Of a stretch of 64,000 nucleotides of DNA, positions 1 through 64,000 are shown one piece after another (the first letter of the stretch is position 1; the number at the start of each line of letters is the position of its first letter). Location of the stretch: positions 496,001-560,000 of the forward strand of contig NZ_JAEMNW010000004.1 of the NCBI RefSeq assembly GCF_016481275.1, read 5' to 3'. This DNA comes from Antrihabitans auranticaus. GTDB taxonomy: Bacteria; Actinomycetota; Actinomycetes; Mycobacteriales; Mycobacteriaceae. The notes under the pieces were generated by a model. It searched no databases. It was not told the DNA's origin and saw nothing but the letters and a program-made list of their open reading frames with translations. The position numbers were made by a program, and so were the translations under genes.

Positions 1-417
1 TATCGCGACGCCCAGTATCGACATTGTGGCGATTGTCGCGACGCCGGGCCAGCGAGTGATGCCGGACGCCCAGGTCGATGGCGCCATACCCAGCACGTAG
101 GCGAACGCAGCCGCTGCGGCCGTCGCGGAAATCCAACGGGTTTTCGACAACCCAGGCAAGGTGCGCCGTAGGACGGATGCTTGGCCCCAACCCAATATCG
201 CACCTTCCACTGCGCCGGCAGCAACTAAGGCAGGGAGCGCCACTGCGGGAGATGACGCAGCGGTCGACACGCCGACAATCGCGGGCACAGCGAATCCGAT
301 GGTCTCCGCCAACGTGACTGTGCGAATCCATCGTCGTGCGATATCTAGCTGTCCTCGGCGAGCAGTTGTCTCGGGATCGAGGAAGAATGCGACCGGAGTA
401 CGGTCGCCGGCTCGCAT
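1..417 (-). CDS. Membrane protein of unknown function, 3' part beyond window
   Basis: Reading leftwards from an ATG at 417, an uninterrupted frame of 139 codons runs off the left edge, so the C-terminus is missing. The N-terminus (about 35 residues) is polar and cytosolic-looking. After it come at least three or four hydrophobic stretches rich in Ala, Val, Gly and Ile, near residues 36-56, 60-80, 95-112 and 125 onward, so this is an integral membrane protein. It starts 22 bp after the pfkB stop in the same direction and is probably co-transcribed with pfkB. I do not recognise a family, and the ribosome binding site is weak. Product and start are inferred; the membrane nature is seen. Confidence 0.6.
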   Translation of the reverse strand, partial: MRAGDRTPVAFFLDPETTARRGQLDIARRWIRTVTLAETIGFAVPAIVGVSTAASSPAVALPALVAAGAVEGAILGWGQASVLRRTLPGLSKTRWISATAAAAAFAYVLGMAPSTWASGITRWPGVATIATMSILGVAI

Positions 418-439
418 TCGACGGGCTTGCCCGCTCGGG

Positions 440-1438
440 TCAGCAAGCACTGCATTGCCTTTCGCGTTCTTTCTCGATACGTCGAATCGATTCGATTGCC
501 TCTGAACACCGCGAATCGGACTGGGTTATGAAGAGTTCTTCCACCTCGGATCTTCGGCACAGACCCGTACCGGGCACGGTCAAGGAGGCGGCAGCTGCGG
601 CGATCCCGAACCGAACCGACTCATGCAGGCTCCAGTCGCGGCTCAATCCGACCGCGATCGCTCCCCCCATCGCATCTCCCGCGCCGACGGCACTTCGGAC
701 TGGCATTTCGATAGACGGGAACCATTCGTCTGAATCGGCCGTGATGGCGAGAGCGCCGTGAGCCCCCAGCGACAGGATGACGATCTCGCATTTGCCGGCA
801 CGAATCCATCTCTGTGCGGCACCCGCCTGTTCACTTCGGGTTGTCAGGTCGCCCCCAACGCTTTCGCGCAGTTCGCGAATACTGGGTTTGAGTAGGAAGA
901 CACCAGTGTGTGTGCGTTGCAGAGCAGCGCCGGAGGTATCGAGAATGAATTGCGCGCCTACCTTGGCAGCCGCATCGCTCACGCGTTGGTAGAAGTCAGG
1001 TGATACGCCGGGTGGCAGGCTGCCGCTCGCAATTACGAAACGCGCGTTTCCCGCAGTTTCGGTGAAGACTTCGAGGCACTCGTCCTGCTCTCGGATACTG
1101 AGCTCGGGCCCGGGCAGGACGAATCTGTACTGCTCACTCAGCTCGCGGTCGTCGACCGCGAAACTCTCGCGCACGGACCCACCGTTAGGGACGGTTCGAA
1201 ATGGAACCTGCTCGGCGGCAATCAAACTCTCGAGAACGCCACCCGAAGCGCCGCCGGAGGGAAATACAGCCACGACGTCACCGCCAAGAACGTTGGCGAC
1301 ACGCGCAACATTGATGCCACCGCCACCTGGATCGTATTGCGGCTTCGTGCAACGCAGTTTGTTCGTCGGTACGACGTGCGCGGCACTCGTGGAGATATCG
1401 AGAGCAGGATTCATTGTGAGAGTGACGATCTCCGGCAC
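440..1438 (-). CDS. pfkB: PfkB-family sugar kinase (phosphofructokinase 2 type)
   Basis: A ribokinase/PfkB-family kinase, predicted to phosphorylate fructose-6-phosphate or a related sugar phosphate in the cytosol. It shows the N-terminal family signature (DPGGGGINVARV) and the C-terminal GAGDAMGG motif, where the Asp is the catalytic base. The sequence resembles mycobacterial Rv2029c, a DosR-regulon gene, from the opening IVTLTMNPALD onward. I chose the GTG at 1438, preceded by an AGTAGG-like site, because it gives the usual start a few residues before that segment; a TTG at 1468 would add ten residues. It lies divergently from a universal stress protein gene, which fits joint hypoxia control. 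The exact substrate is not proven by sequence. Confidence 0.88.
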   Translation of the reverse strand: MPEIVTLTMNPALDISTSAAHVVPTNKLRCTKPQYDPGGGGINVARVANVLGGDVVAVFPSGGASGGVLESLIAAEQVPFRTVPNGGSVRESFAVDDRELSEQYRFVLPGPELSIREQDECLEVFTETAGNARFVIASGSLPPGVSPDFYQRVSDAAAKVGAQFILDTSGAALQRTHTGVFLLKPSIRELRESVGGDLTTRSEQAGAAQRWIRAGKCEIVILSLGAHGALAITADSDEWFPSIEMPVRSAVGAGDAMGGAIAVGLSRDWSLHESVRFGIAAAAASLTVPGTGLCRRSEVEELFITQSDSRCSEAIESIRRIEKERERQCSAC

Positions 1439-1598
1439 AGTGAACCTACTTTCGCTCTGAAGAAGCAATGCATGGTTTGTTCGTTGTCCCGATCCTCGGA
1501 TATTTCGTGCCCAACGACGCAGAGGCGAACGTCCTCTCCGATCGGCCGGACGTCATCTCGTGCTCCGTCACGAGGGGCAGTTGGCGTCAAGGTCGCAG

Positions 1599-1612
1599 AT
1601 GACTTTTGTCGC
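1599..1612. promoter_or_regulatory. Weak DosR-box-like site
   Basis: The 14-mer ATGACTTTTGTCGC matches 10 of 14 positions of the core GGGACTWWAGTCCC. It lies in the divergent gap between pfkB and the universal stress protein gene, about 120 bp before the latter. Its placement suits a DevR site, but this score can arise by chance in GC-rich DNA. Confidence 0.3.
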
Positions 1613-1730
1613 TCGTCGAAGAGTCGAAATGCTGTGCTGGCCGGAACAACTCGGCACTCCCGCCAACGCTGCGAACCGTGGCAACCTGGGACGCAATGTC
1701 CGAAGTCGACCTGGGAGAGCGTGGTTGAGA

Positions 1731-2639
1731 ATGAACGGGTTCACGAGCGCCCAGCCGATCGTGGTCGGCGTCGATGGCTCTGATCTGTCCGAAGCCGCCG
1801 CGCGCTGGGCCGCTGAGGTTGCGCAACGCTGGGACGCGCCACTGATCATCGCCCATGCTGTACCTGAACCCGTTTACGCTTATGGCGACGCGGCAGTAGT
1901 GATATATGCCGAAGTGTTCAAGAGCCTCCATCACGACGCCAGAAAGATCGTCGACCTCGCTCGGCGTGCTGTCCGTCGGCAATCCCCCGATCTCGTTGTG
2001 CGAACTCATGTCGCGCACGGGCAACCAGATCGAATGCTCCTCGAGCTCAGCGAATCCGCTCGCTTACTTGTTGTCGGCTCCAAGGTCCCATCGCACGGCA
2101 CCACACATGTGGGCTCCACAGCACTGCACGCGGTGAATCGTGCCAAATGCCCGGTCGTCATTTGGCGGGACGAGGGTGCACCGCTGCTCGAGGACATCGA
2201 ACGCGTCGTTGTAGGCGTCGATGGCAGTGGATTGAGTGAGGGCGCCGTTGGATGGGCGTTCGAATTCGCGTCACTTTTCGGGATTCCGCTCGTTGCTGCA
2301 CATGCTTGGACACGGAATAGCCAGGGAGCCGCAACCGCTTCGGCTGAGTCGGCCGTTCTGACGGACTGTCTGACGAGCTGGCGGGAGAAGTATCCAGACG
2401 TCGAGGTGACCACCGTAGCGGAGGAGGCGCATCCAGCAAACCTGCTGGCCGAACTTTCTCGGGGCGCGCGGTTAGTGGCCGTCGGAAGCCACGGGTACGG
2501 GCGCCTGCGAGGTCCGTTGCTCGGTTCCACCAGCCAGTATCTGCTACGCCATGCTGCCTGCCCACTGCTGATCTGCCGGCCGGAAGCTGCCCATTCGACG
2601 CAAGAGACGGCTGGCTCGAGAGCCGAGTTCGGGACATGA
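1731..2639 (+). CDS. Universal stress protein, two tandem UspA domains
   Basis: A 302-residue cytosolic protein with two UspA domains, each opening with a VVGVDGS-type strand (near residues 10 and 160). The second domain keeps the ATP-binding pattern G-x2-G-x9-G-S/T (GSHGYG...GSTSQ); in the first it is degenerate (GSKVPSHG...GST), so nucleotide binding may rest on the second half. The ATG at 1731 is preferred over an upstream in-frame start at 1560 because it directly precedes the conserved domain and has GGGAGAG about 11 bp before it. The stop overlaps the next start by ATGA, implying coupled translation with the DUF1003 gene. Such proteins are abundant in actinobacterial DosR regulons; the specific role is unknown. 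Confidence 0.9.
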   Translation: MNGFTSAQPIVVGVDGSDLSEAAARWAAEVAQRWDAPLIIAHAVPEPVYAYGDAAVVIYAEVFKSLHHDARKIVDLARRAVRRQSPDLVVRTHVAHGQPDRMLLELSESARLLVVGSKVPSHGTTHVGSTALHAVNRAKCPVVIWRDEGAPLLEDIERVVVGVDGSGLSEGAVGWAFEFASLFGIPLVAAHAWTRNSQGAATASAESAVLTDCLTSWREKYPDVEVTTVAEEAHPANLLAELSRGARLVAVGSHGYGRLRGPLLGSTSQYLLRHAACPLLICRPEAAHSTQETAGSRAEFGT

Positions 2640-3079
2640 ATCGTTGGCACTTGCATCCGGGTGTTCGCAGCGGTACCGAACTCACGCGCGGCGAACGGAC
2701 GGCGGACATCGTTCGAAACGGGATGGGATCCTGGCCGTTCGTCATGGTCTTTGTTTCGTTCATGGCCTTGTGGGCCGCGATCAACGGAAACGACGGCTTC
2801 GACCCGTACCCATTCATACTTCTGAACCTGTTCCTGTCGATGATGGCCGGTTTGCAGGGCGCGATCTTGCTCATCTCAGCCAAACGAGCCGATTCGATTA
2901 GTAGTGAAGTCGCATTGCACACGCTCGAAAACACCACACACCTGAGGGAATTGATCGAAGCGAATACGGCCTTGACAGAGAATGTGGCGCGACTGTCCGC
3001 CGAAATTCATGCACACGTATGTGGACCCGGATCCACAGCAGGCGCCATCGGGCTGCGTGATCATGTACGGATGTCATGA
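2636..3079 (+). CDS. DUF1003 membrane protein
   Basis: A 147-residue protein with two closely spaced transmembrane helices (about residues 33-50 and 58-82) and the DUF1003 features GSWPFV, N near FDPYPFILLN and the following AxLQGxxILIS-type segment. The C-terminal tail is hydrophilic. The gene overlaps its neighbours by four bases on both sides (ATGA), forming a tight run from the universal stress protein through DUF1003 to the SulP transporter. The biochemical function of DUF1003 is unknown; the coupling suggests a membrane role in the same stress response or with the transporter. Confidence 0.85.
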   Translation: MNRWHLHPGVRSGTELTRGERTADIVRNGMGSWPFVMVFVSFMALWAAINGNDGFDPYPFILLNLFLSMMAGLQGAILLISAKRADSISSEVALHTLENTTHLRELIEANTALTENVARLSAEIHAHVCGPGSTAGAIGLRDHVRMS

Positions 3080-4812
3080 CGACCAATGCCTTTTCGCGGC
3101 GGACCTACAGATTTGCACCCGGTCTGCAGCAGTACCGGCACTATGAGCGAAAGTGGCTGCGGGGCGACGTAGTCGCCGGCGTAACTGTCGCGGCGTATCT
3201 GATCCCGCAAGTAATGGCGTATGCCACCGTTGCCGGACTTCCTCCTGCGACGGGGCTGTGGGCAGCGATCGGACCGATCGCGCTATACGCCGTTTTGGGT
3301 TCCTCACGCCAACTGTCGGTGGGGCCGGAATCGACTACGGCGCTCATGACCGCCGTTGTACTCGGTCCGCTCGCCGCGGCCGACCCGGACCGCTACGCGA
3401 GACTTGCCGCCGTACTGGCGCTGATCGTCGGAGCGATCTGTCTGCTGGCGAGGTTGGCGCGCCTCGGACTACTTGCTGACCTCTTGTCCCGTCCGGTGCT
3501 CGTCGGTTACATGGCGGGAATCGCGTTCATGATGATCGCCAGCCAGCTCGGCAAGGTGACGGGTCTATCTGTGCACAGCGACTCGTTTGTGGGACAGGTT
3601 CGGTCGTTCTTCGCGCAAATTGACCATGTGCACTGGCCGACTGTCGCGCTTTTCGTCGCGGTGCTGGCGGTGCTTCTCCTCGTTGACAGGATTAGTCCCC
3701 ATTTACCAGGACCTCTGATCGGGATCTTGCTCGCTACCGGTGTCGTGGCGCTTTTCTCGCTGCAGGACAGCGGAATTCGTGTAGTTGGAGAGATCCCGTC
3801 CGGTCTGCCCGTGCCTGGGATTGCAGCCGTCGACGTCGGAGACATCAGCGCGCTATTTCTCCCCGCGATTGGAATTGCGATCGTGGCGTTCTCCGACAAC
3901 GTGCTGACGGCGCGTGCTTTTGCGATCCGCACCGGTGACGATATCGACCCCAACACCGAACTCGGTGCACTCGGTGCGGGAAACGTCGCCGCTGGACTGC
4001 TTCAGGGTTTCCCGATCAGTAGCAGTGGCTCCAGAACAGCAATCGGTGCATCGCTCGGCAGCCGTACTCAGCTCTACTCGATCGTGGCCCTTGCGACCGT
4101 CCTGGGCACGATCTTCACGGCGCGAGGGATTTTGGCGGTGTTTCCCAGCGCAGCTTTGGGCGCGCTGGTCATATACGCGGCGACGCGGCTGATCGACCTT
4201 CCAGAGTTTCGGCGGATTGGTCATTTTCGCGTCAGCGAACTCGCGTTGGCGCTGATCACAACTGTGGCGGTGCTGACCCTCGACGTTCTTTACGGTGTGG
4301 TGGTTGCCGTGGCCCTGTCGATTTTCGATCTGCTCCGCCGGGTTGCGCGCCCGCACGACGGAATTCTGGGCTACGTCCCGGGCGTGCTGGGGATGCACGA
4401 CGTCGACGACTATCCGACTGCAGCCCGAGTGCCCGGACTCGTCGTCTATCGATACGACGCTCCGCTGTGTTTTGCCAATGCAGACAACTTTCGGCGTCGT
4501 GCACTGGCGGCGGTCGATGAAGGGCCGCAGGAGACGCGTTGGTTCGTTCTCAACGCCGAAGCGAATGTCGAGGTCGATCTCACAGCCCTCGACGCGCTCG
4601 ATCAGCTTCGCGCAGACCTGGAGCGCCGCGGAATCATCTTCGGCATGGCGCGAGTCAAGCAGGATCTGCGAAGTTCACTCATCGCCGCGGGGCTACTGAC
4701 AAAGATCGGCGAGGATCGAATTTTTATGACGTTGCCCGGTGCAGTCGACGCGTACCGAAAGTGGGCAGCAGAACTACAGCGCGGTGACGATGACCAAAGT
4801 CCCGGTACGTGA
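3076..4812 (+). CDS. SulP-family anion transporter with STAS domain
   Basis: A 578-residue SulP (SLC26-type) permease. The N-terminal two thirds carry many hydrophobic helices with the family's early motif (IPQVMAYATVAGLPPATGLW) and the GPESTTALM segment. A cytosolic STAS domain follows from about residue 440 to 560. SulP proteins move sulfate, bicarbonate or other anions; the substrate cannot be told here. Mycobacterium has related proteins (Rv1739c, Rv1707). Translation is coupled to DUF1003 through an ATGA overlap. The universal stress and CBS neighbours suggest the transporter is used under energy or oxygen stress, which is inference. Confidence 0.9.
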   Translation: MTTNAFSRRTYRFAPGLQQYRHYERKWLRGDVVAGVTVAAYLIPQVMAYATVAGLPPATGLWAAIGPIALYAVLGSSRQLSVGPESTTALMTAVVLGPLAAADPDRYARLAAVLALIVGAICLLARLARLGLLADLLSRPVLVGYMAGIAFMMIASQLGKVTGLSVHSDSFVGQVRSFFAQIDHVHWPTVALFVAVLAVLLLVDRISPHLPGPLIGILLATGVVALFSLQDSGIRVVGEIPSGLPVPGIAAVDVGDISALFLPAIGIAIVAFSDNVLTARAFAIRTGDDIDPNTELGALGAGNVAAGLLQGFPISSSGSRTAIGASLGSRTQLYSIVALATVLGTIFTARGILAVFPSAALGALVIYAATRLIDLPEFRRIGHFRVSELALALITTVAVLTLDVLYGVVVAVALSIFDLLRRVARPHDGILGYVPGVLGMHDVDDYPTAARVPGLVVYRYDAPLCFANADNFRRRALAAVDEGPQETRWFVLNAEANVEVDLTALDALDQLRADLERRGIIFGMARVKQDLRSSLIAAGLLTKIGEDRIFMTLPGAVDAYRKWAAELQRGDDDQSPGT

Positions 4813-4929
4813 GGGCCATCGACGGCGGCGAGCTGCGTTGGAGTGAAAGAGAATTGACGACAGGGCTTGTTCACGAAAGGGATCGTCGAACTGCCGTACG
4901 AGTTTGTAACCTATGAAAGGCAGAGATCA

Positions 4930-5511
4930 ATGCTGGTTCGCGATCTAATGACACGGTCGGTTGTGACTGTTCGCCCCGAAACCCCACTGTGGGAGGCGGT
5001 CTCGCTCCTTGTCGACCACGAATTCGCGGCCCTTCCCGTTGTTGACGAGGCAGGACATGTCATAGGCATGCTGTCCGAATCGAACGCATTGATTGCGGGG
5101 CCGGGCCAGCAGACCACGCTTGTCGAACCGGCGATGACGACACCAGCCGAAGTAGTCGGCCCTGGCAGCGACATCAGCGCGGTCGCAGTCCGCATGATCA
5201 ACCGCCGCCTACGATCGATGCCTGTGGTCGAGCAAGGGCTGCTGATCGGGATTGTTGCGCGGCGCGACCTGCTCCGAGTGTTGATCAACGACGACGCGAC
5301 GATCGCAGCGAAAATCCGGTCGTTGCTGGACGACTTCGCGGGCAGTCGGCGGCAGTGGTCCATCACCGTCACCGAAGGCAAGGTCGTCGTGGATGGCGGT
5401 TTCTCCAGCAAGGACGAACAGCGCGTTGTCGGCGCCCTTGCCCGGACAGTCGAAGGTGTGCGCCACGTCGATGTGTTGCCCGCCGCAGTCGCACACGCAA
5501 GCGGAATCTGA
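4930..5511 (+). CDS. CBS-pair and BON domain protein
   Basis: A 193-residue soluble protein. Two CBS motifs fill about residues 1-120 (VRDLMTRSVVTVRPET and the VVEQGLLIGIVARRDLLR segment), followed by a BON domain (about 130-193). CBS pairs usually bind adenosine nucleotides; BON domains bind lipids or partner proteins. The ATG at 4930 is chosen because it begins the canonical first CBS strand and is preceded by GAAAGG; an in-frame upstream ATG at 4867 would add 21 unlikely residues. It follows the SulP gene by about 115 bp and converges with devS. A CBS protein (hrp1) is a classic DosR-regulon member in Mycobacterium, though this one has the extra BON domain. Confidence 0.87.
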   Translation: MLVRDLMTRSVVTVRPETPLWEAVSLLVDHEFAALPVVDEAGHVIGMLSESNALIAGPGQQTTLVEPAMTTPAEVVGPGSDISAVAVRMINRRLRSMPVVEQGLLIGIVARRDLLRVLINDDATIAAKIRSLLDDFAGSRRQWSITVTEGKVVVDGGFSSKDEQRVVGALARTVEGVRHVDVLPAAVAHASGI

Positions 5512-5530
5512 GAACGCCGGCGACGCCGAC

Positions 5531-7273
<1,743 letters not shown>

Positions 7274-7314
7274 TCACCGTTTATCGGAGCGAGTGCGCGA
7301 TCATGCACAGTCGG

Positions 7315-7947
7315 CTACGACGCTGCCAACGTAGTGGCATACACCGCTGCCTGTGTGCGGCGCTCCATACCGAGCTTGGCGAGCAGTCGCGAGACGTAGT
7401 TCTTAACGGTCTTCTCCGCCAGGAACATTCGCGCTGCGATTTGGCGGTTCGTCAGACCCTCGCTGAGCAGGCTGAGCAGAGTCCGTTCTTGTTCGGTCAG
7501 GTTGGACAGTGGACCGGGTTCTTCGGTGCGCGCGCGAAGCTTCGACATCAGCGCTGCCGCGGCACGATTGTCCAGCAGAGATTTTCCAGCGCCGACATCT
7601 TTGATCGCTCTGGCAAGTTCCATGCCTCTGATGTCTTTGACGACGTAGCCGCTTGCGCCAGCCAAGATCGCATCCAGCATCGCTTGTTCGTCCGTGAACG
7701 AGGTGAGGATCAGGCAGCGCAATCCAGGCAGTCGGGACAGCAGGTCACGACACAGTTCCACGCCGTTGCCGTCCGGCAATCGCAAATCGAGCACCGCCAC
7801 ATCCGGAAGCAAAGCGGGGATCCGGGCCATTGCCTGCGAGACGCTGCCGGCTTCACCGATTATCGACAACTCGGGATCGCTGCCGAGAAGCTCCGCCAGC
7901 CCGCGACGGACGACCTCGTGGTCGTCGACAAGGAATACCTTGATCAT
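7315..7947 (-). CDS. devR: DevR/DosR dormancy response regulator
   Basis: A 210-residue NarL-family regulator: receiver domain (1-120) with phosphoacceptor Asp54 and conserved Lys104, a linker, and a LuxR-type HTH (about 145-205). The DNA-recognition helix segment ([20 protein letters not shown]) matches mycobacterial DevR residue for residue as far as I can recall it. The product activates hypoxia/NO-induced dormancy genes by binding GGGAC-N4-GTCCC palindromes. One lies in the divergent gap upstream (8031-8048), so the regulator may control itself as well as the neighbouring usp gene. It is followed by devS. Confidence 0.95.
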
Positions 7948-8030
7948 GAAATCCGCCTTCTTCGTGGAGTCTGCAAAGGTGACGCTACGGGTTCGAGTAT
8001 CGCTACGCGGCGCGCGAAAGTCCCCGGGGA

Positions 8031-8048
8031 CAGGGACTTTGGTCCCTG
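8031..8048. promoter_or_regulatory. DosR box, primary
   Basis: CAGGGACTTTGGTCCCTG is a perfect dyad with 7-bp arms around TTTG and matches 13 of 14 core positions of GGGACTWWAGTCCC. It is the best such site seen in the window. It lies between devR (minus strand) and the universal stress protein gene at 8191, about 145 bp before the latter, so it could serve both. A separate 12-bp palindrome GTCCCCGGGGAC abuts it on the left (8020-8031). Confidence 0.85.
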
Positions 8049-8067
8049 CGCCACCGGCCCGCCGAGG

Positions 8068-8081
8068 GGGACCACTGTCTC
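8068..8081. promoter_or_regulatory. DosR box, secondary
   Basis: GGGACCACTGTCTC matches 10 of 14 core positions and keeps the left half site GGGAC and most of the right one. It is centred 35 bp from the primary box, nearer the universal stress protein gene. Paired strong and weak DosR boxes are known at mycobacterial promoters such as hspX. Confidence 0.55.
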
Positions 8082-8190
8082 GATTTCGAGGACCAACGAC
8101 CAGCGTGCGGGGCGTCTGCCGCTCCTATCGTTGATTTCATAGGCCGGCAATCGAATTCGACTGCCGGCGAACATCCCTCGAAGGAGCCCC

Positions 8191-9093
8191 ATGCACAATC
8201 AACCGATAGTCGTCGGTGTGGATGGCTCTGATGCTGGGCAGGACGCGGTGCGATGGGCGGCACGCGAGGCCGCGTTCCATAAGTGTCGGCTGACAATCGT
8301 CAACGCGAGCCCGGTGCTTCTCACATACGGACCGGGAATGGCGTTGGTCAGCTACGGCCCAGCATTGGCACTGGCGCCTGAGGAGTTCGATTCGGAGCGG
8401 ACGGGACGGGCGATTCTGTCGGCCAGTGAGCGCACGGTCGAATCGATGATCGATGAGATCGGGGTAGTCGATACGTGCACGGAATTCGTTGCGGGCCCCA
8501 CAATCCCGAGTCTGCTCGATTTGTCCAAGGATGCCCGCCTGTTGGTGGTGGGTAACCGCGGACTCGGCGCGTTCAGACGACGACTGCTCGGCTCGGTGAG
8601 CACTGCGGTTGCGCACCACGCACACTGCCCCGTTGTTGTAGTCCGAACCCCTGAGAGTGCTTACGGTCCAGGGTCTTCGGCCCCGGTTGTCGTGGGCGTG
8701 GACGGGACCGACAGCAGCGCGAAGGCTATCGAGATTGCGTTCGACGAAGCGTCGCATCGCGGGGTCGAGCTCGTCGCGGTGTACGCATGGACCGACTACA
8801 GCGATTTGGTGACTTCAGTGAACTCGTGGCCGACACCACAAGCCGAACAAGAGGCGTTGCTCGCAGAATGTCTGGCCGGATGGCGCGAGCGGTATCCGGA
8901 GGTCGATGTTCGCAAAGTTGCCGTCCGCGATCGACCGGCTCGAAAGCTGCTCGCTCAGTCGGAGGTCGCACAATTGGTCGTCGTGGGTAGCCACGGCCGC
9001 GGAGGATTCTCCGGAATGACGTTGGGATCGACCAGCGAGGTTCTGCTTCACCACGTCGAATGTCCGATAATTATCGCCCGAAAGCAGGATTGA
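8191..9093 (+). CDS. Universal stress protein, two UspA domains
   Basis: A 300-residue tandem UspA protein. Both halves start with a VVGVDG(S/T) strand (residues 7 and 168 or so) and both keep the nucleotide-binding pattern (GNRGLG...GSVS and GSHGRG...GSTSE), so both may bind ATP. AAGGAG lies eight bases before the ATG. This is the first gene downstream of the clearest DosR boxes and is followed four bases later by a second usp gene, so the two probably form one DevR-induced transcript divergent from devR-devS. The cellular target is unknown. Confidence 0.93.
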   Translation: MHNQPIVVGVDGSDAGQDAVRWAAREAAFHKCRLTIVNASPVLLTYGPGMALVSYGPALALAPEEFDSERTGRAILSASERTVESMIDEIGVVDTCTEFVAGPTIPSLLDLSKDARLLVVGNRGLGAFRRRLLGSVSTAVAHHAHCPVVVVRTPESAYGPGSSAPVVVGVDGTDSSAKAIEIAFDEASHRGVELVAVYAWTDYSDLVTSVNSWPTPQAEQEALLAECLAGWRERYPEVDVRKVAVRDRPARKLLAQSEVAQLVVVGSHGRGGFSGMTLGSTSEVLLHHVECPIIIARKQD

Positions 9094-9097
9094 ATCG

Positions 9098-9979
9098 ATG
9101 AATGCACACCGCACTCTGCCGGTCGTCGTCGGAATCGACGCGTCACGATCCTCACACGAAGCGCTCCGCTGGGCGGCAGGCGATGCGGAACGGCGGGGTG
9201 CACCGTTGTCGATCGTTCACGCAGTCTTCACACCGCTTGCCTACGGGCCGGGTCTGAGCTTCACGAAGCCGGACTTCGATCGCCTGGAAGCTGAAGGAGC
9301 AGAACTTCTTTCGCGGGCTGCGCGCAACGTGTCGGAGACGTCGCCAGAACTCGAGGTGAGGACCGAGCTGGTTCGAGCACCGCGGGCGCCCGCCCTTATC
9401 GATAAGTCGAAAGACGCCCAGATGGTCGTCATCGGCAGTCGTGGGCTCGGAGCGATCGGCCGCGGACTCGTTGGCTCCGTCGGTTCTTCGCTTGCGCGTC
9501 ACGCCCATCGCCCGGTCGCGGTTCTGCACTACAGGGCGAACGATCCGTGGAACCTGTCCCGTCCACGACGCGCTGTCGTTGTGGGCGTAGACGGTTCCGA
9601 AAACAGCTTGCCTGCAATCGAAGTGGCGTTCGAAGAAGCATCGATGCGAAGCTCGAAGATCATTGCAGTGCACTCGTGGGCGGACGATGGACGGTTCTTG
9701 CATGTCGGTGACTGGGATGCGGTGGCGAACACCGAGGAAGCGCTCCTGGCCGAGAGTCTGGCAGGCTACGCCGAGCGCTACCCCGATGTTCCCGTCGAGA
9801 AGATCATCGTGAAAAACAATCCTGCGCGACACTTGCGTGACTTCTCCGACGACGCTGAACTGTTGGTGGTCGGCAGCCACGGCCGCGGCGGATTTGCGGG
9901 AATGACGCTCGGATCGACGAGTCAGGAATTGCTTCACTCGGTGACCTGCCCGCTGATCATCGCGCGCACGACTGCCTGA
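9098..9979 (+). CDS. Universal stress protein, two UspA domains
   Basis: A 293-residue paralogue of the gene just upstream. It opens with VVVGIDASR rather than VDGS, has GSRGLG...GSVG in the first domain and GSHGRG...GSTSQ in the second. The gap to the preceding usp gene is four bases, so the pair is very likely co-transcribed from the DosR-box promoter. Four other complete two-domain copies exist in the window; this one is closest to the copies at 8191 and 17680. Confidence 0.92.
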   Translation: MNAHRTLPVVVGIDASRSSHEALRWAAGDAERRGAPLSIVHAVFTPLAYGPGLSFTKPDFDRLEAEGAELLSRAARNVSETSPELEVRTELVRAPRAPALIDKSKDAQMVVIGSRGLGAIGRGLVGSVGSSLARHAHRPVAVLHYRANDPWNLSRPRRAVVVGVDGSENSLPAIEVAFEEASMRSSKIIAVHSWADDGRFLHVGDWDAVANTEEALLAESLAGYAERYPDVPVEKIIVKNNPARHLRDFSDDAELLVVGSHGRGGFAGMTLGSTSQELLHSVTCPLIIARTTA

Positions 9980-9993
9980 GAACATATTTCACG

Positions 9994-10417
9994 ATGTCTG
10001 TCGTGAGCTTCCGCAGATCCGCGAAGCGCGCCTTTGCCGTGGTTGCACGCGATCTTGCGAAACCGGTTGTAGCTGTCGGGGAGTCGGCCAGACTGAGTGA
10101 TGTTCTGGAAGCGCTCGCGGTTCACGACCTCGACTTGCTGCCAGTTGTCGATACCCGCGGACGACTCACGAGGATCGCGACGGAACAATCGGTCGCGTTG
10201 GTGACCGATCGGCGTCGTGACGTGGAACAGTGTTCTCGAGGCCAATCTCGACCGCGGTGTCAATACCGTTGTGTGTTATCGCGAAGCCTCATGCACACTC
10301 TTAACAGAGAGGCATCTGGAACTCGTTGTTGGTGAGGACCTTTCCATCCCAACGCTTCCAGCCATCGATTTTCCGCGATCACTCACGATTCCGGTTGACT
10401 TTCGGACTCCGCGTTGA
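9994..10417 (+). pseudogene. Frameshifted CBS-domain gene
   Basis: The first frame from ATG 9994 encodes a recognisable CBS motif (KPVVAVGESARLSDVLEALA, then LLPVVDTRGRLTRIATEQS). After about position 10217 this frame turns into unlikely arginine- and cysteine-rich sequence and stops at 10335. The +1 frame carries on sensibly from there (NSVLEANLDRGVNTVVCYRE...) to a stop at 10417. The simplest reading is one gene of about 140 codons broken by a single-base indel or a sequencing error. It follows two usp genes by 14 bp. If the first frame alone is translated, a 113-residue protein results. Confidence 0.5.
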
Positions 10418-10485
10418 ACCTTGATGTCGACGCCGCCGTGAGGAGACGGCCAATGCCGGACCGACGAATTGCGCGTGTCATCGGC

Positions 10486-12099
10486 TCAGCACCCCACATC
10501 GCGAGAGCGGAATCCTGCGAAGCCGAGGACGAGGACCGCAACTGTCAGCGTCAGAATTGCGAGGATCGGTGTCGTTGTGACACTTTCGAGAGGAGCCTGT
10601 GGGGTGTGCGTGTACGGTGACAGATCTCGCATCCAGTCCGGCAATTTGAACGAGTCGGCAAACAAAACGATGATCGTGCAGTAGCCGAACGTGGTCCATG
10701 CGATCGCAGCGGCGATTCGCGGTAGGTATCCGATGCCGAGAACCGCGATAGCGACGACGAGCCAGGTCGCCGGCAGGTACACCAATGCGACGCCGGTGAG
10801 GCGGATCGCCTGGCCCGGATCCGAGACGGTGAGCCCGTAGGCGAGTCCTTCGCCGAAGCCGCCCGCGGCCGCGACCAATGCGCTCCCGGCCAGCGCAACC
10901 GCGACATGGCTTGCGAGCCATTCCCCCCGACTCGTGGGCGTGGCGTAGATGGGTTCGGCCCTGCCGGAGGTTTCCTCCGCACGCGCGCGCAACGCACTGG
11001 AGACGCCATACGCCGCAGCGAGAAGGGCCGCCATCGTGACTGTGAGGGCGAGGTAGGCATTGACAGCGTCGGCAGCGCCGCCCGGCAAGTACGAGGCGAT
11101 CTCGGGATTGTCGGCGATGAAATCTTCGATGCTGCTTCCGAACGACCCGTACGCCGCGGCGAGGGCGAACACTCCGATCGTCCACATGATCAGCGAGCCT
11201 CGCTGGAGGCGCCAAGCCAGACCGAGCGGCGAACCGAGGAGCCACGACGCACTCGCTCGACCAGATCGGTAACCGAGCACGCCTGCACCGAAGTCTCGAC
11301 GATCCAGCACGGCGACAGCGACGATGACAAGCAGCGGACCGAAGATAGCTGGGAGCAGTAGCGGCCACCAACGGTCGCCCGCGAAGGGAAACGTCCGCTG
11401 ACCCCAGCCGATCGGTGACAGCCACGACAGCGTCCCATTCCCGACATCCCCGATTGCGCGCAGGGCGTACGCAATGCCGATCGCAGAAGTTGTTGCACCG
11501 TAGACACTTCGGGGGTTTTCGAAGATCTGAACTGCGATCGCGGTCAGAGCTGCGAAGACAATTCCGACCCCCGCTATCGACGCCGCGAGGAGAAGCGATC
11601 CGCCCCATGGGAGGCCGGTGAGTGTTGCGGCGCCGAATGCGGCGCCTGCGATGGCGATGTCGGCGAGCCACGCCAGGCCGATCGCCGCCAACAGCGGAGC
11701 GCGGCGCCCAACGCGTGCGGAGCGAACCAGCTCGGCGCGTCCGTTCTCCTCGTCTGTGCGCGTGCACCGACCGACGATGAACATGTTCATCAGGGCGACG
11801 ACGACCGCGAGGTAGGCAAAGATTTCGAAGACGACCTCGCCGCCGATCGACGCGAGCAACTCCGTCGGTCCGCTCATCGCGACGATCGCGGCGTTACCAC
11901 CCATCGTTTCTCGCAGTTGCGCGAGCTCGAGCGGCGAACCGTAGAGCGACTGGCTGCCCCAGGACTGATAGCCCACCAGCAGCGCGGCACCGGCCAGCCA
12001 AAATGGCAGGCCAAACCTTTCGCGGCGTAATGCAAACCGAAACAACGGGCCGATGCCGACTGTGTCGTCGGTCCGCCCAGCAAACACGGTCGTGCTCAC
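10486..12099 (-). CDS. ABC exporter permease, tetronasin-resistance type
   Basis: A 537-residue polytopic membrane protein with about twelve hydrophobic helices arranged as two similar halves. It resembles the large single-chain permeases of the TnrB/Rv1217c class (exporters of polyketide-type antibiotics). The GTG start at 12099 overlaps the stop of the ATPase gene (GTGA), so the two subunits are made together. The pair would form an efflux pump for hydrophobic drugs; the substrate is not predictable from sequence. Confidence 0.88.
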
Positions 12100-13004
12100 A
12101 CCGCCACCTCGGTCTGGGCCGCGGGAGCAGTCTCATAATGCCGAAGGAAGATGTCCTCGAGCGTCGGTGGTGTCGCCGTGATACTGCGAACCCCGAGTGC
12201 GGAGACTCGTTGCAGCACGTGATCGAGCTGAGCGGCGTCGACGTCGAATCGTGTGCGCGCGCCGCTCACGACGACATTGTGAACTCCGAGGGCGGCGTCC
12301 AAGCCGAGGAGTGGACGTACGGTCTCGACAGTGATCGCAGTGCGCTCGAGGTGCTGGAGTTCGGACAGTGTGCCGCTTTCCACTGTGTGGCCGAGCCTGA
12401 TAATGCTGACTCGGTCGCAGAGCGCTTCGACCTCGGCGAGGATATGGCTGGACAGCAGTACTGTTCGGCCACGCCGTTTTTCGTCCTCGATGCAGTGCTG
12501 GAATTCGGCTTCCATCAGGGGGTCGAGGCCGACGGTAGGTTCGTCGAGTAGGAGTAGATCGGCGTCGGAGGCGAGCGCAGCGATCAGTGCAACCTTTTGG
12601 CGGTTGCCCTTCGAGTAGTTGCGGGCCTTTTTTCGTGGGTCCAGGTCGAACTGGTCGATGAGTGCGGCTCGTCTACGAGTGTCGATACCGCCGCGCAGCC
12701 GTCCCATCAGATCGATAACTTCACCACCGGTGAGCCCTGGCCAGAGGTTGACCTCGCCGGGCACGTAGGCAAGCCGGCTGTGCAAAGCAACGGCATCACG
12801 CCATGGATCACCGCCAAGCATTCTTACTGTGCCGGAGTCCGGGCGGAGCAGTCCGAGCAACACTCGGATAGTGGTGGTTTTGCCTGATCCGTTCGGTCCG
12901 AGAAAGCCGTGCACCTCGCCCTCCTCGACGGTCAGGTCGAGGCCGTCGAGGGCCTTGAAGTGGCCGAAGGATTTGGTCAGGCCGGAGATCGAGATCGCAG
13001 CCAT
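12096..13004 (-). CDS. ABC transporter ATP-binding protein, Rv1218c-like
   Basis: A 302-residue ABC ATPase with Walker A (GPNGSGKTT), a signature in the variant form [11 protein letters not shown] characteristic of this subfamily, Walker B (DLLLLDEP) and a C-terminal extension after residue 220. GGGAGGACC lies upstream of the ATG. It drives the permease encoded next, with which it overlaps by four bases. The pair lies between devR-devS with its usp genes and a second DevS-like kinase, so it may be part of the same stress island rather than a drug-resistance insertion. Confidence 0.92.
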
Positions 13005-13115
13005 CGGTGCGGGTCCTCCCTGTCGTGTGACGCTGGTTGATGTTCCTGTTCAGGTTCATCGAGTGCAGCGAAGGAAGGGAGGGCCGAACGTCCCAGGGGT
13101 GTGGGGCTTATGTGA

Positions 13116-15318
<2,203 letters not shown>

Positions 15319-15441
15319 ATGTTTGTCGATAAGTATCAAGTCGGTTCGAGAACGCGACCCGTCCCCGAATCGCGTCTTGTCGGCGGGGAATTCGAAGCGG
15401 TTGTCGTGGGTAAAACCTCGAAGTTCTCAGGAGTTCGGTGA
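15319..15441 (+). CDS. Possible 40-residue small protein
   Basis: An ATG at 15319 with AGG-rich sequence about 10 bp before it opens a 40-codon frame whose TGA shares a base with the ATG of the PLDc_N gene (TGATG-like arrangement). The peptide is basic with no recognisable motif. The overlap suggests a coupled leader or a small gene, but the codon choice is not decisive and it may be untranslated. Confidence 0.25.
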   Translation: MFVDKYQVGSRTRPVPESRLVGGEFEAVVVGKTSKFSGVR

Positions 15442-15674
15442 TGCACAAACGTCGGAGCGAACTTTCTCCTGCCGCGCAGACTGGAATCTCGATCCTGGGC
15501 GCAGTCCAGCTTGCCCTTGCCGCCGCTGCCTGGACCGACCTTGCACGGCGACCGGACGATGAGGTATCGGGCCGTAAGTCATGGTGGGCCGCAGCAATTC
15601 TCGTCAATTTCGTCGGTCCCATCGCGTACTTCCGTCTGGGCCGACGGGGCAGCAGTGAGGCTACGAGTGGCTGA
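15441..15674 (+). CDS. PLDc_N-type small membrane protein
   Basis: A 77-residue protein with a hydrophobic helix after an N-terminal polar stretch (about 14-34) and a second ending in the characteristic WWAAAILVNFVGPIAYFRLGR. That last motif is typical of the phospholipase D nuclease N-terminal (PLDc_N) family, small two-helix membrane proteins of unknown function. AGGAG lies about 8 bp before the ATG. Its 3' end overlaps the start of the VIT-family gene by eight bases. Confidence 0.8.
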   Translation: MHKRRSELSPAAQTGISILGAVQLALAAAAWTDLARRPDDEVSGRKSWWAAAILVNFVGPIAYFRLGRRGSSEATSG

Positions 15675-16416
15675 GGCAGTCGAACCGCGGAGTGCCAAGC
15701 ACTGGGGAGCCTTCATCGAGCCGACGGAGCCGCACGCGTCGGGAACGTCGCGGCGGCTGAACTGGCTCAGAGCCGGCGTTCTTGGCGCCAATGACGGCAT
15801 CGTGTCGACCGCAGGACTGGTCATCGGCGTTGCGGCAGCAGATGCTGGTCGCGGCCCGATACTGACGGCGGGAGTTGCGGGACTTGTTGCCGGCGCGGTG
15901 TCGATGGCAGTCGGCGAGTACGTGTCGGTCAGCACTCAGCGCGACACCGAGAAAGCGTTGCTGGAAAAGGAACGGGGTGAGTTGGCGGACGCGCCGGAAC
16001 AGGAACTCGCGGAATTGGTCTCGCTGTACGAGGCGAAAGGTTTGTGTCGGGACACGGCGACCGTGGTAGCAGCCGAACTCACTGCACGCGACGCGTTTGC
16101 GGCGCACGTCGATGCCGAGTTGCGAATAGACCCCGATGCGCTCACGAACCCCTGGCACGCCGCAATTTCGTCGGCCGTGGCCTTTACGATGGGGGCGTTG
16201 CTGCCCCTGCTCGCTATCTTGCTTCCGGCTGGAGACGTCCGGATTCCAGTCACGTTCGGCGCCGTTGTCGGGGCGTTGGCGTTGACCGGCAGCGTCAGTG
16301 CGAGCCTGGGCGGCGCGAAGCGCTGGCGGGCCACGCTTCGGATTGTCACGGGAGGGGTGATCGCGATGGCAGTGACCTACGCGATCGGCCAGTTGGTCGG
16401 ACTGGGAACGGTCTGA
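15667..16416 (+). CDS. VIT1/CCC1-family transporter
   Basis: A 249-residue membrane protein of the VIT/CCC1 family, which moves Fe2+ or Mn2+. Features: the first helix segment LRAGVLGANDGIVSTAGLV, the AVSMAVGEYVSV segment, a soluble Glu-rich metal-binding stretch (about 100-150), then three C-terminal helices. The GTG at 15667 is preferred since GTGAGG lies just before it; a GTG at 15655 is possible. Overlap with the preceding gene suggests one transcript. Iron or manganese handling would fit a redox-stress island. Confidence 0.87.
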   Translation: MAEAVEPRSAKHWGAFIEPTEPHASGTSRRLNWLRAGVLGANDGIVSTAGLVIGVAAADAGRGPILTAGVAGLVAGAVSMAVGEYVSVSTQRDTEKALLEKERGELADAPEQELAELVSLYEAKGLCRDTATVVAAELTARDAFAAHVDAELRIDPDALTNPWHAAISSAVAFTMGALLPLLAILLPAGDVRIPVTFGAVVGALALTGSVSASLGGAKRWRATLRIVTGGVIAMAVTYAIGQLVGLGTV

Positions 16417-16639
16417 CCCCGCTTGCAATCTTGCGAGTCGAGTTCGAAATTGTCGGTCGCGCAGATTCCAGGGTGAGACCCGAACTGCAACCGGCGGCCC
16501 ATGGCACGAAAGGCGCAAGTCGGCACGTTCAGCGCGGGGACAGCCTTCTGGCCATGTTGATAGTGACCTCTGGCTCTGGAGACCGGCGAGCCCATCGAGC
16601 GATGGTCGAGACGACAGCACGATCTACGAGGGAGCAAAG

Positions 16640-16972
16640 ATGAAGATCGAGGACCTCAGGGACACCGCGGGCAACCTTCTCAAGTCCAGCATTGTCTATG
16701 CCGAACCGCTGGAGAAAAACGGAATCACAGTGATTGCGGCCGCGTCGGTCGCAGGCGGCGGCGGATTCGGAAACGGGCACGACGAGAACGGCCAAGGCGA
16801 GGGTGGGGGTTTGGGGGTGCGCGGCAAGCCAGCCGGCGCATTCGTTGTGAAGGGCGATCGTGTGCGGTGGCAGCCGGCGATCGACGTCAACAGACTCATC
16901 GCCGTCGTTGGTGCAATCGCGGTCGTGGCGCTACTCGTCGGTGGGCGAATCGCTCAGCAGCATGCGCACTGA
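16640..16972 (+). CDS. GerW/YtfJ-family protein
   Basis: A 110-residue protein: an N-terminal domain with the GerW-type core (VYAEPLEKNGITVIAAASVAGGGG), a Gly-rich loop (residues 37-62) and a C-terminal transmembrane helix (about 85-105). GAGGGAG precedes the ATG. GerW is named from spore-forming firmicutes, yet homologues are common in non-sporulating actinobacteria and their role is unknown. The 220 bp separating it from the VIT gene shows no coding frame, so it may have its own promoter. Confidence 0.8.
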   Translation: MKIEDLRDTAGNLLKSSIVYAEPLEKNGITVIAAASVAGGGGFGNGHDENGQGEGGGLGVRGKPAGAFVVKGDRVRWQPAIDVNRLIAVVGAIAVVALLVGGRIAQQHAH

Positions 16973-17008
16973 TCGGACCGGTACGCGAGGACTTGCGCCA
17001 CAGGTTGC

Positions 17009-17022
17009 GGGACGTTCGACTC
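17009..17022. promoter_or_regulatory. DosR-box-like site upstream of 17087 gene
   Basis: GGGACGTTCGACTC matches 10 of 14 core positions, with an intact left half site. It lies about 65 bp before the gene at 17087, which precedes a usp gene. A near-identical sequence (GGGACGTTCGGCTC) occurs upstream of gap at 19413-19426. The recurrence raises its interest above the score alone. Confidence 0.4.
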
Positions 17023-17086
17023 CGTGCAGGGCCGGCGGGCTTGGCTAGCGTCCGATCGATTGCAGCAGAGTGGAAGGAAACTAGGA

Positions 17087-17641
17087 GTGGGACAGCATGT
17101 TTCGCTGCGTAATGCGGTGGAAGCGGTGATGAAGTCGGCCATGCGGTTCGTTGCCCTGATGGTCGCTGGGCGTATTTTGCAGCCTCGGCGACATGTCGGC
17201 GGACGTCTTGTATTCGCCGACGGCACCACTGCGCGAGTTTTTCGCGAAACGACCGTGCGAGACGCTCCGCCGACAGATCTCGCCGTGCTGGTCGTCGAGT
17301 TTCGCCTCCGTTGGGTACATGGATTTATGCATCGACTGTTTCGTTGGGAGAGTCTGCTCAACACACCCCTGTTCGTCGGCTTCCCGGGATTCGTATCAAA
17401 GCTGTGGCTCGCACACGACGAACATGAGGTCTATCGGGGCATCTACCAGTGGAGTGGGCCCGAACGCGCAGAGGCATACGCGATGGCTCTTTCACGACTT
17501 CTGCAACCGGTATGCGTCAGGGGAAGTATCGCCTATCACATTCTTCCGGGCCTCGACCGAGCCGAGTTCGTTTCCGGTAGAGAGGAACTCGTCCGGACGC
17601 AGAGAATCGAGCACGGGGCTGAATCGTGGGTGGTCGCGTGA
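17087..17641 (+). CDS. Conserved protein of unknown function
   Basis: A 184-residue protein I do not recognise. The GTG at 17087 is preceded by GGAAGG nine bases upstream. The sequence is soluble-looking with aromatic-rich patches (WVHGFMHRLFRWESLL, FPGFVSKLWLAHDE) and could be a small enzyme or lipid-binding protein. It ends just before the usp start at 17680 and a DosR-like site lies upstream of it, so joint stress control with that gene is plausible. No catalytic motif is evident. Confidence 0.6.
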   Translation: MGQHVSLRNAVEAVMKSAMRFVALMVAGRILQPRRHVGGRLVFADGTTARVFRETTVRDAPPTDLAVLVVEFRLRWVHGFMHRLFRWESLLNTPLFVGFPGFVSKLWLAHDEHEVYRGIYQWSGPERAEAYAMALSRLLQPVCVRGSIAYHILPGLDRAEFVSGREELVRTQRIEHGAESWVVA

Positions 17642-17679
17642 TCGACCCATTGTCGAGATCACTCGAACAGGAGCACAGC

Positions 17680-18555
17680 GTGAACAGCGGTCAACCGGTA
17701 ATAGTCGGAATCGATGGATCCCCAGCGGCACGAACGGCACTGCGATGGGCGGCGCGATACGCGGCGGAGCGCAGAGCTCAACTGATAATCGTCACCTGCA
17801 TCGGCGGTCCGGCTGTCCACGGTTCCCGAGTAACGAGCGTCCCGAACGATTCCGAGCCGATGCGCGACGCCGCCCGAAAACTGCTTGCACAGGCCGAATT
17901 CGACGTCGCTGCGCTGCATCGGAGCGATGCTGGCGAGACGCGAACTGTATTGAGCTCGAGTCCCGCCGCCGCTACCCTCGTCGATCTGTCGAAGGACGCC
18001 GGCATGGTCGTAGTAGGTAGTAGGGGGCTCGGTGCACTCGGACGAGGCCTACTCGGTTCGATAAGTAGCGCCGTCACTCAACATGCGCACTGCCCGGTAG
18101 CGGTTATCCACGAAGCGGCAGCAGGCCGCTCGATCGACGACGGTCCCGTGGTCGTCGGGGTGGACGGTACACCGAACAGCGAGCGTGCGATCGAAGTCGC
18201 GTTCGACGAAGCCGCAATGCGTGGCGCAGAACTAGTTGCAGTCCACGCCTGGGTCGACACGAGTGACTTCGATATGCCGGTTGCCGACTGGTCTGCCGCG
18301 ATGCAACTGGAGGAAGCGAATCTAGCGGAAAGCCTTGCGGGATGGCAGGAGCAGTATCCGGACGTACGCGTTCGCCGGACTGTCGTCAAGGATCGACCGG
18401 TCCGGAATCTGCTGGAGCAGTCGGAGGGCGCGCAGCTCGTCGTTGTCGGAAGCCACGGTCGAGGTGGATTTGCCGGCATGCTTCTGGGCTCGACTAGTCA
18501 AGCGCTGCTGCACAGCGTCGAGTGTCCGCTGATCATCGCTCGCACGCCGGCATGA
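17680..18555 (+). CDS. Universal stress protein, two UspA domains
   Basis: A 291-residue tandem UspA protein with VIVGIDGS and VVVGVDGT opening strands and two intact nucleotide-binding loops (GSRGLG...GSIS and GSHGRG...GSTSQ). The GTG at 17680 is favoured over the in-frame GTG at 17626 because AGGAG lies eight bases before it and the domain starts directly after. It follows the unknown protein by 38 bp and is followed by a broken usp copy. Confidence 0.92.
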   Translation: MNSGQPVIVGIDGSPAARTALRWAARYAAERRAQLIIVTCIGGPAVHGSRVTSVPNDSEPMRDAARKLLAQAEFDVAALHRSDAGETRTVLSSSPAAATLVDLSKDAGMVVVGSRGLGALGRGLLGSISSAVTQHAHCPVAVIHEAAAGRSIDDGPVVVGVDGTPNSERAIEVAFDEAAMRGAELVAVHAWVDTSDFDMPVADWSAAMQLEEANLAESLAGWQEQYPDVRVRRTVVKDRPVRNLLEQSEGAQLVVVGSHGRGGFAGMLLGSTSQALLHSVECPLIIARTPA

Positions 18556-18579
18556 CCATCATCGAAGCCGAATGCGGAG

Positions 18580-18822
18580 TGAGGAAGTATTTGGACTCGG
18601 CACAGCGTCCGGACCGATGCTGCGCGCGGGTTGTTGGAATACGCACAAAGCGCCCAACTCTTGTGCGTCGGCAGCCGCGGGCACAATCGAGAGACAGGTC
18701 GCCTTCTCGGTTCCACCAGTCGCTACTTGCTTCAGAACTCGCCCTGTCCAGTTATCGTCTGCCCTCCCGGACTCTCGCCCAGGCCGAAAGACTCTCTGCG
18801 CAAGGGTTATTCGGCACTGTGA
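18580..18822 (+). pseudogene. Universal stress protein remnant (C-terminal half domain)
   Basis: The frame ending at 18822 encodes AQSAQLLCVGSRGHNRETG, then GSTSRYLLQ and PCPVIVCPPG, which is the last third of a UspA domain including its nucleotide-binding loop. An in-frame TGA lies just upstream near 18577 and no start or earlier domain is present. It directly follows a full usp gene, so it is probably what remains of a tandem duplicate. Functional translation is unlikely. Confidence 0.75.
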
Positions 18823-18852
18823 TGGCTCCGATATTGCGTCGATCATCGAGTA

Positions 18853-19401
18853 ATGAACGATTCGATCTCAGTCTTGGTGACTTTTGCGTCCGCGCAGGGC
18901 TCGACCAAGGAAGTGGCAACTTTTATCGCTGATCGGTTGCGGACAAGGGGCTTCGAAGTCGACCTGCGCCCGGTCGGCGAGCAGCCGGATGCCCAGCCCT
19001 ACGACGCAGTCGTCATCGGCAGCGCCGTTCACAACATGGCTTGGTTGCCGGGAGCCGCAGACTATCTGTATCGGCACCGCTATGTACTGGCAGGGCGAGC
19101 TGTGTGGCTCTTCAGCGTCGGTCTGTCGCCGGCGCTGCAGGGGCCTATCGGGCACTTGCTGAAACAGTCAGTGCCGAAGCAGATCTCGGACCTACTGAAT
19201 GTTGTCTCGGCGCGAAGTTACACGGTCTTTGCCGGTGTCTACCGTCGCGCAGACACAACGAGGCTTACCCGGGCAATCTATCGCCTCATCGGTGGCCGCA
19301 GATATGGCGACCTACGCGACTGGCGGGCGATCGAGCGCTGGACGGACCAGATTGCCATAGCGCTGGGCGCAACCGAGATACCCGCTCCCGCAAGCCGATA
19401 G
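18853..19401 (+). CDS. Flavodoxin-domain protein (HemG-like)
   Basis: A 182-residue flavodoxin. The FMN phosphate loop is ASAQGSTKE (about residues 11-19), followed by the VVIGSAVHNMAWLP segment and the WLFSVG strand typical of flavodoxin domains in protoporphyrinogen-oxidase (HemG)-like proteins. It likely carries electrons or reduces a quinone-linked substrate in the cytosol. It lies between a usp remnant and gap. Flavodoxin-like genes in dormancy islands may substitute for oxygen-dependent steps; that is inference. Confidence 0.82.
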   Translation: MNDSISVLVTFASAQGSTKEVATFIADRLRTRGFEVDLRPVGEQPDAQPYDAVVIGSAVHNMAWLPGAADYLYRHRYVLAGRAVWLFSVGLSPALQGPIGHLLKQSVPKQISDLLNVVSARSYTVFAGVYRRADTTRLTRAIYRLIGGRRYGDLRDWRAIERWTDQIAIALGATEIPAPASR

Positions 19402-19412
19402 CGCCGCGAGGC

Positions 19413-19426
19413 GGGACGTTCGGCTC
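19413..19426. promoter_or_regulatory. DosR-box-like site upstream of gap
   Basis: GGGACGTTCGGCTC matches 10 of 14 core positions and differs by one base from the site at 17009-17022. It is about 85 bp upstream of gap, a workable distance for an activator. Confidence 0.38.
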
Positions 19427-19451
19427 TTCGGATGTGTCCGGTCGGCACTAA

Positions 19452-20528
<1,077 letters not shown>

Positions 20529-20561
20529 ACCCGTGATCGTGGCAGCGGTACTCTGGCCAGC

Positions 20562-21011
20562 ATGGTCGTGGTGTCGACAGGTCGCTGCCGCTGGCCCGAG
20601 TCCTGTCCAGGTTGGGGCCGCCGGCGTAGCAAACGTCGATCTTCTTCGAGATCCGCGCCGGCACTGCTGATGTGGGTATTGGTGCCGGCCGTGATCGCAA
20701 TGCACAGCTTCGTTCTTGTCGGTCCGGTCCTCGCGCACCACGCGGGAGCGGATCCGCACTCTGCGGGCCAGTCGCCTGCTGAGTGTCCCGGGCCTAGTCA
20801 TCCGTGCGAGGAGGCCGGGCATGGCTGGCATCCATGTGTAGGTGTCCCAACGGCGGGGGTGGACTTGGATTTGGCAGCGGCGGTCGAGTCCACCGCGGAG
20901 GTTGACCTGGCTGGAGTGTTGGGGCCGGCGCACCGCGGGCCTCGGCTGGGGGGCCGGGCGCCGCCTTGGACGGTGTTGTCGGCCGCTGAATTGTCGATCT
21001 GGCGGGTGTGA
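20562..21011 (+). CDS. DUF6153-like protein
   Basis: A protein of up to 149 residues with one hydrophobic helix (LLMWVLVPAVIAMHSFVLVGPV), a Cys/His/Pro-rich middle and the terminal motif TVLSAAELSIWRV that I associate with DUF6153 proteins. Those are commonly encoded beside DUF305 genes, as here. The start is uncertain: the basic first 35 residues may be spurious and translation may begin closer to the helix. Function is unknown; His and Cys content suggests metal contact. Confidence 0.6.
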   Translation: MVVVSTGRCRWPESCPGWGRRRSKRRSSSRSAPALLMWVLVPAVIAMHSFVLVGPVLAHHAGADPHSAGQSPAECPGPSHPCEEAGHGWHPCVGVPTAGVDLDLAAAVESTAEVDLAGVLGPAHRGPRLGGRAPPWTVLSAAELSIWRV

Positions 21012-21085
21012 TGGTCGGCCCCGCGCGCAGTTTGGGCGCGGCGGGTCCCTCCGTTCACCGAACCCCACCAAAGAAAGACGATTCC

Positions 21086-21727
21086 ATGCTCTCTGATCTG
21101 TGCAGTAAAACCCGTGTGTTTGCGGCTGCGTTAGCTACGACAGCGACCCTGTTCTCGGTCGGTTGCAACGCCGACCAGTCGACCGACTCGTCGAACACGA
21201 CCAGCGTGCCAACAATCGGCAGTTCCGCTTCGACGACGATCTCGGCTGAGCCACACAGCGATTTCAATGATGCTGACGTGGCTTTTCTCGAGCTGATGTA
21301 TCCGCATCATGCGCAAGCCATCGAGATGGCGAAGATGGTGACTTCGCGTTCGCAGAATCCGAAGGTGTTGGAGCTCGCGACCGGTATCGAAGCGGCGCAG
21401 CAACCGGAGATGGCACAAATTTCCACGGTGCTGGTCAGTTTCGGAAAGCCCGCGCCGATCGCTGGGATGGATCATTCCGGTGCCGACCACGGCGGTGGCG
21501 GGATGATGAACCGGGACGACATGCAAGCGTTGGCTGATTCGTCCGGTGTGGACTTCGACCGGATGTTTCTCACCATGATGATCGAGCATCACCGCGGTGC
21601 CATCGAGATGGCGAACGTCGAACTCGCCGATGGTCGCAATGCCGAAGTGAAGCAGCTCGCGGAGGCGATCGTGTCTGCACAGCAGGCCGAGATCGGCCAG
21701 ATGAACGCCTTGCTCGCGGAGAGGTGA
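21086..21727 (+). CDS. DUF305 lipoprotein
   Basis: A 213-residue exported protein. The signal peptide ends in a lipobox (FSVGC, Cys about residue 22) followed by a Ser/Thr-rich linker. The DUF305 domain has two repeats of the hallmark FLELMYPHHAQAIEMAKM and FDRMFLTMMIEHHRGAIEMA. The paired His-His and Met residues suggest copper or other metal binding at the cell surface. The ATG at 21086 begins the signal peptide. It follows the DUF6153-like gene and ends at a strong terminator. Confidence 0.9.
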   Translation: MLSDLCSKTRVFAAALATTATLFSVGCNADQSTDSSNTTSVPTIGSSASTTISAEPHSDFNDADVAFLELMYPHHAQAIEMAKMVTSRSQNPKVLELATGIEAAQQPEMAQISTVLVSFGKPAPIAGMDHSGADHGGGGMMNRDDMQALADSSGVDFDRMFLTMMIEHHRGAIEMANVELADGRNAEVKQLAEAIVSAQQAEIGQMNALLAER

Positions 21728-21734
21728 CGGTTGC

Positions 21735-21768
21735 GCTGTGAGGCGGCGTCAAACCGTCGCCTCACAGC
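21735..21768. terminator. Strong hairpin, bidirectional terminator
   Basis: GCTGTGAGGCG and its exact reverse complement flank a 12-base loop. It lies between the stops of the DUF305 gene (plus) and the MBL-rhodanese gene (minus), so it can end both transcripts. There is no U-tract, as is common in actinobacteria. Confidence 0.8.
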
Positions 21769-21825
21769 GATCGACTGTGTGGTCTGTGCGCGTTTGCGTG
21801 ATAGCCGGACCCGATTCGCTCAGGG

Positions 21826-23187
21826 TCAGGGCTTAATGTCGAGGCCTACTGTGACAGCTCTCTCGAAATCGTCGTCGACGAGGACGACCTGTCTGTCGAT
21901 GCGATCGAGAAGTGATGCAGCGATGGATGATCGGTAACCGGATGCGCAGTGTACCCAGACCTCGCCGGTCGGGACTTCGTGCAGGCGGTGCGGCAATTCG
22001 TGGAGGGGAATGTTCACTGCGTCGACGATGTGACTGTCGTCGAACTCGCCCTGTTGGCGGGTGTCGAGTACGACGATGTTGCGGTCGTTCTTGGCAAGCA
22101 CCATTCCCGCGAAGTCGGACACTTCGTAGGTGCGCAACTTGTCGTCGCCGACGAGATTGTGGATGTCGCCGACTGCGGCACCGGACAGGTCGTCGATCCC
22201 GATACGCACGAGTTCTCGCTGTGCGTCTGCAATTTGGTCCGCACTTTCACCGATCAGCGTCAACGGTGCACCCCATTCGTAGAGCCAGCCAAGGTATGTG
22301 ACAAAGCTCGTCGACAGCTCGAATCCGAGGCTGCCGCTAATGTGGCCCGCTGCGAATGCGGTTCGCATTCGCAGGTCGACCACCCATTCGCCGGCGTCGA
22401 TTCGCTGCCGGAGTTCGTGCGGGTCCACCGGCGCCGGGATGCTCAGGTCGACGGGTGCGGGTCCCTGCGAGTTGATGACACCCATATGGGCGTAGTAGGC
22501 GGGATAGTCGGAAAGGCCGGCGATCAGTTCGTCGACGTAGGTTTGCTCGTCCTGGGTCAGAGCGGGATTGGTCGCGCACTGCTCAGCGATGGTTGAGGAT
22601 TCGCCGCTGGTGGGTGTCGCGGAGCAGAAACTTCCGAACCCGTGAGTGGGGTAGATCGGAGTATCGGGTGGCAGCTCTGCGACGATTCGCCGAACGGAAT
22701 GAAACTGGGCGTGAGTGAGTTCGTCGGTGTGGTCGGAACCGAGTAGGTCGGTGCGGCCGGTCGATCCGTACAGCATCGAGCCACCGGTGAACACGGCGAT
22801 GGGCGTCGCGGTGTGGTCGCGCAGTACGTAACTCACGTGATGATGGGTGTGCCCGGGGGTGTGCATAACGAGCAGACTCATGAATCCCGCGTCGACGATG
22901 TCACCGTCGATGACGGCGCGCCGGTGGTAAGCCACCGAGTCACCTTTGGGGACAACGTATTCCGCGCCACACGTTCGCGAAAGTTCGAGTCCACCGGTGA
23001 CGTAGTCGTTGTGGATATGGGTCTCGAGCACGTGGGTGATCGCCGCGTTCTTGTGGCGAGCCAAGTCCTGAACACGGTCGATATCGCGCTGGGGATCGAT
23101 GACAACCGCCGTGCCGTTGTGGCTGATCAGATAACTGCGATCACCCAGGCTGGAGGTTTCGATGATGGCGATGTCCACGCTGTTCAC
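21826..23187 (-). CDS. MBL-fold persulfide dioxygenase with two rhodanese domains (CstB-like)
   Basis: A 453-residue fusion. Residues 1-230 are a metallo-beta-lactamase fold of the ETHE1 type, with ETHIHND and HTPGHTHHH iron ligands and PTHGFGSFC. Then come two rhodanese domains: the first (about 250-345) lacks a catalytic Cys, the second (about 365-453) has it in VHCASGYRSS. This layout matches CstB, which oxidises low-molecular-weight persulfide and transfers sulfur to form thiosulfate. The start is GTG at 23187. It is the second gene after the CstR-like repressor and shares its operator, giving a coherent sulfide/persulfide detoxification unit. Confidence 0.9.
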   Translation of the reverse strand: MNSVDIAIIETSSLGDRSYLISHNGTAVVIDPQRDIDRVQDLARHKNAAITHVLETHIHNDYVTGGLELSRTCGAEYVVPKGDSVAYHRRAVIDGDIVDAGFMSLLVMHTPGHTHHHVSYVLRDHTATPIAVFTGGSMLYGSTGRTDLLGSDHTDELTHAQFHSVRRIVAELPPDTPIYPTHGFGSFCSATPTSGESSTIAEQCATNPALTQDEQTYVDELIAGLSDYPAYYAHMGVINSQGPAPVDLSIPAPVDPHELRQRIDAGEWVVDLRMRTAFAAGHISGSLGFELSTSFVTYLGWLYEWGAPLTLIGESADQIADAQRELVRIGIDDLSGAAVGDIHNLVGDDKLRTYEVSDFAGMVLAKNDRNIVVLDTRQQGEFDDSHIVDAVNIPLHELPHRLHEVPTGEVWVHCASGYRSSIAASLLDRIDRQVVLVDDDFERAVTVGLDIKP

Positions 23188-23223
23188 GTCCTTTGGCAGT
23201 CGGTCTGGTCGCGTCCGGCGTGC

Positions 23224-24775
<1,552 letters not shown>

Positions 24776-24806
24776 CTGATTTCCGTCCAGAGGTGTGAGT
24801 GATTTG

Positions 24807-24945
24807 TCAGTGCGAGAACGGGATCGATGGGAGAGCGTTCCGCAGCCAAGTCGGCGACCACCAGGCGGCGTGCCCGGTCAGCCGTAGCAGCACTGGCAAC
24901 AGCACGAGTCGGATCAAAACGGCATCGAGGAGCGCGGGTGTGGAT
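24807..24945 (-). pseudogene. MmpL transporter C-terminal remnant
   Basis: On the minus strand the frame ending in TGA at 24807 encodes LLDAVLIRLVLLPVLLRL followed by TGHAAWWSPTWLRNALP. This is the characteristic last transmembrane helix and tail of MMPL/RND transporters. Upstream the similarity ends abruptly near 24945, where the Cys-rich gene begins to end. Only about 45 codons remain, so this is a deletion scar, not a gene. Confidence 0.65.
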
Positions 24946-24954
24946 CCTCGGCAC

Positions 24955-25158
24955 TCAGCGCCCGAAGAAGGACCGCAGCCCGAGCCTCTGCGGCGGGTCG
25001 GGTATCGGTTGGCACGTGCACCGATCGGACTCCTCGATCGATTGCATGACGCTGTGAGCGTGTAGGCCGCAGCCGGCCCATGTGGTCTTGTGGCAGTGCG
25101 GGCAGTCGGCGATATGACACACGATTTCCTCCACGAACGAGCAGGTTGTTCGCTTCAT
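24955..25158 (-). CDS. Small Cys-rich protein under CsoR/CstR-type operators
   Basis: A 67-residue protein with seven cysteines, most in the pattern CHIADCPHCHKTTWAGCG. It resembles small actinobacterial proteins ending in LRSFFGR or similar that I recall only as conserved hypotheticals. The Cys/His layout suggests metal or persulfide binding. The ATG at 25158 is only eight bases from two tandem operator dyads, so the gene is almost certainly controlled by a CsoR-family repressor, most simply the CstR-like one 1.5 kb downstream. Confidence 0.75.
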   Translation of the reverse strand: MKRTTCSFVEEIVCHIADCPHCHKTTWAGCGLHAHSVMQSIEESDRCTCQPIPDPPQRLGLRSFFGR

Positions 25159-25165
25159 GGTGGCA

Positions 25166-25203
25166 CATACCCTGGGGGGTATGCAAGTACCCCCTGGGGT
25201 ATG
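25166..25203. promoter_or_regulatory. Tandem CsoR/CstR operators
   Basis: Two dyads occur in a row: CATACCCTGGGGGGTATG (25166-25183) and GTACCCCCTGGGGTATG (25187-25203). Both fit the TACCCC-GGGGTA pattern of CsoR-family operators. They lie directly before the Cys-rich gene and within 40 bp of the DUF3068 stop. Confidence 0.85.
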
Positions 25204-25238
25204 CACGCGAGCTCACGCGAGTGTCTTACATGACCGGA

Positions 25239-26360
25239 CTACGCATGAATGTCGACACGCAGCGGCGAATTCGATGCTTTGTCCGCCGGTGTGTGGCGAC
25301 GGCCGACGATTGCTGGAATCGAGCCGACTATGCTGAGCAAGCCGAGCACGACCAAAGCGGCTGGAATCGCCGTGCCGAACAATGCGACTGTTCGGTTACC
25401 GTCGATCGCGAGTGCGGCCTGGTCTACGACGTTCTGCCTGGTGTACTTGATCTTGACCGTCGAGATCGGGATCGCCACTGCGGGAGCCTGATTCAGCACG
25501 ACCGAAGTCACGTTGGACCGGCTCATGTCAACGATGATGCCGGTAGTCGGATCGACCGAGAATGTCCCGACCTGGTCGAGCGCATAGGTGAGCTGGACTG
25601 TTTCTGGAAGTGTCGATAAAGCTGAGGTGAGCTGACTTTGCATGGCCTGCGGCACATCGAGCGCCATCGCCAGCAGCGAAAGTTGATCTCTCGGCATCTG
25701 CGCAGGCAGCTTCGCAAGTGTCGCAGGATCTGTGACCGGGCCGGTCGCCTTGCCGGAGAAGCGGTAAGTTTCCAGACCGTAGTGGTCCTCGGTGATGACA
25801 TATCCGATCTCCGCGGTCGCGCGGAGTTCCTGAACCCATCCTGTGTAGCTATGTGTGCCGGTGCCGATTGGAAATCCGATCGTGATGCCGACGCTATTCT
25901 CGGCGGCATGTGTCGTGAAGTTCGAAACTGAATGCATCGACTTGCGATCGAGGGTGTAAAAATAGTCGGTCGTGGCGAACACCTTGCCGGACTCGACGAA
26001 CGACACGACGGAGTGGTCGTTCACAAGGGCGCGGGTCTTGTCGGCCTCGACTACCTTGACGTGGCGCTCGACCCGCACCGGCACGCTGCGCATGATCAGG
26101 TTCGCGAGATCGCCTGTTGCAGCTGCCTCGGCGTTGACCCCGCTGACCGTGCCGTCGTAGACGATTGTTGTGTCCGTGTCGGCTGGCAGGATCATTCGGC
26201 TCGGCAGTACGACGTATCTCATTCCTGCTGCCGCGACGAGCATGAGCACACCGACGGTGGCCAGTATGAATCCTAGACGGTATGAGGGTCCTGGGCTGGG
26301 GCCTCGATCACATGTAACCGTGGGTTGCCGGTGAAGGGTGGTCCTGGCCGGTAGAGCCAC
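25239..26360 (-). CDS. DUF3068 (PorA-like) exported protein, 5' end altered by an IS element
   Basis: The recognisable protein runs from the N-terminal helix (YRLGFILATVGVLMLVAAAG) through a large beta-rich outer domain to a C-terminal helix (ALVVLGLLSIVGSIPAIVG), as in DUF3068 proteins of mycolic-acid bacteria. Immediately before that first helix, near 26311, the frame passes into DNA that belongs to the IS110-family element, so the native start has been lost. The frame remains open and a GTG at 26360 inside the element could serve, giving about 373 residues. The role of DUF3068 is uncertain; it is usually envelope-associated. Confidence 0.7.
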   Translation of the reverse strand: MALPARTTLHRQPTVTCDRGPSPGPSYRLGFILATVGVLMLVAAAGMRYVVLPSRMILPADTDTTIVYDGTVSGVNAEAAATGDLANLIMRSVPVRVERHVKVVEADKTRALVNDHSVVSFVESGKVFATTDYFYTLDRKSMHSVSNFTTHAAENSVGITIGFPIGTGTHSYTGWVQELRATAEIGYVITEDHYGLETYRFSGKATGPVTDPATLAKLPAQMPRDQLSLLAMALDVPQAMQSQLTSALSTLPETVQLTYALDQVGTFSVDPTTGIIVDMSRSNVTSVVLNQAPAVAIPISTVKIKYTRQNVVDQAALAIDGNRTVALFGTAIPAALVVLGLLSIVGSIPAIVGRRHTPADKASNSPLRVDIHA

Positions 26361-26380
26361 AAGATGTGGAGGCCCCAGTG

Positions 26381-27460
26381 ATGTATCAGCGTACGAGCGT
26401 CGGATTGGATGTGCACGCACGGTCGGTGGTGGCGTGCGGTCTGGACGGCGAGACCGGTAAAGTGGTCGAGCGTCGATTGACACCGCAGCACACCGAGCTT
26501 CTCGACTGGATTCGAAAATTGCCGCCGCCGGTCGCCGTGACGTATGAGGCAGGTCCAACCGGCTACGGTTTGGCGCGGTTCCTCGACAGCGAAGGAGTCG
26601 CGTGTTTGGTGGCGGCCCCGTCGAAACTGCAACGACCACCAGGAGATCGGGTAAAGACGGATATGCGGGATGCGCGGCATTTGGCCAAGCTGCTGCATCT
26701 CGAACAGATCGTGGCAGTGAAGATTCCTTCCCCAGAGCAGGAAGCGGCTCGCGACCTGGTTCGTGCGCGTGAAGACGTGCGGGCAGATCTGATGTCAGCG
26801 CGGCATCGTGTTTCGAAACTCCTTCTACGACAAGGACTCGTGTACTACGGCGGGAGGGCGTGGACCTGCGAGCACGAGCGATGGCTGCGGTCACATAAGT
26901 TCGCCAGCCTCGGGTTGCAGCTGGCCTACGAGACCGCGTTCGACACGATGCTGGCGACGGTGGATCGCCGTGACCGGCTCGACACCGCGATCGCGGCGAT
27001 GGCCGCAGACAGTACTTTTACGCCGGTGGTGACCAGGCTCGCGTGTCTGCGGGGAGTATCCACGTTGACCGCGTTCGGGTTGGCGGTCGAGATCGGCGAC
27101 TGGCATCGGTTGACCGGCCGCTCGATCGGCGCGTACCTCGGACTCGTCCCCAGCGAAACATCCTCCGGCCAGTCACGATCGCAAGGCTCGATCACCAAGA
27201 CAGGCAACGGTCACGTCCGGCGATTGCTGATCGAGGCGGCATGGCACCATCGTCCGCCCTACCGTCCCGGCGTCACGCTGCGCCGACGGTGGGATTTGGC
27301 CAGCCCGGCTGCGCGGGCCCGCGGACAGCACGGCAACCGGCGGCTGCATGCCCGCTGGCTCAGCTTCGACGAACGTCGCAAACGTGTCACCGTCGCAAAC
27401 ACCGCGATCGCTCGCGAACTCGCCGGCTGGTGCTGGTCGTTGGCCGTGCTCGAAGACTGA
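26381..27460 (+). CDS. IS110-family transposase (DEDD/serine recombinase)
   Basis: A 359-residue transposase. The RuvC-like N-terminal domain has Asp10 (VGLDVHARS), Glu56 (TYEAGPTG), Asp94 and Asp97 (KTDMRDARHLAKLL), the DEDD tetrad. The C-terminal Transposase_20 domain shows LRGVSTLTAFGLAVEIGDW and the SSGQSRSQGSITKTGN stretch with the catalytic serine region. GGAGG precedes the ATG at 26381. Family members excise and integrate circular intermediates guided by an element-encoded structured RNA. The frame is intact and could be active. Confidence 0.93.
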   Translation: MYQRTSVGLDVHARSVVACGLDGETGKVVERRLTPQHTELLDWIRKLPPPVAVTYEAGPTGYGLARFLDSEGVACLVAAPSKLQRPPGDRVKTDMRDARHLAKLLHLEQIVAVKIPSPEQEAARDLVRAREDVRADLMSARHRVSKLLLRQGLVYYGGRAWTCEHERWLRSHKFASLGLQLAYETAFDTMLATVDRRDRLDTAIAAMAADSTFTPVVTRLACLRGVSTLTAFGLAVEIGDWHRLTGRSIGAYLGLVPSETSSGQSRSQGSITKTGNGHVRRLLIEAAWHHRPPYRPGVTLRRRWDLASPAARARGQHGNRRLHARWLSFDERRKRVTVANTAIARELAGWCWSLAVLED

Positions 27461-27926
27461 GCTCACATTGAACCCACCATTCCGGGCCCGCTCGATCGTG
27501 GTCGACGCTCCGCCGATATCAAGGTCGGTTCTCCTCGCTGCGCTGCGGGGACTCCACCTTGACACCGGCAACTGCGCGACGACCAGAGCAGCAAGGACCG
27601 CGGAAATGGGCAACAAATGTCCGGCCGATCAGATCGGTGATCACGGCAAGCGTCTGGGAGCGACCCGCGACAAAACTATGAGAAATCCCAACTCCCCGTT
27701 GGGATCACGCTCGAGCCTAGACTCAGCGACTCAGCTCCAGCCGAAACAGTCCGCCCTGCTGGTACCCAACCCGCGCATATCAGACTGACAACGCGTCGAC
27801 ACGACACGCTCGCGATCACCCATGATCGACCGGTCCAAGGAAGCGACGCTCACGACGACGGTCGCGGGCGTCGCTTCTCCATGCCCTATTGACAAATCCG
27901 ACTACATATCAGTTTTCGCATGTCTG
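27461..27926. other. Non-coding region downstream of the transposase
   Basis: About 465 bp without a credible gene. It contains a stable hairpin at 27685-27705 (arms ATCCCAAC/GTTGGGAT, 5-base loop) and a short palindrome CCGATCAGATCGG further left. Its position matches where IS1111-type elements encode their guide RNA, but I cannot confirm a transcript. Confidence 0.45.
27685..27705. repeat. Inverted repeat / hairpin
   Basis: ATCCCAAC and GTTGGGAT flank TCCCC. It may be a terminator, part of an IS-encoded RNA, or an operator; no U-tract follows. Confidence 0.5.
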
Positions 27927-29381
27927 CTACCTCTCATTTTCGATGGCTGAACGCGGCACCCGCGAGCTCGGATACTCGCCATCGGCGACCGGCACGCGAA
28001 CCAAGTTGTAAGGCGGGGCGAGTGCAAGAACTTCGGCGAATCCTGCGCGCAGACATTCCAGGAAGACGTCGGGATCCGGTACTGCTGTGCCGTCCGTTGT
28101 TATGCCGACATGGCATGCGCCGTCGTAAGACATCAGCGTGAGATTGGCTGCGCACCCCATCGTTGGCCCGAAGGCGGTGTAAGCAGTGACCCTGGCGCCG
28201 GCGAGGAACAGCGGAATCTGTGGTCCGAATACATCGCTGGCAAGAAAGTCGACCCGCTTCAGCATGCTGCCGGCTACGGCGGTTGGCAGAAGATCGAGGC
28301 CGAACGCGATGGAGTTGGCGAAGGGGAGTGAGCGCGCCGCCCGCGCCCGTCGTGCTTGCTTATCGATCTTGCGCATTCGCGATATCGGATCAGCATCTGA
28401 GACGGGCAATCGAAAGCGCATCAACGTGATTCGATTGCTCGTCGCCGGATCGTCCTCCTTGCGGATACTGATCGGCATGGTCACACGCAGTTCGTCGGCG
28501 GCAGCGCCGTGCTGCTCGTGGTAGCGGCGCAACCCGCCGGTCACCGCGGCGAGGAACGCATCGTTGAGGGTGGCGTCGGCGATTTTTGCGGCGCGCTTGA
28601 GGTCGGCGAGGTCGACCGTCACGAGTTCGAGATTGCGACCGAGACCGCGTCCCCGCATGACGGGAGAAAGCGCCTGCGAAACAGGTGCGACCGTTTCCGC
28701 GATCGATACGACCGTTCCGATCGCGCCACGCACCGCCCGCACCGGGTGGCGTATCAAGCGGGGAACCGCGCCGAACATCGCGCTCGTGGTTGTGCCCGCG
28801 AATCGCGCCACCTGACGCGAATTATGCGCGATGCTCGCCTCGAGCAGCGGACCGCGATTACTTTCAGGCGGAGGTGTCGTGTCTTGCAAGGGTTCCGGTG
28901 TCTGCGAGAGATCGAATAGCAACGGTGCAAGTTTCATCGCTCCCTGACCGTCGGTGAGAGAGTGATGAACCTTCATCACGAGTGCTGCGCGACCGTCGTC
29001 GACGCCTTCGACAAGTATGCATTTCCACAGCGGGCGAACCCGGTCGAACCCGGTCATGGCTTCGGCCCGCGCGATCTCCAGAACGGCCGCGGTGGTCGAC
29101 GGCGCAGGCGCCTGGATTCGGCGGACGTGCCAGGAGATGTCGAACTGCTCGTCGATCACGAATCTTGGCGTCGACAATCGCGCTGGCAGTTCCTCGACTC
29201 GCTCTCGGAATCGGATGATGTGCCTGCTCGCGTTGTCGAGTCGGGTTCGCAGTTGCTCCCAGTTCGGTGAACTGTCGAGCCAGATGATCGAGACGATTGT
29301 CGACCTGAGTGCCGGATCTGCCTCCTGGTACCAGGAAAATGCATCGCTAGCTCGCATGAATTCGCCGTCGCCATGGGTCAT
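27927..29381 (-). CDS. WS/DGAT acyltransferase (triacylglycerol/wax ester synthase)
   Basis: A 484-residue WS/DGAT-family enzyme that joins acyl-CoA to diacylglycerol or a fatty alcohol at the membrane surface. The catalytic HHxxxDG motif is His139-His140-Ser-Leu-Thr-Asp144-Gly145. The C-terminal half has the family's FANSIAFGLDLLPTAVAG-like stretch and a late NLTLMSYDG motif. A start at the ninth codon is possible. Triacylglycerol storage is a hallmark of hypoxic dormancy in Mycobacterium (tgs1, DosR-regulated). The divergent usp gene and a DosR-like site at 29579 fit the same logic here. Confidence 0.9.
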   Translation of the reverse strand: MTHGDGEFMRASDAFSWYQEADPALRSTIVSIIWLDSSPNWEQLRTRLDNASRHIIRFRERVEELPARLSTPRFVIDEQFDISWHVRRIQAPAPSTTAAVLEIARAEAMTGFDRVRPLWKCILVEGVDDGRAALVMKVHHSLTDGQGAMKLAPLLFDLSQTPEPLQDTTPPPESNRGPLLEASIAHNSRQVARFAGTTTSAMFGAVPRLIRHPVRAVRGAIGTVVSIAETVAPVSQALSPVMRGRGLGRNLELVTVDLADLKRAAKIADATLNDAFLAAVTGGLRRYHEQHGAAADELRVTMPISIRKEDDPATSNRITLMRFRLPVSDADPISRMRKIDKQARRARAARSLPFANSIAFGLDLLPTAVAGSMLKRVDFLASDVFGPQIPLFLAGARVTAYTAFGPTMGCAANLTLMSYDGACHVGITTDGTAVPDPDVFLECLRAGFAEVLALAPPYNLVRVPVADGEYPSSRVPRSAIENER

Positions 29382-29578
29382 TTTCGAGGCTCCTCTTGTC
29401 GGATCGTGCTCAATCGAACGCCACGATGGCCAGTCGCTGGCAGGGGCGCGCGACCTACGTGCGCATGACTAACGGCCTCGGTTGACAGGGCCAGTTGCCG
29501 AGTAGCCGCGGCTCCGGCGTGCTTTGTCGCCCGCAATTGTCGCCCGATCGCCAATGCAGCCGAAGGTCGAAACTCTCA

Positions 29579-29592
29579 GGGGCGAAAGACTC
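29579..29592. promoter_or_regulatory. DosR-box-like site between WS/DGAT and usp
   Basis: GGGGCGAAAGACTC matches 10 of 14 core positions. It lies about 80 bp before the usp gene and 200 bp before the WS/DGAT gene on the opposite strand. Weak alone; its location between two dormancy-type genes is suggestive. Confidence 0.38.
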
Positions 29593-29670
29593 TTCGTCCT
29601 GAATCGTCAGCGTGAAAGTGTCACCGCTAAATCGGATCCGCACAGCTTCGTATTTCAGAAAGGACCTGAC

Positions 29671-30579
29671 ATGTCGAGTTCAGACGGCCTGCGACCGATC
29701 GTGGCAGCATTGGATGGCTCCGCAGTAGCCTCCGATGCCGCACGATGGGCTGCCTCGTTAGCTGACCGTCTAGACGCGCCGCTGCACTTGGTCGCCGCGT
29801 TGCCGAGTCCGAATTTCGTGATGACCGAGGTTTCGATCGTCTCGAGGAATGAGTTGAATTCGGCGATCCGCAAAACAGCTGAAGAGACAATCGAATCCGC
29901 GCGTCTCGAGATTCGTCATGAGTTCCCAAAGGTCGAGATCTCTGCCGAAATTGTCCCGGGACCGCCGGCTTCGGCCTTGATCGAGGTCGGAAACCAGGCC
30001 CGAATGCTTGTCCTGGGATCCACCGGAAGAGGCATGCTCGGATCGATGCTGATCGGATCGACCACGATGCGAGTCGCCGGTCGCACAGCCTGTCCGGTCG
30101 TAGTGTGGCGCGGTGACGTTTCTGTGCTCGACGACCGACCGGTAGTTGTCGGAGTCGACGGAAGCGCAGCAGGCTCGGTCGCCGTCGAGTCGGCATTCGA
30201 GTTCGCGGCCCGCGCGGGTACGCCACTCGTGGCGGTCCACGCCTGGTCGACTCGTCACAATGCGGGAGACGTCACGATCCCGTTGCTCGTCGACTGGGAT
30301 GCCGTCGAAACGACCGAAAGGTCTCTCTTACAGGCGAATATCGCGCCGTGGAAAGAGAAGTATCCCGATGTCACTGTCGACGAGGTGCTCGACGCACGTC
30401 ACCACGCCGCAGAATTGATGCTCGGAAAAGCAGACGGCGCACAGTTGCTCGTGGTGGGATCCAGGGGCCGGGGTGCGCTTGCCGGGGCGGTATTCGGGTC
30501 GACCAGCCAAAATCTGCTTCATCACAGCACCTGTCCGGTAATGATCTGTACCGCTCGTTCTGAGTCGGTCACCAACTGA
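29671..30579 (+). CDS. Universal stress protein, two UspA domains
   Basis: A 302-residue tandem UspA protein, the most divergent of the five. It begins IVAALDGSAVASDAARWAA, with nucleotide-binding loops GSTGRG...GSTT and GSRGRG...GSTSQ. The ATG at 29671 has AAAGGAC upstream; an in-frame start at 29524 would add 49 non-conserved residues. It is divergent from the WS/DGAT gene and followed by a short hairpin. Confidence 0.92.
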   Translation: MSSSDGLRPIVAALDGSAVASDAARWAASLADRLDAPLHLVAALPSPNFVMTEVSIVSRNELNSAIRKTAEETIESARLEIRHEFPKVEISAEIVPGPPASALIEVGNQARMLVLGSTGRGMLGSMLIGSTTMRVAGRTACPVVVWRGDVSVLDDRPVVVGVDGSAAGSVAVESAFEFAARAGTPLVAVHAWSTRHNAGDVTIPLLVDWDAVETTERSLLQANIAPWKEKYPDVTVDEVLDARHHAAELMLGKADGAQLLVVGSRGRGALAGAVFGSTSQNLLHHSTCPVMICTARSESVTN

Positions 30580-30584
30580 CACAT

Positions 30585-30601
30585 GTGACGTCGGCCGTCA
30601 C
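30585..30601 (+). terminator. Short hairpin after usp
   Basis: GTGACG-TCGGC-CGTCAC, six perfect pairs, starts six bases after the usp stop. Position suggests a terminator; the stem is short and lacks a U-tract. Confidence 0.4.
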
Positions 30602-30726
30602 GGGATGGGAAGGGCTCGCCCCGCGCCGTCACCGGTTAGTCGGGGCAACGTTGTGACTGAGGCGATCGAGGCCATCGGTGGCGCCAGAATGTCACTGCAT
30701 TGTTCGAACGATCGTCAGAGGATCTG

Positions 30727-31149
30727 CTAAGTCCGGTTGCCGGTGGTCAGTTCGCGCGCGAGCTGGTCCACTCGTGTGGCGATGTCGTCGCGGATGAGGC
30801 GCATGCGTTCGATGCCTTCGATGCCGCGCATTGACGGTTCGTCGGTGTCCCAGTTTTCGAATACGGTGCCGTCGATGGGTTCGACTGTTGCGTCACGGCC
30901 GAGGGTGACAACGAGATCGACCTCGCGGATGAGTGCCGGGTCGATCGGTTTGGGTTTCTCGTCGCGGATATCGACTCCGACCTCGAGCAGCGATTCGGCG
31001 GACAGCGCGTTGATGCTGCCGACGGGTTGCGTGCCGGCCGAATAGACGTCGATGGCGTCGCCGGCGGCCTGGCGCATGAGACCGGCGGCCATTTGTGATT
31101 TGCCGCCGTTCTTGACGCAGACGAACAGAACAGATGGTGTGCGCGACAA
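30727..31149 (-). CDS. arsC: Arsenate reductase-like low-MW phosphatase-fold protein
   Basis: A 140-residue protein of the low-molecular-weight tyrosine phosphatase fold. The P-loop is CVKNGGKS (residues 11-18). This KNGGKS form resembles a subgroup of corynebacterial arsenate reductases and differs from the neighbouring copy's CVHNAGRS. The loop Asp lies in VFENWDTDEP. It would reduce arsenate using mycothiol or thioredoxin. It is the last gene of the arsR-aquaporin-arsC run, 18 bp after the other arsC. Confidence 0.85.
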   Translation of the reverse strand: MSRTPSVLFVCVKNGGKSQMAAGLMRQAAGDAIDVYSAGTQPVGSINALSAESLLEVGVDIRDEKPKPIDPALIREVDLVVTLGRDATVEPIDGTVFENWDTDEPSMRGIEGIERMRLIRDDIATRVDQLARELTTGNRT

Positions 31150-31167
31150 GGGTTTTCTCGTGATCGG

Positions 31168-31581
31168 CTAGAGCGACGTGGGCACGAGCTCGGCGATCAG
31201 GGCTTCGATGCGAGCCTTGATCTCGTCGCGGATCGGACGTACGGCATCGACGCCTTTGCCGGCGGGGTCCTCCAGTGTCCAGTCACGGTAGCTGACGCCG
31301 GGAAAAGTTGGGCACACGTCTCCGCAGCCCATGGTGATCACGACGTCGGAAGTTTCGACGGTGTCGAAGGTGAGGACCTTCGGCGTCTGATCGGAGATGT
31401 CGATGCCGACCTCTGCCATCGCTGCCACGGCCGCAGGATTGACCGTCTCCGCCGGGGCACTGCCTGCGGAGCGAACTTCGATCTTGTCACCGGCCAGGGC
31501 AGTCAAGAATCCGGCGGCCATTTGCGAGCGACCGGCGTTGTGGACGCAGACGAACAACACACTCGGCGTGGGTGATGTCAT
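31168..31581 (-). CDS. arsC: Arsenate reductase
   Basis: A 137-residue arsenate reductase: P-loop CVHNAGRS (residues 12-19), the redox motif ITMGCGDVCP with the resolving cysteines, and the catalytic Asp in DWTLEDPAGK. It converts arsenate to arsenite, which could leave through the aquaporin encoded upstream. It is distinct enough from the following arsC to be a separate subgroup rather than a recent duplicate. Confidence 0.92.
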   Translation of the reverse strand: MTSPTPSVLFVCVHNAGRSQMAAGFLTALAGDKIEVRSAGSAPAETVNPAAVAAMAEVGIDISDQTPKVLTFDTVETSDVVITMGCGDVCPTFPGVSYRDWTLEDPAGKGVDAVRPIRDEIKARIEALIAELVPTSL

Positions 31582-31617
31582 GGGGAGCAGTCTCTTTCAG
31601 TTCTGGAACGCTTGGTC

Positions 31618-31745
31618 GGCGGGGTCGGGCAGGACCTATTCCTCGTAGCGGCGGCCGGGGAATGCGGGGCAGGCGTCACCGCAGCCCATGGTGATCACAG
31701 GTCGGCGGCGCGGGTGCAAGGCGAGGACTGCGGGGCACTCGGTCA
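31618..31745 (-). pseudogene. arsC remnant
   Basis: Between the aquaporin and the intact arsC the minus strand encodes VITMGCGDACPAFPGRRYEE, almost identical to the central motif of the next gene, followed by an in-frame TAG at 31636-31638 and then a degraded LPDPADQAF matching LEDPAGKGV. No P-loop or start remains. This is the decayed core of a third arsC, probably from duplication. Confidence 0.8.
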
Positions 31746-32510
31746 TGACGAACTCCGTTGCTGGGGGATGTCTGAAGGCGTGGGGCGGTCGGGATGGTGG
31801 GGCACGACGACGTCGTCGGCCGTCTTGGCAGCGTCCGGGTAGAGCACCACGACCAGCGCGAGCCCGATCAGCCCGCCGATCAGTTGGGCGGCGATGAATC
31901 CCGGCACCGAGCCCGGTCCGATGCCGGCGAACGTGTCGGAGAACACGCGACCGATCGTGACGGCAGGGTTGGCGAAGGAGGTGGAGCTGGTGAACCAGTA
32001 GGCGGCGCCGATGTAGGCGCCGACCGATGCGGCCGAGAGCCCCGCCCTGCCCGTGCGAGCGAGAGTGAAGATCAATGCGATCAACCCGGCGTTGGCGACG
32101 ATCTCGCCGACCAGATGTCCGCTGGTGATGCGGTCCTTGGTGGCGATCTGGAAAGCCGAGAGGTCGAACATCACGTTCGCAAGGATCGCGCCCACGATCG
32201 CACCGATGATCTGCGCGATCGCGTAGGCGCCGAGGTCGGTCACGGTCATCCCGGTCCCGCTGCGGCGACCCAACAACCAGTCCGCCGCAGACACCACAGG
32301 ATTGAAATGAGCGCCCGACACGGGCCCGAAGATCAGAATCAGCACCGCCAGGCCGAGCACGGTGGCGGTCGAGTTCTGCAGCAGTTGCAGCCCGATATCG
32401 TTGGGGGACAGCCGCGCTGCGGCGATGCCTGACCCGACGACCACGGTCACGAGCAGGGCGGTGCCGACGAATTCGGCGAGCAGTCGCCGGGGTAGTGGGA
32501 TGGCAGTCAT
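31743..32510 (-). CDS. Aquaporin/MIP-family channel (AqpS-like)
   Basis: A 255-residue MIP channel with six helices and two pore motifs: a variant NPV in HFNPVV and NPA in FANPAV. The ATG at 32510 starts the first helix (LPRRLLAEFVGTALLV); the upstream extension is spurious. Aquaglyceroporins that replace ArsB between arsR and arsC let arsenite flow out down its gradient, as shown for AqpS in rhizobia. The position directly after arsR supports that role. Confidence 0.9.
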   Translation of the reverse strand: MTAIPLPRRLLAEFVGTALLVTVVVGSGIAAARLSPNDIGLQLLQNSTATVLGLAVLILIFGPVSGAHFNPVVSAADWLLGRRSGTGMTVTDLGAYAIAQIIGAIVGAILANVMFDLSAFQIATKDRITSGHLVGEIVANAGLIALIFTLARTGRAGLSAASVGAYIGAAYWFTSSTSFANPAVTIGRVFSDTFAGIGPGSVPGFIAAQLIGGLIGLALVVVLYPDAAKTADDVVVPHHPDRPTPSDIPQQRSSS

Positions 32511-32517
32511 CGGGCGT

Positions 32518-32877
32518 TCACAGAACGGGTGTCGGTCCGAAGAGTAGTGAGAGTTGCTGCAGCGCATCAGGAACGACCCGGTAGTAGACCCATGTGCCAC
32601 GGCGTTCGCTGTCGACCAGACCTGCTTGGCGAAGCACCTTCAGGTGGTGGGAGATGGTGGGCTGAGTCAGCTCGATTCCGACCGATAGATCACACACGCA
32701 CGCTTCCCGAGTGGCGGTGCTGGCAATCGCGCTGAGCAACCGCAGTCGTGCCGGATCCGAGAGCGCTTTGAGCTTCACCGCCAACTCGGCTGCGGCCTCG
32801 GGGCTCAACGGTTCGCGTACCAGCGGTGCGATAACGCACTCGGGCACATCGCCGCGCGGCAAATCCTGTTTCGACAC
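32518..32877 (-). CDS. arsR: ArsR-family arsenic-responsive repressor
   Basis: A 119-residue winged-helix repressor. The CVCDL motif on helix alpha-3 (REACVCDLSVG, Cys66 and Cys68 or near) is the classic As(III) site, and Cys14 may supply a third ligand. The recognition helix is QPTISHHLKVLRQAGLV. It heads the aquaporin-arsC run, with only seven bases to the aquaporin start. A partly dyadic AT-richer segment at 32881-32900 just before its start is a likely operator. Confidence 0.92.
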   Translation of the reverse strand: MSKQDLPRGDVPECVIAPLVREPLSPEAAAELAVKLKALSDPARLRLLSAIASTATREACVCDLSVGIELTQPTISHHLKVLRQAGLVDSERRGTWVYYRVVPDALQQLSLLFGPTPVL

Positions 32878-32880
32878 GCG

Positions 32881-32900
32881 TCGATATTGACCGATGTCGA
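32881..32900. promoter_or_regulatory. Candidate ArsR operator
   Basis: TCGATATTGACCGATGTCGA is an imperfect dyad with TCGA at both ends and lies directly upstream of arsR. ArsR-family repressors bind such imperfect dyads overlapping their own promoter. Confidence 0.4.
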
Positions 32901-32966
32901 AGCAGGACGCAAACGAACATCAGGTGAACGGCCCGGGCGCGCGCCGTAGGGCCTTGCTGGCCTATG

Positions 32967-33197
32967 TCATATCAGGGTGACCAAGCGCGCGGAAAAGAAG
33001 CAGATCATCGCCAGAGTGAGAATCGCGACTGCTGTCAGCGCGAGAATGGGTCCGATTCTGCTGGGCATCGGCTGCGGGTGTGAGAGCCCGGAGGTCTGAC
33101 CGGTGTCCGGGGGAGTGTCGCCTGGGGCGACACCGCCACCCGGTTCCAGTCCCGGAGCGCCGAGCGCCCCGGTGTCTGGGCCGTCGGCCGAGGACAT
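32967..33197 (-). CDS. DUF6480-like small membrane protein
   Basis: A 76-residue protein with a Pro/Gly-rich N-terminus containing GLEPGGGVAPGDTPP and SGLSHPQP, then a C-terminal helix (ILALTAVAILTLAMICFF). This matches DUF6480 proteins of actinobacteria, whose function is unknown. The ATG overlaps the stop of the upstream gene (ATGA), so the two are co-translated. Confidence 0.75.
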   Translation of the reverse strand: MSSADGPDTGALGAPGLEPGGGVAPGDTPPDTGQTSGLSHPQPMPSRIGPILALTAVAILTLAMICFFSARLVTLI

Positions 33198-33760
33198 CAC
33201 TTCGCCAGTGCGTGAGAGAGTGACCTGCCGAGACCGGCGACCACTTGGCTCGCGCGCTGCTGCTCGCCCTGCTGGGACCCCAGAACAACCACGGTTCCAG
33301 TCAGCACCGGGGTCACCCACTGGACGATCCGAAGCTGGTTCTGCGCGGCCGCGGCTTCGTCAGGAGTGGCCGAGGAAGGTTCGGTTGCGCCGTCGGCTGC
33401 GTGCCGCCCATGGTTCGCGATCTTGCTGCCCAAGTACCCGGAGTAGGCGGTTGTTCCTACTGCTGCAAGGGTGATCAAGGTCTTGATCGTCGTGTTGGCC
33501 CCCACTCCGTCTTGGTTGGCCACCCGGCGCCGGTTGGCGGCGATGAGTCCGAGCCCACCGATCGCGTGAATTCCGATCGCGGCGGCGTTGATCGGTGCCC
33601 ATCTGGCCCAGCCGTCGGCGGCGATGCGTGCCCGGTCGTCGGGGTCGGCGATGTCGCTGGCGGCACCGTTGAGGCCGGTGGCGCCCATCAACGATCCGCC
33701 GAACCAAGCAGCGGCTCCGACGTCGTGCATCGCGCGGACGATTGTGTTGCGTGTGTTCAC
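33197..33760 (-). CDS. Conserved membrane-associated protein, unknown function
   Basis: A 187-residue protein starting at a GTG with AAGGAGT before it. It has Gly/Ala-rich hydrophobic stretches (AAAWFGGSLMGATGL, INAAAIGIHAIGGLGLIA, TLITLAAVGTTAYSGYLG, VTPVLTGTVVVLG), so three or four helices are likely. I do not recognise a family name. It is translationally coupled to the DUF6480-like gene; both look like general stress-type actinobacterial proteins. Confidence 0.7.
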   Translation of the reverse strand: MNTRNTIVRAMHDVGAAAWFGGSLMGATGLNGAASDIADPDDRARIAADGWARWAPINAAAIGIHAIGGLGLIAANRRRVANQDGVGANTTIKTLITLAAVGTTAYSGYLGSKIANHGRHAADGATEPSSATPDEAAAAQNQLRIVQWVTPVLTGTVVVLGSQQGEQQRASQVVAGLGRSLSHALAK

Positions 33761-34244
33761 TGTGACTCCTTCGACTCGACGCTGTGGTTCGAGTCTCATG
33801 GCGGCCGGGATTGGCGCTCGGCAGCGTGGAATAGATCTACTCGGGTGAGCAAATCGTCGTGCAGTAGAGCGTTTCTCTTGCAGGGATCAGGGCAAGGATT
33901 CACGATCACGATGACGGAGTTGCTGCGAGCGGGACATCCGTTCGCGCCGCACTTGCTACAAAGCTCCGGCAGTAGTGGGTTACCCCGAAAAGCGATGCAC
34001 AAACGCTGCAACCGGTTCGCGTTTGCATCGCGACACGGCGGGTATTACACGAGAGCTGTCTGCTTCGCCAGAACCGTTGAGCACCGTCGGCACACCACAG
34101 TCAGAGGCCGTCGCATGCTCCCATCTCGCACAGTCCATCTGAACGACTACACGTCGCAACCATTGTTCGGCAGCGACCGAGTGCGCTCGATATCGAACTG
34201 GCGGAACTAGCCCTCGAAATCCGCTGCAACAGAGAGAAGCTGAC
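33761..34244. other. Intergenic region with CGATGCA half-sites
   Basis: About 480 bp with no convincing gene. It holds the three-part CGATGCA repeat at 33993-34030 and the promoter region for the small acidic gene that follows. Short frames here have poor codon pattern. Confidence 0.5.
33993..34030. promoter_or_regulatory. CGATGCA-type repeat, possible AraC-family operator
   Basis: CGATGCA (33993-33999) and CGCTGCA (34004-34010) are direct repeats with an 11-bp period, one helical turn, followed by an inverted copy TGCATCG (34024-34030). The 20-mer covering the first two differs by one base from a sequence at 59966. AraC/XylS proteins typically bind direct half-sites spaced by helical turns. 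Confidence 0.45.
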
Positions 34245-34388
34245 ATGGCAACAAACATGCCGAAAGATCACAAAGCCGACGTGCCGGACGAGGAGAACAA
34301 GGCGCTCAGTTCCAATCCCCGCGATACCGATCACTCGACCGGTTCGCAGGACGCGGCCGAGAACGCCGACAAAGAATCCCCGAGCTAG
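34245..34388 (+). CDS. Small acidic protein, 47 residues
   Basis: An ATG at 34245 opens a 47-codon frame rich in Asp, Glu, Asn and Ser (start MATNMPKDHKADVPDEENKA), disordered-looking, ending in ADKESPS. The good codon pattern and position after a long non-coding gap make it likely real. Such short hydrophilic proteins are often stress-induced; no family is recognised. Confidence 0.55.
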   Translation: MATNMPKDHKADVPDEENKALSSNPRDTDHSTGSQDAAENADKESPS

Positions 34389-34404
34389 TCCGACCCCGCG
34401 CGTC

Positions 34405-36498
34405 CTACCTCTGGTTGTCTATCGACTGTTGGGCCGCGGCGACCACGGCTTCCGGCGTGAAGCCGAATTCGTGGAACAGGGTCTCGGCGTCCGCGGATTC
34501 GCCGTAGTGCTCGATCGAGACGACTTCTCCGGTGGTGCCGACCAGCTTGTGCCAGCTTTGCGCGACGGCGGCCTCGACCGCGACGCGGGCGGACACTTCG
34601 GGCGGAAGCACACTGTCGCGGTACTCCCTGGGCTGCGACTGAAACCACTCCACGCAGGGCATCGAAATCACGGAGGCAGTAATGTCCCTGTCCGCCAACA
34701 GCTTCTGCGCCGCCACCGCCAACTGCAGTTCGGAACCGGTGCCGATTATGATCACGTCGGCGTCAGCTGGATTGCCACCGCCGAGGACGTACCCGCCTCT
34801 GCAGACACCGTCGAAATCGGTGCCCTCCAGGACCGGGACGGCTTGCCGAGTCAGAATGAAACCGACTGGGCCGCTACCGTTTCCGCGAGCGATGATGCTG
34901 CGCCAAGCGTAGGCGGTCTCATTCGGGTCACCCGGTCGAACCACGGACAGGTTGGGAATCGCGCGCAGTGCGGCGAGGTGCTCGATGGGCTGGTGGGTCG
35001 GCCCGTCCTCGCCGAGTCCGATGGAGTCGTGGGTCCAGATGTAGATGGTGTCGATGTCCATCAACGAGGCCAGTCGCACTGCGCCCCGCATGTAGTCGGA
35101 AAATTGCAGGAACGTGCCGCCGAAGGCCCGAGTCGGACCGTGCAGCACGATGCCGGACAGGATCGATCCCATCGCGTGCTCGCGGATACCGAAGTGCAGC
35201 ACCCGGCCATAAGGATCTGCGGTGTAGTCCTTGGTTGAAATAGAATGCGGCCCAAACGATTTAACGTTTTCGATGGTGGTGTTGTTGCTGCCGGCCAGGT
35301 CCGCCGAACCGCCCCACAGTTCGGGGAGCTTCGGTGCGACGTCGTTGAGCACCTGCCCGAACGCGGCCCGCGTCGCCAGCGGTTTGGACCCCGGGTCCCA
35401 GGAGGTCACCTCGGCGTCCCAACCGTCGGGCAGTTCCTGAGCCGTCAGCCGGTCCAGCAGCTTCTTGCGCTCGGGCTCACGTTCCGCCCAGGCATCGAAC
35501 TCGACCTGCCATGTCTGGTGGGCGTCCCTGCCGCGGTCCACCAACTTCCGGGTGTGGGCGATCACCTCGTCGCGCACCTCGAACTTCTTGTCGGGGTCGA
35601 AGCCCAGCACCTTCTTGGTGGCCGCAACTTCGTCGTCGCCGAGCGCAGAGCCGTGCACCCCGCCGGTGTTCATCTTCGTCGGCGCGGGATAGCCGATGAT
35701 CGTGCGCAGTGAGATGAACGACGGCCTGTCGGTCACGGCTTTGGCTGCTTCGATAGCCGCTTCGATGCCGTCGACGTTCTCGCCACCGTCGACTTCCTGC
35801 ACGTGCCAACCGTATGCGCGGTACCGGGCTGCGACGTCCTCCGACAACGCGATGTTGGTGTCGTGCTCGATCGAGATCTGGTTGCGGTCGTAGAACACGA
35901 TCAGGTTGCCGAGTTGCTGGGTGCCGGCCAGCGAACTGGCCTCGCTGGTAATGCCTTCTTCCATGTCACCGTCCGAGGCGATGACGTAGATGAAGTGATC
36001 GAACGGGCTTGCGCCCGATGCGGCGCCGGGGTCGAAGAGACCACGCTCGAAGCGGGCGGCCATCGCCATCCCGACTGCTGACGCGAGACCTTGGCCCAAC
36101 GGCCCAGTGGTGATCTCGACTCCCTTGGTGTGGCGGAACTCCGGGTGCCCAGGGGTTTTGGACTTGTACGTTCGCAACGACTCGATGTCGGCGAGTTCGA
36201 GGCCGAAGCCACCCAGATACAGCTGGATGTAGAGCGTCAAGCTGCTGTGGCCGGCCGACAGCACGAACCGGTCACGGCCCAGCCAGTGCACGTCGGAAGG
36301 GTCGTGGCGCAGCTTGCGTTGAAACAGCGTGTACGCGAGGGGCGCCAAGCTCATCGCTGTGCCCGGGTGACCGTTGCCGACCTTTTGCACTGCGTCCGCC
36401 GCCAGCACCCGCACCGTGTCGACGGCGACCGAGTCGATGTTCGCCCAGTCCTTCGGGTGGTGAGGCTTTGTCAAGGTGGCAATGTCGACTTCGGTCAT
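34405..36498 (-). CDS. tkt: Transketolase
   Basis: A 697-residue transketolase for the pentose phosphate pathway. The TPP-binding region is GDGDMEEGI...N ([20 protein letters not shown] here), the N-terminal [15 protein letters not shown] motif carries an active-site His, and the middle domain has [17 protein letters not shown] precedes the ATG at 36498; the upstream extension is spurious. It begins two bases after the FAD-dependent oxidoreductase gene, so it is the last member of a four-gene operon. With phosphoketolase at 60299 it suggests heavy use of pentose-phosphate rearrangements. Confidence 0.95.
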
Positions 36499-36500
36499 GA

Positions 36501-38159
36501 TCACACTCCTTCGTCTACGGCCGGCAGTTGCCGGTCGGCGGGGGTCGAGCGCTGCTTGTTCATCAGCTTCGTTATTGATCGGTTGATGCGGCGTCGGGGC
36601 CAGCCGCGAGCGCCGTCTGCCTTCAATGCGGCGTGCGCGGCGTTGAAACCGCACATGCCGTGAACACCGCCGCCCGGATGCGCGGATGCGCTGCCGAGGT
36701 AGAGGCGATCGACGGGTGTTTCAGCCCGCCCGGTTCCTGGGATCGGCCGAAAGATCAACTGCTGCTGCAATTGCGCGGTTCCGCCGTTGACCGCACCACC
36801 GTGCAGGTTGGCATCGCTGGCTTCGAGATCGCGGGGCCGCTGGACTACCCGGCCCACCACATGGCTTGCGAAGCCAGGGGCGTATGACTCCAACACGTCG
36901 TCGACGCGGCCGGCCAGGAGGTCGGCCGACGCGTCGTCGATGACGTTTCGAGGCAAATGGGTGTACGCCCAGGCGCTTTCGGTCCCGGCCGGCGAACGAG
37001 TCCGGTCGGCCGTTGTCATCTGTCCGAACAGCATGAACGGCTTCTCGGGGACGACCTCGGTGCTGAGGTCGGCCATCCAGTGGACCAGTTCACGAGGATC
37101 TGCGCCCACATGGACCGTTCCGGCGCCGCGCAAATTCTCCGAACGCCATGGGACTGCGCTGTCCAATGCGTAGTTGACCTTCAAAACCGGTGTGTCCCAA
37201 GCAAAATTCTTAATGTCATCCAACAGGCGGGGCGGAATACTCTCGCGCGGAAGCAGGTTCGTGTACAGGATCGGCGCCGATACGTCGGCAACAATCGCCC
37301 GCCGCGCAGTGAGAGTCGTGCCGCCGGCGGTCCGCACGCTGACCGCGCGCCCACCTCGAACGCCGATCGCGACGACTTCTTCGTTGCAACGAAGCTGCGC
37401 GCCGCCGTACCGCGCGCGGGCGGCAAGCGCGGCGGTCAGCTGGGCCGCTCCGCCGACAGGAACCGGATATCCGCCGTCTTGCGCCAGCATCGTAAGTAGA
37501 TATCCCATCACCCCGCTGCCCGGCGCGTCTGGCGGCACATCCGAGTGCATGGCGTTGCCCAGGAACAAGATTCGACCGGCATCGTCGTGAAAAAGTTCTC
37601 TGGCCATGACCGATGCCGGCAACATCAGAAACCGTGCGAGGCGAACAGCATCCGCTGTGCCGATTGCCCGCACAAGTGCTACCGCACTGCGAACCGGGGG
37701 AAACGGCGAGAAGAGTGCGGACAGCAGCGGCTCACGGATAGTTCGCCACTGTTCGACGAGCCGTAGCCAGGTTTCCCCATCACGCGGATCACGCTGCGCC
37801 AGAAGGGCAGCCGTTTCATGGGAGTCGCGGAGGATGACCGGAGCGTTTTCGTCGCTGCTGGACAGTGGGTGGCCGAGCACCACCGGCGCATGGCTCCACT
37901 GCAGTCCGTGTTGCTCCAGATCGAGGCCGCGAATGGCGGGCGATACCGCAGAAAGGGGGTAGAACGCGCTGTACAGGTCGATCACGAAGCCTGGCACAAG
38001 TTCCGCGCTTCGGACGGCGCCACCTAGTTCAGGTTGCGCCTCGAGGACGATGACGTCCCAACCGGAGTCCGCGAGAACAGCTGCCGCGACGAGGCCATTG
38101 TGTCCTCCACCGATGACAATCGCGTCAACGGTTGCGGTTGCCGTGCGCTCAGACGTCAT
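36501..38159 (-). CDS. FAD-dependent phytoene-dehydrogenase-like oxidoreductase
   Basis: A 552-residue flavoprotein of the CrtI/COG1233 type. The N-terminal dinucleotide fold is AIVIGGGHNGLVAAAVLADSG with the downstream Glu (VLEAQPELGGAVRS). The C-terminal FAD motif is LYLGSASAHPGGGVHGMCG. AAGGAAAG precedes the ATG at 38159, which overlaps the SRPBCC stop by 11 bases. The substrate is unknown: family members act on carotenoids, retinoids or other polyenes. No other carotenoid gene is nearby. Confidence 0.88.
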   Translation of the reverse strand: MTSERTATATVDAIVIGGGHNGLVAAAVLADSGWDVIVLEAQPELGGAVRSAELVPGFVIDLYSAFYPLSAVSPAIRGLDLEQHGLQWSHAPVVLGHPLSSSDENAPVILRDSHETAALLAQRDPRDGETWLRLVEQWRTIREPLLSALFSPFPPVRSAVALVRAIGTADAVRLARFLMLPASVMARELFHDDAGRILFLGNAMHSDVPPDAPGSGVMGYLLTMLAQDGGYPVPVGGAAQLTAALAARARYGGAQLRCNEEVVAIGVRGGRAVSVRTAGGTTLTARRAIVADVSAPILYTNLLPRESIPPRLLDDIKNFAWDTPVLKVNYALDSAVPWRSENLRGAGTVHVGADPRELVHWMADLSTEVVPEKPFMLFGQMTTADRTRSPAGTESAWAYTHLPRNVIDDASADLLAGRVDDVLESYAPGFASHVVGRVVQRPRDLEASDANLHGGAVNGGTAQLQQQLIFRPIPGTGRAETPVDRLYLGSASAHPGGGVHGMCGFNAAHAALKADGARGWPRRRINRSITKLMNKQRSTPADRQLPAVDEGV

Positions 38160-38592
38160 CGGGCTTCTTTCCTTCGGCAATCAACGCCAAACGCAACAGG
38201 CATTCGTGATTTCGGTGCCAGAAGGCGGCGAGTTGCACTTTGTCCGGTATCAGATCGAGCGGCTTCGTTGCGACTACCTCCGACATTTCCATTCGGCAGC
38301 CGCCCGGAATGCTGTGCAGACGCATGGTGACGAGTGCTTCACCTACAGGCCAGAGCTTGGCCCGCAGAACCAACTCTCGCTCTGGAACGACGTTTTCGAC
38401 GACAGTCTCGTCGTTGATCAACGCCGGCCATGGACCGACCGAATGGCTGATGCGTGAATTGGGCTGTGGCCAGTCCGCATCGACAGCACGGATTCGACTC
38501 GCACCGACAACCCAACCCGAAAACTTCCACCCATCGGCCAGCACGTCCCAGACCTGCTGTGCAGACGCAGTCGTCTCCCTGGTGGCAGTCAT
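38149..38592 (-). CDS. SRPBCC (polyketide cyclase/START-like) protein
   Basis: A 147-residue helix-grip protein (TTASAQQVWDVLADGWKFSGWVVG opening, ERELVLRAKLWPVGEA strand). These bind hydrophobic ligands and may act as cyclases, carriers or chaperones. AAAGGG precedes the ATG. It sits between two FAD enzymes in the operon, so it may present a hydrophobic substrate to one of them. Confidence 0.85.
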   Translation of the reverse strand: MTATRETTASAQQVWDVLADGWKFSGWVVGASRIRAVDADWPQPNSRISHSVGPWPALINDETVVENVVPERELVLRAKLWPVGEALVTMRLHSIPGGCRMEMSEVVATKPLDLIPDKVQLAAFWHRNHECLLRLALIAEGKKPDDV

Positions 38593-38670
38593 GGTCAACC
38601 CTTTCTCGAAGGATGTGGCACCGGCGGCGAGCCGATGCTGTCGGGGCACCCGATCGTGCTCCGTTGGCTC

Positions 38671-40170
38671 CTAATCCACTCTGGTCAGCGGGCGGGTCGC
38701 CGGCCCTTCCAAAACCGCGCCGTCGGCCGCGAACCGGGAGCCGTGCAATGGGCAGTCCCAGGACCGCTCGAGGTCGTTCCATCGCACGATCGCCCCCAGG
38801 TGCGGACAAACGGCGCTCACTTTGTGCTCCACTGCCCCGTCCGTGCACCGTCCGACCGGGAACGGGAACCCACGTTCCACGCGCCCCTGCCCATCTGGCA
38901 ACGCGCCGTCCGGCGCGTGAGCGAGGGGGCTGATCCAACCTTTTGCCATGTTGAGACCGACGAGCGTGTTGATCCGCGCCGCAGTCGGCAGGCCGCGCAG
39001 TTGCCGGACGTTCCATGAATCGAATGCGTTCGCCCACGCAGGCTGTTCGTCGCCGATGATGCTGTGTGCCAATATGATCGCGGATGCCACGCCGTTGGTC
39101 ATGCCCCATTTGTCGAAGCCGGTCGCGACCAGTAATCGTTGCTCGCCGGGGAGCAACGGACCGGCATATGGCAGCGCGTCGATCGATTCGTAGTCCTGCG
39201 CAGACCACGAATGTGTCAGTACGGCATCGGGAAAATGGGACTGCGTCCAGTCGACCAGGTCCGCGACCGCTCGGTTGGGTGACTCGTGACGACCTACGGG
39301 ATGTCCGTTGCCGCCGACGATAAGCTTTTCTCCGGTGTGATGTCGGGCGTAACGCAACGAGCGTGACGGCCCGTCCGCGGACAGATACATCGACCGCGGG
39401 AATGCGTTGTCCGGTACATCGAACGCCGCACAATAGGACCGTAACGGTTCCACGCGTGCGAAAAAGGCCCCCCGGTCGAGGATGGGTGTGCCCGTTGCCA
39501 GCACTACGTGTCCAGCGGACACCTCACCCTGATTCGTGCGAACGCGAATATTCTTGCCGCGGGACCGCACCGAACGCACACGGGTGTGTTCGACCAATCG
39601 CCCACCATGAGAACGGAACTCGGCCAAGAGCGCATCCAGGACCGCCATCGGATCGAATTGCGCCTGATCGCGCAACATGACTGCGCCGCTATTGGGGAAC
39701 GGCACCTGTAACTCGTCGTGCCACCTCACGTCGAGGCCCGCGGATCGTGCCGCCCGATATTCAGCCTTCGCGGCAGAGATACCCCCGGAACCCTGAGCGT
39801 AGGTGTAAGCGTCTTCCCGATCGACGCTCACGTCGTGGTCGGCGCAGAAGTTCAACAACCACGCCATCGCAGCACTGTTTGCCCTGGCGTAGGCGCGGAC
39901 CAGGGACTCGGGATGCTTCGCGGAGATCTGTGACAGGCGGGTTCCCTGTAGGAGGCTCACCTTGGCCGTCGTATTACCGGTCGCCGCGGCACCGACATAA
40001 CGACCCTCGACGACCACGACGGACACACCCGCCGTGGCCAGTAGCACTGCCGTAGTCAATCCCGTCAGCCCAGCGCCGACGACAACGACGTCGGCGTGGT
40101 CGGGCAGCGCGTCGCCTGCCGACGAACCATCTCCGACGTCGACGCCGCGATCCAGCCACAACGAACTCAT
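38671..40170 (-). CDS. FAD-dependent oxidoreductase with C-terminal Rieske domain
   Basis: A 499-residue fusion. Residues 1-400 are a DAO-type flavoprotein (VVVVGAGLTGLTTAVLLATAG near residue 30; the late motif DALPYAGPLLPG). Residues 410-499 are a Rieske [2Fe-2S] domain with CPHLG and CPLHGSRF supplying two Cys and two His ligands. This architecture is known in proteins such as Bacillus YhfW, of uncertain substrate. It heads the operon leading to transketolase. Confidence 0.9.
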   Translation of the reverse strand: MSSLWLDRGVDVGDGSSAGDALPDHADVVVVGAGLTGLTTAVLLATAGVSVVVVEGRYVGAAATGNTTAKVSLLQGTRLSQISAKHPESLVRAYARANSAAMAWLLNFCADHDVSVDREDAYTYAQGSGGISAAKAEYRAARSAGLDVRWHDELQVPFPNSGAVMLRDQAQFDPMAVLDALLAEFRSHGGRLVEHTRVRSVRSRGKNIRVRTNQGEVSAGHVVLATGTPILDRGAFFARVEPLRSYCAAFDVPDNAFPRSMYLSADGPSRSLRYARHHTGEKLIVGGNGHPVGRHESPNRAVADLVDWTQSHFPDAVLTHSWSAQDYESIDALPYAGPLLPGEQRLLVATGFDKWGMTNGVASAIILAHSIIGDEQPAWANAFDSWNVRQLRGLPTAARINTLVGLNMAKGWISPLAHAPDGALPDGQGRVERGFPFPVGRCTDGAVEHKVSAVCPHLGAIVRWNDLERSWDCPLHGSRFAADGAVLEGPATRPLTRVD

Positions 40171-40533
40171 CTGCGCACGCTTTCTCGATGCTTGGATTCC
40201 TCTGCGCCCGACGGCGGGAGGTCATCAAGTTGGTACCCCGCAACCCGACCAGCCAACCAATCGGTCCGGGCCGATCTGTGCAACGGAGGCATACTCGGCC
40301 CCGAGTCAGCCGGGCGTGAGCTTCGTCGCGTCTGGGTCCCAAGCGTTTCTCGCTCGGCCCGCTCGGGTATGTGAGCGGAGGTAAGCGCCTCTAGCGATGG
40401 GATCAGTTGAGTGCGGAGTGCGGAGTGCGGCAGGCACCAGTCTGACTGAATCGAGCGGGCCGCTTCTCTGCGCTGGTTGCAGCGTGCGACATCATCGATC
40501 GGCGGGTGACCGCGGAAACAGGAGTATGGCCTG
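40171..40533. other. Intergenic region, no gene seen
   Basis: About 360 bp between divergent genes. No coding frame is credible. It contains a three-unit 7-bp tandem repeat at 40409-40429 and presumably the promoters of both flanking genes. Confidence 0.5.
40409..40429. repeat. Tandem repeat, 3 x GAGTGCG
   Basis: Three exact head-to-tail copies of GAGTGCG lie about 105 bp upstream of the metallopeptidase gene. The repeat number could vary by slippage. Confidence 0.7.
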
Positions 40534-41544
40534 ATGCGTGACTTTGTGTGTCGAAACTGTGGGCAGCGGTTGACGTTCGAGAATTCGGTGTGCCTGAACT
40601 GCCGGAGTTCGGTGCGGTTCCATCTCCCTTCTCGCGCAATGCTTGTCCTCGATGACACCGACAAGACAGTTCGACAGGACGACTCCGAGTGGCGTAGCTG
40701 CGCGAATCTCACAGTGGCACGGTGTAATTGGCTGGTCGAGGCGGATTCCGGCGAACCTTTGTGCGTGTCTTGTCGGTTGACGCGCACGCGGCCCGCGGAC
40801 CACGATATCGACGCCATGGCGGCGTTTGCCGATGCCGAAACCAACAAGCGCCGTGTGATCCTCGAACTCACCGAGCTTTCGTTGGCGATCACCGGGCGCG
40901 ACGAGGATCCGCAGACCGGGCTCGCATTCGACCTGCTTTCGAGTTCGAATCAGAAGGTAATCACCGGGCACGACGACGGGCTGATCACTCTCGACCTCGC
41001 CGAGGGCGATGATGTTCACCGGGAACGGCTGCGGGTGTCGATGGCAGAGCCGTACCGCACACTGGTCGGGCACTTCCGTCACGAGATCGGCCATTACTAC
41101 CAGATGGTTTTGGTCGGCGAGGGAGAGAGTCGCAGCCGTTTCGAGTCGTTGTTCGGAAACCCCGATGACGACTATCAAGCAGCGTTGGACCGCCACTACA
41201 GCGAAGGTGCACCAGCGGGGTGGGAGTCGGACTTCGTATCCTCGTACGCAACGATGCATCCTGCGGAAGACTGGGCTGAGACCTTCGCGCACTACTTGCA
41301 TATTCGCGACACCCTGGACACGGCTGCCGCTTTCGCGATGGCCCCCGCGGCATCGACGCTCGAATCCCCACTGCCGGGCGAGATCGGATTCGCGCGGATT
41401 ATCGAGTGGTGGCTCCCGCTCTCATGGTCGCTGAACCAGATAAACCGTTCGATGGGCCATCAGGATCTGTATCCGTTCGTCCTCGCTCCGAAGGTCCTCG
41501 AGAAAATGCGGTTGGTGCACGATCTGATCGTTCCGGCGGGCTGA
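40534..41544 (+). CDS. Zinc-ribbon, putative zinc-binding metallopeptidase
   Basis: A 336-residue protein. The first 25 residues form a zinc ribbon (Cys6, Cys9, Cys20, Cys23). A metallopeptidase domain follows, with HEIGH in FRHEIGHYYQ (about residue 186) as the HExxH motif and a downstream Glu in AEDWAETFAHYLH as likely third ligand. It fits the putative zinc-binding metallopeptidase family (PF15887 type). Substrate and localisation are unknown; no signal peptide is seen, so it is probably cytosolic. Confidence 0.82.
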   Translation: MRDFVCRNCGQRLTFENSVCLNCRSSVRFHLPSRAMLVLDDTDKTVRQDDSEWRSCANLTVARCNWLVEADSGEPLCVSCRLTRTRPADHDIDAMAAFADAETNKRRVILELTELSLAITGRDEDPQTGLAFDLLSSSNQKVITGHDDGLITLDLAEGDDVHRERLRVSMAEPYRTLVGHFRHEIGHYYQMVLVGEGESRSRFESLFGNPDDDYQAALDRHYSEGAPAGWESDFVSSYATMHPAEDWAETFAHYLHIRDTLDTAAAFAMAPAASTLESPLPGEIGFARIIEWWLPLSWSLNQINRSMGHQDLYPFVLAPKVLEKMRLVHDLIVPAG

Positions 41545-41684
41545 GATCGACCGGTTCGTCGCGGATGATGGCCGAAGTGAAGTACGTACTCCTCGAGGAC
41601 GCGATCGGGCGGGTTCTTCCGGCTCGAACGATGCGTTTGGCACGGCAGCGCGGGACGCGTTGCATAGTCGGTCATTTCGAGTCG

Positions 41685-42389
41685 TCAGTCGCAGCAGGCA
41701 CAGCCGCGGGTGGTTTCTGTTGGAGCGGCGGTGTAGCTGATCGGTGTCGGACAGCAGGTATGTCCCCGCCAGGCTTCGCGGCCTTCTTTGACGGCGATGA
41801 CCGCGATAACGAGGGCGGCGACCGGGTCGGCCCAGGACCAGCCGAACAGGCTGTTGAGCAACAACCCCACGAGTAGGACCGCGGACAAGTAGGTGCAGAG
41901 CAGCGTTTGTTTGGAATCCGCGACCGCAGACAGGGATCCGAGTTCACGGCCGGCTCGACGCTGCGCATATGACAGCACGGGCATGATCGCGAGACTGGCT
42001 GCGGCCAGGCCGATCCCGATCGGTGAGTGCTGCGCTTCGCCGATTCCCAATAGTGCGCGAACGGCGTCGACGGTGACGTACGCGGCGAGAGCGAAGAACG
42101 AGAATGCGATGATCCGCAGCGCGGTCTTCTCCCGTGCCTCGGGGTCTCGGCCGGCGAATTGCCATGCCACCGCGGCCGCGGAGGCGACTTCGATAACGGA
42201 GTCCAGGCCGAACCCGATCAAAGCTGTCGAGGACGCTCGTGTGCCTTCGGTGAGCGCGATGGCCGCCTCGCCGACGTTGTAGGTGATGGTGGCGGCGACG
42301 AACCAACGAATCCTTTTTGCGAGCAACACTTTCCGTGCGGGCGACGGGCCTTGGCCGTGTACATCGGGCATTCCCAGCTCAGCGCTCAT
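41685..42389 (-). CDS. CDF-like cation efflux protein
   Basis: A 234-residue membrane protein with about five or six helices. It carries the CDF-like metal site in ALIGFGLDSVIEVASAA and AVADSKQTLLCTYLSAVLL, and a Cys-rich tail (CCPTP..., GCACCD) suited to soft metals. The ATG at 42389 overlaps the stop of the CmtR-like gene (ATGA). It likely exports the metal sensed by that repressor, plausibly Cd, Pb or Zn. Confidence 0.88.
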   Translation of the reverse strand: MSAELGMPDVHGQGPSPARKVLLAKRIRWFVAATITYNVGEAAIALTEGTRASSTALIGFGLDSVIEVASAAAVAWQFAGRDPEAREKTALRIIAFSFFALAAYVTVDAVRALLGIGEAQHSPIGIGLAAASLAIMPVLSYAQRRAGRELGSLSAVADSKQTLLCTYLSAVLLVGLLLNSLFGWSWADPVAALVIAVIAVKEGREAWRGHTCCPTPISYTAAPTETTRGCACCD

Positions 42390-42733
42390 CAGCAGCATCC
42401 ATCGGTATCGGCAGTCGGACAGCACGCCGGGTCGACCGCGAGCACGAGCCCGAGCAGATCGTCGAGTGCCTTCCCGATTCGCCGATCGGCGAGCTCGTAG
42501 CGATTGCGTCGTCCCTCGGGCACGGCAACGACCAGGCCACATCCGCGTAAGCAGGCCAAGTGGTTGGACAGGATCTGCCGCGACACGCCTATCTCGTCGG
42601 CCAGATGGGACGGGTAGTTCGGGCTGTCACGCAAGCTGAGCAGGATCTGGGTACGCGTCGAATCCGACAGCGCATAACCGAACCGAGAGAGCGCGTCAGA
42701 GTGCGGGATCGTCTCCATGCACAGATAGTACAT
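42389..42733 (-). CDS. cmtR: CmtR-like Cd/Pb-sensing ArsR/SmtB repressor
   Basis: A 114-residue winged-helix repressor resembling M. tuberculosis CmtR. The metal ligands correspond: Cys5 (YYLCM, compare Cys4 of CmtR) and the two Cys in NHLACLRGCGL (Cys57/Cys61 of CmtR). Keeping the ATG at 42733 preserves the N-terminal ligand; starting at the next Met would lose it. The C-terminal tail adds a Cys-rich DPACCP...DGCC. A dyad lies at the start codon (42732-42745). It is coupled to the efflux gene. Confidence 0.88.
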   Translation of the reverse strand: MYYLCMETIPHSDALSRFGYALSDSTRTQILLSLRDSPNYPSHLADEIGVSRQILSNHLACLRGCGLVVAVPEGRRNRYELADRRIGKALDDLLGLVLAVDPACCPTADTDGCC

Positions 42734-42745
42734 ACACTTCTGTAT
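42732..42745. promoter_or_regulatory. Candidate CmtR operator
   Basis: ATACA-CTTC-TGTAT is a perfect 5-bp-arm dyad that includes the first bases of the repressor's start codon. Binding here would block transcription or a leaderless start. Confidence 0.5.
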
Positions 42746-42802
42746 TCAGAAAAGGATGAACTTTGACGCAAACCTGCATGAAGTTGTGGGCGGGTCCATC
42801 GG

Positions 42803-43798
42803 TCACGTGCGCAAGGTCTGCGACGGGGTTCGGCCGTAGCGCTTTCGGTAAGCGGCGGCGAAGCGCGCGACGTGTCCGAAGCCCCAGCGGTAGGCGATGT
42901 CACCGACGGTGTGGCCGTCTCCGGGTACAGCAGCGAGCAGGTCTTGGTGGGCTCGGGCAAGTCGCACGTTGCGGAGGTATTCCATCGGGGTGAGGCCGAG
43001 GTAGTCGGCGAAGGCGATCTGCAGGGTTCGGACGCCGGTGTCTGCGGTCAGTGCCATGTCGGCGACAGTCAGCGGTGCGGCGGGGTCGTACTCGATCAGG
43101 TCGATCACTCGCGAAATCATGCGGGGACGGGGTGGGCGTGGGTCGCCGGCGAGGCGTCCGGTGAAGTTGTTCGGTTGGGCCGCGAGGAGTTGGCCGACGA
43201 CGAGTTCTTCGAGTGGCCGCAGGACGAGTTGCGGTGCGTCGGTGTCGATCGCGTCGCGGAGCAGTGACACTGCACGTAACCAGTTGCGGCCGTGGCCACT
43301 GCCGATGTCGAAGCCGATGGCGAAGTGGACAGCTTCGTCGGGCGGATATCCGAGGGTGCTTTCTACTGTGCGATCCACGACGGCGCGGCTGACTTTGACC
43401 GCGATCTGTTCGCAGTCCGCGCTCCACCGCATGCTCGATTCTTCGGTCGGGGTGAGCACCGCTGCTCGTCCGGGTGCCGATTCGATCTCGTCGCGTCCGC
43501 ATTGGGTCAGGGTGTATCCGCGCAGTGGGACGTTGATTTCGTAGTAGGAGTGCAGCCGCCCGGGGCGGACGATAACTTCGGTGCCGTGTCGTATGTCGGC
43601 GATCGTGATGGCGTCGGTTCGCCGCGCTCGCAGGGCCACGTCGAGATCGTGTGTGGGGCCTACTATTTCGAGAGAGTGCGAGCTGAAGATCGACGAGATT
43701 CGGTCCTGAGCTTCATCCCGATCGGTCGTGTGCACGACGTCGGTCGACCATGTGGGGTGTTCGTGATGTTGGACGGCCTTGTCCGGTGTAGCGCTCAT
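42803..43798 (-). CDS. AraC/XylS-family transcriptional regulator
   Basis: A 331-residue regulator: an N-terminal ligand-sensing domain (about 1-210, AraC-binding-like 2 type) and a C-terminal double HTH (230-331) with MALTADTGVRTLQIAFADYLG and VGDIAYRWGFGHVARFAAAYRKRYG. It is encoded 46 bp after the ring-fission hydrolase gene in the same direction and probably activates the divergent aromatic cluster in response to its substrate. The N-terminal domain gives no clue to the ligand. Confidence 0.9.
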   Translation of the reverse strand: MSATPDKAVQHHEHPTWSTDVVHTTDRDEAQDRISSIFSSHSLEIVGPTHDLDVALRARRTDAITIADIRHGTEVIVRPGRLHSYYEINVPLRGYTLTQCGRDEIESAPGRAAVLTPTEESSMRWSADCEQIAVKVSRAVVDRTVESTLGYPPDEAVHFAIGFDIGSGHGRNWLRAVSLLRDAIDTDAPQLVLRPLEELVVGQLLAAQPNNFTGRLAGDPRPPRPRMISRVIDLIEYDPAAPLTVADMALTADTGVRTLQIAFADYLGLTPMEYLRNVRLARAHQDLLAAVPGDGHTVGDIAYRWGFGHVARFAAAYRKRYGRTPSQTLRT

Positions 43799-43843
43799 TG
43801 TGTGTCTTTACGTCGGTTGTCTCATTGTGCAGGGCGGGCGGCG

Positions 43844-44725
43844 TCACTGCGCCTCTTTATCAGAGTCTCCGGAGAGGAACTGGTCAACCAGGGCATTGAA
43901 CCGAGTGGTGTGTTCGATTTGTACCCAGTGCCCGCAACGGGCGAACACGTGCAGCTGGCTGTTCGGGATCAGGTCGAGCAGCCGTCGACTTGTCGACAGA
44001 GGGATCACCTGATCGTCACGGCCGTGCACGATCAGGGTCTCGTGGGTGAGGGCGGCAATCTCCTTTTCCGGAACGGCCATTGCGGTGACCCTGTCCTGCC
44101 TGGGGGCTGGGAACATCGCTGCGTAGGCTTCGTGGACGCCGGGGCGCGTGGCGGCGCGGTGCCGTAACTCGGCGAGCTCGTCGGTCGCGAACCTCGGGTC
44201 GTAGGCGAATATATTGAGCAGCCGTCGCATGTTCTGCACCGACGGCTGATGGCCCCACACCGCGTCCAAACCAGGCGTGAGCGGAAACAGGACTCCCACA
44301 CTGCCCATGAGTACGAGCCGGTTGACCCGTTCCGGGTGACGCGTGGCCAGCCGCAGCGCCAATGCACCGCCGAAGCTGTTGCCCACGGGGGATACTCGCT
44401 GGAGTCCCAGTGCGTCGAGGAAGCCGATCAGGTGCGTCAGCCAAGTGTCGGCGTTGTACTCCGCGTGGTCGGGACGCTCGGTGTAGCCGAACCCGAGGAT
44501 GTCGGGGGCGATCACTCGGTGGTGTTTGGCCAGTTCAGGGATCGTCAAGCGCCAGTTCGCCCATGCCGACACTCCGGGGCCGGAACCGTGAATGAGTAGC
44601 ACCGGATCCCCGGACCCGACGTCGTGATAGTTGGTGGCGAGACCGTTCACCTCTATGCTCCGGCCGATCTCGGGTGAAGCTTCGTGTATCTGATCGGCTT
44701 CGGATATGGCGATTTGCTGTGTCAT
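43844..44725 (-). CDS. Meta-cleavage product hydrolase (alpha/beta hydrolase)
   Basis: A 293-residue alpha/beta hydrolase of the BphD/MhpC/HsaD type. The oxyanion loop is HGSGPGVSAW (residues 46-55), the nucleophile is Ser117 in GNSFGG, and the catalytic His is in ARCGHWVQIEH. It cleaves C-C bonds of ring-fission products from catechol dioxygenases. AAAGGAAAT precedes the ATG at 44725. It diverges from the ferredoxin-dioxygenase genes, with about 215 bp of shared regulatory DNA between. Confidence 0.9.
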   Translation of the reverse strand: MTQQIAISEADQIHEASPEIGRSIEVNGLATNYHDVGSGDPVLLIHGSGPGVSAWANWRLTIPELAKHHRVIAPDILGFGYTERPDHAEYNADTWLTHLIGFLDALGLQRVSPVGNSFGGALALRLATRHPERVNRLVLMGSVGVLFPLTPGLDAVWGHQPSVQNMRRLLNIFAYDPRFATDELAELRHRAATRPGVHEAYAAMFPAPRQDRVTAMAVPEKEIAALTHETLIVHGRDDQVIPLSTSRRLLDLIPNSQLHVFARCGHWVQIEHTTRFNALVDQFLSGDSDKEAQ

Positions 44726-44941
44726 CGAGATTTCCTTTCTCGCCGCACGAATAGCGGCTGATGTTTCGAATCTCGCATGCGGCGGTGCGGTGGGCAAGAC
44801 CGCCGGCGCATCCGAAGTGAGTTGGCGCACAAATGCTTGCGCGAACCGGATAAGACCTTCGCGCAGCGGATCGGAATCCGTTCGCGGCCCTGTCACAGTG
44901 GGGTCATCGACAACGCAAGCTCCACCGGCGAGGAGGTTTTC

Positions 44942-45343
44942 ATGAACGACATTGATTGCAGCACAGCGTGTTCAGTCGCTGACCTGTCCATGCAGGCCAC
45001 CTCGAGTGCCGGGGCAGTGCGAATCCTGCCGGCGAATGTGCGGTTTTCCGTCGAGCCTGGCGAGTCGATCGTCGACGCGGTTCGCAGGATTGGATATCGC
45101 ACGCGCTATTGCTGCCGACGGGGAGGCTGCGGTGCGTGCAAAGCGGACCTGGTCGCCGGGACAGTGCACTATTCGGTCCCGATTGCCGAGTCGGTCCTCA
45201 GCGTCGCCGAGCGCCGGGAGGGCAAGTGCCTACCGTGCCGAGCGCATCCTGTCGGCGAGATCGTCATCCGGCTCGCTGAGCGAGACCGGCTACGCCGCAC
45301 ATTCGGCTTCATCAATCCTGCCAGCGGCGACGCTGGCCGCTGA
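44942..45343 (+). CDS. XylT-like [2Fe-2S] ferredoxin
   Basis: A 133-residue ferredoxin with a plant-type cluster site C-x4-C-x2-C-x29-C (Cys58, Cys63, Cys66, Cys96). The segment CRRGGCGACKADLVAGTVHY resembles XylT, which re-reduces and reactivates catechol 2,3-dioxygenase after oxidation of its iron. GAGGAGG precedes the ATG. Immediate position before the dioxygenase gene supports that role. An N-terminal extension of about 25 residues is unusual. Electron donation to the LLM oxygenase is less likely since that uses reduced flavin. Confidence 0.85.
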   Translation: MNDIDCSTACSVADLSMQATSSAGAVRILPANVRFSVEPGESIVDAVRRIGYRTRYCCRRGGCGACKADLVAGTVHYSVPIAESVLSVAERREGKCLPCRAHPVGEIVIRLAERDRLRRTFGFINPASGDAGR

Positions 45344-45355
45344 AAGGAACAACAC

Positions 45356-46270
45356 ATGGGTGTCATAAGACTCGGGTACGTCCATTTACGGGTCACCGAC
45401 CTGGATTCCTCGACCGAGCACTATCGCAACACGCTCGGCATGGACGCTGTCGCCGAGGAAGACGGGCGGCTCTACCTGAAGTCCTGGGATGAACACGACC
45501 ATCATTCCGTGGTCCTGGAAGAAGGCGGTGTCGGGCTGGTCAAACTCGGCTATAAAGTCGCTACGCCGGAGGACTTGGACGAGTTCGAGCATCGCGCAAC
45601 GGTATTCGGTGCTCGGGTGCAACGGATGAGCAAGGGCGACAACGTCGGAGTCGGCGACGGACTGCGGATAACTCTGCCGTCGGAGCACACCCTCGAGCTT
45701 TACAACGACGTCGAGTATCTCGGAAATGCCACGGGCAGCTGGAATCCCGACCCGTGGCCGCGAGAAGGCCTGCGTGGCATCGGGGTTCCGCGACTGGACC
45801 ACACTCTTATCACCACCGCCGACCCGATCCTGCTGGAACGGTTCTTCTCCGAGGTGCTCGGCTTCCGGGCAGCCGAACGTCTCGTCGGCGGTCCCGATAA
45901 CGACGACCTCGTCGGCTCATGGATGTTCTGCGGTGAACAGCCCCACGACATCGCCTTCGTCAAGGGGGAGCAGGGCAAACTGCACCACTTCGCGTACCAC
46001 GTCGACGACTGGACCAGCCTGCTCCGCGCCGGCGACATCTTCTCCATGCGCGACGTCCCGATCGATTTCGGACCCGCCCGGCACGGCATCACCCGCGGGG
46101 AAACGCTGTACTTCTTCGACCCGGCCGGCAACCGCAACGAGATCTTCGCCGGCGGCTACCGCACCGGTCCCGACTTCCGCACCATCACCTGGACGATGGA
46201 CAAGGCCGCGCAGGGCATCAACTACACCCATCGCGAACTCGATCCCGACTTCCTCAACGTCGTCACCTGA
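45356..46270 (+). CDS. Catechol 2,3-dioxygenase (extradiol, type I)
   Basis: A 304-residue two-domain vicinal-oxygen-chelate enzyme. The Fe(II) ligands are His149 (PRLDHTLI), His211 (KLHHFAYHVD) and Glu262 (GNRNEIFAGG). Catalytic His243 (ARHGIT) and Tyr252 (TLYFFDP) match XylE. It opens a catechol ring next to the hydroxyls. It follows the ferredoxin gene by 12 bp. The actual catechol is unknown; two different hydrolases in the cluster suggest a substituted ring. Confidence 0.93.
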   Translation: MGVIRLGYVHLRVTDLDSSTEHYRNTLGMDAVAEEDGRLYLKSWDEHDHHSVVLEEGGVGLVKLGYKVATPEDLDEFEHRATVFGARVQRMSKGDNVGVGDGLRITLPSEHTLELYNDVEYLGNATGSWNPDPWPREGLRGIGVPRLDHTLITTADPILLERFFSEVLGFRAAERLVGGPDNDDLVGSWMFCGEQPHDIAFVKGEQGKLHHFAYHVDDWTSLLRAGDIFSMRDVPIDFGPARHGITRGETLYFFDPAGNRNEIFAGGYRTGPDFRTITWTMDKAAQGINYTHRELDPDFLNVVT

Positions 46271-46310
46271 TGGATTCACCATGGACAAACAGAAATCTGA
46301 AGGAGCCGAC

Positions 46311-46925
46311 ATGAATACCGCGATCGCGCCAAGTCCTGTCGACGTGAAGCTCTTGCGCCGACGACTCGGCGAATTCTCCACCGGCGTCACCGTCGTGACC
46401 TACCGGGACAGCGACGGACAACCGCGCGGTGCCACGATGAACTCGTTCACGTCGGTGTCGATGGATCCACCGCTCGTGCTGGTGTCCGTCGCCCGGCAGG
46501 CGAAAGCTTGTGAAGGGCTGCGCGACAACGCCTTCACCGTCAACATTTTGGCCGCGAATCAACTCGACCTCGCTCTGCATTTCGCGGGCAGACCGAACAC
46601 CTCGCTGGTAGTGGGGTGGCACGAACCGACCGTCGGGCCACCGCGCCTCACCGGTACGGCGGCGTGGTTGCAGTGCCGTTCGTGGCGTGACTACGACGGT
46701 GGCGACCACATCCTCGTCCTCGGTGAAGTCGAGCACCACGACGCCCGACCGTTGGAACCGTTGACCTTTCACCGTGGCGAGTTCCGACGTCCCGGTCTCA
46801 AGCTGCTGCAGCTGCCCCGCACTGTCGCGTTCGACGGTCGCCCGGCCTGCGAATGGGCCAGCCACGTCAACATGTTCTACGCGCTGGCCGATGCCGGCAT
46901 CGACGACCAACCGCTCGATATCTGA
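46311..46925 (+). CDS. Flavin reductase
   Basis: A 204-residue flavin reductase of the HpaC/HsaB-like family (FSTGVTVVTYRDSDGQPRGATMNSFTSVSMDPPLVLVSV). It uses NAD(P)H to make FADH2 or FMNH2 for a partner monooxygenase. The ATG at 46311 has AAGGAG before it; an ATG at 46281 is possible. It is encoded 14 bp before the LLM monooxygenase, its natural partner. Confidence 0.92.
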   Translation: MNTAIAPSPVDVKLLRRRLGEFSTGVTVVTYRDSDGQPRGATMNSFTSVSMDPPLVLVSVARQAKACEGLRDNAFTVNILAANQLDLALHFAGRPNTSLVVGWHEPTVGPPRLTGTAAWLQCRSWRDYDGGDHILVLGEVEHHDARPLEPLTFHRGEFRRPGLKLLQLPRTVAFDGRPACEWASHVNMFYALADAGIDDQPLDI

Positions 46926-46939
46926 TCAGGAGATGCATC

Positions 46940-48211
46940 ATGAAAGTCAACTATTTCCAACAGGTTCCGTACCGTCAGCTTCCCGACGACTTCGAACAGC
47001 GATACGAATCCGTCGTCACGACACCGTATTTCGATGTTACGACCTCGGACAACGTCATTGGCGCGTTCCGCCAGTCCATCGACGAACTCATGCACGCCGC
47101 CCGCGCCGGCTTCGACGGGCTGCTGGTCACCGAGCACGGGCAAAGTTCCTACGACATGGCACCGAACCCGAACATCGTCGAATCCGCGGTGGCCTACGCC
47201 ACCGAAATCGAGAACATCGCAACCGCGATCTACCCCGTCGGGCGCTCGTTGGGCAAAAGTCGTGAACCTATCCGCGTCGCCGAGGAACTGGCGATGATCG
47301 ACGCCATTTCCAGTGGCCGTTTGGTCAGCGGTTTCCCCGTCGGACTGGCCTACGACGCGAACATCAACAACGGTGTGCCACCGGCGCAGACACGTCAGCG
47401 TTTCGACGAGAATCTGGAACTGGTGCTCAAAGCGTGGACCGAACGCGAAGCGTTCCCCTGGAACGGGCGCTTCGCGCAGCATGCGGCAGTAAACATCTGG
47501 CCCAGGCCCATCCAGCAGGCGCCGCATCCTCCGGTGTGGATCACCGGCATCGGCAATCCGAAGACGATGCAGATGACCATCGATCGCGAGTTCGGGTTCA
47601 ACTACTTCGGCTGGTTCGGTCTCAAGGTCACCGGACGGCGAATCTTCGACCGGTTCTGGGAACTGCTCGACAAGTCCGGCAAGGACGCCAACCCCTACCG
47701 CCTCGGGTTCATGCAGACCATCTGCGTCGCCGACACCGACGCGAAAGCCGAAGCACTGTATGCCAAGCACGCCGAGTACTTCTTCCAGAAAGGCATCGGC
47801 TCGATCCCCATGCAACGCCTCGCGTTGCCCGGCGGGATCGATATCCGCGGCGTCGAGGCGATCATGCGCGACCCGGGCGATTTCGGCATCTATAACAAGA
47901 TGCGCACCGCGTCTTTCGCTGATCTGGTCGACGCCGGCTCGGTGATCTGCGGTTCACCCGACACGGTTGCCGAGCAACTAATCGCCTACGCCCGCGAATA
48001 TCGCATCGGCAACCTGCACGCGATGCTGCAGTTCGGTTCCATGCCGCACGATCTGGCAAAAGACAACATCGATCTGTTCGCGAGCGCCGTGATGCCGCGC
48101 CTGAAGCAGGTGTGGGACGACGAGGGCCACGAACATCATTGGTGGCCTGAGAGTCTCGGCGGCCGACCACTCGCAACCAGCCCGAACAATTTGATTGGAG
48201 CACTCGCATGA
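46940..48211 (+). CDS. LLM-class flavin-dependent monooxygenase
   Basis: A 423-residue luciferase-like (TIM barrel) monooxygenase with LLVTEHGQSSYDMAPNP and AEELAMIDAISSGRLVSGFPVG, the flavin- and substrate-pocket strands of the family. It needs reduced flavin from the preceding gene. In this setting it may hydroxylate an aromatic ring to the catechol, or cleave a C-C or C-X bond to unveil it. LLM enzymes are less usual than group A or HpaB-type enzymes as the feeder of a catechol dioxygenase. The stop overlaps the next start (ATGA). Confidence 0.9.
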   Translation: MKVNYFQQVPYRQLPDDFEQRYESVVTTPYFDVTTSDNVIGAFRQSIDELMHAARAGFDGLLVTEHGQSSYDMAPNPNIVESAVAYATEIENIATAIYPVGRSLGKSREPIRVAEELAMIDAISSGRLVSGFPVGLAYDANINNGVPPAQTRQRFDENLELVLKAWTEREAFPWNGRFAQHAAVNIWPRPIQQAPHPPVWITGIGNPKTMQMTIDREFGFNYFGWFGLKVTGRRIFDRFWELLDKSGKDANPYRLGFMQTICVADTDAKAEALYAKHAEYFFQKGIGSIPMQRLALPGGIDIRGVEAIMRDPGDFGIYNKMRTASFADLVDAGSVICGSPDTVAEQLIAYAREYRIGNLHAMLQFGSMPHDLAKDNIDLFASAVMPRLKQVWDDEGHEHHWWPESLGGRPLATSPNNLIGALA

Positions 48212-49026
48212 GTACGATCGCCCTACCCGAGGTCACCGAACGGGTCGTCGAGGTCTGGAACGGCAAGATTCGCCTGCGGTTCAAAGTCACCGGTAGCGGG
48301 CCGGGCCTGGTGTATCTGCACCCGGCCGCCGGTCTTGCCTGGGACGGATTTCTCGCCCGGTTGGCCCAGGACTACACCGTCTACGCCCCCGAATTCCCCG
48401 GCACTTCACCCGTCGACCCCTACGCCATCCACCACGTCGACGACCTGTGGCAACTGGTGCTTCTCTATGAGGAGGCCATCCGCCGCCTGGACATCGGTAC
48501 GCCGGTCCTGGTCGGGCAATCATTCGGCGGGATGCTCGCTGCCGAACTGGCCGCTGCCTACCCCGATCAGTTCGACAAGCTCGTCCTGCTCGATCCGATC
48601 GGCCTGTGGCGCGAGGACAAGCCGGTCGCGAACTGGATCACCGCCGCACCGACCGAGCTTCCGGCCATGCTTTTCGCTGACCCGGAAGGCCAAGCAGCCC
48701 AGGCGATGTTCACACCCCCCACCGACCCGGAAGAAGCGATCGCCGCCGGCGCCGGGATGGTGTGGGCGCTGGGCTGCACCGGTAAATTCGTCTGGCCCAT
48801 CCCGGACAAGGGCCTGAAGAATCGCCTGCACCGCATCACCGCACCGACCCTGATCATCTGGGGCGAACAGGACAAGCTGATCGACGTCTCGTACGCGGAC
48901 GAGTTCGCGTGCCGAATCGCCGGCAGCACCGTCGCGACCGTGCCCGGTGCGGGACACATTCCGCAGGTCGAGCAAACCGACCTCACCCACAAACACGTCG
49001 ACGGCTTCCTACGCGAAGGCCGGTGA
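48208..49026 (+). CDS. Alpha/beta hydrolase, second in cluster
   Basis: A 272-residue alpha/beta hydrolase with nucleophile Ser105 (VGQSFGGML), a catalytic His in GAGHIPQVE and an Asp in GEQDKLID. The oxyanion loop is LHPAAG rather than HGSGPG, so it is not a close copy of the hydrolase at 43844. It may cleave an ester or carboxylic product, or a second ring-fission product. It is coupled to the LLM gene and ends at a strong hairpin. Confidence 0.88.
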   Translation: MSTIALPEVTERVVEVWNGKIRLRFKVTGSGPGLVYLHPAAGLAWDGFLARLAQDYTVYAPEFPGTSPVDPYAIHHVDDLWQLVLLYEEAIRRLDIGTPVLVGQSFGGMLAAELAAAYPDQFDKLVLLDPIGLWREDKPVANWITAAPTELPAMLFADPEGQAAQAMFTPPTDPEEAIAAGAGMVWALGCTGKFVWPIPDKGLKNRLHRITAPTLIIWGEQDKLIDVSYADEFACRIAGSTVATVPGAGHIPQVEQTDLTHKHVDGFLREGR

Positions 49027-49124
49027 CTGGATTCGGTATCACGAGTCGGCCCGGCTGAACCGCCGGTGCCTTGGTGGTGCCCAGCAGCGACATCATCGGT
49101 GCGCCGGAACTTCGCGACGGGTCG

Positions 49125-49150
49125 GGTCGGCGTCATGTTGGACGCCGACC
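49125..49150. terminator. Strong hairpin terminator
   Basis: GGTCGGCGTC-ATGTTG-GACGCCGACC: ten perfect pairs with a 6-base loop, between the convergent second hydrolase and Nudix genes. It can serve both. Confidence 0.8.
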
Positions 49151-49213
49151 ACCGTCGGGGAGCACGAAGTGGGTGCGTTCTACATCGAGTGCGCCCGACG
49201 TACTGGTCTCCGG

Positions 49214-49672
49214 TCACCACGGATCGTGCTCGGCGCGCAAGATGGATATCGGATAGATGGCACCGCCACCCAAGACATGGGTAGCTATGGCCTGCGCGTC
49301 GACGCCACGCATCGGCAGGCGAGTCATTTCTTCCAACGTCACCCAACGGGCGCCGAGAGAATGCTCGTTCGGAACGCTGCGGGGCGGGGTGTCGAAAGTT
49401 GGGCTGCCCGCGAAGATCACGCGGAGCCGCGCCGTCCCGTCCGCTTTCGGCGAATGATCGATAGCCACTACACCGTCGAGTGTCACGTCGATTCCGGATT
49501 CCTCCAATGTTTCGCGCTTCGCGCCATCGACCAGCGTCTCGCCGGGCTCGACGCGCCCGGCTGGTAGGTACCAGAGCTGCTGATGCTTTCGCTCTTGGAC
49601 GAGCAGAATCCGCCGCCCAAAACGCACCAGAACAAGTGCGAACGCCCACGTCGGAATCGGGTCCCGTGCCAT
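49214..49672 (-). CDS. Nudix hydrolase
   Basis: A 152-residue Nudix enzyme. The box G-x5-E-x7-RE-x2-EE-x-G is complete in GRVEPGETLVDGAKRETLEESGI (about residues 39-61). GAAAGGTG precedes the ATG at 49672; the upstream frame extension is spurious. It hydrolyses a nucleoside diphosphate derivative; substrate unknown. Likely a single-gene unit. Confidence 0.9.
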   Translation of the reverse strand: MARDPIPTWAFALVLVRFGRRILLVQERKHQQLWYLPAGRVEPGETLVDGAKRETLEESGIDVTLDGVVAIDHSPKADGTARLRVIFAGSPTFDTPPRSVPNEHSLGARWVTLEEMTRLPMRGVDAQAIATHVLGGGAIYPISILRAEHDPW

Positions 49673-49821
49673 AGCAACACCTTTCGGCTGAAGGATTCGA
49701 CGGTAACAGCAGGTGAACTCGGCGCGGGTTCGATTCTGCGAAGCTGCTCGGACCACAAGTATTGCTAGAGCGACGCCACCGGCAAGTAACAGTCGCGAGT
49801 TGCTCCATCGCGGTGCGGAGT

Positions 49822-50055
49822 TCAGGTCCGCAGCGACGCCACATATGTCGAGCTCGATCCATCCCAACCGCACTGCGTGCAACGCCCGTCGGGTCCGCGG
49901 CTGTGGAGACACGGCGGGTATCCGTAGATCCAATGGGAGCATTCGGGGCACAGTTGCGCCATCTGGGAACGAGCCGCGAAGTAGCTGCTCTGGCACTCGT
50001 CACACGTCCGAATGTCGTTGGGTGCTGGCGGTGGAGCGCTGTCATCCGTACTCAT
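49822..50055 (-). CDS. Small zinc-ribbon-like protein
   Basis: A 77-residue protein with three CxxC-type pairs (TCDECQ, LCPECS, RCTQCGW) and a Cys in PPCLHSRG, an evident double zinc ribbon. The ATG is at 50055; a far longer frame through it is antisense to the next gene and not real. Function unknown. It is divergent from the PcfJ-like gene, separated by about 115 bp. Confidence 0.65.
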   Translation of the reverse strand: MSTDDSAPPPAPNDIRTCDECQSSYFAARSQMAQLCPECSHWIYGYPPCLHSRGPDGRCTQCGWDGSSSTYVASLRT

Positions 50056-50172
50056 CGCGTCGATTCTCCCACCCCGGGCGATCGCGCCCCCGTGTTCGCT
50101 TCGACGGGCCGTCGTTCCCGCATAGGCTTGACAGTACTTCGCACAGCAACGGCAACCTCGAGTAAGACGACG

Positions 50173-51633
50173 ATGAAGCAACAGTTCAACGGCAAGAGAA
50201 TTATCAACTGGCGCAAGCCGTTCGACCGGCGACGGTTGAGTCGACGGTTCGTGCGGTCCCGTGACGCCGACGTGGACGTGTGGAGTGGAGAGGCCGACGA
50301 GTATTGGAATCCGCTGCGTCCCTTCGATTCGATCGATGACGACGCGTGGTGTTGGGAGGCCGACCAGGGCACGATCGCCGCCCATCATCTCGGCAACCTG
50401 GTGCGGTCTGTTCTCGATCACCCCTCGCCGTTGCGGTCGGCGCTGGAGGGGCGCTCCGCCGAAGCTGAGCTCGCCAATGTCGACGGCGTACCGACGTCGG
50501 AGATACCCGTCGAGGAACGTCTGGCAACCTACGTCGGTGAGCTCGATGGCGTAACGAGCACACCCGAGGTTGTCAGGCAGCGAATCAACAATGCCATCAG
50601 CAACTTCCGAGAGCTCGACGTCATCAAACTGGAAGCGGAACGGCTCGGTAGTCCGACGCTGGCCGCGAACGTGTGCTTGTTTGCACCGTTCTGGATCCGA
50701 AGCCCACTGTCGTGGGATCGGCGTACCGCGCTGGCGACGCATGTGTTCGCGCGGAGCGAGGTGCCGGAATGTCTGCAAGCGGCATGGCTTTCGGAATTCG
50801 CCGATAGATTTTCGGACGAGGGCAACGCGAAGTACCGGCTGAAGTGGATGGTGTGGTTCATCGTGCTGGGCCAAGGTGGAGATCTGGCGCGGGCGGGGCA
50901 GCTCCTCGGCTGGGACATCGCCGCCGGGTACGGGCAGTTTCTCTACCGTGTGCCCGACGGGGCGTCGTTCGCCGAGGCGGCTTTGCTGGCCGAGATTGCG
51001 CGTGTGGGTGGATCGGCGGCCGACCAGGCGCGGATCGTTGCTCATTCCGCATTGAAGATCGATCCGACCGATGTCGAGAAATCGTCGCTCGATTTCCGCA
51101 CTTTCTGGCGTGACGCGGTGACCTGGGTCGTCGATCATGGCAGTGCGGTCACTGACGACGAGTGCGAGACGATCCTGGCCTGGGGGGTGCACGAGTTCGG
51201 CGAGTCGCAGGGCTCGGGCTCGCGGTTTACGTTGGGCGAGTACGGAGTCGAGTCGGCGGTGTCGGTAAGCACGACTTGGGATCACGCGCACAACCGCAGC
51301 TGGTTTCGTTATCGGTGGCAGGCGCACGGTCTATCGTGGGAATCGACGCATTCCGACAGGGTGTGGTCGTTCGTCGAACTGACCTCCGGCACCGAACTGC
51401 GTCGCGAGGGCCTGGCACTCGATCATTGCGTTGCCGATTACGCCGGTCGCTGTGCGGTGGATGTGTCTGCGATCGTGTCACTGCGCGTAGACGGCGTGCC
51501 GCGCTTGACGATCGAACTACACCCGCAGACAAGGCGCATAGTGCAGGTCAGGGGATTGCGAAATCGTGCGGCGACCAGCCAGGAGCGCGAGATCGTCCGG
51601 CGATGGGCCGGCGAGGTGCTGGGTAGCCCGTAG
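50173..51633 (+). CDS. PcfJ-like protein, unknown function
   Basis: A 486-residue soluble protein. Its C-terminal 110 residues contain LTSGTELRREGLALDHCVAD followed by YAGRC and a strand pair with RLTIEL and a Q-rich turn, a pattern I associate with PcfJ-like proteins (named from a conjugative plasmid gene, function unknown). The N-terminal half is alpha-helical and basic at the start. The ATG at 50173 is chosen as the first after the divergent promoter. It converges with the FHA-kinase gene. A link to the kinase locus is positional only. Confidence 0.55.
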   Translation: MKQQFNGKRIINWRKPFDRRRLSRRFVRSRDADVDVWSGEADEYWNPLRPFDSIDDDAWCWEADQGTIAAHHLGNLVRSVLDHPSPLRSALEGRSAEAELANVDGVPTSEIPVEERLATYVGELDGVTSTPEVVRQRINNAISNFRELDVIKLEAERLGSPTLAANVCLFAPFWIRSPLSWDRRTALATHVFARSEVPECLQAAWLSEFADRFSDEGNAKYRLKWMVWFIVLGQGGDLARAGQLLGWDIAAGYGQFLYRVPDGASFAEAALLAEIARVGGSAADQARIVAHSALKIDPTDVEKSSLDFRTFWRDAVTWVVDHGSAVTDDECETILAWGVHEFGESQGSGSRFTLGEYGVESAVSVSTTWDHAHNRSWFRYRWQAHGLSWESTHSDRVWSFVELTSGTELRREGLALDHCVADYAGRCAVDVSAIVSLRVDGVPRLTIELHPQTRRIVQVRGLRNRAATSQEREIVRRWAGEVLGSP

Positions 51634-51658
51634 CCGCGAACGGTGGGGCCTCGCAGCT

Positions 51659-53005
51659 TCAGAGCGCGGCACGAAGGCGATCGGCGAGTTCCTTTGCGCT
51701 GGTGACGACGATGCCGGGGCGGTCGATGAGGGCTCGGTCGATCACGCTGGCCAGTTGGTCGGGGATAGCGGGGTTTCGATGCTGGATCGGGACCGCGTCA
51801 GTGCCGAGCACTATGCCGATGGGGTCGGCGCCGAGGGGGAATTCGCGGGGGGTGCGGCCGGTCAGCATCCAATACAACGAGGCGGCCATAGCCCAGACAT
51901 CGACGTCGGGTTTGGCGTATTTGAAATCGATCATCTGCGGGCGGGGCATGAAGGCCATCGTTCCGGCGACTGCGCCGGTCATGGTGTGTCCGGACAGGCC
52001 TGCGAAATCGAAGGCCTTCGCGAGACCGAAGTCACCGATTTTCGTTATCCGGTCGCGGCCTTCACCACTGAGCAGGAGGTTGGCGGGTTTTATGTCGCGG
52101 TGGATCACGCCGCGCCGCACGCCAGCATCGGCGAGCGGGGCGGTGTGGGCGTACTGCAGTCCCTCGAGTGCTTGCAGCACGATATGGACAGCCTCGTAGA
52201 CGCTGAGTGGTCCGGTGCGGGCGACGTAATTATCCACGCTGCCACCGTCGCAGTATTCGCTGGTGAAGAAGAACGCGCCGCCCTCGGAACCGGAATCGTG
52301 GAAGGTGACGATGTTGCGGTGGCGCAAGCCTGCCAGGATCGCGATTTCTCGGCGGAAGTCTTTGTGCGCGCGCGAACTGCCGCTGGCAGCGAGGAGCACC
52401 TTCAACGCGCCGAGGTTCCCGCTGCCCTGCCTGGCGAGGAACACCGCTCCCTGCCCGCCGCGGCCGAGTTCCCGGATGACCTCGTAGCCAGCGTCCTTGG
52501 CGACTTGCAGCGCAGCCGTCGCGGGATCGTAGTCGTCGTCGAGATCGAACGACCAGTGCCACTGCCCGCCTGAATCGATGAGGTCATCAGCGATTCTGCC
52601 GTCCGAGGAGTCGTACGTGAGGTTGGCGTGTTCTGGTGGGGGCGCGGCGATGGCGACTTCGAGCACGGACGACCCGAGCTTGATCCGATCCCCGGCCGAC
52701 AGGTCGGCTTCCCGGTACGCGGCGCGGGCACCTTCCTCGGGTGTCTGATCCGGGCGGCGGCGACCTATCTCGTATCCGTTGACGTGGGTGCCGTTCAGAC
52801 TCCCGAAATCGCGTACCCGGATAGACGGTGGATTGATGTCGAACAGGCAGTGGTGACGAGAGACCGTCGGCCGATCGGTGGCGTCCACGATCCGGGGAGA
52901 GCAGTCGTCGGCACGCCCGGCGATGGCGGTCGTGCGTTCGTCGTAGACGAAAGTGGTTCCGCGCAGTGGTCCCTCGACCACCGACAACGTGACAGTCGGA
53001 TTCAT
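51659..53005 (-). CDS. FHA-domain Ser/Thr protein kinase
   Basis: A 448-residue soluble protein. Residues 20-115 are an FHA domain (GR at 30-31, SRHH at 49-52, NGTHVNG at 71-77) that binds phospho-threonine. The kinase follows from 174: Gly loop GRGGQG, Lys202, catalytic HRDIKPANLL (Asp304), DFGLAK (Asp325). No transmembrane helix is present, unlike most PknB-type kinases. The order FHA then kinase is uncommon and lets the kinase be recruited by a phosphorylated partner, perhaps the PknD-like kinase encoded 43 bp upstream. GGGGGCGAG precedes the ATG. Confidence 0.9.
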   Translation of the reverse strand: MNPTVTLSVVEGPLRGTTFVYDERTTAIAGRADDCSPRIVDATDRPTVSRHHCLFDINPPSIRVRDFGSLNGTHVNGYEIGRRRPDQTPEEGARAAYREADLSAGDRIKLGSSVLEVAIAAPPPEHANLTYDSSDGRIADDLIDSGGQWHWSFDLDDDYDPATAALQVAKDAGYEVIRELGRGGQGAVFLARQGSGNLGALKVLLAASGSSRAHKDFRREIAILAGLRHRNIVTFHDSGSEGGAFFFTSEYCDGGSVDNYVARTGPLSVYEAVHIVLQALEGLQYAHTAPLADAGVRRGVIHRDIKPANLLLSGEGRDRITKIGDFGLAKAFDFAGLSGHTMTGAVAGTMAFMPRPQMIDFKYAKPDVDVWAMAASLYWMLTGRTPREFPLGADPIGIVLGTDAVPIQHRNPAIPDQLASVIDRALIDRPGIVVTSAKELADRLRAAL

Positions 53006-53048
53006 CTCGCCCCCGCGGGTGTGGACGGTTCGGCTGATTTGTGAGCTT

Positions 53049-54869
53049 TCACCGGTTCGTTGTGATCATGTATACGCCGTCGCTGCGACTGACGTAGAGG
53101 TCGCCGTCACTTGACACTGCGATTGCGAGGTCCGAGTCCGAGACATCGGTGGTCACAAGCTCCGCCGTCTGGGCACCGGGCGCGAGTCGGAGCACGCGGT
53201 CGCCGAGGTCGGTGTCGTTGTTCGGGTAATCGGCGGTGTCGAGGACCCATACGGCGCCGTCGCGGTCGGTGGTGATGGCGACTGGGTTCTGTAGTTCGCC
53301 GAACGGGAGCACTTTCTGTGTGGTGTTGTCGGAGGTGAGTTCGAGGACGCGGTCTTGTTCAGGGTCGGACATGAAGATCGTGTCGTCCTTGCCGGCTGCG
53401 AGTGCGGGTGCGGCGAAGCCGTTTTGCGTGTCGATCCCGGTCAGGATGCGTTCGTAGTCGGCGTCGCCGCTTTTACGGACCAGGTCTCCAGCGAATTCGT
53501 CGACGACGTAGACCGCCGGGCCGGTGTCGGTGATCGCGATCGAGCCGGGCTCGTTGACCTCGAGGAGCAGGCGGGCGGTGCTGGATCCGGCAGGAAGCGC
53601 CAGCACGTCGCGGCGCGGCGGGTCGGTAACGACGATGGTGCCGGCGCTGTCGACCGCTATGTCGTTGGGGCTGACCACATTTGGGAAGGGCAGGGTGGTT
53701 GTACTACCGTCGTCCCGGTTCCAGCTCAGTACCGCACCGGACGTGTCGGCTATCAAGAGATCGCCGTTGGGTGCCACTGTGATCCCGCTCGGAGAGTCGA
53801 GGCCGGAAATCGGCAGTTTGGTTGTCGCACTATTTGTTTCGTCGTCACCTCGCAGGCTCCACGCGGCTACAGCGCCGCTGACGACGACCAGCCCGGCCGC
53901 AATCGCCAGCGCGACCGGCGTGCGTAGCCAGGGTGTCGGCTGGGCTGGGTCGCGGGGCCGCCGCGACCGTGGATCGGGTATCGATGCTTCGGTCCAGTCG
54001 ATCGTCGGCGCGGGACTCGGTGTGGTGGTGTTGGCGAGCGCGTGTCCGACCGCTCGCGCGAGGGTGCCACAGGTGACGTACCGGTCGGCCGATGATTTCG
54101 CCAGAGCGCGAGCGATGATCGCATCGAAACTGCCCGGGAGCCCCACGACCTGTTGGCACGGGGTGGGTATCGCGCCGTGCAAATGTCCGTATCGGACCTG
54201 CGGCGGTGATCCGGGATAGGGCTTCGCGCCGGTGAGCAGTTCGTAGATCGTGCAACCGAGGGAGTAGACGTCGGTGCGGAAGTCGAGCCGGTGTCCTTGG
54301 AGTTGTTCGGGGGAGGCGTAGGACAGGCTGGCGGTGACGTTCGCCGTGGCGAAGCTGGAGTCGGCGGTTTTCGCGATGCCGAAGTCGGTCAGGAACACAC
54401 GCGGTAGGCGTCCTGGCGGGGCCGTTTCGACGAGAATGTTGGCGGGTTTCACGTCGCGGTGCAGTACGCCGTGGGCGTGTGCGTGGTCGAGAGCAGCGGC
54501 AACCTGCTCGATGATGTGGCTTACCAGGCCGGGTGGCGGCGGTCCGTTCTCGTCGAGCAGCGAGTATGCGTCGGTCGCGTCGACGTACTGGTAGGCGATC
54601 CACAAACGTTCTTCGAACCGTCCGCGGTCGAGTACCGGCACAATGTTGGGGTGTTCGAGCCTGGCCGCGTGATCGGCTTCGGACTCGAAGTGCGACCGAA
54701 TGTGGTTGTCGGTGGCGAGATTACGGTGCAGTACCTTCAACGCGACCCGCTTGGGCATCCGCGGATGCGTTGCCAGGTACACCGTGCCCATCCCGCCCCG
54801 GCCGAGCACCCGTTCGAGGGTGAACCCGGCAAACGGGCGACCGGCAGACCCGCGGCCCCGTCCCGGCAT
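53049..54869 (-). CDS. PknD-like Ser/Thr kinase with extracellular beta-propeller
   Basis: A 606-residue receptor kinase. The intracellular kinase (about 15-275) has Gly loop GRGGMG, Lys45, HRDVKPAN (Asp139) and DFGIAK (Asp162), so it should be active. One transmembrane helix lies at about 318-338. The external part (350-606) has repeated blades of the NHL/SGL type (SPSGITVAPNGDLLIADT and similar), as in M. tuberculosis PknD. GGGAGG lies just before the ATG at 54869; an ATG 18 bases earlier overlaps the upstream stop. It is encoded directly after a kinase-dead relative. Confidence 0.9.
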   Translation of the reverse strand: MPGRGRGSAGRPFAGFTLERVLGRGGMGTVYLATHPRMPKRVALKVLHRNLATDNHIRSHFESEADHAARLEHPNIVPVLDRGRFEERLWIAYQYVDATDAYSLLDENGPPPPGLVSHIIEQVAAALDHAHAHGVLHRDVKPANILVETAPPGRLPRVFLTDFGIAKTADSSFATANVTASLSYASPEQLQGHRLDFRTDVYSLGCTIYELLTGAKPYPGSPPQVRYGHLHGAIPTPCQQVVGLPGSFDAIIARALAKSSADRYVTCGTLARAVGHALANTTTPSPAPTIDWTEASIPDPRSRRPRDPAQPTPWLRTPVALAIAAGLVVVSGAVAAWSLRGDDETNSATTKLPISGLDSPSGITVAPNGDLLIADTSGAVLSWNRDDGSTTTLPFPNVVSPNDIAVDSAGTIVVTDPPRRDVLALPAGSSTARLLLEVNEPGSIAITDTGPAVYVVDEFAGDLVRKSGDADYERILTGIDTQNGFAAPALAAGKDDTIFMSDPEQDRVLELTSDNTTQKVLPFGELQNPVAITTDRDGAVWVLDTADYPNNDTDLGDRVLRLAPGAQTAELVTTDVSDSDLAIAVSSDGDLYVSRSDGVYMITTNR

Positions 54870-54883
54870 CGGCACCTCCCTGT

Positions 54884-56623
54884 TCATGATCGAGGGAGTT
54901 CGAGCACTCGGTCCTCATCGGTGGTGACGACGATGCCACCTTCTGCCGTGACCGCAACATCGATGAGCGTGCCGACGTCACCGAACGCTAGTACCGCCGC
55001 GTCGGTCCCGTCGGAAGCGACGCGGACGACGCTGTTTCCGTCCACGATGAAGATCCTGCCGTCGGAGTCGACGGCGACGCCGCCGGGTTGGCGGAGTCCG
55101 TCGACGGCGATGGGTTCGTAGCGGCCGCTGTCGGGATCCACCCGACCGATCCGGCCGGCTGCCCGATCGGTCACCACCACCGTGCCATCGGGTGCGACAG
55201 CCAGCCAGTTCGCCTGCCCATCGGGTATCGAGATTTCGGTGATGGTGCCGCGGGAGGTGACCGGCGCCAACCGGTACAAGCGGCCGGCGTCGGTGACGAA
55301 CACGGAGTTGTCGACCGGAGACGATGCGACGTCGAAAACATGGGTGAACTGGTCGGTGAGCACAGTTTCGGTACCGGTCCGCTGATCCAGCCGAATGAGA
55401 TCGCCGGTTCCGAACGATGCCACCGTCACCTCGCCGTCGGCACCGACGTCCACACCACCAGGGCTCGCCACGTTGTCGAACGGCAGCACGTCCTGACTTG
55501 CTGCATCGTCCCTCAACGACAGAATCCTGTTGTTCTCTCCATCGGCTACATACACGGTGCCCTCGGTGTCCACGGCGATGCCTGCAGGATCGTCGAGTCC
55601 GGTGAATGCCAGCGGCACAGGAGATTTGTACTCGCCCGGGGAGTCTGCGCCTCGTACGTCGATCCAGACGGCGGCGGCCGCTGTGGCGCCGAGGACAAGT
55701 ACTGCGATCGCGGCACCCCAGACCTTGTGCCGGGTGCGGCGGGTCAGGCCACTGCGTTCGTGGAGTGCTCGCTGGAGTGCCTGCGCCAGTTCGGTGCAGG
55801 TTCGGTAGCGGTCCTGCGGACGCTTGGCCAGGGCTGTTGCGATCACCGCATCGACAGCGGGCGGGAGGTCCTTTTGAATTCGGCTGGGCCGGGGGATGGG
55901 AGCGTCCAGGTGTGCTCGCAAAACCACAGGTATCGCCCCGGAATACGGGGCTTCGCCCGTGAGTAGCTGATACGCCGTGCAGCCGAGTGCGTACACGTCA
56001 GACCATGGTCCGGGCGGGGAGCCGACGATCTGCTCGGGTGCGCACGGCAGTGCTGCTGTCGGCGAGTGGTCGCGGCGAGGATCGTGGGTGGCCGCGGTAA
56101 AGCCGAAGTCGGTCAACAACACTCGCTCGCGGCGGCCCGGACGGGGCGTCTCCAGCAGAATGTTCGACGCTTTGACGTGCCCGTGCAGCACACCCTGGGT
56201 ATGCGCATAGTCGAGGGCGGAAGCGATGTCTGAAACGATGTGGGCGGCGCGGGCTGGAGCGATTCGCGCGGTGTCGATCGCTTGGGCAGCATCGACCGCG
56301 TCGATGTACTGGGTGGCGATCCAGGACCGATCGGCGTCGCGGCCGATGTCGAGGATCGACACGATGTGGGGATGGTCCAGGTGTGCGGCGCGGCCGGCCT
56401 CGGCGTCGAATGCGGCTATTCGGTCGGCGGAAGTCGGAATCGATTGCAGAACTTTGAGAACCAGTCGTTTCGGCAGTCGCGGATGACGCGCCACATACAC
56501 CGCGCTGTGCGGGCTGAACTTCAAGCATCTCTCGATGGTGAAGCCGGCGAAACGGTGCCCCGGCGCGAACTCGCCCCCCACCACGCGTGCTGCACCTCCC
56601 TCGCCGTCGGTTCCCAGTATCAC
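54884..56623 (-). CDS. PknD-like pseudokinase with extracellular beta-propeller
   Basis: A 579-residue relative of the next gene with the same order: kinase fold (25-290), transmembrane helix (302-321), NHL-type propeller (340-579). The kinase looks dead: the Gly loop is KFSPHS instead of GRGGMG (residues 35-40), and the catalytic HRD is His147-Gly148-His149, so the proton-accepting Asp is missing. Lys57, Asn154 and DFG (Asp172) remain, so ATP might still bind. The stop overlaps the first possible start of the active kinase, so both are made together. A regulatory or co-receptor partner is the natural reading. Confidence 0.88.
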   Translation of the reverse strand: MILGTDGEGGAARVVGGEFAPGHRFAGFTIERCLKFSPHSAVYVARHPRLPKRLVLKVLQSIPTSADRIAAFDAEAGRAAHLDHPHIVSILDIGRDADRSWIATQYIDAVDAAQAIDTARIAPARAAHIVSDIASALDYAHTQGVLHGHVKASNILLETPRPGRRERVLLTDFGFTAATHDPRRDHSPTAALPCAPEQIVGSPPGPWSDVYALGCTAYQLLTGEAPYSGAIPVVLRAHLDAPIPRPSRIQKDLPPAVDAVIATALAKRPQDRYRTCTELAQALQRALHERSGLTRRTRHKVWGAAIAVLVLGATAAAAVWIDVRGADSPGEYKSPVPLAFTGLDDPAGIAVDTEGTVYVADGENNRILSLRDDAASQDVLPFDNVASPGGVDVGADGEVTVASFGTGDLIRLDQRTGTETVLTDQFTHVFDVASSPVDNSVFVTDAGRLYRLAPVTSRGTITEISIPDGQANWLAVAPDGTVVVTDRAAGRIGRVDPDSGRYEPIAVDGLRQPGGVAVDSDGRIFIVDGNSVVRVASDGTDAAVLAFGDVGTLIDVAVTAEGGIVVTTDEDRVLELPRS

Positions 56624-56670
56624 GCGTGTCGGGTTGGTAGTGGGTGACTGTCGGCGTATCGGTTGACAAG

Positions 56671-57507
56671 ATGGCGACTATGGCCGCAGACGACTTCTCC
56701 GCGCCGGACCTGACTGTTCTGGAATCAGGCTACGACGATTCGACGTCAGGAGAACACACTTGGACGCTGTATGCAGCGTCGTGGCCGGTATTCGATCTGA
56801 CCGAGTGGGCACTTTTGCAGGCTCGAGCGATCGGCGCACCGGGGGACTCCGTTGTGGAGGACCGGGCACACGGACGTGCCGAGGTTCGGCGTGCCCCGGC
56901 AAGGGGTTCCGGAGTGATCAGTTTTGCCGTCGGCACCCAACCGCCGCGGCCAACCAGCCGAAGCATCCCCAGTGGCAACCAGTCTTTCATGCTGCACGAT
57001 GTGTTTCGACCTGGTGTGTTCGGTGCGCAGACCGCGCCCACGTGGTCGGCGGTGTATCGCAGTCCGATCTTCGTCGTGGCGTTCGCATTGGTGGCAGTCG
57101 GACTCGTCGGTATCGGCTCGCAACGGACCGCGGACGGTCCCCAATGGTGGCTGCTCGGCTTGATCGGGTGCGTAGCCGTGACTGTGGCCGGGTTGGGCTC
57201 CTCGATTGCGACGGTCTATCACCAGGAGAACCGTAAAGACCGCTGGTACGTGTTCGGTGTGCACGCCGGAACGCTGGCCGTAGTGTCGATCGCGTTGGCG
57301 GTGGCGCTGGTTGTGGCCGCGCAACGGGCGCACGGGTTCCTCGAAACCGTGAAAGGGTTCTGCTTTCTGTTCGGGTTCACCATGTTGCCGGTCGGGTTGC
57401 TGCTGATGTTCGTGCTGGGGGTGGTCGGCGGGGCAAGCACACCGCGCGGGCGGGGCAACCTGATCCAGGGCGGCCACCCGCTACAGTCCAGAACGACGCG
57501 ACCGTGA
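56671..57507 (+). CDS. Membrane protein of unknown function
   Basis: A 278-residue protein: a soluble N-terminal region of about 125 residues, then four helices (IFVVAFALVAVGLVGIG, LLGLIGCVAVTVAGLG, TLAVVSIALAVALVVAA, FTMLPVGLLLMFVLGVVGG). No family is recognised. Start is uncertain (GTG at 56644 is the alternative). It is divergent from the pseudokinase gene with under 50 bp between, so they share a promoter region and probably a function. Confidence 0.65.
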   Translation: MATMAADDFSAPDLTVLESGYDDSTSGEHTWTLYAASWPVFDLTEWALLQARAIGAPGDSVVEDRAHGRAEVRRAPARGSGVISFAVGTQPPRPTSRSIPSGNQSFMLHDVFRPGVFGAQTAPTWSAVYRSPIFVVAFALVAVGLVGIGSQRTADGPQWWLLGLIGCVAVTVAGLGSSIATVYHQENRKDRWYVFGVHAGTLAVVSIALAVALVVAAQRAHGFLETVKGFCFLFGFTMLPVGLLLMFVLGVVGGASTPRGRGNLIQGGHPLQSRTTRP

Positions 57508-57560
57508 CCGCCGGGCGTCGCCGAGGTAGCAGACACCGGCCGTGATGGAGGTCCGAAGTA

Positions 57561-58034
57561 ATGGCGATCGACAGCTTCGACATTGCAATGGTCGAGCGCT
57601 ATCTGAACAGCCGCGGTTGGCGCTTCGACCGCACGGGGGACCACAAGGTGGTCATGAAAGCCCGCGCGGGCGAGCGAGACGTGTGGGTGAAGTTCAAGTC
57701 GTCTCGGTCGGCGCCCGGTGTCTGCACTATTCGAGTGCAATCCGATCACGAGTTTGCGCGCGAGGATCGGAGTCGGCTACTCGAACGTGCGAACCGTTGG
57801 AACTCCGAAAATCGTTGGCCCACAGCATATGTCGTTGATATACCGGCTACCGGAGGGATCCAGGTCGTCGGTAAGAGCTCGTACAACTTCGGAAGCGGCG
57901 TGCATTTCGACCTGTTCACTGCACTCGCGAACAGCACGATCCTCGGCGCCGTGCAGATGCTCGACGACATCGGTACGTCGATGAAGCTGCCGCGGACAGG
58001 AAGTTTCGAAGCATGGTTCCGGCTCTCCGAGTGA
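57561..58034 (+). CDS. YbjN-domain protein
   Basis: A 157-residue YbjN-type protein (VERYLNSRGWRFDRTGDHKVVM opening). The family resembles secretion chaperones and is linked to stress and motility control in enterobacteria; mechanism unknown. GGAGG lies upstream. It is 53 bp after the membrane protein gene and 70 bp before the PP2C gene, in one direction. Confidence 0.8.
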   Translation: MAIDSFDIAMVERYLNSRGWRFDRTGDHKVVMKARAGERDVWVKFKSSRSAPGVCTIRVQSDHEFAREDRSRLLERANRWNSENRWPTAYVVDIPATGGIQVVGKSSYNFGSGVHFDLFTALANSTILGAVQMLDDIGTSMKLPRTGSFEAWFRLSE

Positions 58035-58104
58035 CCCCGTGCGTCAGTCTTACTCGTGTGCCGCGGGTAGTGGCCGGCGACCGGCACATGACACATGGTC
58101 GAGG

Positions 58105-58899
58105 ATGATGGGCCACATCACGCACGCGGGAGCGAGCCACATCGGTAGCCGATCCCGAAACGACGACCGCTGGGCGGCACACCCCGACATTGGATTGTTC
58201 GTACTCGCGGACGGCATCGCCACAGCACCGTCCGCCGCGCGAGCGGCCGACCTCGTTGTGCATCAACTGCCCCGATACCTCGACGAATCAGGCCGCGCCG
58301 ACTCCCGCCTTATACCCGGCGGTGGCGAACGAGCCGGCGAGGATCTCTGCAGAGCCGTTGCCTCGATGTCCGACAGCCTCTACCGTCACACCCGTCGCCA
58401 CTCGGAGCTCGCCGGAACCGGCACCACTGTCGTCGCTGCACTGGTGGATGCGAGCGCCGTAACGGTTTCCCACCTCGGTGACAGTCGGGCATACCTCCTG
58501 CGCGACGGAGTCCTGACTCAACTGACCAGCGATCACACGCTCGCTGCTGCACTCGTCGAGGCAGGGGAACTTACCGGAGACGAGGTCGAGCACCACCCAG
58601 GACGTCACCGACTCACCCGGTTTGCCGGCATGCGTCCCCCCGCGTTGCCCGGCTGCACCACGATCGACTGGACTCCAGGCGACCGGTTGATGTTGAGCAG
58701 CGACGGGCTCCACAACGCGGTACTACCCACCGCAATCCGAGACATCCTGAGCGACAACGCCACAAGTTGCGAGAAGACTTGTCAGCGCCTTATCGACGCC
58801 GCGATCGCCGACGACTCCGCCGACAACACGACCGTCATCGTCATGCACCTCGACGGGGGCGGCCCCGACTCGGAAAGCAGGCCCTTGTCTCGAACGTGA
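58105..58899 (+). CDS. PP2C-family Ser/Thr phosphatase
   Basis: A 264-residue PP2C phosphatase. Metal-binding motifs: SRSRNDDRW near residue 18, LADGIA, GDSRAYLLRDG, SSDGLHNAV and DDSADNTTVIV. The frame could extend to a GTG at 58039. It should remove phosphate from targets of the three kinase-type proteins encoded at 51659-56623, giving the locus both sides of a phosphorylation switch. It is cytosolic: no transmembrane helix, unlike PstP. Confidence 0.9.
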   Translation: MMGHITHAGASHIGSRSRNDDRWAAHPDIGLFVLADGIATAPSAARAADLVVHQLPRYLDESGRADSRLIPGGGERAGEDLCRAVASMSDSLYRHTRRHSELAGTGTTVVAALVDASAVTVSHLGDSRAYLLRDGVLTQLTSDHTLAAALVEAGELTGDEVEHHPGRHRLTRFAGMRPPALPGCTTIDWTPGDRLMLSSDGLHNAVLPTAIRDILSDNATSCEKTCQRLIDAAIADDSADNTTVIVMHLDGGGPDSESRPLSRT

Positions 58900-58943
58900 T
58901 CACTTCGGGGTGTTCACAGTGGAGATCCGCCTAAGGTACGCAC

Positions 58944-59384
58944 ATGGCCGACATTGACGATCGCTCACCGAGGCTTGCTGTTTCAGGTGCTGCGATCGTC
59001 GATGTCTTTGTTTATGTAGTCGTGTTGAACCTGTTCGTGGAGTTTGTTCCTCAGGTGCTCACCGAGTCGTTCACGCTATCCCTCTTGACCGCCGTGCTAC
59101 TCAAGTGTGTTCTCGAAATCGTTGTGGTGGTGAAGATTCGTGTCAAGGAGCGGTTTCGTCGAGCTACTACTCCGGTCGAGAAAGTTGTCGCCGGCTTCCT
59201 GCTGTGGGCGGTGTTGTTCGGTAGCAAGTTTGTTGTCCTCGAGGCCGTGGACATTGTGTTCGGTTCCCGCGTCAGCCTCGGTGGCTTCTTCGCGGTCTCG
59301 CTGCTGATTGTGATTCTCATGCTGTCGCGTTCCGCTGTCCGCCGCCTGCTGTCCGCGCCGCACACTGCCCCGACCGACAACTGA
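58944..59384 (+). CDS. Membrane protein of unknown function
   Basis: A 146-residue protein with four hydrophobic helices (AIVDVFVYVVVLNLFVEF, LSLLTAVLLKCVLEIVVVV, VVAGFLLWAVLFGSKFVVL, GGFFAVSLLIVILML) and a basic loop KIRVKERFRR between the second and third. I do not recognise it. It is the last gene of the plus-strand run after the PP2C gene, 45 bp on. Confidence 0.72.
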   Translation: MADIDDRSPRLAVSGAAIVDVFVYVVVLNLFVEFVPQVLTESFTLSLLTAVLLKCVLEIVVVVKIRVKERFRRATTPVEKVVAGFLLWAVLFGSKFVVLEAVDIVFGSRVSLGGFFAVSLLIVILMLSRSAVRRLLSAPHTAPTDN

Positions 59385-59458
59385 GGATCGGTAAGCGGAC
59401 CGGAGGCGAACGCACCCTAACGCCGTCGCCAGGCCGAACGTCGCGGGATAGAACCCAA

Positions 59459-59800
59459 TTACCTACTGTCGGTGTGATTTCCGGAGAACCCGCGCGGCAG
59501 GTACCGGTGTTCGTGTTCTGTGTCGGAGTGGTCCTCGGACTCGCTGTTCACTCTGCGCCTGTGCTCGAAGATCACAACGCATACACCCACAACGACGCAG
59601 GTCGTGGAGGCGGCAGCGATGATCCACGTCCAACCGTAGAATCCGTAGCCCGCGGCTGTCAGGCCAACTCCCAAGAGTGCGATGCCGGCACATGCCAGAA
59701 CGTAACCCACCCAGGTCCAGTCACGTTTGAGGGTCTGGTGGCCGTTCGGGCCGGTGGTTGTGAGGTCGTCACCGGTCGTGGTGTGTCTGGTCATGCTCAT
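59459..59800 (-). CDS. Small membrane protein, unknown function
   Basis: A 113-residue protein with two transmembrane helices (WVGYVLACAGIALLGVGLTAAGY and WTWIIAAASTTCVVVGVCVVIF) flanked by polar ends; the C-terminus is acidic and His-rich. It resembles small stress-induced actinobacterial membrane proteins in layout only. It converges with the membrane protein gene at 58944. Confidence 0.65.
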   Translation of the reverse strand: MSMTRHTTTGDDLTTTGPNGHQTLKRDWTWVGYVLACAGIALLGVGLTAAGYGFYGWTWIIAAASTTCVVVGVCVVIFEHRRRVNSESEDHSDTEHEHRYLPRGFSGNHTDSR

Positions 59801-59958
59801 GTCCTGTCCGCTTGTTCGATTTCGCTTGGTTTCGAACTCCGGTACCGCTATCCGGATCGACCGGAGCGCTGACGCGGAGTTCGCACCACGATGACCAGGG
59901 AGGCGAGGCGGAGACCACCGGGGGCACCGGACTGAGCTGGCTGCTCAGCTAGTTCTGA

Positions 59959-60168
59959 CTATAAACGATGCACAAACGATGCAACAGTCTGAACTGCACA
60001 CCATGTAGACACGATTTCGCTGCTGATACTTATCGGGCGAGCGTGGCCGACGGGGGGCACGCCGTATTTTTCGCGGTAGGACGCCGCAAACCGCCCTGTG
60101 TGCATGATTCCCAAGCGCATGGCTATGTCGGTCACGGTGGTGGGAGGCTCATATCCTCCTGCTCCCGA
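59959..60168 (-). pseudogene. AraC-family regulator remnant (second HTH)
   Basis: The minus strand encodes TVTDIAMRLGIMHTGRFAAS, then YREKYGVPP, which is the second HTH and ending of AraC/XylS regulators (compare the intact VGDIAYRWGF...KRYGRTP at 42803). In-frame TAG codons close both ends and no start or first HTH remains. It overlaps CGATGCA half-sites at 59966-59983. Confidence 0.75.
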
Positions 60169-60182
60169 CTACAACCGATGCA
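59966..60182. promoter_or_regulatory. CGATGCA half-sites
   Basis: CGATGCA occurs at 59966-59972 and 59977-59983 (11-bp period) and again at 60176-60182. The first two lie in CGATGCACAAACGATGCAAC, which differs by one base from the sequence at 33993. They flank the AraC remnant and may have been its operators. Confidence 0.45.
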
Positions 60183-60298
60183 AAAGTGGTTACCGAGAAT
60201 GAGGCGCTCGGGGCGTGGCTCGGCGGCAATCCGTTAGATTGCGCGGGCGGCCATCGTGAATGCAGGTCGCGTCGAGAGCGCATCGGCAATGACACAGG

Positions 60299-62677
60299 TC
60301 ACGTTCTCGCAGGCCACGTCCAACTACCGATGGCGGGGTCGTCTTCGCCGTGCTCGCGGGTGTAGGCGCGCGCCGACAGTCGGGCATCGACCATTTGCTG
60401 GCGCAGCGTGGCTGCCCGGCTGCCGAGCGAGGACACGCGGTCGATCACGTCCATGACGAGGCTGAAACGGTCGAGACCATTGAGCATCACCATGTCGAAC
60501 GGTGTGGTTGTAGTGCCTTCTTCTTGGTATCCGTGGACGTGGATGTTGCCGTGGTTGGTTCGGCGATAGGTCAGTTTATGGATGACCGACGGGTAGCCAT
60601 GGAACGCGAAGACAACGGGCTTGTCCAAGGTGAACAGCGCGTCGAAATCCCGGTCGGTCAACCCGTGGGGGTGCTGGCGATCTGATTCGAGACGCATCAA
60701 GTCGACCACGTTGATCACCCGCACCGACAGGTCGGGTAGGTGTGTCCGCAACAGGTCTGCGGCAGCGACGGTTTCGAGTGTAGGGATGTCTCCGGCGCAT
60801 GCAAGGACCACGTCGGGTTCGCCGTCGGTGTTGCTTGCCCACGGCCAAATGCCCAGTCCGCGGGTGCAGTGGGCGATCGCTTCTTCGATCGTCAGGTAGG
60901 TCAGCGCGGGCTGTTTACCTGCGACGATGACGTTGACATAGTTGCGGCTGCGCAGGCAGTGGTCTGCCACAGACAGCAATGTGTTGCTGTCCGGCGGCAG
61001 GTAGACGCGCACGATCTCGGACTTCTTGTTGATCACGTGGTCGATGAATCCGGGATCTTGGTGTGAGAATCCATTGTTGTCCTGTCGCCAAACATGGGAA
61101 GACAGTAGGTAATTCAGTGACGCGATCGGTGCGCGCCACGGGATTTCGCGGGTGGTCTTGAGCCACTTGGCGTGCTGGTTGAACATCGAATCGATGATGT
61201 GGATGAACGCCTCGTAGCAGTTGAACAGGCCGTGGCGGCCGGTGAGGAGGTAGCCTTCCAGCCAGCCCTGGCACAGATGCTCCGACAGCACCTCCATGAC
61301 TCGCCCGTTCGGGGCGAGGTGAACGTCTCCCGGCAAAACTTCGGCGTCCCACGCGCGATCGGTCTGCTCGAAGACCGCGGAGAGGCGGTTCGACGCAGTC
61401 TCATCGGGGCCGAAGAGCCGGAACCGGTCTGGGTTGCGAGCGATGACGTCGCGCAGAAACTCTCCGAGCACACCGGTCGCCGAGTTCGATGTTGCTGCCG
61501 GTTGGTCGACCTGCGACGCGTAGTCGCGGAAGTCGGGCATTGTCAGGTCACGCAGCATCCGGCCGCCATTGGCATGGGGGTTCGCGCTCATGCGGCGAAT
61601 TCCCGTCGGGGCGAGCGCTTTCAACTCGGTGACCAGCTGTCCCGTTGCGTCGAACAATTCCTCGGGCCGGTAGCTGCGCAACCACTCTTCGAGCTGCCGG
61701 CGGTGCTCTGCGTTCGTGCGCGTCTCGGACAGCGGAACCTGGTGAGCGCGCCATGTGCCTTCGACCGGTTGTCCGTCGACTGTTTTCGGCCCGGTCCAGC
61801 CCTTCGGGGTGCGCAACACGATCATCGGCCACAGCGCCCGCTCGGAGTTTGTCCCATCGCGAGCGGTGCGTTGAATGGTCGCGATCTCGTCCAACACCGA
61901 ATCCATTGTTGCAGCGAGCATTTCGTGAACGGTCGCGGGATCGTCACCTTCGACGAAATGCGGTGTATATCCGTACCCGCGCATGAGCGAGGCGAGTTCT
62001 GCGTCGGGAATTCGTGCCAGCACAGTCGGATTCGCGATCTTGTACCCATTGAGATGGAGCACCGGCAACACCGCGCCGTCGGTCACCGGGTTGAGGAACT
62101 TGTTCGAGTGCCAACTCGCGGCGAGTGCGCCGGTCTCCGCTTCTCCGTCTCCGATCACACAGAGCGCCAACAGATCTGGATTGTCGAACACGGCGCCGTA
62201 GGCATGCACGAGGGCGTAGCCGAGTTCGCCGCCCTCATGGATCGAGCCAGGAGTTTCGGGCGCAACGTGACTCGGGATACCACCGGGGAAGGAGAACTGC
62301 CGAAACAGCTCGCGCATCCCGTCCTCATCTTCGGTGATGGCGGAGTACACCTCGCTGTAGGTGCCGTCCAAGTATGCGTTGGCGACGAGTCCCGGGCCCC
62401 CGTGACCGGGTCCGGCTATGTAGACCACGTTGAGGTCACGCTGCTTGATTGCGCGGTTCATGTGTACGTAGAGCAAGTTAAGGCCAGGTGTGGTGCCCCA
62501 GTGGCCGAGCAGGCGTGGCTTGACGTGTTCGGGCTGCAACGGTTCGCGCAGCATCGGGTTGTCGAGCAGGTAGATCTGGCCGACAGACAGATAATTCGCT
62601 GCGCGCCAGTACGCGTCGATCAGCTGTACGTCTTTCGTGCTCATGGTCGGGTTGCGCGAAATGTCGATCGATTGCAT
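60299..62677 (-). CDS. xfp: Phosphoketolase (Xfp)
   Basis: A 792-residue phosphoketolase that splits xylulose-5-phosphate and/or fructose-6-phosphate with inorganic phosphate into acetyl phosphate and a sugar phosphate. Typical motifs: [18 protein letters not shown], the TPP site with [20 protein letters not shown], and [12 protein letters not shown]-like [21 protein letters not shown] precedes the ATG at 62677. Acetyl phosphate gives ATP without glycolysis, useful under low oxygen. A weak DosR-like dyad lies upstream at 62771. Confidence 0.95.
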
Positions 62678-62770
62678 TGCTGCTCCCTCGAAGGCGCCTG
62701 AAGCGGCAGCCTGTCTTCGACGCTACGCGTCGCCAGCCTGCGGGGGCAGAGTCCGAGGTCACGGAGCAGA

Positions 62771-62785
62771 AGGGCCTTGCGCCCT
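62771..62785. promoter_or_regulatory. Dyad upstream of phosphoketolase, weak DosR resemblance
   Basis: AGGGCCTTGCGCCCT has perfect AGGGC/GCCCT arms around CTTGC. It scores only about 9 of 14 against the DosR core. It sits between divergent phosphoketolase and the 62820 gene and could be an operator or a hairpin. Confidence 0.3.
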
Positions 62786-62819
62786 GCCCTTGACCGTGAA
62801 GTTCCTCGACAATTGGCGA

Positions 62820-63425
62820 ATGATCCCAGTGACACCCGGCATCGACCTGTACTGGTTGCCGCTCGGGGCGGGCGGGCATTCGGTCCGCTGGAACGGGCGG
62901 ATCTTCGAATTGCTCTGTGCGGTGCGCGAACGACGTGCGGCCAGGCCCTTGTTTCACTCGGCCTTGCGAATCAGTCTGCCGCCGCATCGGTACGTGGTCG
63001 AGATGACGCCTGTCTGGAATGTTCCAGTGGGAGACCGCGGTGTGGTCGGTGAAGGTGCAGTCGGCGCCCGGTGGGCTGGTCGGTGGCGGTTCGGCAGGTA
63101 CGAGGTGCACTGCTGGCGCGGCGGGATGATCGGTGACGTTGGCGAGGCGGTCGACGGCCCGCAGCGACTGACGTCGGACGTGGAGATCTGTCGATCGCTG
63201 CTGGTGAAGCTGCCGGAAGTACCGTGCGTGGTGTGGGGTCGAGACGAAATGCGGACCGGGTCGATGTGGAACTCCAACTCGGTTGTCGCGTGGGCACTTT
63301 CGGTTGCCGGTCTCGACGCGGCGGGCTTGGCGCCGCCCGCGGGCGGGAGCGCGCCTGGTTGGAACGCTGGCATTGTCGCCGCCGCCCGCCGCGTACCGCC
63401 TACGGTGCCAGCGCTGCCGCGATGA
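62820..63425 (+). CDS. Protein of unknown function, 201 residues
   Basis: The frame from ATG 62820 encodes a protein opening IPVTPGIDLYWLPLGAGGHS and VRWNGRIFELL, with RYVVEMTPVWN and a final GWNAGIVAAARRVPP. Composition and codon pattern look genuine. I cannot name a family; the N-terminal half could be an enzyme-like alpha/beta domain. It is divergent from phosphoketolase with about 140 bp between and converges with the SDR remnant. Confidence 0.62.
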   Translation: MIPVTPGIDLYWLPLGAGGHSVRWNGRIFELLCAVRERRAARPLFHSALRISLPPHRYVVEMTPVWNVPVGDRGVVGEGAVGARWAGRWRFGRYEVHCWRGGMIGDVGEAVDGPQRLTSDVEICRSLLVKLPEVPCVVWGRDEMRTGSMWNSNSVVAWALSVAGLDAAGLAPPAGGSAPGWNAGIVAAARRVPPTVPALPR

Positions 63426-63690
63426 GCGTGGTCTCGGCGTCGAGAGAAGCCGGTTGCAGGTAGTCGCGCTGGTCCTCGATACCTGCCAACTGATCGCGCA
63501 TCGCCTCGGGCGTCAGCTCGGTAAGAACCACGCCATGTGTTTCGGCGACGAAAATCTTGGCGACCCGCCCGCCCGCCACCGAGTAGACGCTGCCGCTGAC
63601 CGCGCAGTCTTCGTGCGCCAGGTATGCGACGACGGGGCTGACGCTTTCGGGGCCGACTCGGCTTGTCAGGTCGCCGAGAATGCCGGCAGT
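63400..63690 (-). pseudogene. Short-chain dehydrogenase C-terminal remnant
   Basis: The minus strand encodes TSRVGPESVSPVVAYLAHED, CAVSGSVYSVAGGRVAKIF and a closing LTPEAMRDQLAGIEDQRDY, ending in TAG at 63400-63402. This is the C-terminal quarter of a multifunctional SDR (peroxisomal hydratase-dehydrogenase type), lacking the Rossmann motif and catalytic YxxxK. The similarity breaks near 63690, inside the end of the CBS gene, so the deletion joined the two. Confidence 0.72.
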
Positions 63691-64000
63691 CCCATCCGCA
63701 GCATGGCCTCGATGATCTCGGTAAGTGTGCTGTCGAGTTCGACCGAAGCCGGCGCGAGCGCGAAATCGAATACCGAACTGGGCTCGGCCGCCGCGTCTAC
63801 GCCGTTATCGCGCAGCAGTTTATCGGCCAACAGGTGAACGAGATGAGCCTGCGCGACAGAATCCTCGGTGATCAGCTTGACCAGGCGACCGTCGGCGTCG
63901 ACGACAGGAAGCGTCGTGAAACCGGTGTGCAGCATGACGTCGACGATCGATGCGAGCTCTTCTCTCGACTCGACGAGAACTGCAGGTCGACTCATGAAAT
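63666..64000 (-). CDS. CBS-domain protein, 5' end probably beyond window
   Basis: The frame encodes MSRPAVLVESREELASIVDV followed by LPVVDADGRLVKLITEDS, a CBS motif. The Met at 63995 sits where CBS proteins usually have I/FMSRP inside the domain, and the frame stays open to the window edge, so the true start and another CBS repeat may lie outside. The C-terminus (from about residue 100) is unusual because it runs into the truncated SDR. Adenosine-ligand binding is the family expectation. Confidence 0.7.
   Translation of the reverse strand, partial: FMSRPAVLVESREELASIVDVMLHTGFTTLPVVDADGRLVKLITEDSVAQAHLVHLLADKLLRDNGVDAAAEPSSVFDFALAPASVELDSTLTEIIEAMLRMGLPAFSAT

Follow-up and report, generated by a model that had tools for sequence, protein, structure and literature searches.

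A probable receptor pseudokinase beside its live PknD-like paralogue in Antrihabitans auranticaus

By its sequence, the PK gene of Antrihabitans auranticaus encodes a real and probably functional receptor pseudokinase, lying beside a live twin, AK. Both genes are located in the stretch of 64,000 nucleotides analysed here (the window; contig NZ_JAEMNW010000004.1, positions 496,001 to 560,000), and the coordinates of the features are collected in Table 1. The PK-AK pair is a single-species case so far.

Table 1. Features of the PK-AK region, in window coordinates
Feature	Position	Strand	Basis or remark
PK, probable receptor pseudokinase (kinase - TM - six-bladed NHL propeller)	54884..56623	-	579 aa counted from first GTG
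PK likely true start	GTG 56584, not 56623	-	GGGAGG at 56600-56595
PK kinase-homology domain, about residues 25-288	55760..56551	-	PF00069 and AlphaFold2 kinase fold
PK degenerate glycine loop LKFSPHSAV, residues 34-42, replacing LGxGGMGxV	56498..56524	-	
PK HGHVKASN, residues 147-154, replacing HRDVKPAN	56162..56185	-	
PK DFG retained, residues 172-174	56102..56110	-	
PK transmembrane helix, residues about 303-321	55661..55717	-	Hydropathy
PK predicted extracytoplasmic six-bladed NHL propeller	54887..55627	-	AlphaFold2 and structural match to PknD sensor
AK, live PknD-like receptor kinase paralogue	53049..54887	-	Likely true start ATG 54869
AK catalytic loop HRDVKPAN	54438..54461	-	
GGGAGGT, Shine-Dalgarno-like site, 4 nt before ATG 54869	54874..54880	-	Read from sequence
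FHAK, FHA-domain soluble kinase, HRD intact	51659..53005	-	43 nt after AK
Divergent ORF with hydrophobic stretches	56644..57507	+	No Pfam/NCBIfam match
Divergent YbjN-family protein	57561..58034	+	
Divergent PP2C phosphatase, candidate for resetting kinases	58039..58899	+	

Architecture and motifs of PK

The PK protein matched the Pfam kinase family PF00069 with 96.1 bits, with the best stretch at residues 40-278, and NHL was also matched. The coordinates, frame and motifs given in an earlier sequence-only reading (KFSPHS and HGH, with Lys57, Asn154 and DFG kept) were all found as written, and so was the common kinase-helix-propeller architecture of PK and AK, each of which gave Pfam kinase and NHL matches and has one hydrophobic helix. 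The same reading had called the sensor secreted, but the protein is membrane-anchored and it is the propeller that is predicted to be extracytoplasmic.

In the catalytic loop, the Asp, Arg and Pro of HRDVKPAN are gone and the Lys and Asn are retained, with His at the position of the HRD Asp. The activation segment lacks the conserved Thr and Tyr columns, the former of which is also absent from AK, and the juxtamembrane linker (residues 289-302) is short with few Thr. PK thus has a kinase-homology domain (PF00069) lacking one residue of the catalytic triad (HRD Asp to His), which is what defines a pseudokinase. It shows the kinase, single transmembrane helix and six-bladed NHL propeller of the PknD type, without the intact catalytic motifs of that type (KFSPHS, HGH). 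By its sequence, PK is derived from PknD-type receptor kinases and is no working member of the kind, and these motifs argue strongly that phosphotransfer was lost.

PK does retain Lys57, the alpha-C Glu, Asn154 and the DFG Asp. Such a set would suit a protein that binds nucleotide and catalyses a reaction other than phosphotransfer, in the fashion of SelO, which has no HRD Asp, and SidJ, which has no canonical catalytic motif (as described in passages of PMC12599244). This seems improbable for PK, in which the glycines of GxGxxG are replaced by Lys, Ser and Ser and a Pro stands at one further conserved glycine column; moreover, no family of SelO or SidJ type appeared among Pfam and NCBIfam matches at E <= 0.001.

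An artefact of assembly or base calling is very improbable. The sequence comes from a single assembly, but this is 99.94% complete and 0.15% contaminated, and over 100 codons of one open frame separate KFSPHS from HGH. Frameshifting was considered as a source of HGH and KFSPHS and rejected: the ORF at 55998-56669 reads no GxGxxG and the other frame hits stop at the loop. No pair of frameshifts hides a normal glycine loop, because both other frames fail there.

The full-length PK model (AlphaFold2, with AK as sole companion sequence) gave a propeller of 24 strands in six blades, with mean pLDDT values of 69-92 in 10-residue blocks from residue 331 on. Among natural structures the PknD sensor 1rwi came closest to the propeller (TM 0.85 by target length), although designed Pizza proteins outranked it. 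The kinase part of this model was mostly below pLDDT 60, and the kinase fold was read instead from a separate kinase-domain model built with three window sequences (mean pLDDT 75, below 50 over residues 163-187, the activation loop, and 213-235). The best PDB match of the latter was PknI of M. tuberculosis, followed by other bacterial and eukaryotic kinases. PknI has been described as 'pseudokinase-like', with a short activation loop.

AK and the neighbouring genes

The sequence-only reading had stated that the next gene has every catalytic residue, and this holds for AK, where LGRGGMG, Lys, HRDVKPAN and DFG are all intact and are followed by a helix at about residues 325-343 and the NHL part. 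A long linker with many Thr and Pro residues connects its kinase domain to the membrane. PK, AK and FHAK form a co-directional run of three kinase genes on the minus strand.

Overlapping reading frames and a fixed PK:AK ratio had also been put forward. An ATGA overlap at 54887-54884 exists only when AK is started at its first ATG (54887), while a start at ATG 54869 leaves a gap of 14 nt after the PK stop and no overlap. Since the GGGAGGT site favours ATG 54869, outside the PK frame, neither the overlap nor the fixed ratio is supported. The same Shine-Dalgarno reasoning makes GTG 56584 the probable start of PK. Co-expression of PK and AK is likely from their tight spacing. A promoter scan found 0 promoters versus 0.7 expected, which is uninformative. 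The idea of a foreign island was dropped as unsupported, with a GC content of 0.63-0.66 versus 0.59-0.66 in the surroundings.

The window between 51659 and 58899 appears as a compact 7-kb phospho-signalling island with the FHA-kinase, the PP2C phosphatase, the YbjN protein and the two receptor kinases. Orthologues of FHAK were found in 3 of 151 genomes counting its own, the other two being G002 (61%) and G160 (46%). At the G002 locus no kinase-propeller gene was present within the 19 kb covered and the island is unmatched. At the G160 locus the contig extends only about 2.6 kb upstream of the orthologue, and a PP2C gene and two more kinases lie downstream, so that G160 shares FHAK and the adjoining PP2C with the window. 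FHAK was tried as marker of a conserved cassette and rejected, as neither G002 nor G160 (the latter up to its contig end) yields an orthologous PK-AK pair. Elsewhere in the window, at 43844-49026, ORFs for a hydrolase and for proteins like a ring-cleavage dioxygenase, a flavin reductase and a luciferase-type monooxygenase, as read from their translations, stand in a row that resembles an aromatic meta-cleavage cluster.

Rarity, origin and retention of PK

The genome of A. auranticaus gave 42 PF00069 matches, corresponding to 38 kinase ORFs (four with two matches each), and 37 of them keep the beta3 Lys, HRD Asp and DFG Asp, PK being the exception. In the collected loci, which were mostly picked for likeness to PK or to kinases generally and are no random sample, the catalytic loop could be read in 142 distinct kinase ORFs, of which 141 keep the HRD Asp and the exception is again PK. 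The loop triplets of the 142 were HRD (137), HGD (2), HLD (1), YND (1) and HGH (1). Two unreadable rows stand outside this count: one frame ends before the loop (L065), and the other (L167, 11377-12417, in G227:C66) is kinase-like and 347 aa long, with Lys and DFG in place and the entire HRDVKP stretch missing. The ends of the latter are odd and no propeller was evident; a live kinase-propeller gene stands some 3 kb away, and the ORF itself appears to be broken. In the collected loci, then, PK alone has lost the HRD Asp by point substitution, but it is not the sole kinase-like ORF without that residue. The motif HGH[VIM]K[AP]xN, searched as an exact DNA pattern that detects this loop type alone and is blind to other routes of Asp loss, occurs in one of 401 family genomes, at the PK gene itself.

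Several other kinases of the collected loci are recorded here as observations in their own right. Four neighbouring kinases of the same type in L140 (G000:C18:148500-166500; ORFs 2136-4439, 9393-11414, 11348-13945 and 13885-16035) have a Pfam match split in two and DFN at DFG, and one has HRDIQPAN versus HRDxKPAN. The kinase at L141 2370-3575 (G000:C23) has HRDLTPAN and a Gly at the alpha-C Glu position. The PknD-like kinase-propeller gene at L165 5126-7138 (G159:C93) reads HRDVTPGN, with the catalytic Asp kept and the loop Lys changed to Thr; 2.7 kb beyond it there is another PknD-like gene, whose loop is normal. Live-live pairs, in contrast with PK-AK, are found on the Mycobacterium gordonae plasmid p1 (L175, 2846-4762 and 5651-7219, neighbouring kinases) and on Rhodococcus jostii pRHL3 (L173, 3720-5762 and 6727-8643, with a MarR gene between); HRD is intact in both members of each pair, and the first member is PknD-like with a propeller.

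Searches with the PK protein gave no orthologue in 61 genomes and, in the four genomes of the genus including its own, nothing orthologous in the three other species. The sequence-only reading had named a lack of conservation of the pair as evidence against it, and the pair was indeed found in no other species: no PK orthologue stood among the matches listed from 401 family genomes (E <= 1e-55, three candidates scored per genome), the best of which was 49% identical over the kinase part. The genome contigs gave 14 loci, with a best identity of 41% (records near the window possibly excluded). Plasmids gave 602 records, all below 60% and with no orthologous pair; in six of them a single place covers at least 80% of PK, the best being about 40% identical, on Rhodococcus plasmids. 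The PK propeller alone was matched in 11 of 201 genomes at E <= 1e-12, its own included, and the matches in other genomes are either 32% identical over 240 aa or 36-53% identical over short stretches, again with no orthologous pair. The AK propeller gave 5 of 151 genomes, its own included, and no close relative; AK searched against plasmids gave no close relative either, and viral contigs gave no relative.

PknB orthologues are only 63-65% identical within the genus. The nearest sampled species are therefore distant, and the absence of the pair elsewhere may be a sampling gap, so that closer relatives could carry it. Since no orthologue or second instance of the pair was found, no function was deduced from conservation.

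In a full-length tree of 30 kinase-propeller proteins (the 30 distinct ones of 51 ORFs), PK and AK were sisters with a support of 91/94. The support was 88/74 with the propeller alone and 87/37 with the kinase alone (SH-aLRT 37). It was unstarred, and the tree tool flagged the joining of two long branches in the propeller tree, from which a false grouping of PK and AK can arise. Shared rare states were dismissed as proof of sisterhood, being uninformative: in the set of 123 kinases PK has only 2 in common with AK and as many as 5 with unrelated rows. The 29 other proteins of the tree all keep the HRD Asp that PK is without. Since kinase-propeller relatives elsewhere carry HRD (G001, G002, G028, G227, G253 and Rhodococcus plasmids), the simplest reading, which we hold with moderate confidence, is an old tandem duplication in the lineage of PK and AK themselves. 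As for its age, 1.2-1.5 changes per site lie on each of the two branches.

PK is 36% identical to AK overall and 47% in the kinase part, and its frame is open across 579 codons. In a simulation, 300 copies of the AK gene were left to drift neutrally towards 65% GC (substitutions only, no indels). At 80% protein identity 14 of the 300 still had an open frame, at 65% this fell to 2, and at 54% and at 37% to none. A set of 49 columns, each conserved at >=85% among 121 further kinases, served to compare PK with AK. Of the 22 columns concerned with nucleotide binding, catalysis or activation, PK retains 10 and AK 21, and each retains 23 of the remaining 27 (Fisher p = 0.005 for PK, exploratory because the column classes were drawn after seeing the list). 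The conserved C-lobe columns from APE onwards are intact in PK without exception (11 of 11). In trees of the 30 proteins the propeller end branches are similar (PK 1.56, AK 1.66) and the kinase end branches differ about 1.6-fold (1.29 for PK versus 0.79 for AK), the pattern that a receptor still sensing and no longer catalysing would show.

These data bear on a different account, namely that PK is a slowly decaying duplicate, or a propeller decoy that soaks up ligand, with a kinase domain without a role. The single-species occurrence would agree with it, as would the longer kinase branch and a GC3 of 0.744 versus 0.774-0.786 in three neighbours, which leans slightly against function; the broken-looking ORF near the live kinase-propeller gene of G227 indicates that such decay occurs in the family. 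This account is nevertheless judged unlikely, given a frame that remains open where no simulated neutral copy survives, losses clustered at catalytic sites with the C-lobe columns complete, and a propeller branch not longer than that of AK. Because the frame is open, the losses fall at catalytic positions and all 11 C-lobe columns are kept, PK does not look like decaying junk, and the case for selection on its scaffold is fairly strong.

Candidate roles and known systems

In the preferred explanation, an old tandem duplication of a PknD-like gene would have given rise to PK, a receptor kinase that has lost catalysis and is retained for the parts that do not catalyse. The propeller would be its sensor outside the membrane, and the kinase-homology domain would pair via its N-lobe with AK and set the activity of AK, either as an activating partner once the PK ligand is bound or as a brake that withdraws AK from productive homodimers. 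The AK signal would probably be handed to FHAK through phospho-threonines of AK, and the PP2C phosphatase would reset the kinases. Taken as a whole, with a dead PK retained, its pairing with AK and the relay through FHAK, we consider this explanation about evenly poised between right and wrong.

The heterodimer gate of PK on AK is plausible by analogy, since PknD-type kinases are activated by N-lobe dimers; according to passages of PMC3601408, N-lobe dimerisation activates PknD allosterically and stabilises the active form of PknB. A heterodimeric pair calls for an adjacent live paralogue of the same architecture, and AK is one. L50 and D92 of PK align with the N-lobe dimer Leu and Asp of PknB, presumably L33 and D76. 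With 99 and 100 of 123 rows sharing them, respectively, both are widespread in the family; they therefore only permit the dimer idea, showing no more than that this surface persists. In AK the position of L50 is occupied by Met. The analogous residues of the MviN dimer are L750 and D793 (passages of PMC12599244).

The long, Thr- and Pro-rich linker of AK and the short one of PK suggest that FHAK docks on AK and not on PK, and a link between FHAK and PP2C is somewhat supported by the FHAK orthologue of G160, which adjoins PP2C and further kinases. The linkers also weigh on the proposal that PK is an MviN-like substrate and scaffold, phosphorylated by AK or FHAK and recruiting the FHA-kinase with no allostery on AK. 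It would account for the FHA domain encoded by the third gene and for the retained kinase fold of PK, and it has an actinobacterial precedent in MviN, whose pseudokinase domain helps to recruit an inhibitory protein (passages of PMC12599244). However, the linker of PK is short and Thr-poor, its activation segment lacks the conserved Thr and Tyr columns, and AK appears to be the better FHA dock, which leaves this proposal unlikely, if somewhat less so than decay.

As for known systems, PknD of Mycobacterium has the same kinase, transmembrane helix and six-bladed NHL propeller as PK, with a similar propeller fold (1rwi), and the N-lobe dimer logic may be common to both (by analogy with passages of PMC3601408). 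MviN (Rv3910, ActPs3) is, like PK, an actinobacterial membrane pseudokinase with a kinase fold; its structure 3uqc ranks 31st among the PDB matches of the PK kinase model (TM 0.68/0.76, 18% identity). MviN retains neither the Lys motif nor HRD and DFG (passages of PMC12599244) and belongs to a MurJ-type protein, whereas PK has lost the glycine loop and the HRD Asp and has a propeller. The same source describes ActPs1 with all three catalytic residues substituted, ActPs2 with the beta3 Lys changed to Arg, the HRD Asp to Asn, DFG mostly deleted and large insertions, and ActPs3 with VALT, HRD and DFG lost (passages of PMC12599244). PK differs from ActPs1 in keeping Lys57 and DFG, and the defining motifs of ActPs2 and ActPs3 are absent from it.

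A precedent for the logic of a dead sensor kinase paired with a live paralogue, though from another protein family, is known in C. glutamicum, where a ChrS pseudokinase variant formed heterodimers with the live paralogue HrrS by two-hybrid (passages of PMC9491836). Unlike PK, ChrS is a histidine kinase of a different fold, and the variant is a laboratory-evolved frameshift (same passages). A search of literature titles and the starts of abstracts gave no propeller pseudokinase paired with a live kinase, a weak negative with most subscription journals outside the search, and the main text of PMC12599244 has no word beginning with NHL, propeller or PknD. That review of 2025 presents most of the bacterial Ser/Thr pseudokinases as divergent families whose function is unknown (PMC12599244).

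The PK-AK pair allows catalytic loss to be compared with an adjoining live twin that has the same type of sensor, at a stage when Lys, Glu, Asn and DFG are still present. In eukaryotes, HER3 with HER2 is the case of a dead receptor kinase acting as allosteric partner of a live one, with contact and effect known; PK and AK would share the dead-live receptor idea. A bolder and tentative possibility, less likely than the explanation above, is a ligand-gated heteromeric receptor of bacterial Hanks type, in which the dead and live propeller receptors would form an obligate or competing dimer and compare two outside cues before switching on the FHA-kinase. If true, this would be a bacterial counterpart of HER2/HER3 logic, arisen from one tandem duplication with the sensors separately diverged. 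With its dead and live twins side by side, the pair offers a compact, testable model of the passage from receptor kinase to non-catalytic regulator, and it bears on whether bacterial receptor kinases signal as heterodimers.
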